Part shown: positions 1 through 30,042 of the stretch, piece by piece
Numbering within the stretch: the first letter of the stretch is position 1
Layout: each line of letters opens with the position of its first letter
Translations under genes and position numbers: made by a program
Origin: a virus
Virus record (IMG/VR): IMGVR_UViG_3300036774_000078
Coordinates: 1 to 30,042 of that record
DNA length: 30,042 nucleotides
Strand: one strand, 5' to 3'
The notes under the pieces: model-generated
The model's input: the letters and a program-made list of their open reading frames with translations, nothing else
Told to the model about the DNA's origin: nothing
The model's database searches: none

Positions 1-709
1 CCTGCTCCTCGCGCACGGCCTTCGGCACGAACCACGACGGTGTCGGGCCGAGTGACGTGCTCACCGACGCAGGCGCCGCCGCCGGCTTCGGTTTCTTCGC
101 CGGCTTCGGCGCCGGCGGCAGCTGTCGCGGAGGCAACGACAACGTCGGTTGTCGCGCAGCCCACTTCGCCATTCCGGGCGGCAGCATCTCCTCGACCTGC
201 GCTTCGCGCTCCGCCTCGCGCTGTGCAGCTGGCACGAGCGCCTCTGCGAGCGCAGCGCGCTGTGCCAGAGGCAACGGCTTCTCGGGCATGTTCGCCCAGA
301 ACGCTTCCTCGGCGAGCACGAGCGCGATCTCGAAGTCCTCGTCGCTCGCGGCGCCACGCGCGATGTCGTTCGAGACGGTCATGTTGAACACGCCGTCCTT
401 GCTGGCGCCGAACGTCAGGTGCGCGTTCAGTGCCTGCAGGAACGTGTGGACCCGGTACTCCAGCTCCGGGTCGATGCGCTTCGTCTTCGATCGCAGACCC
501 ATCTCCGCGTTCAGCACATGCTCGAAGCTCTCGTCGAGGAAGACCCCGCCCGGATCGATCGTGACCGTGAACGCTTCAGGCGTGGAGCCGATGTCGACAA
601 CGATGCCGTGTGGCTTCTTGCTCAGCCAGGCGATCAGCTTGTCCTGAAACGCCGGGTCGATGTCGTAGAGCGTGATGTCGTCGGCAACAGCCGCGCGTCG
701 TTTGGCCAT
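1..709 (-). CDS. Unknown phage protein, C-terminus cut by window edge
   Basis: The minus-strand frame is open from an ATG at 709 to the left edge, about 236 codons with no stop, so the gene is partial. The start has an AGGAAG ribosome site 5 nt upstream and follows the helicase stop by 15 nt, so it is probably the next gene of the replication operon. Residues 1-165 look folded and mixed alpha/beta. Residues about 165-220 are rich in Ala, Pro, Lys and Glu (a flexible tether with PAPKPAKKPKPAAAP), followed by a short segment LGPTPSWFVPKAVREEQ at the edge. I recognise no family. The long plus-strand frame over the same bases is an antisense shadow. Confidence 0.75.
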   Translation of the reverse strand, partial: MAKRRAAVADDITLYDIDPAFQDKLIAWLSKKPHGIVVDIGSTPEAFTVTIDPGGVFLDESFEHVLNAEMGLRSKTKRIDPELEYRVHTFLQALNAHLTFGASKDGVFNMTVSNDIARGAASDEDFEIALVLAEEAFWANMPEKPLPLAQRAALAEALVPAAQREAEREAQVEEMLPPGMAKWAARQPTLSLPPRQLPPAPKPAKKPKPAAAPASVSTSLGPTPSWFVPKAVREEQ

Positions 710-724
710 GAACGCTTCCTAGGA

Positions 725-2146
725 TCACATGTCCTGGAAGCCATCGTACTCGTCAAACTCCGAGCCAGCAAGAACGTCGAAACGCACGCATTCCTTGGCA
801 AACGCGAGCTTGTGGATCCCGACGGGGCCGTTTCGCTGCTTGCCGAGGATGATCTCTGCCCATCCTTCGAGGGACGGATCGTCGGCGTACATCGAGGGTC
901 GGAACACGAAGAGCACGGCATCGGCGTCCTGCTCGATGGCGCCCGACTCACGCAGGTCGCTCAGCTGCGGGCGCTTGTCGCTGCCCTTCCGCGTCTCGCT
1001 CGACCGGTTCAACTGCGAGAGCGCGATGACGACGATTTCTTCCTGCTTCGCGAGCAGCTTCAGCGAGCGCGACACGAGCGCGACTTCCTGCTCACGGTTC
1101 TGCCCCTTGCCGCGCTGTGCCTGCACCAGCTGCAGGTAGTCGACGATGACGACCCGGAGCCGCGAACACCTGACGTTGCCGATGCGCTTGTTCGCGATGT
1201 CGGCCTTGAGCTTGCGAACGCGCGCTCGAATCTCCGAGATCGTGATTCCGCCCGTGTCGTCGATCCAGATGGGCAGCTTCTCCATTGCTGCCACGGCGTT
1301 CGTGATCGCGGGCCAGTGGTTGCCGATCTTGTTAGGCGTACGGAACGTGTTTAGCGGGATCCGCGTGTGTGACGACAACATGCGCGTCACCAGCTGCGAG
1401 CCAGGCATCTCCAGCGAGAACACCGCGACGCCTTCGTCTTGCTTCGCGATGCTCTCGCCGAGTCCCATCGCGAACGACGTCTTGCCCGAGCCGGGACGCC
1501 CCGCGACGATGTACAGGTTGCCTTCGTGCAAGCCGCTCATCGCCTCGTCGAGCGGCTTCAGCTTCATCGACGTGCCGGTGATCGTCGCGCCCCTTTGCGA
1601 CATCGCCTGCAGTGATGCCAACGTCTCGGCGAGCGAGTCGTGGATCGGCACGAGGAACTTGTCCTGCTGCTGGTGCGCGATCTCAGCGAACCACTGCTCG
1701 GCTTCTTCGAGCAGCGTCTGCACGTCCTCGTTTGGTACCGCGCCACCTCGGATGGTTCCGATGATCGTCTGCGCACGCGCCATCGCCTGCCGCAGTCGCC
1801 ACTTCTCGCGAACGATGGCCGCGTACTCCTCGACGTGCGCGACGTACGGGACCGTGTCGTGGATCTGCGCGAGGTATGGCGTGCCACCGATCTGCGCGAG
1901 TCGCCCCGAATCCTTCAGCGCGTTCGCCACTGTCACGAGATCGATCGGTTTGCCAGCTTCGCGAAGCTCGACGATGGCCTCGAAGATCCGCTTGTTCGCG
2001 TCCGCGTAGCAGTAGTCCGGCTGGCAGACGCTGATCACGTCGTCGTACTTCGCCGGGTCGACTATCATTGCCGAGATCATCGCGGCCTCTGCATCGAGGT
2101 CGCAGATCGGGGCGGTGTCTTGCCTCAGCGGGACGACGTCGGCCAT
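725..2146 (-). CDS. dnaB: Replicative DNA helicase, DnaB family
   Basis: Hexameric 5'-3' helicase that unwinds the fork during phage replication. The 473 residues match the usual DnaB length. Residues 10-120 resemble the DnaB N-terminal helical domain (DLDAEAAMISAMI). The RecA-like domain has Walker A GRPGSGKT at about 216-223, SLEMP near 244, Walker B VVIVDYLQL at 332-340 and the ALSQLNR segment near 375, followed by the helicase motif LSDLRESGAIEQDAD. All catalytic residues appear present and no intein is seen. The ATG overlaps the stop of the upstream loader gene by 1 nt (TGATG), fitting coupled synthesis of helicase and loader. This family assignment is very secure. Confidence 0.97.
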   Translation of the reverse strand: MADVVPLRQDTAPICDLDAEAAMISAMIVDPAKYDDVISVCQPDYCYADANKRIFEAIVELREAGKPIDLVTVANALKDSGRLAQIGGTPYLAQIHDTVPYVAHVEEYAAIVREKWRLRQAMARAQTIIGTIRGGAVPNEDVQTLLEEAEQWFAEIAHQQQDKFLVPIHDSLAETLASLQAMSQRGATITGTSMKLKPLDEAMSGLHEGNLYIVAGRPGSGKTSFAMGLGESIAKQDEGVAVFSLEMPGSQLVTRMLSSHTRIPLNTFRTPNKIGNHWPAITNAVAAMEKLPIWIDDTGGITISEIRARVRKLKADIANKRIGNVRCSRLRVVIVDYLQLVQAQRGKGQNREQEVALVSRSLKLLAKQEEIVVIALSQLNRSSETRKGSDKRPQLSDLRESGAIEQDADAVLFVFRPSMYADDPSLEGWAEIILGKQRNGPVGIHKLAFAKECVRFDVLAGSEFDEYDGFQDM

Positions 2147-3081
2147 CAGGGCACCTGTCGCATGTCGGGACCATCGACATCCACGCCGATCGCGTCACCG
2201 AAGAAGCGGCTCTCAGCTCGCGGTCCGAGCGTGTCGATGAGCGACTGGGGCTTGACGTTCGTCGTGATGATGGTCGGTAGCCCGGCGCTCCAGCGCGCGT
2301 TTGAGAGCAAGTTCAGCTGCTCGCGCACCCAGTCCGTCGTCCGCTGCGCTGCGAGGTCGTCGAGCACTAACAGGTCCGTCGTCGATGCCTTGTCCATGAG
2401 GCCGCGATGCTCGGGCTCGTCGTACGAACGACGAATGCGTTCGAGGAAGTCGGGCACGTATACGAACATCGAGTTCCGCAGGCGATAGCGTGAGAGCAGG
2501 TCAGCGACCACCGAGATGGCCAGGTGCGTCTTGCCGACGCCGTAGTGCTGCCCGACGATGAGTAGATTGCTCTTCGTTGCGCCTCGACGAAACTCGACGG
2601 CGTACCGTTGGCACTGCGCCAACGCTTCCTTCTGCTTCGGCGTCTTCGGCACGTAGGTGCTGAACCGCGCACTGAGCAGTCGTGTGGCAACGCCAACGGA
2701 CGTGAGCTTCTGGCGCAAGATGTGTTCGCGCCAGCGCGGGCACCACTCCATCCGGAGACCCTTCTCGCGGTCCCAGCACGGCGCCTTGCCTCGCTCCTGC
2801 TCGTACTCCGATGCGCACGCGCCGCCGTGCGGGGGGCACGTCGCGCAGAGCTTCAGCCGCGTCTTCGCTTCGTCTAGCGAAGCGTCGTTCACGGTCTGGA
2901 TGAAGTCGTCGAGCGTGAAGTCCTTCGGGAACAGAACCGCGACTTCCTGGCCGTGCGTTTTTGCAATCCACTTCCGGATGTTCTCGTCACCGACGCGCTC
3001 CCGCACTTCGCGATCACGTTCACGCGCCTGCCGCTGCGTGAACTCCAGCATGCTCACCACGATGCCGCCGATCTGTTTCAT
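2146..3081 (-). CDS. DnaC-like AAA+ helicase loader with Cys-rich insert
   Basis: Probable ATPase that loads the adjacent DnaB-type helicase. The 311 residues have Walker A GQHYGVGKT at about 177-185, Walker B LLVLDDL at 237-243 and a sensor-1-like ITTN at 272-275, the order found in DnaC/DnaI/IstB ATPases. Between a charged N-terminal helix and the ATPase core lie cysteines at about 79, 82, 89, 102 and 114 (CATC, GGAC, PCW, WCPRW), which could bind zinc or an Fe-S cluster; some phage loaders and DnaI have N-terminal zinc domains. ATG at 3081 has an AGGGAA site and overlaps the initiator stop by 4 nt (ATGA). The C-terminus ends soon after the last AAA+ helix. Confidence 0.9.
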   Translation of the reverse strand: MKQIGGIVVSMLEFTQRQARERDREVRERVGDENIRKWIAKTHGQEVAVLFPKDFTLDDFIQTVNDASLDEAKTRLKLCATCPPHGGACASEYEQERGKAPCWDREKGLRMEWCPRWREHILRQKLTSVGVATRLLSARFSTYVPKTPKQKEALAQCQRYAVEFRRGATKSNLLIVGQHYGVGKTHLAISVVADLLSRYRLRNSMFVYVPDFLERIRRSYDEPEHRGLMDKASTTDLLVLDDLAAQRTTDWVREQLNLLSNARWSAGLPTIITTNVKPQSLIDTLGPRAESRFFGDAIGVDVDGPDMRQVP

Positions 3082-4421
3082 GTGAGTTCCCTTTTCGCTC
3101 GCGCGAACAACCGGTCGATCGTTGGGTGGCTTCCGTCGCCGTTAGCAGCGCTGCTTGGCGCAGGCACCGCGACGCTCTTTTTCTTCAGCAACAGCGCAGC
3201 GGAGTCGATGAAGCTGCAGAATCGGTCGTCCCATTTGGCCGGCGGCGCGTACCCACGGAACGTGGGGTGCGCCCGTAACTGGATCAGAGCCGTCTCGTAC
3301 TCGCTGTGGCTCAGCCCACGCGCCAGCGCGTACGCCTCGTGCTCTGGCAACGGCACGTACGTCTCCCCCGTCACTGGTTTGACCAGCAGCTCCGGGCGCC
3401 TGACCGGTCGGCCTGGAAGTCCGGGCTCGGGAGCGAAGCGTTCTTCGGGATCCTTGGTCTCCGAGGGAGCAGAAGCAGCAACAGCAGGTGCGTTTCGCGC
3501 GCCCGCGTCAGAGGCTGCTGCTTTAGCAGCAGGATCTGAGTTAGGTACGGCTAGGCACGGTACGGCTAGGCTAGGAGTGACGTTTTGTTCGGATTCTTGG
3601 GTACTGTGACTACGCGGCGTAACGGGTGCAGGGTAATCCATCACATCGCGTGACGGTTTTCGGTCACGAGCCGTAACGGAGGGCGACGTCACGGTTCGTG
3701 ACTGCTGCGGCTCACTGTTCACGTCGTCACGTTGCGTGACGGGCGCTCCGCATAGCAGCCCCGAAGAACCTGTCATCTTTGCGTAACCATTCGCAACTTC
3801 CATAATTTCTGTTGCTGGAAGGAACCACTCACCGAACGGTTTTCGGTATTTCTCGAACCGACTGTGGAGTTCTGCTTCCACGGCAGCGGCGGAGGCGGAC
3901 TCGAACTGCACCAGGAGTTCGATGGCGGCCCCGTGTGCATGCTGAAGCTCCGCAATCCGACGCTGCACCCGGCTGCTGATGCCGATCTTGATGTCCTGAG
4001 TCTGCGTGGACCGCAAAAAGTAGACGAACAGCTTTTCTGGCTCGTTTAAGCGACCCTCGTCGAGCTTCTTCTTGGAGGCCAAATCACGACGTCGCGCCCG
4101 GTACTCTCGTTGTCTCTGGGCGTCGGTCTGGTTCGCTTCTTGCGCCTCGATAAACTTGGGGAGCACGAGGGCTCCCTCGGTCTGGAGGATGGAGCCTCGA
4201 TCGAGCAGTCGGCGCAGACCAACCGTGACGATCTCCAATGGAAGTCCAGTCATGGCGACCAGCGCTTCCTCGGCGCTCTCTGGACCGAACTCGAACACGC
4301 CGGCGCGGTCGACCTTCCGGAGAAGGTGCATCAGGACAGTCTGTCCCTCCCACCGAACCAGCTTCCAAGTAGCTGTATCCCGAGTGTAAACACGCACGTA
4401 CCGCTCGTCGGACCAGTCCAT
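3078..4421 (-). CDS. Replication initiator with winged helix and inserted Mug113/T5orf172 (GIY-YIG-like) domain
   Basis: Probable origin-binding initiator, judged by its place directly upstream of the loader and helicase. Residues 1-95 look like a phage replication winged-helix domain (VLMHLLRKVDRAGVFEF, then LEIVTVGLRRLLDRG), followed by a basic segment RQREYRARRRD. Residues about 130-205 match the Mug113/T5orf172 branch of GIY-YIG proteins (LFVYFLRS, IKIGISS, RRIAELQ, AELHSRF, GEWF). Residues 215-335 are a low-complexity linker whose DNA carries repeats (see origin entry). Residues 340-447 form a second small domain (HPTFRGYAPPAKWDDRFCSF). I prefer ATG at 4421 over GTG at 4430 because GGAGAGG then lies about 8 nt upstream. 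DNA cutting by the inserted domain is unproven. Confidence 0.8.
   Translation of the reverse strand: MDWSDERYVRVYTRDTATWKLVRWEGQTVLMHLLRKVDRAGVFEFGPESAEEALVAMTGLPLEIVTVGLRRLLDRGSILQTEGALVLPKFIEAQEANQTDAQRQREYRARRRDLASKKKLDEGRLNEPEKLFVYFLRSTQTQDIKIGISSRVQRRIAELQHAHGAAIELLVQFESASAAAVEAELHSRFEKYRKPFGEWFLPATEIMEVANGYAKMTGSSGLLCGAPVTQRDDVNSEPQQSRTVTSPSVTARDRKPSRDVMDYPAPVTPRSHSTQESEQNVTPSLAVPCLAVPNSDPAAKAAASDAGARNAPAVAASAPSETKDPEERFAPEPGLPGRPVRRPELLVKPVTGETYVPLPEHEAYALARGLSHSEYETALIQLRAHPTFRGYAPPAKWDDRFCSFIDSAALLLKKKSVAVPAPSSAANGDGSHPTIDRLFARAKRELT
3544..3742 (-). other. Candidate replication origin inside the initiator gene (iteron-like repeats)
   Basis: Two repeat sets lie in the linker-coding part of the initiator gene. 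Set 1 is a 13-bp direct repeat GGTACGGCTAGGC at 3544-3556 and 3559-3571. Set 2 is an octamer close to CGTNACGG at 3618-3625, 3649-3656, 3672-3679, 3687-3694, 3697-3704 (last two bases TG), 3725-3732 (ends GT) and 3735-3742, plus an inverted relative CGGTCACG at 3661-3668. A perfect 8-bp hairpin CTGCTGCT-TT-AGCAGCAG lies next to the set at 3515-3532, and a T-richer stretch at 3581-3605 separates the sets. Lambda O and P22 gene 18 carry their origins in the same place. Origin function is inferred. Confidence 0.55.
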
Positions 4422-4468
4422 CAGCGGCACCTCTCCCGTGAAACGTCCTGCCCCTTCACGGCGCCCCT

Positions 4469-4669
4469 TCAGACGATCGGTGGTGTATTTGTGACCCCGA
4501 GTTCCTTCGCGTAACGGCGCAGACCGCGACGTAGGATCTCAGTTTTGTTCAGTTTTTCGAGCGACGCAGCCTGCTCTAACAGGCCGTAATCCTCCAGGTC
4601 CAGAGACAGGAGGATCTTCTTGATCGTCGGCTCGCTCGACTCGTCCTCAGTCGGATCGTTCTTTTCCAT
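4469..4669 (-). CDS. Small ribbon-helix-helix-like DNA-binding protein
   Basis: A protein of 66 residues with a charged N-terminus followed by IKKILLSLDLEDYGLLEQAA and then LNKTEILRRGLRRYAKELG. A short beta strand followed by two helices with the pattern ...KTEILRRGLRRY fits the CopG/Arc ribbon-helix-helix fold, used as dimeric repressors. It sits just upstream of the initiator gene and could control the replication operon. The ATG at 4669 has a weak GGTGAG site; GTG codons at 4678 and 4675 are alternatives. The AT-rich gap upstream could hold its own promoter. Confidence 0.6.
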   Translation of the reverse strand: MEKNDPTEDESSEPTIKKILLSLDLEDYGLLEQAASLEKLNKTEILRRGLRRYAKELGVTNTPPIV

Positions 4670-4680
4670 GCTCACCACTG

Positions 4681-4709
4681 GTAGTAGGGGGCTCGAACGA
4701 ACAGGTCAA
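4681..4709 (-). promoter_or_regulatory. Possible sigma70-like promoter for the small RHH gene and initiator
   Basis: On the minus strand, TTGACC (4709-4704) is followed after 17 nt by TACTAC (4686-4681), 11 nt before the ATG at 4669. Upstream, 4711-4745 is the most AT-rich stretch of this GC-rich window (TATATATTTACTAG and a run of A), which could act as an UP element. The -35 is a good match and the -10 poor (3 of 6), and the leader would be only a few bases long. Confidence 0.35.
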
Positions 4710-4742
4710 GCAATTTTTCTATCTAGTAAATATATAGGAATC

Positions 4743-5495
4743 TTATGTATGGCCTGTGCGACGCTTCTTCATCTTGCACATCGCTGGATCTCCATGAATC
4801 GTCCCCGTCACGAGGTTCCCTCCGAGCGGCTGCCCCTTCAGGATCAGGGTCTGACACCGACAACAGGGAAGGTCCCAGCTGGACGTGATGATGTGCCCGT
4901 ACTTGCTCGGGTGGCCCCCGTCGTCGGCGTACCGCATCTGCGGCCACTTGCCCTTGCCGGCGAAGTCCGGCGCGGGGTCCTTGCGGTAGCTCCCGCCTCC
5001 ACCGCCGCCGGCGCGATCGGGCTCGCGCCTGAGTTCGGAACATGACCGCAGATCAGTCTGCGGCACGAGAAAGTGCGGCGGTCCGGCCGTCTCCTCCGTG
5101 TTCCAGTACACGTTTTTCTTCGCGTCGCTCCCGAGCATCCAGCCAGCGATCACGAACTCGGGGCTGTCGCGATCGATGACGAGGATGAACACGCCGTCGT
5201 CGGGATCGCTCTCGTGCACATGCAGCCCGCCCATCGCGAAGTGCTCCACGCGCACATGCAGCCCGGAGACGCTTAGCCCGAGCTTCTTCCAGACCTTCCA
5301 CTGATCCACGCTCGTGAACTCGCCGTTCCACTCGCGATGGAGGGCGAGAGCCACGGCTTGTTCGGCACATGCCGTCTGGACGGAGAGCACTTCCGGCGCT
5401 GTGCTGGCGCCGCGCGCCGCATGGCGCTCCCGCCCGATGAGAGTCGCGCGTGCGATCTTCTCGGGCGAGAGCGTCCCCTTCATGCGGCGGGTCAC
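4743..5495 (-). CDS. PD-(D/E)XK-like phage protein with C-terminal Cys cluster
   Basis: 250 residues. Residues 40-150 follow the pattern of a phage restriction-endonuclease-like family that often sits next to recombination genes: a helix with CAEQAVA (E45), then strands HVRVEHF, VFILVIDRD and FVIAGWMLGSDAKK, ending HFLVP. The expected acidic residue before the second strand is not obvious (it reads LSVSG), so nuclease activity is uncertain. A Gly-rich linker (165-168) leads to a tail with CCRC near 211-214 and C240, possibly zinc binding. GTG at 5495 overlaps the recT stop by 4 nt and has GGTGAAG 7 nt upstream; the ATG at 5483 lacks a site. Contains one copy of the CGGCACATGCCG motif at 5363. 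Confidence 0.55.
   Translation of the reverse strand: MTRRMKGTLSPEKIARATLIGRERHAARGASTAPEVLSVQTACAEQAVALALHREWNGEFTSVDQWKVWKKLGLSVSGLHVRVEHFAMGGLHVHESDPDDGVFILVIDRDSPEFVIAGWMLGSDAKKNVYWNTEETAGPPHFLVPQTDLRSCSELRREPDRAGGGGGGSYRKDPAPDFAGKGKWPQMRYADDGGHPSKYGHIITSSWDLPCCRCQTLILKGQPLGGNLVTGTIHGDPAMCKMKKRRTGHT
5363..5374 (-). repeat. 12-bp palindromic motif CGGCATGTGCCG, copy 1
   Basis: Reads CGGCACATGCCG on the plus strand, inside the coding region of the PD-(D/E)XK-like gene. It is identical in reverse orientation to the copies at 8267 and 20668. See findings. Confidence 0.5.
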
Positions 5496-6484
5496 TCGAT
5501 CACTTCACCCGTACGCGGATCGATGTTGCCGACGATGCGCTCGTCGTCGTCGATGGGTCGCGTGTTGACTTCGGGACGCGCGACCGCTGCCGGTGGCGCC
5601 GTCGCCGGTTCCTGTTGCACCGCTCGCCTTCGCCGCTGCACGGGTTGCACGGCGGGCTGCGTCGGCGCATCGGCGAGCTGGTCGAGCGCGCTCTTCGTCG
5701 GCTCCTGCAGCTGCGGAGCAGACGACGCGAGCGACGAGAGGTCGAGTTCCGCGACGGCGTGCCGCCCCGCTTCCTCGGTGTCCTCTGCGACCATCGCGCG
5801 TGCCAGATCCGTGTCCGCGCTGAGCGTGAGCGTGTCGCACAACCTTCGGAGCGCGGTCTTCGCCCACATCGCTTCGGTGTTGTCGATCCAGGGGCCGTAG
5901 CCTTTCTTGGCAGAGTCGCTCGCGCTCATCGCCTTCTTGATCTCCGGCAGGCCGACGACGATGAAGCGGTCGTACGTGCCCTCCTCCTTCGAGGACCAGA
6001 TCACCTTCGCGTAGGCGTACTTCAAGGGACCGCGCACCTCGGAGTCAGTCGGCCGGTGCGAGAGCGTCGCGGGCTCGTAGGCGTAGTCGAACTGGTCGTT
6101 CTCGAAGACAACGCGGGCGTAGATGTCCCTGATCGTCGCGTCCGAGCCGCGAGCGAGCTTGCGCAGACCCTTGTACCCCGTCTGGAACGAGCAGACGAAG
6201 CTGTTCGTGTTCTTGTTCCAGCGAGGGATCAGGAACCCCTCACCGAACACGCTGTCGAGCGAGAGCCCGACCTGCGCCGCCTGGATGACGGCGCCGATGA
6301 CGCTGATCGGGTCGCACTCCAGGATGCGCGGAGTGGTCTGCACCGCGGTGAGGTACACGCGGAACAGGCGCTTGCCGTCGATGTGTCTCGGCAACGCCGA
6401 GAGGATCTGTGCCTGCACCTTGTCGTTCATGAAAAGCGAACGCAGGTTCGCCATCTTCTGCTTCGGGGAAACTACTTCGGTCAT
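5492..6484 (-). CDS. recT: RecT-family single-strand annealing protein
   Basis: Anneals complementary single strands, working with a 5'-3' exonuclease (here the YqaJ-type enzyme at 7148-8116) in phage recombination. The 330 residues include the family pattern LFRVYLTAVQTTPRILECDP (about 40-59), VIGAVIQAAQVGLSLDSVFGE (62-82), FLIPRW and FQTGYKGLRKLA (100-111), followed by an expected mixed domain to about 240. The last 75 residues are a Pro/Gln/Ala-rich flexible tail, common in phage annealases and often a docking site for host SSB. ATG at 6484 has AAGGAG 10 nt upstream. It lies 21 nt after the sigma-like gene. Confidence 0.93.
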   Translation of the reverse strand: MTEVVSPKQKMANLRSLFMNDKVQAQILSALPRHIDGKRLFRVYLTAVQTTPRILECDPISVIGAVIQAAQVGLSLDSVFGEGFLIPRWNKNTNSFVCSFQTGYKGLRKLARGSDATIRDIYARVVFENDQFDYAYEPATLSHRPTDSEVRGPLKYAYAKVIWSSKEEGTYDRFIVVGLPEIKKAMSASDSAKKGYGPWIDNTEAMWAKTALRRLCDTLTLSADTDLARAMVAEDTEEAGRHAVAELDLSSLASSAPQLQEPTKSALDQLADAPTQPAVQPVQRRRRAVQQEPATAPPAAVARPEVNTRPIDDDERIVGNIDPRTGEVIE

Positions 6485-6505
6485 GCTCTGGTTCTCCTTC
6501 GTGGT

Positions 6506-6916
6506 TCAGAAAAGAAACTCTTCCTTCGCAAGTCTTCGTCGCTTCGAGAGTGGGCCCGTATGGGCCCTTGCGGGGAGCGCGCTGTACGCTCGCAAGAGAG
6601 CCTTCTCCAGCTTGTGGAGGGCCCTTCCTTCAATCTGCCGAACGCGCTCCCTGGTGACCCCGAGATGCTGGCCGATCTCCTCGTAGGTCATGAACGTGCT
6701 TCCGTCGTCGAGCGGATACGGATCAGGAGCCGTGTTCGGAGCCATCGCCGGTACGAGCGCGTTGGGAGCCACTCTCAGGCGCCAGGCCACGCGCTCGCGG
6801 ATCTCATGCGTGATCCGAGAGAGAGTGGTTTCGGACCAGAGCGTGCCGCGCTCCCGCATACTGCGAATCAGGGAGTCTCGGACGGTGAAGTTGGTCAACA
6901 TCGTGCGCGTTTTCAC
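6506..6916 (-). CDS. Sigma-70 region-4-like helix-turn-helix protein
   Basis: 136 residues. Residues about 77-107, TYEEIGQHLGVTRERVRQIEGR, are a textbook sigma region 4.2 (-35 recognition) helix-turn-helix, but no region 2 is present, so it cannot be a complete sigma factor. Candidate roles are a -35-binding activator or a sigma appropriator for phage promoters. The N-terminal 70 residues are basic and Pro-rich. I place the start at GTG 6916, where AAGGGG lies 8 nt upstream and the codon overlaps the previous TAG (TAGTG); an ATG at 6901 is also possible. Longer versions reaching 7099 would bury most of the preceding gene. Confidence 0.8.
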   Translation of the reverse strand: MKTRTMLTNFTVRDSLIRSMRERGTLWSETTLSRITHEIRERVAWRLRVAPNALVPAMAPNTAPDPYPLDDGSTFMTYEEIGQHLGVTRERVRQIEGRALHKLEKALLRAYSALPARAHTGPLSKRRRLAKEEFLF

Positions 6917-7137
6917 TACACGTTCCCCTTTTTGCTTTCGGCACGCGCGGCTTCCCACTTCGCAAGCTGCGCGCTGACGACGCGAAGCACCGGCGCCAGG
7001 CCCGTCACCGTCTCCTGTTGCTGGCGCAGGCGCTCCGAGAGGATGTCGAGACGAGTTTCGTTCGCGCGCTGCCAGAGGATGAGGCACACCGTGTTGCAAA
7101 GCGTGCCGAGCAGAATAACGAGTTGCCAGCCGTTCAT
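6916..7137 (-). CDS. Small membrane protein with coiled coil
   Basis: 73 residues. An N-terminal hydrophobic segment (residues 5-22, LVILLGTLCNTVCLILW) is followed by a charged, heptad-like region (ETRLDILSERLRQQQETV...), so it is probably a single-pass membrane protein with a cytoplasmic or periplasmic coiled coil. A strong GAGGAGG lies 5 nt before ATG 7137, inside the 10-nt gap after the exonuclease stop. No family is recognised. It resembles small i-spanin-like or membrane-anchoring proteins only in layout; its position among recombination genes argues against lysis. Confidence 0.7.
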   Translation of the reverse strand: MNGWQLVILLGTLCNTVCLILWQRANETRLDILSERLRQQQETVTGLAPVLRVVSAQLAKWEAARAESKKGNV

Positions 7138-7147
7138 GGTGACCTCC

Positions 7148-8116
7148 TCAGACGTCGGGGCGAATCGAGAACTTCAACTGACGTGACGGAGCCACCGAGT
7201 GCGCCTTCACGTCGTAGCCCTTCTTCGTCTCGAACTTGTAGAGGCCCTTCCCCTCCGGGAGAAGGCCGCGCGTCGCGGTTCCGAGCATCGACGCGATCTG
7301 GTTCTTGCACATCTTCTCCTCTTCCTCGGACTTCTTGCGCTGCTCCGTCGCGAGCACGAGCCGGTCGTGCCACACAAGCACTTCCTTCGGCAACGTGATG
7401 ACGCGCCCGTCCTCGCGCATCTTCTTCAGCGTCGCGATCGTCGACTCGCTCGCGTCGAGTGGAGGTGGCGTGCCGTCCTGCACCATCTGCCAGAACTTCT
7501 TCGTCCTCGCGACGAGCGTCTTCAGGAAGGCTTCGTTCCTCACGACGTGCGTGAAGATGAACTTCTGTCCGCCGATCAGACAGGCGATGCTCGCGTAGAG
7601 GCGCCCCGTCACGAAGAGCTGCTGCTGCACTTGGATCTGGTAGTAGAGCGGCGCTTCCTCGGACCAGTCCTCCGCGAACCGCTCGCCCGTGGTCTTGCAT
7701 TCGAGTAGGCCCGCGGTCGCCAACCTGGGATTCTGCTGCTCGTAGTCCGGCGTCGCGAGGAGCCAGGGACATGCACGCGACCGGAGCAGGTGCGCGCCGA
7801 GCGGGTGCTTCCAGACTTCGCGTCCGGTCTCCTCGGCGAACGTCTCGCCAACGATGTGCTCCAGCTTCCGGCCCCACGCCATGCGCTCGTTGTCGGGCTG
7901 CCCTTCGATCTCGCCACGCTTCCTCTGGTAGAGGGAGAACGGGCTCTCCCATGGGTTCACACCGAAGATGATCGCGGCTTCGCTCGCGCCGATGCCGGAG
8001 TCACGGGCCTTCAGCCAGCCCGCGCGATCCTTCTCCGAGTCCGCGAGCGTGACGAACGGCCTGGGCGCACTGCGTCCGTTCTTGCTCGCTCTTCGTCGGT
8101 GCGCTATTCCTGCCAC
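7148..8116 (-). CDS. YqaJ-family phage exonuclease (lambda Exo-like)
   Basis: Alkaline-exonuclease-type enzyme that resects double-strand ends for RecT. In the 322-residue version, GIGASEAAIIFG (41-52), WGRKLEHI (81-88), ATPD (121-124), LLECKT (137-142) and YYQIQVQQQLF (158-168) are the YqaJ motifs, with D124, E139 and K141 as the likely PD-(D/E)XK metal-binding residues. Residues 210-322 form a helical, Lys-rich tail. I choose GTG at 8116 because a strong AAGGAGG (8125-8131) lies 8 nt upstream; the GTG at 8143 has only the GC-rich inverted repeat before it. It is the first gene of the minus-strand operon. Confidence 0.92.
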   Translation of the reverse strand: MAGIAHRRRASKNGRSAPRPFVTLADSEKDRAGWLKARDSGIGASEAAIIFGVNPWESPFSLYQRKRGEIEGQPDNERMAWGRKLEHIVGETFAEETGREVWKHPLGAHLLRSRACPWLLATPDYEQQNPRLATAGLLECKTTGERFAEDWSEEAPLYYQIQVQQQLFVTGRLYASIACLIGGQKFIFTHVVRNEAFLKTLVARTKKFWQMVQDGTPPPLDASESTIATLKKMREDGRVITLPKEVLVWHDRLVLATEQRKKSEEEEKMCKNQIASMLGTATRGLLPEGKGLYKFETKKGYDVKAHSVAPSRQLKFSIRPDV

Positions 8117-8124
8117 GTCTGCCT

Positions 8125-8131
8125 CCTCCTT
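8125..8131 (-). promoter_or_regulatory. Ribosome binding site deciding the YqaJ start
   Basis: AAGGAGG on the minus strand, 8 nt before GTG 8116. It selects this start over the in-frame GTG at 8143. Confidence 0.7.
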
Positions 8132-8143
8132 CGGTGTAGACAC

Positions 8144-8176
8144 GCGGGGCGCCCCACCATGCTCGGGGCGCCCCGC
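8144..8176. repeat. Perfect 12-bp inverted repeat made of two GGGGCGCCCC palindromes
   Basis: GCGGGGCGCCCC (8144-8155) and GGGGCGCCCCGC (8165-8176) are perfect reverse complements separated by 9 nt. Each arm itself holds the self-complementary 10-mer GGGGCGCCCC, the two copies being 19 bp apart (about two helical turns). It lies just upstream of the YqaJ start, in its likely leader. Read rightward it is followed by CTTTTC, but there is no plus-strand gene to its left to terminate. A twin operator or a leader hairpin fits best. Confidence 0.65.
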
Positions 8177-8266
8177 ACTTTTCTGTCGTGCTCGGGAGCT
8201 GCAACTTGCTCTCTGGCTAGCTCGCCGTCAAGAAGCGCGAGGACACGAAATGTCCGGTCTCGCCAG

Positions 8267-8278
8267 CGGCATGTGCCG
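8267..8278 (+). repeat. 12-bp palindromic motif CGGCATGTGCCG, copy 2 (possible operator)
   Basis: Extends to a perfect 14-bp dyad GCGGCA-TG-TGCCGC (8266-8279), 25 bp upstream of the -35 box at 8304. Half-sites GCGGCATG recur in the inverted repeat at 8345-8401. Confidence 0.55.
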
Positions 8279-8303
8279 CCACGACGGCGCGAAACGCCGG
8301 AGC

Positions 8304-8332
8304 TTGACGTGCTTGGCTAGCTTGGCTATCAC
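8304..8332 (+). promoter_or_regulatory. Sigma70-like promoter of the long plus-strand operon
   Basis: TTGACG (8304-8309), a 17-bp spacer, and TATCAC (8327-8332) match the consensus at 5 of 6 and 4 of 6 positions. Transcription would begin near 8339-8340, leaving a leader of about 90 nt before the first gene at 8432. The spacer carries a near repeat (TTGGCTAGCTTGGCTA). Confidence 0.65.
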
Positions 8333-8344
8333 TGCTATCCAGAG

Positions 8345-8401
8345 CATGCCGCCAGGGACAACCCGTCACTACCGGCGGGCCACACCGCACCTGGCGGCAT
8401 G
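8345..8401. repeat. Perfect 12-bp inverted repeat in the 5' leader of the plus operon
   Basis: CATGCCGCCAGG (8345-8356) pairs with CCTGGCGGCATG (8390-8401) across a 33-nt loop that can form an inner CCCG/CGGG stem. It lies between the promoter and the first ribosome site. It could be an RNA hairpin controlling translation, or two facing protein half-sites, since each arm holds the GCGGCATG half of the palindromic motif. Confidence 0.55.
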
Positions 8402-8431
8402 TTCGCTGACCAACGAAGGAGACACGGACAC

Positions 8432-8836
8432 ATGCACATGCTGAACTCGATGCGGATCAAGGCAAGCACCAACGCCGTCATGGCGGCGCTGGTGAAGAAT
8501 CGGTCGGCACATGCCGCCATCGTGAAGGAGGCCCGCCAGGGCTACGTATCGAAGGCCCAGATGGTCCTGACCCAGAAGCTCTCGGAGCTTGCTGCCGGCA
8601 AGGTCGTCGCCCTTTCCTTCTCGCTGCGGGTGCCGGTCGACCAGACGAAGGTCTACGATACGGCCATCGAGATGATGCGTCTTCACACGGAGGAGACCGT
8701 CGAACTCGACGCGGGCCAGGTGCGGAACCTGATGCTCGACGAGTGGGATTGGACGGACCAGTTCTACGCGACGAACTCGATGTACTCGGGGATGGCCGCG
8801 TCGCGGGTCGGGGCGTCGCAGGACGACGAGGAGTAG
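8432..8836 (+). CDS. Conserved phage protein of unknown function, first gene of the plus operon
   Basis: 134 residues. The layout, an N-terminal helix KNRSAHAAIVKEARQGY followed by LSFSLRVPVDQTKVYDTAI, MMRLHTEETVELDAGQV and LDEWDWTDQFYATNSMY, is a pattern I recognise from many phage genomes (usually PEDHTKDYDRAI and VLDDWDW), but no function is known to me. AAGGAG lies 10 nt before ATG 8432; an in-frame ATG at 8438 would be too far away. It is followed by a 6-nt gap to the next gene. The coding region contains motif copy 3 at 8505. Confidence 0.85.
   Translation: MHMLNSMRIKASTNAVMAALVKNRSAHAAIVKEARQGYVSKAQMVLTQKLSELAAGKVVALSFSLRVPVDQTKVYDTAIEMMRLHTEETVELDAGQVRNLMLDEWDWTDQFYATNSMYSGMAASRVGASQDDEE
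8505..8516 (-). repeat. 12-bp palindromic motif CGGCATGTGCCG, copy 3
   Basis: Reads CGGCACATGCCG on the plus strand inside the first gene of the plus operon, about 165 bp past the predicted start of transcription. Together with copy 2 it brackets the promoter. Confidence 0.45.
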
Positions 8837-8842
8837 CCGACC

Positions 8843-9361
8843 ATGGAGATCCAGAAGTTCGACCTGCCGCCCGGCACAGAAGTTCGCCTGCTCGACGAGC
8901 AGGAGATGAGGTTCTCCCAACGCGGGTGGCGCCTCATCGCCGTCGTCCCGATTGAAACGCCGCTCTCGCTGAGCGAGAGCGAGACGTCGCCGAGTGGCCA
9001 CCATCAGCGTCTCGTGGTGCGACCGTCCACGGTCGTGAAGTACATCGTGGCTCGCGACGCTCATGAGGGGATGGAGGCCGCCCGCAAAAGCGAGGAATCG
9101 GCGCAACGCGAGCACGACAAAACGAGAGAGGAGCTGCGTCTCGCGAACGAGAAGCTCAAGGAGCTGGAGAAGGCGCTGAAGGTGAGCAGCGCCGAAGCGA
9201 CCGCGGAGAAGGGGAAGGTCGAGCGGCTGTTCCAGTCGAGCGTGGAGCAGTCGGAGCGCCACGAGGAGCAGATCCGTGGACACCGAAAGCTGGAGATGGA
9301 CTTCGGCAAGCTCTGTGACGCGCTCGGGAAGATCCGCGTGCGGGAGATCCTCGGAACGTGA
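8843..9361 (+). CDS. Unknown protein with long coiled coil
   Basis: 172 residues. Residues 1-70 look like a compact beta-containing domain (GTEVRLLDEQEM, GWRLIAVVPIETPL, TVVKYIVARD). Residues 75-155 are strongly charged and heptad-like (SEESAQREHDKTREELRLAN...), predicting a coiled coil. There are no membrane segments or catalytic motifs. GAGGAG at the end of the previous gene serves as ribosome site. Its TGA overlaps the next GTG by 4 nt, the first link of the overlap chain. Confidence 0.75.
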   Translation: MEIQKFDLPPGTEVRLLDEQEMRFSQRGWRLIAVVPIETPLSLSESETSPSGHHQRLVVRPSTVVKYIVARDAHEGMEAARKSEESAQREHDKTREELRLANEKLKELEKALKVSSAEATAEKGKVERLFQSSVEQSERHEEQIRGHRKLEMDFGKLCDALGKIRVREILGT

Positions 9362-9834
9362 CGGTCAAACTCACGAAGCCGCGCGAGGACGAGCTACGTC
9401 GCTTCCTGGCGAGCGGCGCGGACAACATCATGGGCGTTTCCCCTCGCCAGCTGGTCGAGTCGATGCTCGGTGAGATCGACGCGCTGCGGGAGGCGCTCGG
9501 GAAGATCAACGACATCCGGGACAGCATCATCGGTCTGCAAAAGATCAACTGGTCAGAGCACATCTACCCGCTCGTAGCGGCGCTCGACGCAGCCGGCTTC
9601 GAGGGCATGGACTACGACGAGGCGCGGCCTCGGTTCGCGTCGCTGATCGATCGTCTGAACGCAGCGGAGGGCGACGTGGCGAAGCTGCGGGAGGCGCTCG
9701 CTCCGATCGTCGAAAGCTGGAGCAATCTTTGCCGAATGCGCGTGACGCAGGGACCGCCGAGCGAGATGGCAGTGCTGGGGATTCACATGGTCGCGATCGT
9801 AGAAGCTCTTGCTGCGATGGAGCCGAAGTCATGA
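9358..9834 (+). CDS. Unknown, mostly helical protein
   Basis: 158 residues from GTG 9358 (GTGA overlap). Helix-rich, with LVESMLGEIDALREALGKI, SLIDRLNAAEGDVAKLREAL and a closing ALAAMEPKS. The C-terminal EPKS is shared with the next gene (ATEPKS) and nearly with the one ending at 11536 (TEPKL), and the DNA around these ends is similar. This suggests that gene ends in this family have been shuffled. No known domain is recognised. Confidence 0.7.
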   Translation: MTVKLTKPREDELRRFLASGADNIMGVSPRQLVESMLGEIDALREALGKINDIRDSIIGLQKINWSEHIYPLVAALDAAGFEGMDYDEARPRFASLIDRLNAAEGDVAKLREALAPIVESWSNLCRMRVTQGPPSEMAVLGIHMVAIVEALAAMEPKS

Positions 9835-10259
9835 GCGAGCAGACGGAAGACGACATGAAGCTGCTGCGGCTGTGCGATGAATTGCAGCCGGTCGTTGAGG
9901 CCGAAGAGCCACACACGCAGCACATCCGGGGCGTGACGCTCCTCGCATTCATCCGAGCCGCCCGCGAATCGGTCGCGCTGAGGGGGGAGCGGAACGAGGC
10001 GAACGCCACCCTAACCGATGCGTGCGGCGGGCTGCTCAAGGGGAACTTGCGATGGGTCGCTGGGCTGGCCGCGCAACGGATCGCTCGTCTCACAGCAACC
10101 GAGACCGCTCTCCGCTCCGACGTTGCGAGGCTGCGACCTGCGCTGCAGGCCGCTCGCTCCGAGATCACGAACATGTCGGTCGCGTACGGGTGCGGGTTCT
10201 CGCTCGCCGTCATCGACGACGTCGATGCGGCCCTCGCCGCAACGGAGCCCAAGTCATGA
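9831..10259 (+). CDS. Unknown protein, paralogous family member A
   Basis: 142 residues from ATG 9831 (ATGA overlap with the previous stop). Residues 3-50 (EQTEDDMKLLRLCDELQPVV, then HIRGVTLLAFIRAARESV) are clearly homologous to residues 4-50 of the protein at 10929 and, for the first 19 residues, to the one at 11267. The C-terminal half differs between them and is helical with no motif. It may be an adaptor or decoy-type accessory protein, but nothing in the sequence shows the function. Confidence 0.7.
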   Translation: MSEQTEDDMKLLRLCDELQPVVEAEEPHTQHIRGVTLLAFIRAARESVALRGERNEANATLTDACGGLLKGNLRWVAGLAAQRIARLTATETALRSDVARLRPALQAARSEITNMSVAYGCGFSLAVIDDVDAALAATEPKS

Positions 10260-10717
10260 CCGAGCCGAGCGTGCGCGGAGAGCCTCAGCTCAGCAACGTC
10301 GAGTTGCAGCTGCTGACGGAGCGAATGGGGCGCGTCGCGGAGAACGTCTACTGGCTGTTCTTCAGGGCCGGCATGGGCTCCGAGGTACATGCCTTCATCG
10401 AGTTCTGCGGCGTGCTGAACAAGTACGTCCAGATTTGCCGGCGGTGCGCGCTCGACGGCATCGACTTCACGCAGTTCAACACGCACACGGGCCAGGCGCT
10501 GCCGGTCGAGGTGCACGACATGGTGTACCTCGGCGAGAAGCTCCGGTGCATCTTCGGGCCGATCATCGACACGAACCCCGAGGCGAGGGCGGCGTTGAAG
10601 AAGGCGCTGTTCGGGGAGCCGCAGACACGAGAAGAAAAGCGAGCTACGGCCAGGAAGCTCGGGTTTAGCGAATCGTGCATCGAGGCCACGCTCGGGGACG
10701 CTGGAGACGATCCGTGA
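10256..10717 (+). CDS. Unknown protein, 153 aa
   Basis: Starts at ATG 10256 overlapping the previous stop by 4 nt. Residues 14-110 are helical with aromatic and Cys residues (NVYWLFFRAGMGSEVHAFIE, FCGVLNKYVQICRRCALDGI). The C-terminal part is Lys/Glu/Ala-rich. No family is recognised. The single CRRC pair is not enough for a zinc site. Longer upstream in-frame reading is excluded by the overlap pattern and by the neighbouring gene. Confidence 0.65.
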   Translation: MTEPSVRGEPQLSNVELQLLTERMGRVAENVYWLFFRAGMGSEVHAFIEFCGVLNKYVQICRRCALDGIDFTQFNTHTGQALPVEVHDMVYLGEKLRCIFGPIIDTNPEARAALKKALFGEPQTREEKRATARKLGFSESCIEATLGDAGDDP

Positions 10718-10929
10718 CCGTGAGCCAGGTGATCCACATCGTGCTGTACGCAGCGCTGGGGTTTGCCGGCGCCCGGATCCTCTCGCTCCGTGCGCAGCTG
10801 CGCGCCATGGCGCTGCTGTGCCAGAAGCAGGAGCAGGCGATCCAGGCGCTGCACGCAATGATCGAGTGGGCGCCGCCGTTGCCGACGTATCTGCAGCGCA
10901 GCAAGGCGCCGTCTCGGGAGCCGAACTGA
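10714..10929 (+). CDS. Small single-pass membrane protein
   Basis: 71 residues from GTG 10714 (GTGA overlap). Residues 4-23 (SQVIHIVLYAALGFAGARIL) form a membrane helix or signal anchor, followed by a basic, helical, Gln-rich segment and a Pro-containing tail. No family is recognised. The next gene starts in its stop (TGATG). Confidence 0.6.
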   Translation: MTVSQVIHIVLYAALGFAGARILSLRAQLRAMALLCQKQEQAIQALHAMIEWAPPLPTYLQRSKAPSREPN

Positions 10930-11270
10930 TGCGAGTGGATCAGACGGAAGTCGACATGCAGCTGCTGGGGCTGTGCGATGCGTTGGAGCCGCTCATCGCG
11001 GCCGAGGTGTCCGAGACGCACCACGTTCGCGGCGTGACGCTTCTCACGTTCCTCCGCGCCGCCCGCGAATCGGTCCGGCTGCGGGAGGAGAATGCGCGCG
11101 TCGATCGCGCCGCCGCCGCTTACGTGTTGGACCGCGCCGAGCAGTACAACAACAGCTCCGGGGTGCGCGCCATGCTGGAGGAGATCGCGGAAGGGCTACG
11201 GACCGGCCAGCACAGGGAGGCGGCGGCTCACGGTGAGTTGGATGACCTGATCGCGAGGATGCGACCATGA
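10929..11270 (+). CDS. Unknown protein, paralogous family member B
   Basis: 113 residues. The N-terminal 50 residues (QTEVDMQLLGLCDALEPLIA, HHVRGVTLLTFLRAARESVR) are about two-thirds identical by eye to family member A at 9831. A 26-nt block (10960-10985) is identical in DNA to one in member C (11298-11323). After residue 60 it diverges into a helical region ending DDLIARMRP. The start ATG overlaps the upstream stop by 1 nt. Function unknown. Confidence 0.7.
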   Translation: MRVDQTEVDMQLLGLCDALEPLIAAEVSETHHVRGVTLLTFLRAARESVRLREENARVDRAAAAYVLDRAEQYNNSSGVRAMLEEIAEGLRTGQHREAAAHGELDDLIARMRP

Positions 11271-11536
11271 CCGACGAGCAGACGGAAGCCGACGCGGAGC
11301 TGCTGGGGCTGTGCGATGCGTTGCTGGCCGACATGAAGAGGCTGCGGGAGGTGTACGCCGCGACGGCGAAGATCGTGGCGGCGGCAGTTGCGTTCAACGC
11401 TCACTTCATGCACGTCTCCACCGGAGCGGCCGGCACGACCAAACGACGAGACTGGGAGCGAGAGTGCGAGCGGCTTGGCGAGCGACTGAATGATGCCATC
11501 GCCGCCTGCCGCGCCGTCACGGAGCCGAAGTTGTGA
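11267..11536 (+). CDS. Unknown protein, paralogous family member C
   Basis: 89 residues. Starts MTDEQTEADAELLGLCDALL, the same N-terminal module as members A and B, but lacks the RGVTLL-RAARESV block and runs into a different helical C-terminus ending CRAVTEPKL. It looks like a composite: N-terminus of the A/B type joined to an end like that of the genes stopping at 9834 and 10259. ATGA overlap with the previous gene, GTGA with the next. Confidence 0.65.
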   Translation: MTDEQTEADAELLGLCDALLADMKRLREVYAATAKIVAAAVAFNAHFMHVSTGAAGTTKRRDWERECERLGERLNDAIAACRAVTEPKL

Positions 11537-12498
11537 CCGGCTCTCTCCACAAGGTTTCCCCGCTCCGCGTCTCGGTGCGCCCGGACTTTGACGCGCTCGA
11601 CTTCGGCACGCCGGTCGATGCTCCGGCACGTACGGATGACGGCCGTCCGTGGGTGCGCTGGGCGAAGTACGGCGCGTTCTCGGGCTGGCACGCCGTCGGC
11701 GCGCGGAAACCGCGGCTCGTGGGTAAGCCGACGTTCTGGGAGGCCGTCTACTCGGTCGCGTGTGCATGTGCCGGCGGGAACGTCGACCAGACTCACTGTT
11801 GCGGCCGCGGAGTGCTCGCGCTTGGTGGCCTCGGAGTCACGATGCGCTCGGGCTACGCGCAGTTACTCCTTCACTCGTGCCTCCTGTCGAACCCGGCGCG
11901 CTACGTCGAGATCATGGCGCCGGTGATCCGCGAAACGGGGGCCTACACGAAGAAGACGGGCAAGAGCCCGAGCGGCGTCGCGCTCGGCGTGCTCGGGCGG
12001 TACGCGATGGCCGAGGATCAGATGCGCGCTCTCGTGATGATGGGCTCCGACGGGATCGTCTGGACGAACGCGCAGAAGAAGCGGGCGAAGCTCTGGGTCT
12101 CGTGCTGCTCGGAGCTTCTGCGCGACGACTCGATGGACAGAGCGCAGCATGCGTTCGCCGAGGAGGTCATGCCGGCGCTCCTGACCGTCACGACGAAGGA
12201 GATGATCTCCTGGCCGCCGAACGGGCTCGCTGGTCTGCTCGGCGTCGGGCAGTACACGCACGAGCAGCAGATGCTCTGGGCGCTATCCTTGGTCATGGCG
12301 CTGGAGGACGAGAACCAGACCGAGACGCTCGTGAGCGACGCGCGGACGGCGGCACGTGCCCAGGACGACTTCTCGGCGGAGGGCGTTCTCCGGCACATGC
12401 AGCGCGAGTCGACCGGTTCGCCGTACGAAGGAGTTTTCTGGGCACGGCTCACGGCGGCGACGAAGCTGCTCGGAGACATGATGGGAGTGACGCTGTGA
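11533..12498 (+). CDS. Unknown protein, 321 aa, possible peptidoglycan-related enzyme
   Basis: The largest gene of the small-gene run (GTG start in a GTGA overlap). Residues 10-60 (SVRPDFDALDFG, DGRPWVRWAKYGAFSGWHAV) look like a short beta domain. From residue 70 it is helical, beginning TFWEAVYSVACACAGGN, then VLALGGLGVTMRSGYAQLLL. A Glu in a buried helix followed by a Gly-rich segment resembles lysozyme-fold proteins, but the similarity is weak. Cys residues at about 76-90 (ACACAGG, HCCGRG) are unusual. I would call it hypothetical. Confidence 0.65.
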   Translation: MTGSLHKVSPLRVSVRPDFDALDFGTPVDAPARTDDGRPWVRWAKYGAFSGWHAVGARKPRLVGKPTFWEAVYSVACACAGGNVDQTHCCGRGVLALGGLGVTMRSGYAQLLLHSCLLSNPARYVEIMAPVIRETGAYTKKTGKSPSGVALGVLGRYAMAEDQMRALVMMGSDGIVWTNAQKKRAKLWVSCCSELLRDDSMDRAQHAFAEEVMPALLTVTTKEMISWPPNGLAGLLGVGQYTHEQQMLWALSLVMALEDENQTETLVSDARTAARAQDDFSAEGVLRHMQRESTGSPYEGVFWARLTAATKLLGDMMGVTL

Positions 12499-13073
12499 TG
12501 CGGCCGGCGCCTCCGCTGCATGCGCTCATCCGTGAGATGGAGGAGAAGGAACGTCTCGTGGCGGGCTCGCTCGACTCCGTGCTCGACCAAACGGAATCCG
12601 CCGCCAGGATCGCGCGATTGCAGCCGCCACCGCGTCTGCAGTGGCGTTCCTATAGCTTCGAGTACGAGTCGACGAACGTGACGCGCTCAGGCGATCCGTT
12701 CGACCTGGAAACGCCCGATGAGGTCGTTACGAGTCCGATGCCAGTACCAGCTGGCTCGGCGTTTCGCATACAGCGTTTCGTGCATGCGCCGTTCAGACCG
12801 AAGTGGCTGGTCGTCGCAACCGCAGGCTTCCGGATCCGGCGCCTGGCCTCATCTGTGTACATGCTTCTGGAAGACGTGGACGGGGATCTGTACCTGACGA
12901 CCGAGTGGGACCGGCTCGCGTTGGTGGACAAGCTGGACCGTTTCCAGCTGCCGGATTACACGTGCGGACAGCAAGAGAGCCTGCACATCGAGGTGACGCC
13001 TCGTGCTGGCGCGAACGTGACGCGGTTCAGTGCGATGGTCATCGGGCAAGAACTCGTGGAGGGACGGTTCTGA
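12498..13073 (+). CDS. Unknown beta-rich protein, 191 aa
   Basis: Starts at ATG 12498 in a TGATG overlap. Residues 1-45 are helical and charged; from 50 onward alternating hydrophobic strands dominate (WRSYSFEYESTNV, FRIQRFVHAPF, WLVVATAGFRI, SLHIEVTPRAG), so a beta-sandwich or cupin-like fold is likely. No catalytic motif is visible. It could be a small structural or host-surface protein, but its place among early accessory genes argues otherwise. Confidence 0.65.
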   Translation: MRPAPPLHALIREMEEKERLVAGSLDSVLDQTESAARIARLQPPPRLQWRSYSFEYESTNVTRSGDPFDLETPDEVVTSPMPVPAGSAFRIQRFVHAPFRPKWLVVATAGFRIRRLASSVYMLLEDVDGDLYLTTEWDRLALVDKLDRFQLPDYTCGQQESLHIEVTPRAGANVTRFSAMVIGQELVEGRF

Positions 13074-13105
13074 TGGCGATGCAAGCGTCCGAAGGAGACC
13101 CATGA
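13073..13105 (+). CDS. Bridging micro-ORF, 10 codons
   Basis: Encodes MAMQASEGDP. Its ATG overlaps the upstream stop (TGATG) and its stop overlaps the next start (ATGA at 13102-13105). It contains the GAAGGAG ribosome site of the next gene. It may only keep ribosomes travelling between two genes; the peptide itself is unlikely to matter. Confidence 0.3.
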   Translation: MAMQASEGDP

Positions 13106-13395
13106 ACAAGAAAGCAGATCGGGAAATGCGCAGGCTGATCCTTGCGGCGACCGCCGGACACTCGCCGAGCGCGATCACGCGAGAGACTCTCGATGCGGTA
13201 GTGGACTGGGCAGAAGCCGTCCGGACCGATGCGGAGACTCTGAGGAAAGTGCTCGCTGGTGACGTTCTCATTCGTCCCGCAGCAGACGGCAAGGCACCGT
13301 TCGTTTTCGCACTCACGACGGAGAGTCTCCCAGAAGGCGAACAGCGTGCCTACGCAGAGGCGTTGGCGATCTCAGACAGGATCGATCAGTCATGA
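13102..13395 (+). CDS. Unknown small protein, 97 aa
   Basis: ATG 13102 has GAAGGAG 5 nt upstream. The protein is helical: a basic start (MNKKADREMRRLILAATAG), a middle helix LDAVVDWAEAVRTDAETLRK and an acidic end. No domain is recognised. It overlaps the next gene by 4 nt. Confidence 0.65.
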   Translation: MNKKADREMRRLILAATAGHSPSAITRETLDAVVDWAEAVRTDAETLRKVLAGDVLIRPAADGKAPFVFALTTESLPEGEQRAYAEALAISDRIDQS

Positions 13396-13733
13396 ACCAC
13401 GATGCAAACACGACGATGAGCGAGAACACGATGCCGCTGAGCCGAGGTCCGCTGGTGGTGCTGCAGGCGCTGGATCCGTTCGACACGGCCGCGGCCCGCG
13501 CCGCTGCGGAGGAGCAGGTTCAGAACTCGCAGACCAACGCCGGGAACGAGGTCGCGGGGTTGCTGCTCGATGCCTGCGACGAGATCGAGCGGTTGCGCCT
13601 GGTGCTGCAGAGCATCGGCACCGTCTGCCGCGTGGTGTCCGAGGTCCGTGCCTCGAAGGGCGAGCCCCCGGTCTCGGCGCTCGGGAACATTCAGGACGTC
13701 GTCGAGATGACGCTCGGTGGAGCGCCGCTGTGA
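13392..13733 (+). CDS. Unknown small protein, 113 aa
   Basis: Starts at ATG 13392 (ATGA overlap); an ATG at 13416 is a possible alternative. The centre is helical with LLLDACDEIERLRLVLQSIG, a pattern that resembles the small helical proteins common in phage accessory runs. No catalytic or metal-binding motif is visible. Confidence 0.6.
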   Translation: MNHDANTTMSENTMPLSRGPLVVLQALDPFDTAAARAAAEEQVQNSQTNAGNEVAGLLLDACDEIERLRLVLQSIGTVCRVVSEVRASKGEPPVSALGNIQDVVEMTLGGAPL

Positions 13734-13966
13734 GCATCCTGAAGCTCCTCGACGCGATGGGTGTGCCGACGACGCTGCCGACCGGCCACGAACTCGGCTG
13801 CTTGTGCGACGAGTGTCACGCCCATCGCGCCGCGCGACAGGAGGCGATCGTTGAACGCATCCGTGCGGGCAAGAAGCCCGAGACGATCATGGAGATGCTG
13901 GCACAGCGCAAGATCATCGACGCCGTCGAGAAGGGGCTCAGGGCACTCCATGGACGAGGAGGATGA
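13730..13966 (+). CDS. Small protein with possible zinc site (CLCDECHAH)
   Basis: 78 residues from GTG 13730 (GTGA overlap). Residues about 23-32 hold CLCDECHAH, a compact Cys/His cluster able to bind one metal ion, followed by helical segments with RIRAGKKPETIMEMLAQRK. It might be a small nucleic-acid-binding protein; this is inference. The 3' end contains GAGGAGG, which serves as ribosome site for the next gene. Confidence 0.6.
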   Translation: MSILKLLDAMGVPTTLPTGHELGCLCDECHAHRAARQEAIVERIRAGKKPETIMEMLAQRKIIDAVEKGLRALHGRGG

Positions 13967-13970
13967 AACC

Positions 13971-14189
13971 GTGAAGAAGAAAGCAAAGAGGGACCATGAC
14001 ACAGGCGAGCGCGTCCACATCACCGAGCAGGTGAAGGTCAAGTGCTTCTGCGGGCTCTGGGTGACGGCGGGGCACTCCGGCCCGGACGAGGAGCCGTGCC
14101 TGGTGCACCCGGTCCCCGCGTGCGAGCGGTACATGCAGATGGAGCCGGAGGACTTCCTGAAGGCGCTGCGAAAGAAGTACGCGCCATGA
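13971..14189 (+). CDS. Small Cys-rich protein
   Basis: 72 residues from GTG 13971, chosen because GAGGAGG (13956-13962) lies 8 nt upstream; an ATG at 13950 would extend it by 7 residues but lacks a well-placed site. A basic N-terminus is followed by VKVKCFCGLWVTAGH, EEPCLVHPVPACERY, giving four Cys and two His that could form a zinc site. The three-codon frame ATGAAACCGTGA (13963-13974) links it to the previous gene by overlaps on both sides. Confidence 0.6.
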   Translation: MKKKAKRDHDTGERVHITEQVKVKCFCGLWVTAGHSGPDEEPCLVHPVPACERYMQMEPEDFLKALRKKYAP

Positions 14190-14557
14190 GTAGCGAGTCG
14201 GTCACGCAGGTACTGGAGTCCGTTCTCGCTCAGCTGCGTGAGGAGTTTCCGTACGCCGTGGTCTACGATGCGCGGCTGGAGTTCCGGCTCGGCGAGCGCT
14301 CGGATCTGGGCGACCCCACGCAGCGCTGGAACGAGACGATCTGGACGATTCAGGTCGACAACCTGAGTGAGAGCGCCGACTCGCTGGAGCAAGCGTTCGC
14401 CGATCTTCGGGCGACGCTGGCGCGCAGGGCACAGGTACCGGAGCGAGCCGAGCGCCTTGCGGCCCTCCTGCGCGAGATCCCGGACGAGGGGTTCGAGAGG
14501 GAGAACGTGGTCATGGCCGCTCGGGCGATTCTGGAGAAGGAGCGCGGTCGGCGATGA
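14186..14557 (+). CDS. Unknown protein, 123 aa
   Basis: ATG 14186 overlaps the preceding stop by 4 nt. An amphipathic start (VTQVLESVLAQLREEFPYAV) leads to strands VYDARLEFRLG and TIWTIQVDNLS, then a helical acidic/basic C-terminus. No family is recognised. Confidence 0.65.
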   Translation: MSSESVTQVLESVLAQLREEFPYAVVYDARLEFRLGERSDLGDPTQRWNETIWTIQVDNLSESADSLEQAFADLRATLARRAQVPERAERLAALLREIPDEGFERENVVMAARAILEKERGRR

Positions 14558-14811
14558 GTAGCTCCGCGAAGTGCCCAGGCTGCCTGCGCGCCGTTGGACA
14601 CCAGTTCGGCTGTCGCTACGCCAAGTCGAAGTCGAACGCGAAGCTCCGCGTGCTCGCCGAGCCGGGCTTCGAGGCCGGCCGGAAGGCGGCGTTCGTCGCC
14701 GCCGTCGAGGAGTGCGAGGCGTACTCGAAGTCGACGACGTCGGAAGAGGCCAAAGCCGTGGCGATGAACCTCGCGGTGCGGATCGCAAAGAGAGCGAAGA
14801 GGAGCACATGA
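14554..14811 (+). CDS. Small protein with CxxC zinc-like motif
   Basis: 85 residues. CPGCLRAVGHQFGC at residues 7-20 could bind zinc. The rest is helical, with EAGRKAAFVAAVEECEAYSK and a basic end IAKRAKRST. Four-nucleotide overlaps on both sides. Function unknown. Confidence 0.65.
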   Translation: MSSSAKCPGCLRAVGHQFGCRYAKSKSNAKLRVLAEPGFEAGRKAAFVAAVEECEAYSKSTTSEEAKAVAMNLAVRIAKRAKRST

Positions 14812-15227
14812 CGTTACGATGCAACAGGGCCGAGCGCGTTCGGACCGACGTGGACGAGACGGAGGAGTGGTTCTGCGTGAAGCCGTACGGGCACGAGGAG
14901 AACCACTACGTCGAGAACGCCGACCACTCGGCGGGCATGGCGGTAGCGCTGACGCCTGCCGAGGTCGAGTACCGGCGAGGGCGGGCCGATGGCGCCGCGG
15001 ACCCGCTGCGGATCCTCCAGGAGACGGCGACGTGGCTGCGCAGCCAGGCCACCGCGCTGCGCAAGCAGGCGAGTGACTGCCAGGAGGCCGCGGAACAAGT
15101 CGAACTGCGAGTGCGGCGGATCGTGCTGCGCGCGGAGGATTCGCTGCTGAAGTGCAACCACTGCCAGCGGCTTTCGACGAGCGACCCGTGCGACTACTGC
15201 GGACGCGGCGTGGGTGACGTCACATGA
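14808..15227 (+). CDS. Unknown protein with C-terminal zinc ribbon
   Basis: 139 residues from ATG 14808, with GAGGAG overlapping the previous gene. The N-terminal 50 residues contain Cys and His (LRCNRAERV, EWFCVKPYGHEENHYVE). A central helix (LRILQETATWLRSQATALRK...) leads to CNHCQRLSTSDPCDYCG at about 115-131, a clear zinc ribbon. It could contact nucleic acid or protein; no family name can be given. Confidence 0.7.
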   Translation: MTLRCNRAERVRTDVDETEEWFCVKPYGHEENHYVENADHSAGMAVALTPAEVEYRRGRADGAADPLRILQETATWLRSQATALRKQASDCQEAAEQVELRVRRIVLRAEDSLLKCNHCQRLSTSDPCDYCGRGVGDVT

Positions 15228-15466
15228 CGGACGAGGCGGGCAAGATGAGCCGCGATCGTTGTCACGCGCTCGGCTGCACGAACTCGGCCGACCCGCGCTT
15301 CGCGATCCACGGCCCCGACGGCGAGCCCGTTGGAGCATGTGACGGGCACGGCAATCCGGGCTGCGATGGAGACCCCTGCACGTGCCCACAGCACGACGGT
15401 GAGGTGGGTCCGGTGCCGTCATGGATTGCGGCGCAGCGTCGGGTGCGTGAAGGCCGGGGCACATGA
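15224..15466 (+). CDS. Small Cys/His-rich protein
   Basis: 80 residues with CHALGCTNSADPRF, GACDGHGNPGC and DPCTCPQH, i.e. seven Cys and several His, so one or two metal sites are likely. It ends VREGRGT because the last codons are also the ribosome site (GAAGG) of the next gene. Two other genes in the run have the same ending. Confidence 0.6.
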   Translation: MTDEAGKMSRDRCHALGCTNSADPRFAIHGPDGEPVGACDGHGNPGCDGDPCTCPQHDGEVGPVPSWIAAQRRVREGRGT

Positions 15467-15648
15467 GCGACCAGTCGCAGCCGATCGTGCACTGGTGCGT
15501 GTTCAGCGACGGAGAACCCGCGTGCGGCGCTGTCATGCCGGAACCGCCGTCGAGGAAGCCGTTCTCGTGGCCCGACCACTACCCGCGGGTGACGCCGTCT
15601 CAGAAAGACGTGACGTGCGAAGCCTGCAAGGAGCGCTGCAGCAAATGA
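15463..15648 (+). CDS. Small Cys-containing protein, 61 aa
   Basis: Starts at ATG 15463 in an ATGA overlap after a GAAGG site. Cysteines in VHWCVFSDGEPACGAVM and DVTCEACKERC suggest a small zinc-binding fold of the C-x8-C ... CxxC type. Resembles many phage zinc-finger micro-proteins; no function is assigned. Confidence 0.6.
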   Translation: MSDQSQPIVHWCVFSDGEPACGAVMPEPPSRKPFSWPDHYPRVTPSQKDVTCEACKERCSK

Positions 15649-15911
15649 CGACGCCCGCGAAGAGCGCGGCGCTCGCGTTGCTCGGCACCATGGTCGGGTG
15701 CGGCCATCCCACGCCGTTCGCGCCGCCGCAGTGTCTCTCGCAGAGCGGCGACGAGAGAGCGACGTGCCTGCATGTGGCGGCGGGGAGACTGCGCGTTCAC
15801 GCCGCCGCGCTGAGCCGTGAGGGGTTCCGGTCGGAGGCCACTCGACTCGTCGATCTCTCGGTCGCACTGGATCGAGAAGTGACAGAAATCCTCCTGGAGA
15901 AGCAGCCGTGA
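15645..15911 (+). CDS. Putative small lipoprotein
   Basis: 88 residues from ATG 15645. A short basic start and hydrophobic stretch (AKSAALALLGTMVGC) ends in VGC, close to a lipobox, with C19 as possible lipidation site. The mature part is helical (RLRVHAAALSREGFRSEATR...). If exported it would sit at the host membrane, as superinfection-exclusion or lysis-helper lipoproteins do, but that is only inferred. GTGA overlap with the next gene. Confidence 0.55.
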   Translation: MTTPAKSAALALLGTMVGCGHPTPFAPPQCLSQSGDERATCLHVAAGRLRVHAAALSREGFRSEATRLVDLSVALDREVTEILLEKQP

Positions 15912-16093
15912 AGATGATCCGCCGCATCTACGTCATCGAGCGGAACAGTCGGCCGATGGAATGCCACTTCAGCCGCGCGAAGGCTGGAGCCGCGCTTGCG
16001 AGCTACCGTCTGCTGACGGGAGTGTCGAAGGTCGTGCCGTACGCCCCGCTGCTGCCGGCGCGACGGAAGAAGCGCGAGGCACAGAAGCGATGA
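15908..16093 (+). CDS. Small basic protein, 61 aa
   Basis: GTG start in a GTGA overlap, with AGGAGAAGC upstream. It is very basic, particularly the C-terminus (PARRKKREAQKR), with a possible strand-helix core IRRIYVIERNSRPMECHFSR. Nucleic-acid binding is possible but not shown. No family is recognised. Confidence 0.6.
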   Translation: MKMIRRIYVIERNSRPMECHFSRAKAGAALASYRLLTGVSKVVPYAPLLPARRKKREAQKR

Positions 16094-16734
16094 AGCAGTC
16101 CGAGCAGCTTCGGAGGTGGGCGTGGGATCTCGCGGCGTGGTCCTACGAGCCCCCGCTCGCGCTCGATGTAGACGAGCAGCTGGAGCTGGCCAAGGCGCTG
16201 AACGACGCCGCGAACACGATCGACGGAGACAGTCCCGAAGCGCCGCAGGCAGCAGCGTCGTACTACGAGCGCCTCGCCGTGCCGCACCTGGACGGCTCAC
16301 CGATCTTCAAGAGCCCGAACGATGAGCGCAGTGAGACGGAGGTGTCGGCGCTCGTGGAGCGCGCCTGGCGCTGCACGCTCGGCAGCTTCGGACGGCTCTC
16401 GGCGATCGACTGGTACGCGACACGTGACGGTCGTCTCGTCGGGCTGATCGAGCTGAAGTCACGTGCCCACGCGAGCGGCCGGTACGAGACCGTGTTCCTC
16501 AACGTGCGCAAGTGGCTGGCGCTCTCCCTGGCGAGCGCTGGGCTCGGGGTGCCGGCGCTGTTCATCGTCCGGTTCACGGATGGCGTTCGGTACATACCGC
16601 TGAGCGAGATCGACGCGCGGAGGATCACCGTCGGCGGCCTCCGCTCGATCGTCAAGAGCAGGAACGACGTCGAGCCGATCATCGAAGTGGAGGTGAAAGC
16701 GATGCGAGCCCTTGAAGAAGGACGTGGTACATGA
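16090..16734 (+). CDS. PD-(D/E)XK nuclease-like protein
   Basis: 214 residues from ATG 16090. After a helical N-terminus (to about 65), residues 80-175 show a restriction-endonuclease-like core: E84 in a helix (ETEVSALVERAW), D107 in SAIDWYATRDG, then VGLIELKSR with E121 and K123 (the E-x-K signature), a helix VRKWLALSLASA and strand ALFIVRFTDGVRYIPL. All canonical residues are present, so metal-dependent DNA cleavage is plausible. It differs from the Rec module nucleases and sits among accessory genes, so it may act in host DNA attack or repair. Ends LEEGRGT, a translated ribosome site. Confidence 0.7.
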   Translation: MKQSEQLRRWAWDLAAWSYEPPLALDVDEQLELAKALNDAANTIDGDSPEAPQAAASYYERLAVPHLDGSPIFKSPNDERSETEVSALVERAWRCTLGSFGRLSAIDWYATRDGRLVGLIELKSRAHASGRYETVFLNVRKWLALSLASAGLGVPALFIVRFTDGVRYIPLSEIDARRITVGGLRSIVKSRNDVEPIIEVEVKAMRALEEGRGT

Positions 16735-16925
16735 AGTCACGCGAGTTCATCCGGGATCATCTGATGCCTGCTGGCGCGAAACTCGTGAAGAAGGACGGCG
16801 ACCACTACGTCTACGAGCTACCGAACGGCAAGCGCATGGTCGTGCCGATGGGAGGCAGCCACTCGGAGGCGAGACCGTACCTCGTGAGGCGGCTGCAGAA
16901 GCTCCTTGAAGGAAGGGGAACATGA
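16731..16925 (+). CDS. HicA-like (YcfA/dsRBD-fold) small protein, no HicB partner
   Basis: 64 residues: KSREFIRDHLMPAGAKLVKK, then DGDHYVYELPNGKRMVVPM and a closing helix YLVRRLQKLLEG. This follows the HicA order (helix, G-S-H-x-x-Y strand, P-x-G-R-x-x-V-P strand, helix), with GDH in place of the usual GSH, so the catalytic-type His is kept. HicA toxins cleave mRNA and are normally neutralised by an adjacent HicB; neither neighbour looks like HicB. Some phages carry solitary HicA-like genes. ATGA overlaps on both sides. Confidence 0.6.
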   Translation: MKSREFIRDHLMPAGAKLVKKDGDHYVYELPNGKRMVVPMGGSHSEARPYLVRRLQKLLEGRGT

Positions 16926-17131
16926 AGTTCAGTGAAGTGATCGCGGCGTTGGAGGACGGGAAGAAGGTGACCCGTGAGGGTGACCCCGATGGCGTGTACG
17001 TCCAGCTTGTCGTGCCCGCCGACACGGGCCTTCAGCCGCGGCTGATCGAGGTCTACCCGGACGGAAGCTGGGTGAGGGTGAATCTGAAGTTTGACGGGTC
17101 GATGCGGGAAGCATGGCGGGTGATCGAGTGA
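16922..17131 (+). CDS. Small DUF2829/Tad2-like candidate protein
   Basis: 69 residues. It begins MKFSEVIAALEDGKKVTREG and ends MREAWRVIE, matching by eye the start (F-x-E-A-x-x-x-L-x-x-G-K-K-V-x-R) and end (D-W-x-V) of DUF2829-type phage proteins, to which the Thoeris inhibitor Tad2 belongs. The middle has strands VYVQLVVPA and LIEVYPDGSWVRVN. It is shorter than typical Tad2 and lacks the usual RKGW tryptophan, so sugar-nucleotide binding is not assured. GAAGG ribosome site inside the previous gene. Confidence 0.45.
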   Translation: MKFSEVIAALEDGKKVTREGDPDGVYVQLVVPADTGLQPRLIEVYPDGSWVRVNLKFDGSMREAWRVIE

Positions 17132-17313
17132 CGTACAAGATCGGCAGCATGGTCGTCATCGAGAACGAGCCGGACACGGTCTGCTCGCGCTGCGGGCACA
17201 AGAAGGAGTGCCGCGACGTGCTCGGCAACGGGACCAGGATCTGTTTCGGCTGCGCCACAGAGGCGGAGAAGAACGCCTACGCGCGCAGGCTGTTCGGGGA
17301 GGAATCGTCGTGA
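17128..17313 (+). CDS. Small zinc-finger protein (CxxC...CxxC)
   Basis: 61 residues from GTG 17128 (GTGA overlap; ATG 17113 would add five residues). CSRCGHKKECRDVLG and ICFGC give a treble-clef or ribbon-like four-Cys site at residues about 19-43, followed by a short helix EAEKNAYARRLFGEE. Probably a nucleic-acid or protein adaptor. Function unknown. Confidence 0.65.
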   Translation: MTYKIGSMVVIENEPDTVCSRCGHKKECRDVLGNGTRICFGCATEAEKNAYARRLFGEESS

Positions 17314-17357
17314 TGAACCGGAGGCCGAAAGTGAAGCATGGGTCGGTGGTCGAGTGA
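17313..17357 (+). CDS. Bridging micro-ORF, 14 codons
   Basis: Encodes MNRRPKVKHGSVVE. The ATG overlaps the upstream stop (TGATG) and the stop overlaps the next start (GTGA, 17354-17357). As at 13073, it keeps the chain of overlapping genes unbroken. Strongly basic; a real function for the peptide is not shown. Confidence 0.3.
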   Translation: MNRRPKVKHGSVVE

Positions 17358-17845
17358 CCCGCTTCTTCTTCGACACGGAGTTCATCGAGGACGGCAAGAC
17401 CATCGACCTGATCTCGATCGCGATCGTCGCCGACAGCGGCCCCGACTACTACGCGATCAGCCAAGAGGCGGACCTGACACGCGCGAGCCCGTGGGTCCGG
17501 CAGAATGTGCTCCCTCACCTGCCGCCGTACGGCGATCCGCACTGGACGACGCGGGAGATCATCAAGAAAGGCGTCGAGGCGTTCGTGCTCACGCACTCCG
17601 ACGGGAAGGAGCCGGAGTTCTGGGCGTACTACGCCGACTACGACTGGGTCGCGCTCTGTCAGCTGTTCGGCACGATGATGGACCTGCCGGAGTCGTGGCC
17701 GATGTACTGCATGGACCTGAAGCAGCTGTCGGTGATGAAGGGCAGTCCGACGCACCCGCCCGGTCCGAAGGACTTGCACGATGCGCTCGCGGACGCGCAC
17801 TGGAACAAGCGCCTGTTCGACTTCCTGATGCGAGGCCACCAGTGA
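17354..17845 (+). CDS. DEDD-type 3'-5' exonuclease, Rv2179c-like
   Basis: 163 residues from GTG 17354. RFFFDTEFIEDG (D7, E9), TIDLISIAIVAD, SPWVRQNVLPHLPP, FWAYYADYDWVALCQLFG (D95 or D97), WPMYCMDLKQ and LHDALADAHW (H142, D147) match the Rv2179c-like family of single-domain RNase-H-fold exoribonucleases point by point; all DEDDh residues are present. Family members degrade RNA or oligonucleotides 3' to 5' and are common in phages. The length is typical. GTGA overlap with the methylase gene downstream. Confidence 0.87.
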   Translation: MTRFFFDTEFIEDGKTIDLISIAIVADSGPDYYAISQEADLTRASPWVRQNVLPHLPPYGDPHWTTREIIKKGVEAFVLTHSDGKEPEFWAYYADYDWVALCQLFGTMMDLPESWPMYCMDLKQLSVMKGSPTHPPGPKDLHDALADAHWNKRLFDFLMRGHQ

Positions 17846-18423
17846 TCGCCCAACACCTCTCGAACAGCGTCGAGCACTACACGCCCACCGAGGTGGTCGA
17901 AGCGGCGCGCGAGGTGCTCGGCGAGATCGATCTCGACCCGGCCTCGTGCGAAGCGGCCCAGAAGGTCGTACGAGCGGCGCACTGGATCGGCCTGCCCGAA
18001 GACGGGCTCGCTGTGCACGCGGGATGGACCGGGCGCGTGTTCCTGAACCCGCCGGGCGGCACGTTCACCGCGCGCCGGAAGCAGAAGACCGATCCGAAGC
18101 CGGTGACTCCGCCGGAGGACATCGCCGCCAAGGAGAAGTGGGGCACCGACTCGCGCGCCGTCGCGTGGTGGCGTGCGCTCGCCGAGGGCTACCTGGACGG
18201 AGATGTGACGGAAGCGATCTTCGTCGGCTTCAGCATCGACATCTTGCAGGCGTCGCAAGGACAAGGCGAAACCGACCCGCTCTCGTTCTCGATCTGCGTG
18301 CCGCGCAAGCGACTGTGCTTCGGCGGTGATCAGCCGACGCACGGGAACGTCATCGTGTACTTGGGGACACAGACCGAGAAGTTTCGTGAAGTATTCTCGC
18401 GCTTCGGCAGCGTGAAGCTCTGA
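17842..18423 (+). CDS. Phage DNA N6-adenine methyltransferase
   Basis: 193 residues from GTG 17842. VEHYTPTEVVEAAREVLGEI, then DLDPASCE and VFLNPPGG (NPPG at 69-72) match the phage N6A methylase family that uses an N/D-P-P-x motif IV to methylate adenine. Later strands EAIFVGFSIDIL and HGNVIVYLG also fit. No restriction enzyme with matching features is adjacent, so it is an orphan methylase, possibly protecting phage DNA from host restriction. It is the last gene of the overlap chain. Confidence 0.87.
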   Translation: MIAQHLSNSVEHYTPTEVVEAAREVLGEIDLDPASCEAAQKVVRAAHWIGLPEDGLAVHAGWTGRVFLNPPGGTFTARRKQKTDPKPVTPPEDIAAKEKWGTDSRAVAWWRALAEGYLDGDVTEAIFVGFSIDILQASQGQGETDPLSFSICVPRKRLCFGGDQPTHGNVIVYLGTQTEKFREVFSRFGSVKL

Positions 18424-18429
18424 GCAAAG

Positions 18430-18458
18430 TTGACGAACGGATCTCACGTGACTACGGT
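18430..18458 (+). promoter_or_regulatory. Promoter candidate, leaderless type, start of the virion/lysis module
   Basis: TTGACG (18430-18435), a 17-bp spacer and TACGGT (18453-18458) precede ATG 18466 by 7 nt, so transcription would begin at or next to the A of ATG. No Shine-Dalgarno sequence lies before that ATG. -35 matches 5 of 6, -10 only 3 of 6. Confidence 0.45.
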
Positions 18459-18465
18459 CGGGACC

Positions 18466-18741
18466 ATGCCGAGCCTCAAGCATGCCGTGGCCCTGCTCGT
18501 TGTCGGATGCACCACAGGCCCGGTCGTTCCGACCGTGCAGACCGTGTGCGAGGACGCCGCGACGCAGAACGCTCCTGAGCTTGCGAAGCTCGCTGCCGGT
18601 CGCGGCGTCTCGGCTGCTGAGATGCAGCAGGAGTTCGTCACGGCGTGCGTGACGCGCCTCAACGCGGACCTTCAGGAGATCCCGGCGGATCTCGCAGCCA
18701 TCTCGACCGTGCCACCCTCAGACGCAGGAACAGACCAATGA
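18466..18741 (+). CDS. Putative small lipoprotein
   Basis: 91 residues from ATG 18466. MPSLKHAVALLVVGC is a short lipoprotein signal with a near-lipobox VVGC (C15), followed by TTGPVVPTVQTVC and a helical region LAKLAAGRGVSAAEMQQ, ending Pro/Ser/Asp-rich. A TTG at 18430 would add 12 residues, but those bases look like a promoter. It could be a spanin-like or exclusion lipoprotein. Overlaps the next gene by 4 nt. Confidence 0.6.
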   Translation: MPSLKHAVALLVVGCTTGPVVPTVQTVCEDAATQNAPELAKLAAGRGVSAAEMQQEFVTACVTRLNADLQEIPADLAAISTVPPSDAGTDQ

Positions 18742-19724
18742 AAGAAGTCTTCGCCCCCCATCTAGGTCGGAACGTCAAGTTCGGTCGCCGCGAGCGCGCA
18801 CCGGGCGGTTCTCGCGTCCACTTCTCGGACTTCGTGGCGCACGCGGCGATGCCGACGATCCCGACCGCCTGCGACTTCTCACCGAAGGCGGCATCGGTGC
18901 TCGCTGACATCTACAAGAACGATTCCCTCGGGGATTGCGTCATCGCGGGCGGCTACCACATCCTCGGCACCTGGACGGGCAACGCGACGGGTGTGCCGTT
19001 CCACGCGACGGGCGCGCAGATCCTGGCGGACTACCAGGCCATCGGCGGATACGTTCCGGGCGACCCGAGCACGGACAACGGCTGCCAGCTGCAGGACGCG
19101 ATCAAGTACTGGACGAAGAAGGGTTTCGCGAACGGAACGAAGCTCATCGGATCTACGTCGGTCAACGCGCGCAGCGTGAACGACGTGAAGGCCGTGTGCT
19201 TCTTGACGGAGACGCTGAAGTTCGGCGTCGGTCTGCCGGATGCGTGGGTGAACCCGTTCCCGGCGGGGAACGGCTTCGTGTGGGACGTGGCGGGACCGTC
19301 GAACCCGAACAACGGGCACGACTTCATCGCGTACGGCTTCAACGACAAGGGCGTGCTCATCGACTCGTGGGGCCTCAAGGGTCTCATCACCTGGCCGGCC
19401 GTCGCGGCCTACGCCGGGCCCTCCGCGAACGGGGAACTTTACGGGCTCTTCACGGAGGACATCCGGGCGAAGGGCCAGGCTGTCGCGCCGAACGGCGTGG
19501 CCTGGACCGATCTGGTGAAGGCTTTCGATGCGGAGGGCGGCAACGTCCCCGTGCCGGCACCTCCGCCTCCCGCGCCTCCGGCACCGACGCCGGGCGGCAT
19601 CGTGACGCTCGCGCAGGCGCAGGCGTGGGCCGTCTCGGGGCTGCAGGCCGGTCCGTGGCTGATCTCGAAGGACGCAGCCATGACGAAGGTGAAGCAGTCG
19701 CTTCAGGGGAACTGGCCGAAGTGA
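18738..19724 (+). CDS. Papain-fold (C39/C1-like) cysteine peptidase-like protein with Pro-rich linker
   Basis: 328 residues. DSLGDCVIAGGYHILGTWTG places a candidate nucleophile C67 at a helix start, NNGHDFIAYGFN gives H194 and LIDSWGLKG gives D209, the Cys-His-Asp order of papain-like enzymes. I have seen this arrangement (GDC-x-I-A... GHD/GHA ... W-G) in bacterial and phage proteins of unknown substrate. A Pro/Ala linker (271-286) leads to a 40-residue helical tail (LAQAQAWAVSGLQAGPWLIS). It may process virion proteins or act on the cell wall. There is no signal peptide. Confidence 0.7.
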   Translation: MKEVFAPHLGRNVKFGRRERAPGGSRVHFSDFVAHAAMPTIPTACDFSPKAASVLADIYKNDSLGDCVIAGGYHILGTWTGNATGVPFHATGAQILADYQAIGGYVPGDPSTDNGCQLQDAIKYWTKKGFANGTKLIGSTSVNARSVNDVKAVCFLTETLKFGVGLPDAWVNPFPAGNGFVWDVAGPSNPNNGHDFIAYGFNDKGVLIDSWGLKGLITWPAVAAYAGPSANGELYGLFTEDIRAKGQAVAPNGVAWTDLVKAFDAEGGNVPVPAPPPPAPPAPTPGGIVTLAQAQAWAVSGLQAGPWLISKDAAMTKVKQSLQGNWPK

Positions 19725-20248
19725 TTTCGATCCCCGAAGTTCTCACTGCGATGCTCTCGCTCATGCCGGGTCCGAGCCCGGCATGGAACGAGACGCAGGA
19801 GCAGTACCTCTCTCGCGCACAGGTCGTCGCCGAGTCCATCGTTGCCGCGTCGGACGGCAAGCGACAGCGCGCGATGGCGATCCTCGTCGTGTTCTGGGGA
19901 GAGAGTCGTTTCTCGCCCCTCATCCACGCGGGGCTCAAGCTCGGTGACGGCGGCAAGGCGATCTGCCTTGGGCAGCATCATCAGCTGACGCGCACGACGG
20001 AGGAATGGTCGAGCCTCGCCGGCACAGACCGGGCAGCGACCACGCGGTGCGCGCGGGCCACCGGCGACGCGCTCGTGCGCTCCTGGCACTACTGCCGCGC
20101 GCTCTCGGACAAGTTCGACTACCCGGAAGCGTTCGTGCTCTACGGCACGGGCGCGACGTGCCGCGCGAACGAGTCGAAGTGGAAGGGCATCTTCGTCGAC
20201 CGCGGCGAGAAGTGGCACGCACTCGTGGCGCACGGGAGGATCCTGTGA
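19721..20248 (+). CDS. Transglycosylase/lysozyme-like protein
   Basis: 175 residues from GTG 19721 (GTGA overlap). The region AMAILVVFWGESRFSPLIHAG resembles the ES-x-F/W catalytic stretch of soluble lytic transglycosylases, with E61 as the candidate acid. Later QHHQLT, CRATGDALVRSWHYCR and FVLYGTGATC fit a lysozyme-type helical fold with extra cysteines. Probably a peptidoglycan hydrolase for entry or lysis. No signal peptide or membrane segment. The overlap suggests coupled expression with the peptidase-like gene. Confidence 0.7.
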   Translation: MISIPEVLTAMLSLMPGPSPAWNETQEQYLSRAQVVAESIVAASDGKRQRAMAILVVFWGESRFSPLIHAGLKLGDGGKAICLGQHHQLTRTTEEWSSLAGTDRAATTRCARATGDALVRSWHYCRALSDKFDYPEAFVLYGTGATCRANESKWKGIFVDRGEKWHALVAHGRIL

Positions 20249-20439
20249 CCCCTGAGAAAGCAGCGAAGCGCCATCCGGTGTGTCCGGTCGAGGGGCACGG
20301 ACCGCTCTCGTACTTCGAGTCCGCTGACGCCTACGCCTGCATGCAGTGCGACGAGTGGCGCGAGGAGGAGTGCGGGGAACAGGTCTGCTCCTTCTGTCAG
20401 AAGCGCCCCGAGCACCCGTCAGAGCTTCGAGCCTCGTGA
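20245..20439 (+). CDS. Small zinc-ribbon-like protein, 64 aa
   Basis: GTG start with GGAGGA upstream (GTGA overlap). Cysteines in HPVCPVEGHG, YACMQCDEW, EECGEQVCSFCQK form at least two CxxC pairs, so one or two zinc sites. Short, soluble, Glu-rich. No family name can be given. Confidence 0.6.
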   Translation: MTPEKAAKRHPVCPVEGHGPLSYFESADAYACMQCDEWREEECGEQVCSFCQKRPEHPSELRAS

Positions 20440-20663
20440 CGCTGCTCACCGCGCACCTGACCTGCGCGGGCCTCACCTGGGTCGCGATCGTGACCGACGG
20501 CGTCACGACGCGACTCACACCGAGGAGCTTCCTTCGTGCGCTGCGTTACGACATCGTCACCTTCGGAGCTGGCCGGGTGGTCCTGTGGGCGCTGCTCTGC
20601 CTCACGATGTGGTGGACAGTCTGGTTCGCCTGGATGATGGACTGGCTGGAGTCGCGCAAGTAG
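20436..20663 (+). CDS. Small membrane protein
   Basis: 75 residues from GTG 20436. Residues 1-20 are moderately hydrophobic, and residues 43-70 (GRVVLWALLCLTMWWTVWFAWMMDW, shown in part) form a strong Trp-rich membrane helix. Positive charges (RSFLRALR) lie between. Could be a virion membrane protein or lysis accessory. Confidence 0.6.
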   Translation: MTLLTAHLTCAGLTWVAIVTDGVTTRLTPRSFLRALRYDIVTFGAGRVVLWALLCLTMWWTVWFAWMMDWLESRK

Positions 20664-20689
20664 ACTCCGGCATGTGCCGACGGTAGAGT
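20661..20689 (+). promoter_or_regulatory. Leaderless-type promoter candidate before 20696
   Basis: TAGACT (20661-20666), 17 nt, TAGAGT (20684-20689), then 6 nt to ATG 20696, with no Shine-Dalgarno sequence. The spacer contains the 12-bp motif CGGCATGTGCCG. GGCATGTGC-N4-GGTAGAGT is shared with the site before 21119. Confidence 0.5.
20668..20679 (+). repeat. 12-bp palindromic motif CGGCATGTGCCG, copy 4
   Basis: Exact copy lying between the -35 and -10 boxes of the promoter candidate for the gene at 20696, a position where a bound repressor or activator would control initiation. Confidence 0.55.
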
Positions 20690-20695
20690 CCGGGG

Positions 20696-21073
20696 ATGCT
20701 GGCCCACATCCGTGACGCGCTCGCTCAGGTCAACCCCGACTTCCCGTGGATCTGCCTGACCACCGTGATCTGGCTTGCGCAGTACCTCACGCGCCGCTTC
20801 GCGCCGAAGGTCTGGCTGGTGGCGTTCTCCTGGATGCCGACCGACCTGCCGGAGATGGCCAAGCGAATCGCGCAGGGGCTCCCGAGCGTGCTCGTCGGCG
20901 CCGCGATCCCGGCCATCGCCTCCGGCGGCGACACGAAGCAGGCGCTGCTCGGGGCGCTCTTCGGCGCGTTCGCGCCGCTGTGGCACCACATCCTGAAGGC
21001 AATGCCTGGCAGTTATCAGGGGGTTCTGACGCCCTCCGTCGCTCCGTCGCCCCCGGCTGATCCGCCCGCCTGA
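20696..21073 (+). CDS. Holin-like membrane protein
   Basis: 125 residues. Two hydrophobic segments (about 16-34, FPWICLTTVIWLAQYL, and 60-95, GLPSVLVGAAIPAIAS with LLGALFGAFAPLWH) separated by a charged/Trp loop, with a Pro-rich soluble tail. Layout and size fit a class II-like holin, but such small bitopic proteins may equally be virion membrane proteins. ATG 20696 has no ribosome site; a TAGAGT box ends 6 nt before it. Confidence 0.6.
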   Translation: MLAHIRDALAQVNPDFPWICLTTVIWLAQYLTRRFAPKVWLVAFSWMPTDLPEMAKRIAQGLPSVLVGAAIPAIASGGDTKQALLGALFGAFAPLWHHILKAMPGSYQGVLTPSVAPSPPADPPA

Positions 21074-21082
21074 CCGCCCTCC

Positions 21083-21111
21083 TTCCCATGGGCATGTGCT
21101 CGGGGTAGACT
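21083..21111 (+). promoter_or_regulatory. Leaderless-type promoter candidate before 21119
   Basis: TTCCCA (21083-21088), 17 nt, TAGACT (21106-21111), 7 nt to ATG 21119. GGCATGTGC (21091-21099) sits exactly 4 nt before GGTAGACT, as in the 20661-20689 site. No ribosome binding site is visible. Confidence 0.5.
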
Positions 21112-21118
21112 GGCGCGC

Positions 21119-21664
21119 ATGTTCGATAACGCCCCGAGCGTGTTCGAGAACGTGCCCGCAGGTCACAGACCCGACGTGGCGTCAACTGCGCCTCCGGTAC
21201 ACATGCCGATCGGCGCGAGCCCGGATGGACTCGGGGCTGGCCCGGACGGCATGGGCGCCTACGCCCAGCCCGTGCAGGCACATGCCGGGACCGGCGAGTA
21301 CTTCCAGCCGGCGGCCGGCATGGGCGGGTACGCTCGACCGTCGTTCGGTGGCATGAACGGCGAGATCGCGTTCCTGGAACCAGCCGACGCTTCTCCGGCT
21401 GCTGCGCTGCAGTCGGCGGGCATCACGGCGCTCGTCGCCGCGGTGGCCTTCGGCGCCGGCCTCGCGCTCGGCGGTCCGTGGGGCAGCGTCTCGGGGATCA
21501 TGTTCTCCGGGTCGGCGTTCAACGTGTACCGCGCTCAGAAGTGGTGGGGCAGCCCGAACCCGAGCGAGAAGCACGAGGCCGTCGTGAGCGCGATGTTCGC
21601 AGCGATCGGGATCGCGGCTGGCGGGTACACGGCCTACCAGGCGTACCAGGCGTCGCGGCGTTAA
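21119..21664 (+). CDS. Membrane protein with Gly/Ala-rich helices, probable virion membrane protein
   Basis: 181 residues. Residues 1-85 are Pro/Gly/Met-rich and look disordered (VHMPIGASPDGLGAGPDGMG). Two membrane helices follow: about 95-120 (AALQSAGITALVAAVAFGAG) and 155-178 (AVVSAMFAAIGIAAGGYTAY), both with small-residue packing patterns. Between them lies VYRAQKWWGSPNPSEKHE. It precedes the candidate major structural gene, so an abundant internal-membrane or membrane-insertion role is possible. Function not established. Confidence 0.65.
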   Translation: MFDNAPSVFENVPAGHRPDVASTAPPVHMPIGASPDGLGAGPDGMGAYAQPVQAHAGTGEYFQPAAGMGGYARPSFGGMNGEIAFLEPADASPAAALQSAGITALVAAVAFGAGLALGGPWGSVSGIMFSGSAFNVYRAQKWWGSPNPSEKHEAVVSAMFAAIGIAAGGYTAYQAYQASRR

Positions 21665-21700
21665 CGGCCCCGCGCTGACTTTCAAGAGGAAGTATCACAC

Positions 21701-22564
21701 ATGGCAGGCGATTCGGCCCCGTCCGGGGCAACGATGGTCGACGCGCAGCTCACGAACGTCCGTGTGCTGAAGCCAGCCCCGAACTTCGAGCGCAACTACC
21801 AGGGGAAGCCGGCGAACACGCCGATCGCCTTCCCAGGCGTACGGGACACGCGAGCGGAAGAGGGCGCTCCGGGCTTCTCCCCGGATCTGATGAAGGGCAT
21901 CGCGGTGCCGCAAGGCTCGCGGGTGCTCCTCAACTTCCCGATCTGCGTGAACCCCGTACCGCCGGGCAACGCGCTGTTCCCGTTCCAGTTCTACAGCTAC
22001 CGGCTGATCTGGCGCTTTCAGGGGCTCGGTAGCTTCCGGAACCCAGGCACGAAGCAGCGGAGGGCGCCGTACCACTTTCCGAGGCAGAGCCCCGGAGCGC
22101 CGGCCACCATCCTGGGCATCCCGGTGCCCAGAGTGACGATCGCGGCCTCGTGGCACGTCGTGGCGTACCAGCAGACCGAGCCGGCGACGGGCGCCGGCAA
22201 TCTCGTGGTGCGGCAGGAGGTGATCACCCCGCGGTTCGACTCACTCAACGAGTTCGTTCCCCCGCTCCTGCCAGACGGCACTCCCGCCGTGATCCAGCAA
22301 GGGGTGCTCGATCCAGGGCTCGTCGGTGGCGTCGCAAACGAACCGATCTTCGCTCCGTTCTGGACCGACGCCGAGGGCGACGAGCTGATCATCCTCGCGA
22401 ACCGCGTCGACTGGCAGGACAACGCGGCCCCAGCGTGGGACTTCACGGATCCGGCGAAAGACCTGGCGTTCTCGAACATCTACGGCACGGGCACGTGGGC
22501 CGGCGGTGGGCACCAGTCGTTCCGCGACGTCGGCATCTACATGCAGACCGGCACGACGCCGTGA
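21701..22564 (+). CDS. Candidate major structural protein (beta-rich, 287 aa)
   Basis: Strong AAGAGGAAG lies about 9 nt before ATG 21701. The protein is Pro/Gly/aromatic-rich with many strands (VLLNFPICVNPV, LFPFQFYSYRLIWRFQG, RVTIAASWHVVAYQQTE, NLVVRQEVITPRF, DELIILANRVDWQDN), few helices, and no signal peptide or coiled coil. Length and composition would suit a jelly-roll capsid protein of a tailless phage, or a head decoration/fibre protein of a tailed one. No HK97-fold features are seen. It lacks enzyme motifs. The call as capsid protein is inference. Confidence 0.5.
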   Translation: MAGDSAPSGATMVDAQLTNVRVLKPAPNFERNYQGKPANTPIAFPGVRDTRAEEGAPGFSPDLMKGIAVPQGSRVLLNFPICVNPVPPGNALFPFQFYSYRLIWRFQGLGSFRNPGTKQRRAPYHFPRQSPGAPATILGIPVPRVTIAASWHVVAYQQTEPATGAGNLVVRQEVITPRFDSLNEFVPPLLPDGTPAVIQQGVLDPGLVGGVANEPIFAPFWTDAEGDELIILANRVDWQDNAAPAWDFTDPAKDLAFSNIYGTGTWAGGGHQSFRDVGIYMQTGTTP

Positions 22565-22625
22565 TCGCGCGCCGGCATCAAGACTTCCACATGTCCGACA
22601 ACTGAGAGAGAAGGAGAAGAAGCGC

Positions 22626-23081
22626 ATGCACAAGGGAGCAAGAGTCGACGGCGGAGACTACTTCGACGACATCGCGAACCGCGAGGACGCGGGCGTGTTC
22701 GGCGGCCTCGGTGTCGAGGACTACGAGGGGATCAAGGAGTCGATCGACGCCGATGGCCTCGTGATCCGCATGAACTGCCGTCGATGCAACAAGACGCACG
22801 ATGTGACGCTGGAGTGGAAGGAGCTGTTCATCGCCGGCAGCAACGGTCCGGGCCTGACTCCGGTGATGCCGCCCGGCTGGACCTACAGCGAGAACAACCA
22901 GAAGCTCTACCCGATCAACATCCCGTGCTCGAAGTGCCGGGAGCTTCTCTGCCCCCAGATCACGCCGGACGAGGCGCGTCAGCGCGTGAACGACGCGGTC
23001 GCCCGCGGCATGATCCCGATGCAGGCCCTCGCGGGCTGGAAGCATCAGATCGACATGTACAGGGGCCAGAACGGCGGCTGA
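22626..23081 (+). CDS. Unknown protein with zinc ribbon (two CxxC pairs)
   Basis: 151 residues, with GAGAAGGAG well placed before ATG 22626. Residues 49-55 (NCRRCNK) and about 99-110 (PCSKCRELLC) make a split zinc ribbon enclosing the segment with PGLTPVMPPGWTYSENNQ. The C-terminus is helical (ITPDEARQRVNDAVARGM). The acidic N-terminus is rich in Asp/Gly. I recall similar small zinc-binding proteins next to capsid genes, but no function is known to me. Confidence 0.65.
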   Translation: MHKGARVDGGDYFDDIANREDAGVFGGLGVEDYEGIKESIDADGLVIRMNCRRCNKTHDVTLEWKELFIAGSNGPGLTPVMPPGWTYSENNQKLYPINIPCSKCRELLCPQITPDEARQRVNDAVARGMIPMQALAGWKHQIDMYRGQNGG

Positions 23082-23094
23082 GAGTCGCCCTCAC

Positions 23095-23646
23095 ATGAGC
23101 GCCTGTCCCGAGATCCGCTCGCCGCTCACCGTCGAGGAAGCGGAGGCCGTCATCGAGCCTTACTTCCTCGCGGTGCGCGATGTGTTCGTCGGAAACGGAG
23201 CGAGCAAGTGCAAGCGCGTGACACTGGAGATCGCTCCATGGATCCACGACAGCCCGAGGCACTTCGCGGCGACCGAGGAGAGCGGCAAGCACATGGTCGT
23301 GTCGCCGGAGTTCGCAGAGCTTCCCGAGGACACGGTCATCGCGATCCTGAGCCACGAGTTCGGGCACGCCGTCGACTTCCTGTACCCCGGCGAGTACCTG
23401 CTCGTGGACGATGGCGAGCTGGTGAGGATGCCGCGCGTGCCGCTCGGCAAGCTCATCGACAAGAAGGCTGAGCAGGCGCACATCGCCAGGGCACGTGCCT
23501 GGGAGAAGCGCGGCAAGGACACGATCGAGCGCACGGCGGACTCCATCGCCGAGCTGTTCACGGGACACCTTATCGGCTACTGCGGCCCCTGCGAGCTGCA
23601 GTGCTTCGATCGCGGACACAGACCGCGTAGACCGGGGCTCCGATGA
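23095..23646 (+). CDS. Zinc metallopeptidase-like protein (HExxH)
   Basis: 183 residues. VIAILSHEFGHAVDFLYPGE carries HEFGH (H87, E88, H91) in a helix, and ERTADSIAELFTG downstream (E145, D149) could supply the third ligand, as in gluzincins. The tail has CGPCELQC (163-170). The family contains phage and bacterial proteins that cleave peptides or host surface proteins. There is no signal peptide, so it acts inside the cell, in the virion, or after lysis. It overlaps the next gene by 4 nt. Confidence 0.75.
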   Translation: MSACPEIRSPLTVEEAEAVIEPYFLAVRDVFVGNGASKCKRVTLEIAPWIHDSPRHFAATEESGKHMVVSPEFAELPEDTVIAILSHEFGHAVDFLYPGEYLLVDDGELVRMPRVPLGKLIDKKAEQAHIARARAWEKRGKDTIERTADSIAELFTGHLIGYCGPCELQCFDRGHRPRRPGLR

Positions 23647-24134
23647 ACCTGGATCGCGAAGCGAAGATCGGGATCGCTCTCGTCGTGACGGGCGCGGCCG
23701 CGCTCCTGCTCTGGCCGCGGAAGTCCGTTCGGGAGCACATCGTGGAGATCGCGAAGGGTGAGCTGGGTCAGCAGGATCCGCAGAAGTACTGGGAGGACGT
23801 CATCCCCGGCGCCGAGGGGACGATCTTCCACGGCGACTGGTGCGGCGGCTTCTCGCTCTGGGTGCTGCACCAGGCCGGCATCGGGCGCGACGTGAACTGG
23901 CAGATCGGCAAGGGCTACCTGTTCAATCTGTCCACGACGAGTGACCCGCAGCCGGGTGACATCGCGTACATGAACCTGCCGTACCAGCATCACGCCGTCG
24001 TGGTCGAATCGGACGGCTCGAACATCACGACGGTGGACGGGAACCAGCCGGGAAGCATGGTGAAGCTGCGAACGCGGCCCGTGTCGGCGTGGACCGCGTT
24101 CTACTCCGTGCAGCCGTGGATCGACGCGGCGTGA
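23643..24134 (+). CDS. Membrane-anchored CHAP/NlpC-P60-like peptidoglycan hydrolase
   Basis: 163 residues. Residues 8-24 (KIGIALVVTGAAALLLW) form an N-terminal membrane anchor followed by PRKSVRE. The catalytic domain has GDWCGGFSLWVLHQAG (C67), PGDIAYMNLPYQHHAVVVES (H116 or H117) and VDGNQ (N134), the CHAP/NlpC-P60 order of Cys, His and polar residue. It probably cuts cell-wall peptides. A membrane-tethered hydrolase without a cleavable signal suits a virion or inner-membrane lytic enzyme. Confidence 0.72.
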   Translation: MNLDREAKIGIALVVTGAAALLLWPRKSVREHIVEIAKGELGQQDPQKYWEDVIPGAEGTIFHGDWCGGFSLWVLHQAGIGRDVNWQIGKGYLFNLSTTSDPQPGDIAYMNLPYQHHAVVVESDGSNITTVDGNQPGSMVKLRTRPVSAWTAFYSVQPWIDAA

Positions 24135-24496
24135 TGTACGGCGCATCGACGAACTACCAGCCGACGTGGACGAGCACGCTACCGCTGAACGGCTACGGCG
24201 GCCAGGGTTACGACATGTTCGGGACGGCGCACGTCGTCGTCATCCGGAACATGCGGTCGGACTACACGTACGGCAACGAGCCGCTCGACGTCACGCTCAG
24301 GAGGGATCTCGATCGGTTCTCGCGTCTCGCAGAGACGCTCCTGGAGCGGAAGCGACGGATCTCGCGCGAGCAGAAGAGGCTCGCGACCGCGAGACTGCGG
24401 CGCTTCGGGCTCCCCGCGCTCCCCGAGGCGATGTTCCACAAGCCGACGTTCGTGCGTCGCGCGTGCGGCAGTCGCTGGCGCGTGATGACGCCCTAG
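24134..24496 (+). CDS. Unknown basic protein, 120 aa
   Basis: Starts at ATG 24134 in a TGATG overlap (a GTG just before is in frame too). The N-terminus is Gly/Tyr/Thr-rich (MYGASTNYQPTWTSTLPLNG, GYGGQGYDMFGTAHVVV). Residues 55-100 are very basic and helical (RRDLDRFSRLAETLLERKRR). It could bind nucleic acid or a membrane surface in the virion. Its TAG interlocks with the TAG of the convergent gene at 24493 in CTAG. Confidence 0.6.
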   Translation: MYGASTNYQPTWTSTLPLNGYGGQGYDMFGTAHVVVIRNMRSDYTYGNEPLDVTLRRDLDRFSRLAETLLERKRRISREQKRLATARLRRFGLPALPEAMFHKPTFVRRACGSRWRVMTP

Positions 24497-24741
24497 TACC
24501 TTCCGGTAGGCAGCGGCGCGCGACCAGGACGAGGTTGTTCGTCGAGCGCCTCGATGACGGCGACGCGCGTGGACAGATCCCCGACGTCCTTCTTGATGCC
24601 GTCGATGCCGTGGCGGAGACGCTCCTCGGAAGCGAGGATCTCCTTCCGCATCACCATCTCGCTCTTGAAGTAGAAGACGACCATCGAGACGATCATCGCG
24701 AGGATCGTCAAGGACATCTGCAGCCAGGCTTCTGGGGCCAT
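24493..24741 (-). CDS. Small membrane protein with coiled coil
   Basis: 82 residues on the minus strand. A membrane helix at about 8-25 (QMSLTILAMIVSMVVFYF) is followed by a charged, heptad-like region (MRKEILASEERLRHGIDGIK, VGDLSTRVAVIEALDE) and a Pro/Arg tail. ATG 24741 overlaps the stop of the upstream minus gene (TGATG). Similar layout to the small membrane protein at 6916. It might be a spanin-like or lysis-regulation protein. No sequence family is recognised. Confidence 0.6.
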   Translation of the reverse strand: MAPEAWLQMSLTILAMIVSMVVFYFKSEMVMRKEILASEERLRHGIDGIKKDVGDLSTRVAVIEALDEQPRPGRAPLPTGRY

Positions 24742-25031
24742 CACCAGAATCTCCGGACGCTGTTGAGCGCCCGTCTCCGGGCCTCGCAGGGCGAGCAGTT
24801 CGGGTCCATGCCGACCGCTCGGGCGACCGGCTTCGCTACGGCAGCGAAGGCGTCGCCGAGGCGCATGGAACCTCGTGGGGCCTGGTGGACGCGGTGGGCC
24901 TGGGCGAAAGACGCGGCGTCTGGTCCGGTTCGGTGAAGGCCGCCGGCTCCGCAGACCTCGCAATACAGGTCGATCCCGTCCGTGCGGCGTTCGACCAAAA
25001 CCCACGGGATCTCCTGAGAGAACCTCTGCAT
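24741..25031 (-). CDS. Unknown minus-strand protein with two CxxC pairs
   Basis: 96 residues from ATG 25031; the frame remains open to GTG 25091, so a longer form is possible, but that would cover the promoter of the divergent gene. LYCEVCGAGG and PNCSPCEARRRALN give two CxxC pairs, a likely zinc ribbon split by a helical linker. With the downstream membrane protein it forms a two-gene island running against all surrounding genes. Function unknown. Confidence 0.5.
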   Translation of the reverse strand: MQRFSQEIPWVLVERRTDGIDLYCEVCGAGGLHRTGPDAASFAQAHRVHQAPRGSMRLGDAFAAVAKPVARAVGMDPNCSPCEARRRALNSVRRFW

Positions 25032-25054
25032 CCTGAGGCATATGTTGCCGCAGC

Positions 25055-25083
25055 TTCCTCCGGGCCACAAGCCCTGGTACTCT
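25055..25083 (+). promoter_or_regulatory. Weak leaderless-type promoter candidate before 25092
   Basis: GGTACTCT ends 8 nt before ATG 25092, with TACTCT (25078-25083) as -10 and only a poor -35 (TTCCTC, 25055-25060) at 17 nt. It resembles GGTAGAGTCCGG before 20696. There is no ribosome site. Confidence 0.3.
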
Positions 25084-25091
25084 CCGGGCAC

Positions 25092-25670
25092 ATGTCAACC
25101 GCCCCCTACGTCCTGGGAGGAATCGCAGGCTTGGCGCTGGTGAAAGCGCTGTTCCGGCCGCACCGGGCGGTCGTCAGGGAGGGCGGCGTGGCGGCATGTC
25201 CCGGTCCGAACAGGTACCGGGTCTGTGACCCGAGCCTGGCCATCGACGCGGCGTCGGGCACTCCCGTGTTCTCGACCGCCGAGGGCCGAGTCGCCGTCGT
25301 CGGAGATCGGTTCTTGCAGATCGCCGCGCACGACGAGCCGGTGGTGCTCATGTACGACGGCGTCGTCCCGTCGGTACAGGAGGGGCAGTACGTCGGGCGA
25401 GGTCAGCAGATTGGGCAGTCGATGGGGCGCGTGTTCTTCAGCGTCACGCAGTTCATGCCCGGCAACAAGCTCGTCAAGGTGGACCCGTCCTCGTGGCTCG
25501 CGTCGCGCGGGCAGCAGATCGCCGCGAAGTACACGGGTTCTCGCAACGAGTGGTGCGAGCAGGGCAGGAACATCGACGTGCCCGCGAGCGCCGGTGGGCC
25601 GTGCAACCTGTACGAGCCGGAGCGTGGAGGATTCGCTCTCCTGCCCGTGACCGTCAGCGTGGAGCGGTAG
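25092..25670 (+). CDS. Membrane-anchored, degenerate M23 (LytM)-like protein
   Basis: 192 residues. Residues 5-22 (PYVLGGIAGLALVKALF) are an N-terminal membrane anchor. Residues 55-118 follow the M23 beta pattern (GTPVFSTAEGRVAVVGDRFL, then EGQYVGRGQQIGQ), but the usual H-x-H near the end reads GRVFFSV and the expected YAH reads MYDG, so the zinc site seems lost. A non-catalytic peptidoglycan-binding or structural role is more likely than cleavage. Four Cys (36, 45 and two near 155-170) could form disulfides outside the cytoplasm. Confidence 0.55.
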   Translation: MSTAPYVLGGIAGLALVKALFRPHRAVVREGGVAACPGPNRYRVCDPSLAIDAASGTPVFSTAEGRVAVVGDRFLQIAAHDEPVVLMYDGVVPSVQEGQYVGRGQQIGQSMGRVFFSVTQFMPGNKLVKVDPSSWLASRGQQIAAKYTGSRNEWCEQGRNIDVPASAGGPCNLYEPERGGFALLPVTVSVER

Positions 25671-25673
25671 CAC

Positions 25674-26816
25674 ATGTCGAGATACGGCACGATCCTCGGG
25701 GGCTCCGCCAATGCGGTGTCCTTCATCGTTGAGGGAGCGACGCCAGAGGCTCTGCTCGCCGCTTCTGAAGCGGCCGGTCTCGCGACGTTCGGCCCGCTGC
25801 AGGATCCGGTCATCACGTCGGTCACGCTCACCGGCGCGGGCGACGGCCACATGTTCTTCCTGGAGGTACAGGGGACTGCAGGCGTCAACGCAGATGGCGG
25901 CCTCGATGCGACCACGCTCAGTGCCAAGGGGTTCCTTGGAGCGGAATCCGAGGTACTGACGAAGGCGCTTCAGGCCGTGCAGAGCGCGTCACCTGTCGTG
26001 GACGTGCAGATCGCGGGGGCCGCCAAGGGACAGAGGGTTCTCGGGATCGTGATCTTCGGGACGCTCCTCGGCGGCGGAGGCGCGTTCGAGATGTTCTCGC
26101 GCGTCGACTGCTCGGTGAATGCGGCGTACGTCGAGTCCCCGTACAGCCGAACGCCGGTGCTGCACACGAGGTCGAGCGGCCAGGTCGCGGGCGGATACAA
26201 CGGCGGCGGGACCGGCAACAAGACGATCCTTGGGTTCCGGGTCGGCAATGGGCTCCCGCTCGGGCAGCTGCAGAGCATCGAATACACGTGGCTGGATCTG
26301 AATCCGGCGATGAGCGGCTTCGCGACGTACGCGAACCTGATCATCGACGTGTACGGAAACGGCACAGCCTACAAGATCGCCGTCATCGATCCCGCGACGC
26401 CGCCTGGCCTGAACAACGGCACGACGGTCTCGAACCCGGACGGGTCGCACACGACCACGTGGCTCGGAGCGTCGAACAACGTGTTGATCGTGAACGGCCT
26501 GCACGTGACCGAGTTCCCGCCGCCTGCTCCGCCGCCGCCTGCTCCATCGCCGCCGTACGTGCCCCCCACGGCGGGTCCGGGCCTGCCGCCGAACTTCAAC
26601 TTCCCTGGGGGCTGGCCAGGGGAGAGCTACAGCATCCCTGCGATCCTCGCGGCGTTCCCCAACGCGAAGCTCGCTGAAGCGTCGAGCGGCGACGGCGGTC
26701 TGCCGCGGTCGCCAAACACGACGCCTGCGTTCTTGCTCGCCACCGGCGACAGCAACAATCAGGTCATCCGTGCCTTCCTCCTCTCGAACGTGAAGTTCAA
26801 CGGAGTAGTCGTATGA
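25674..26816 (+). CDS. Probable virion appendage/structural protein
   Basis: 380 residues with GGAGCGG before ATG 25674. The N-terminal 250 residues are strand-rich with Gly/Ala/Ser/Thr loops (VITSVTLTGAGDGHMFFLEV, IDVYGNGTAYKIAVIDP). A Pro hinge at about 280-305 (PPPAPPPPAPSPPYVPP) precedes a C-terminal domain ending NVKFNGVVV. The composition fits a phage surface or fibre protein. It overlaps the short gene at 26813 by 4 nt. No enzyme motif or signal peptide is seen. Confidence 0.55.
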   Translation: MSRYGTILGGSANAVSFIVEGATPEALLAASEAAGLATFGPLQDPVITSVTLTGAGDGHMFFLEVQGTAGVNADGGLDATTLSAKGFLGAESEVLTKALQAVQSASPVVDVQIAGAAKGQRVLGIVIFGTLLGGGGAFEMFSRVDCSVNAAYVESPYSRTPVLHTRSSGQVAGGYNGGGTGNKTILGFRVGNGLPLGQLQSIEYTWLDLNPAMSGFATYANLIIDVYGNGTAYKIAVIDPATPPGLNNGTTVSNPDGSHTTTWLGASNNVLIVNGLHVTEFPPPAPPPPAPSPPYVPPTAGPGLPPNFNFPGGWPGESYSIPAILAAFPNAKLAEASSGDGGLPRSPNTTPAFLLATGDSNNQVIRAFLLSNVKFNGVVV

Positions 26817-26995
26817 GCTACACGCCCGTCATCAACGAGCCACTCGACAGCACGACGCCGTTTCCGACGATGGGGACGACGGCGCAGCGCCCAGTCGCGC
26901 CGGCCGTCACGCAGGAGTACTTCGACACGACGCTCGACGAGCCGATCTGGTGGAATGGCGGAAACTGGGTCAACGCTGCTGGCGTGACGGTGTAG
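26813..26995 (+). CDS. Short phage structural peptide (YFDTTL-PIWWNG family)
   Basis: 60 residues. YFDTTLDEPIWWNGGNWVNA near the end is a motif I know from many phage fibre or tail-associated proteins, where it often forms the last part of a longer protein. Here it is a separate gene of which the first 30 residues are Pro/Thr-rich (TTPFPTMGTTAQRPVAP). It lies 3 nt before the first spike gene. Confidence 0.65.
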   Translation: MSYTPVINEPLDSTTPFPTMGTTAQRPVAPAVTQEYFDTTLDEPIWWNGGNWVNAAGVTV

Positions 26996-26998
26996 CTC

Positions 26999-27054
26999 GT
27001 GACCGTTCGCGACAAGACAGGAACGTCGGGCCGCGGGACGCCGCGCGTGCCGCC
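26999..27054 (+). repeat. Shared 5' segment of spike genes, copy 1
   Basis: 56 bp from the GTG start, identical to 28792-28847 except for two synonymous changes (Gly GGG/GGA and Thr ACG/ACT). Selection on the encoded anchor peptide is therefore likely. Confidence 0.8.
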
Positions 27055-28414
27055 AGCAACGTCGGCAACAGGCGATCACAAGGTCGCGGTCACCGGCGCG
27101 GATCCGACGCCGGACTACCTGGCGGCGAAGCTCACTGGTGACGCGAACATCACGCTCACGGTGATCCCTGGCGAGCAGCTGAAGATCGGCGTAACCGGCA
27201 CGTTTCCCGGCAAGTACCCGGTGCCGGACAACGTCTTCGCGATCAACGACGATCTCGACCCGACGAAGTTCCTGAACGTCCAGCTTGCGGGACAGGCCAC
27301 CGGTACCACGCAGACGATCGTCACCACTGCGACCGTGTCGCGACCATTCCGGTTGCCGGACATCTCCGGCACTGCCGTCGTCAGCGAGGACGTCACCGGC
27401 TTCACGTACATCGGCGGGCAGAAGACTCAGGACAACGGGTCCAACGCTCGCGTCCAGCTGCAAAGCAACATCGCGAACGGGTCGCAGTACCGGTCGAGCC
27501 AGTACGGAGCAAACGTAGGCGTCCCTGGCATCAGCACGTTCAAGAGCCGCGGGGCGTCTTTCCCGACGCTCGCCGCTTGCTTGCCTGGCGACGTCATCTT
27601 CCGTGCGACGGCCGCGTCCGTCACACAAACGGGAACGATTCCTCTCGGCGGTATGATCTCGATCCAGATTCCGACGGACTTTCCGCAGACCGGACAGTCG
27701 TGGAACGCGACCGAGTTCGAGATTCAGCTGGTCCCGTACACCTCTGCGACGAATGGACGCAGGGTCTCGTTCAAGGTCACCGCGGGAGGTGAAGCGCAGA
27801 CTCTTGCAGGTATCCGTGTCGGCGGCCCACTCGTTGTGAGTCTGGGTCCGAACCCGCCAGGGCAACTGAACAAGGGCGCGCTCATCAGTTCCGGCAACGG
27901 CGATCCGAACGGCTCCGTCACGGGCTCGGTCAGCGACCTCTGGTGCCGACTCGACGGCGGCCCCGGAACGACGCTCTACACGAAGGAAGCTGGCGCGGCG
28001 ACGAACACGGGATGGTCACCCATCACGCTCCCGAGCTATTTCAACCAGCTAGCCGCGAGCACGGTGCTGCCGTTCGGCGCTCCGGTGGTGCTCCACTCTC
28101 TGATTCTCACGCCGCGCGCTAACCACTTCTTCCTGATCAACTACACGGTCACAGCGTTCAATCAGATCGTGGCGTTTGGAACAGCAACCGCGACGTTCGA
28201 GCTATGGATCGATGGAGTGATGGTGAGCCAAGCGAACGAGTCGATCACCAACAACGTCGAGTACGGGTCGACGGGGATCACGTTCCGCACAGGCCCTCTC
28301 ACGGCCGCTCCGCACACCATCGAGATCCGAGGCTCGTCGAACGACGTGACGGGCATGGTAAGCGTGCCCATTCCCGGAAACTCAAATCTGCTAGTTCAAG
28401 AGGTCGCCGCGTAA
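26999..28414 (+). CDS. Spike/fibre protein with shared N-terminal anchor
   Basis: 471 residues from GTG 26999. The first 19 residues ([18 protein letters not shown] after the start) are identical to those of the collagen-like protein at 28792. Residues 25-60 ([18 protein letters not shown], then [19 protein letters not shown]) match a strand motif (DTTPGYL-x-x-KL) seen in phage appendages. The remainder is beta-rich, ending in a domain with [20 protein letters not shown] that resembles trimeric receptor-binding heads. Proposed role: host recognition. No enzymatic motif. Confidence 0.65.
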
Positions 28415-28439
28415 AGCCAAGCGCAAAGGAAAGAAGAAG

Positions 28440-28784
28440 ATGTCGTCCAAAGCCACGAACATGACCCCGACGCAGCAGCTGCCGAACGCGGCTGCCACTG
28501 TCTACACGGTTCCTGCCAACACGGTCGGCGTGATCCGCCACATTCACGTGCAGAACCCGTCGGCACTGCCGGTGACATTCACCATGTCGCTCGGGCTCGA
28601 CGCGGCCGGCAAGCGGATCTACGACGCCTACTCGATCCCGGCGGCAGCGGCGGGGCAGCCCGCGAGCGTGCTCGACGTCTTCTGCTACTACGTGCTCCCG
28701 GCAGCGACGGCGGTGCAGGCGTTCGCCGGAACCGCGGCGACGCTCACCTTCACCATGGACGGCCAGGAACTGACGGCCGGGTAA
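28440..28784 (+). CDS. Small beta-sandwich phage structural protein
   Basis: 114 residues with AAAGGAAAG before ATG 28440. [40 protein letters not shown] and [15 protein letters not shown] follow a pattern common in small phage virion proteins located beside fibre genes. All-beta, no signal, no enzyme motif. It may cap or decorate the spikes on either side. Confidence 0.6.
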
Positions 28785-28791
28785 CGGTCGC

Positions 28792-28847
28792 GTGACCGTT
28801 CGCGACAAGACAGGAACGTCGGGCCGCGGAACTCCGCGCGTGCCGCC
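28792..28847 (+). repeat. Shared 5' segment of spike genes, copy 2
   Basis: Second copy of the anchor-coding segment; similarity ends where the G-x-y rod begins. Confidence 0.8.
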
Positions 28848-29940
28848 GAACACGGGAGGCGGACCTCCCGGACCTCCGGGCCCTCCTGGCCCGCAGGGAG
28901 GCGGTGGTCCGCCTGGACCTCCTGGTGCTGACGGCACAGACGGTGAGGACGGCTTTCCGGGTCCGCCGGGTCCGCCCGGACCGCCAGGCGCGCAGGGATT
29001 TTCCGGTCCGGCAGGGCCTCCCGGCATGGACGGCGAGGACGGCCAGGACGGCGAGGATGGTCCACCCGGACCACCAGGACCGCAGGGCGCCGCTGGCGCG
29101 CAAGGCTTTCTGGGCCCGGCAGGGCCTCCCGGCATGGACGGCGAGGACGGCCAGGACGGCGAGGATGGTCCACCCGGACCACCAGGACCGCAGGGCGCCG
29201 CTGGCGCTGACGGCGCACCGGGCTTGCCCGGCCCTTCCGGCATGGACGGGCTCGACGGCGAGGACGGCTTTCCTGGTCCGCCCGGCGCCGCGGGTATGCC
29301 AGGCGCCGCGGGCGCGGCTGGCTCTCCCGGCATGGACGGGCTCGACGGCGAGGATGGGTTCGATGGCGCTCCGGGTGCCCCCGGCGTGCCTGGCCCACCC
29401 GGCCTGCAGGGACCGATCGGCGCTGACGGGCTCGACGGCGATCCAGGAGAGGAAGGTTTCCCCGGAGCGCCGGGCCTGCCCGGCGCCACAGGCGCCGCTG
29501 GTCCGCAGGGCATGCCTGGCTTCGACGGCGATCAGGGCGACGAGGGGTTCCCTGGTCCGCCAGGACCGATCGGTGCCACGGGCACCGCTGGCTCGCAGGG
29601 CATGCCTGGCTTCGACGGCGATCAGGGCGACGAGGGGTTCCCTGGTCCGCCAGGACCGATCGGCGCATCGATCCCGCTCGTGCAGATCGAAGTGGACTTC
29701 GGCACCACTCCGGTAGTCGATGCGCAGTTCACGATCACCGAGCCGCTTTCGACCACGACCTCGAAGATCATCGCCTCGCTGAGTGGCAAGACGGCGACAG
29801 GCAGAACGCCGGGCGACGCTCAGTGGGACGCCATCCAGTTCGCTGCTGATCCCGGCAACGGTTCATTCATCCTCTACGCGGTCTGCTCGACCGGCAGCGT
29901 CGTCGGCAAGCGCGTCGTCAACTACACCGTAGGTCCCTGA
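28792..29940 (+). CDS. Collagen-like spike/fibre protein
   Basis: 382 residues from GTG 28792. Residues 2-19 repeat the anchor of the 26999 protein. Residues about 23-290 are G-x-y collagen repeats ([25 protein letters not shown]), giving a trimeric rod. Residues 293-382 form a C-terminal domain ([39 protein letters not shown]) that I recognise from collagen-type phage fibres and which probably nucleates or caps the trimer. In PRD1 the spike P5 also has a collagen-like part. DNA of the rod has long internal repeats. Confidence 0.85.
29008..29207 (+). repeat. Exact 92-bp direct repeat in collagen-like rod
   Basis: 29008-29099 and 29116-29207 are identical, offset 108 bp (36 codons), so rod length could change by recombination without loss of frame. 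Confidence 0.8.
29504..29663 (+). repeat. Exact 70-bp direct repeat in collagen-like rod
   Basis: 29504-29573 and 29594-29663 are identical, offset 90 bp (30 codons), a second in-frame repeat near the end of the rod. Confidence 0.8.
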
Positions 29941-29952
29941 AAGAAGCACACC

Positions 29953-30042
29953 ATGGCAGCCATCGACTCTGGTGCAAGTACACCGAACAAGGCGAACGTC
30001 AACACGAACTTCCAGCTGGAAGTGCACACGCCGACGACGCAG
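29953..30042 (+). CDS. Start of another gene, probable structural protein, cut by window edge
   Basis: ATG 29953 opens a frame to the right edge encoding 30 residues (MAAIDSGASTPNKANVNTNF, then QLEVHTPTTQ), preceded by AAAGAAG. The start, with Ser/Thr/Asn-rich sequence and QLEVHTPTT, resembles N-termini of phage capsid or fibre proteins. Too short to assign further. Confidence 0.6.
   Translation, partial: MAAIDSGASTPNKANVNTNFQLEVHTPTTQ

Follow-up and report, generated by a model that had tools for sequence, protein, structure and literature searches.

Gene content of a 30-kb viral fragment suggests a large tailless bacterial virus with a membrane in its particle

The window analysed here, a stretch of 30,042 nt, comprised positions 1 to 30,042 of the IMG/VR record IMGVR_UViG_3300036774_000078. 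The following features were assigned.

725–2146, minus strand: DnaB-type replicative helicase, about 39% identical to phage DnaB, conserved in relatives
2146–3081, minus strand: DnaC/IstB-like helicase loader, adjoining DnaB in relatives also, homologue in relative G004
5492–6484, minus strand: RecT-like single-strand annealing protein (phrog_148, E 2.7e-50)
7148–8143, minus strand: RecE/YqaJ-like exonuclease (phrog_434, E 2.3e-72)
11533–12498, plus strand: conserved protein, present in 6 of 6 first-ring relatives, no PHROG match
18738–19724, plus strand: protein with a phage cysteine-protease-like relative (phrog_19005, a family without an assigned function, E 8e-19)
19721–20248, plus strand: putative wall-active protein, in most relatives, no curated Pfam/NCBIfam match
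20436–20663, plus strand: small protein, two membrane segments predicted by hydropathy
20696–21073, plus strand: small, borderline hydrophobic protein (best 15-mer 1.83)
21119–21664, plus strand: Gly-rich protein with two predicted membrane segments, directly preceding the 21701 gene, in relatives too
21701–22564, plus strand: conserved orphan protein, the earlier capsid candidate, detected in 16 of 20 related records
22626–23081, plus strand: core protein, conserved in 9 of 9 genomes
23095–23646, plus strand: core protein, also in 9 of 9 genomes, bearing the zinc-metallopeptidase motif HEFGH
23643–24134, plus strand: CHAP-domain wall hydrolase with a predicted N-terminal membrane anchor (Pfam CHAP, E 1.7e-7; segment 7–25)
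25092–25670, plus strand: Peptidase_M23 wall hydrolase with a hydrophobic N-terminus (E 1.3e-6; 63–84% identical in relatives)
25674–26816, plus strand: spike with an N-terminal adaptor domain (residues 1–129; sequence comparison with relatives)
26999–28414, plus strand: spike with a shared 19-residue N-terminal peptide (sequence comparison)
28440–28784, plus strand: small protein between two spikes, no match found
28792–29940, plus strand: collagen-like spike sharing its first 19 residues with 26999–28414 (PHROG match and sequence comparison)

An earlier note on this DNA had described two lytic-type proteins with N-terminal anchors, and the CHAP and Peptidase_M23 proteins were indeed each hydrophobic at the N-terminus, with best 15-mers of 2.55 and 2.08, respectively, on the Kyte-Doolittle scale. 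The further wall-active enzymes it had listed (18738–19724 and 19721–20248) appeared weaker than claimed, as neither matched an enzyme family; the former matched the 'cysteine protease' of myovirus ctsHD2 at 34%, and its product is possibly wall- or entry-related, judging from sequence. Two of the small membrane proteins (20436–20663 and 21119–21664) were retained, while 20696–21073 was borderline, and within the window by itself the surplus of membrane proteins was less marked than had been stated (6 of the 19 late genes compared with 3 of 35; P = 0.053). The spikes, including the collagen-like one, can be called exchangeable because those at 26999–28414 and 28792–29940 begin with the identical 19 residues, a peptide also present in the relatives G001 and G002. 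The adaptor domain of the spike at 25674–26816 occurred in 8–10 copies per genome in close relatives. In the genome as a whole, the late region of the window is the portion for spikes, wall enzymes and minor virion proteins.

The product of 21701–22564 had been proposed as a beta-rich capsid protein. Profile searches of Pfam, PHROGs, NCBIfam and PDB gave no family, PDB or phage match, and the AlphaFold model built from 8 sequences had a pLDDT of 44, too poor to confirm a beta-rich fold; Foldseek on this model returned only noise. The gene is conserved, but the most distant members of the lineage yielded no copy of it, and since it is not universal, other genes are better capsid candidates. Rather than the major capsid protein, it probably encodes a minor virion or vertex protein.

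The relatives of the window, reached via this gene, were 110–182 kb in length, plus one contig of 298 kb, and at least seven, of about 120–182 kb, appeared to be closed circles (G004, G006, G011, G014, G015, G021 and G002). IMG/VR contained more than 30 contigs of the lineage, and two more came from public genome bins. These two bins were labelled Pseudomonadota and Planctomycetota, labels that may reflect misbinning. The full virus behind the window is probably about 120–140 kb, with the window making up about a quarter of a circular genome; the earlier estimate of 'over 30 kb' was much too low because it referred to a 30 kb fragment. None of the phage records searched matched the core proteins of the lineage, and no description of the lineage was found in the literature searched, whose coverage mostly excludes subscription journals and preprints.

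Neither a terminase nor a portal, HK97 capsid, tape-measure or baseplate family was detected among the late genes of the window with Pfam and PHROGs, in agreement with the earlier note. That note had named one finding that would refute it, a large terminase, portal or tape-measure gene at another place in the same genome; the corresponding search was run on the relatives and left its reading standing. The profiles were phrog_2, Terminase_6N and Terminase_6C for the terminase (the ids searched including PF03237 and PF17289) and one for the portal. No true match to phrog_2 was found in at least 20 long lineage contigs; weak matches in G011 and G024 were SF2 helicases when the sequences were read. 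PF17289 matched none of 20 lineage members and PF03237 detected no terminase in six contigs. Among the control tailed phages, phrog_2 matched T4 and JK004 and missed ctsHD2, and PF17289 matched T4 and ctsHD2, so that the two profiles together matched all three. The portal family PF04860, the only one used apart from the Pfam scan of G004, gave no match in any of 18 contigs. That scan covered 144 proteins, and the families listed for it included none for head, tail or packaging; for the first half of the genome these were the best 25 of 31, the other six all having E ≥8.7e-6. The scan of G021 is weak negative evidence because only the best 25 of 65 families were listed. As for a tail tube, tape measure or baseplate, the Pfam and PHROG scans, working at the sequence level only, found no tail family except collagen-like repeats; orphan head or tail proteins could slip past such profile searches.

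Viruses with dsDNA genomes of such size normally possess a packaging motor. The comparison of terminase against FtsK/A32-type ATPase proposed earlier gave neither in the relatives: no terminase was detected, and FtsK and HerA were not conserved. FtsK (PF01580) yielded only P-loop fragments below the cut-off in virus records, the match in G006 being DnaB and that in G019 a P-loop fragment. HerA (PF01935) exceeded the cut-off only in G011 among the lineage contigs searched, and a HerA-like ATPase is therefore not a feature of the lineage. In the closed genome G002, the recognisable P-loop ATPases were DnaB and the DnaC-like loader only, and no unexplained protein of at least 330 aa carried a packaging-type P-loop. 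With regard to a protein-primed DNA polymerase, no polymerase family was among those listed for G004.

The tailless, membrane-containing reading gained positive support from outside the window, because the relatives carry there a module rich in membrane proteins. This syntenic, largely colinear module of 27–35 kb (84.5–116 kb in G004), whose core gene order was compared across nine genomes, would be present in the virus of the window as well, judging from its relatives. Proteins with a transmembrane segment, predicted by hydropathy only, accounted for 51–60% of the module against 13–17% of the rest of the genome (P 8e-6 to 9e-9); the corresponding share was 8% for T4 head and tail genes and 54% for PRD1 virion genes. 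About 20 module proteins had a single predicted anchor near the C-terminus, and an Arg/Lys-rich protein, itself with predicted membrane segments, adjoined three core orphans, G004_167, 168 and 169 (267, 328 and 301 aa), for which searches of Pfam, PHROGs, NCBIfam and PDB found no match. The AlphaFold model of the G004_167 family was poor (pLDDT 36); it was built from 10 sequences and that of 21701–22564 from 8, against 28 sequences in the deeper alignments. Profile-profile comparison among the candidate virion proteins found no relation, and their PDB profile matches were chance hits. A capsid fold was thus identified neither by sequence (families and PDB) nor in the two poor structure models. 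The core also contained a protein with a tyrosine-recombinase domain and an 844-aa coiled-coil protein (G004_147). CHAP, M23, lytic transglycosylase and SGNH hydrolase enzymes were predicted to be membrane-anchored in the lineage; the combination of many membrane proteins with membrane-bound wall enzymes was thus found by prediction, and these proteins would be located in the virion.

From genes alone, the window is likely to be a piece of a large tailless bacterial virus with a lipid membrane in its particle. The earlier proposal of such a phage is favoured by the missing terminase and portal matches in about 20 long related contigs, seven of them apparently closed, together with the membrane-rich module, both traits being read from genes rather than seen physically. 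A diverged tailed phage of the Caudoviricetes, whose terminase, portal, capsid and tail were missed by the profiles and whose membrane proteins serve lysis or host takeover, is unlikely. The collagen-like spikes do match 'tail fibre' PHROGs, G004_147 might be pictured as a tape measure, tailed phages commonly carry DnaB and RecE/RecT genes of these kinds, and phrog_2 alone missed one control; however, the paired terminase profiles recognised 3 of 3 controls and gave no true match in 20 lineage members, closed G002 had no unexplained packaging-type P-loop protein of 330 aa or more, and the membrane fraction of the module is unlike that of T4 head and tail genes. Still more improbable is a non-viral extrachromosomal element, such as a large plasmid-like one, that encodes surface proteins. 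Its circularity, the lack of any recognised packaging gene and the tyrosine-recombinase-domain protein in the core would suit such an element, but the wall hydrolases, the collagen-like spikes with swappable ends and the RecE/RecT pair are phage-like, the operon is conserved and structural-looking, and core protein 167 had no match among 72,556 plasmids.

Within the tailless reading, kinship with the realms of PRD1, PM2 and P23-77 (Varidnaviria/Singelaviria), through diverged jelly-roll capsids, an enlarged genome and a lost or diverged ATPase, is conceivable but falls somewhat short of an even chance. The membrane-protein share equals that of PRD1, the wall enzymes are membrane-anchored and the spikes collagen-like as in PRD1/PR772, and adjacent core orphans of 250–330 aa are close in size to the paired capsid genes of P23-77-like viruses; against this stand the lack of a profile or PDB match and of a conserved FtsK/A32-type ATPase. 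P23-77-like and SH1-like viruses (single jelly-roll capsid pairs) and PM2 are tailless with an internal membrane, possess a packaging ATPase and have genomes of about 10–31 kb, whereas the lineage yielded no such ATPase and no sequence relation. Large tailed phages share with it genome size, DnaB, RecE/RecT, ThyX, RuvC, GroES and collagen-like fibres, but not the terminase, portal, capsid and tail families. The Tectiviridae (PRD1, PR772) are alike in their many small membrane proteins, membrane-associated wall enzymes and missing terminase, and on both sides a spike has a collagen-like part (for PRD1/PR772, PMC6750898). They differ in a linear genome of about 15 kb (PR772, PMC6750898) against 110–182 kb circular genomes with DnaB-based replication here, in packaging by the ATPase P9 (PRD1, PMC6356626), a type not conserved in the lineage, and in capsid proteins without detectable relation. 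The link to PRD1 drawn earlier stands as functional resemblance only, since neither a capsid nor a packaging ATPase of the PRD1 type was found, nor a protein-primed polymerase. FLiP (Finnlakeviridae) is an icosahedral bacterial virus with an internal membrane (PMC7654751) and a circular single-stranded DNA genome, and nothing in the lineage was related to it by sequence.

In the tailless, membrane-containing virus proposed here, G004_167, 168 and 169 would build a shell around a membrane studded with anchored proteins, against which the Arg-rich protein with its membrane segments may condense the DNA. The spikes encoded in the window would plug into the particle via the common adaptor domain or N-terminal peptide and be swapped between strains. 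After binding, the four kinds of membrane-anchored wall enzyme would make a local opening in the wall, after which the DNA would be delivered by the virion membrane, as in PRD1. DNA loading, with no recognisable terminase or FtsK/HerA, could depend on a motor that is borrowed from the host or has escaped recognition, or else the particle could assemble together with condensed DNA. We tentatively consider, as a possibility with less than even weight, that the lineage lies outside all recognised realms, with tailless, membrane-containing particles, genomes of 110–300 kb, its own capsid proteins, DNA loaded without any known packaging ATPase and a genome condensed by a membrane-anchored Arg/Lys-rich protein.

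The tailless bacterial viruses with a membrane known so far have genomes of only about 10–30 kb, and those of the lineage are roughly ten times larger than the genomes of the classic tailless phages. If the reading is true, bacteria also host large tailless membrane viruses without known capsid or packaging relatives, with genomes comparable in size to those of small nucleocytoplasmic viruses of eukaryotes. This would bear on the origin of large membrane-containing viruses and would raise the testable question of how DNA of this size is loaded without a recognisable packaging motor.

The window is the complete record G000 of 30,042 bases. End repeats were looked for in it and none were found, indicating that the window is probably a fragment of a larger genome. 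It is colinear with part of the related record G001 (~7.5-30 kb), and its genes are arranged as follows.

725-8143, minus strand, block of DnaB, a DnaC-like loader, RecT and RecE/YqaJ
second block of the window, plus strand, small genes
18430-29940, late block, where the earlier note had placed the virion genes of a tailless, membrane-containing phage

The late genes matched no head or tail family, collagen-like repeats excepted, as that note had read them. The two lytic-type proteins with membrane anchors were confirmed by recognition of CHAP (23643-24134) and M23 (25092-25670) domains behind hydrophobic N-termini, and the exchangeable spikes by 19 identical N-terminal residues on two window spikes, also found in relatives. 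The excess of membrane proteins was suggestive only within the window alone (6/19 late genes vs 3/35, P = 0.053). An ORF with a membrane segment (24493-24741, 80% identity in G001) lies on the minus strand inside the plus-strand late operon. An adaptor domain of ~129 residues, carried in the window by 25674-26816, begins 8-10 different proteins per genome in close relatives (G002, G004, G006 and G007), several with collagen-like C-terminal parts.

The protein search with 21701-22564 detected relatives on contigs of 20-138 kb, and the family search with G004_167 (protein 167 of the related genome G004) detected 27 viral contigs and two metagenome-bin contigs. That with G004_168 gave five further contigs, one of which (G027, L197; 297,749 bases) carries the 167-168-169 block, suggesting that the lineage may reach jumbo-phage size. 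Perfect end repeats of 123-127 bases were present in G004, G006, G014, G015 and G021 and a nearly perfect one in G011, while G002 overlapped itself by ~9.9 kb (net ~120.5 kb); these genomes appear to be circular assemblies, the repeat length resembling an assembler word. G004_28 (L018:13588-17334), a core protein of ~1250 aa in close relatives, combines a tyrosine-recombinase domain with a large extension without assigned function. Among G004 genes 32, 35, 178 and 38, those for two proteins resembling glycosyltransferases and for one with a DnaJ domain were core to 9/9 genomes, and a GroES-like gene was found in G004.

Outside the window, a predicted membrane segment was found in 51-60% of the proteins of a module at 84.5-116 kb of G004 and in the matching stretches of G002, G006, G007 and G014, compared to 13-17% of the proteins encoded elsewhere in these genomes (P 8e-6 to 9e-9). 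By the same method, the proportion was 54% for the virion genes of PRD1 but 8% for the head and tail genes of T4. The module membrane proteins had mostly a single segment, at most 20 residues from the C-terminus. The order 166-167-168-169 was conserved in nine genomes and adjoined by 145-161, except in G011 and G015, where the latter were displaced and inverted. G004_166 has two predicted membrane segments and a Lys+Arg content of 28% (42% in the first 450 residues), and iterated search found a counterpart in 29/29 loci tested, a count that composition bias may inflate. G004_167 showed 87-93% identity among close relatives, exceeding most neighbours, with relatives detected down to 36%, and several members have group I introns in its gene, all at one codon (full-length RF00028 matches scoring under the gathering threshold, E 1e-4 to 0.06). 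These properties would fit a major virion protein. The major capsid gene, for which the earlier note had 21701-22564 as a candidate, is more likely to lie in this module than within the window. Searches of Pfam, PHROGs, NCBIfam and PDB gave nothing convincing for 167, 168, 169 or the 21701-22564 product, and for 167, 168 and the latter no match was found among 50,697 phage records. Profile comparisons of 167-168, 167-169, 168-169 and 168-21701 detected no relation.

The introns of gene 167 (L060:7221-8034 in G006, L209 in G025 and L208 in G027) occupy nearly one position (codon RERVH/QPF) across several lineages, and the G006 insert contains an ORF resembling a LAGLIDADG endonuclease. The stretch L068 has two copies of the gene 167 start (MAKLTNVRERVHQPFRDTLIR), at 7068 and 8419, 1.35 kb apart, perhaps by duplication.

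In the TAILLESSNESS test, the genes that the earlier note had named as refuting its reading if present on other parts of the genome (terminase, portal, tape measure) were sought. The Terminase_6N, phrog_2 and Terminase_6C profiles gave no true match in the lineage, and Phage_portal was absent. Two weak phrog_2 matches were rejected as SF2 helicases. Among the control tailed phages, phrog_2 matched T4 and JK004 and missed ctsHD2, and Terminase_6C matched T4 and ctsHD2; a single profile is insufficient, but with the profiles combined all controls were recovered and none of the lineage. For 144 G004 proteins scanned against Pfam, there was no head, tail or packaging family among the matches listed (for the first half, the best 25 of 31 families).

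Packaging in PRD1 is driven by P9 (PMC6356626), and ATPases of its type are common to most Varidnaviria (PMC8328091). Among all listed proteins of at least 330 aa in the closed G002, only DnaB had a packaging-compatible P-loop, the second P-loop protein being a DnaC-like loader. In the virus records, matches of FtsK_SpoIIIE were confined to P-loop fragments, DnaB being one, and HerA/DUF87 exceeded the cut-off only in the 182 kb genome G011 (79396-81225, ~609 aa). By these searches, a PRD1-type packaging ATPase is not conserved in the lineage, which is a real difference from PRD1. Kinship with PRD1 was not supported.

The idea of a tailless membrane phage is supported in outline, short of proof. 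Entry and assembly would involve a 167-169 shell around a membrane and PRD1-like delivery, steps that lean on gene content and on analogy with PRD1/PR772, which have a membrane-derived delivery tube and a collagen-like P5 stalk (PMC6750898). Judged from sequence, the virion and packaging genes of this lineage of 110-182 kb viruses are without detectable relatives, which would make it new in kind; should 167-169 prove to be jelly rolls, it would be less novel and a variant of known viruses.
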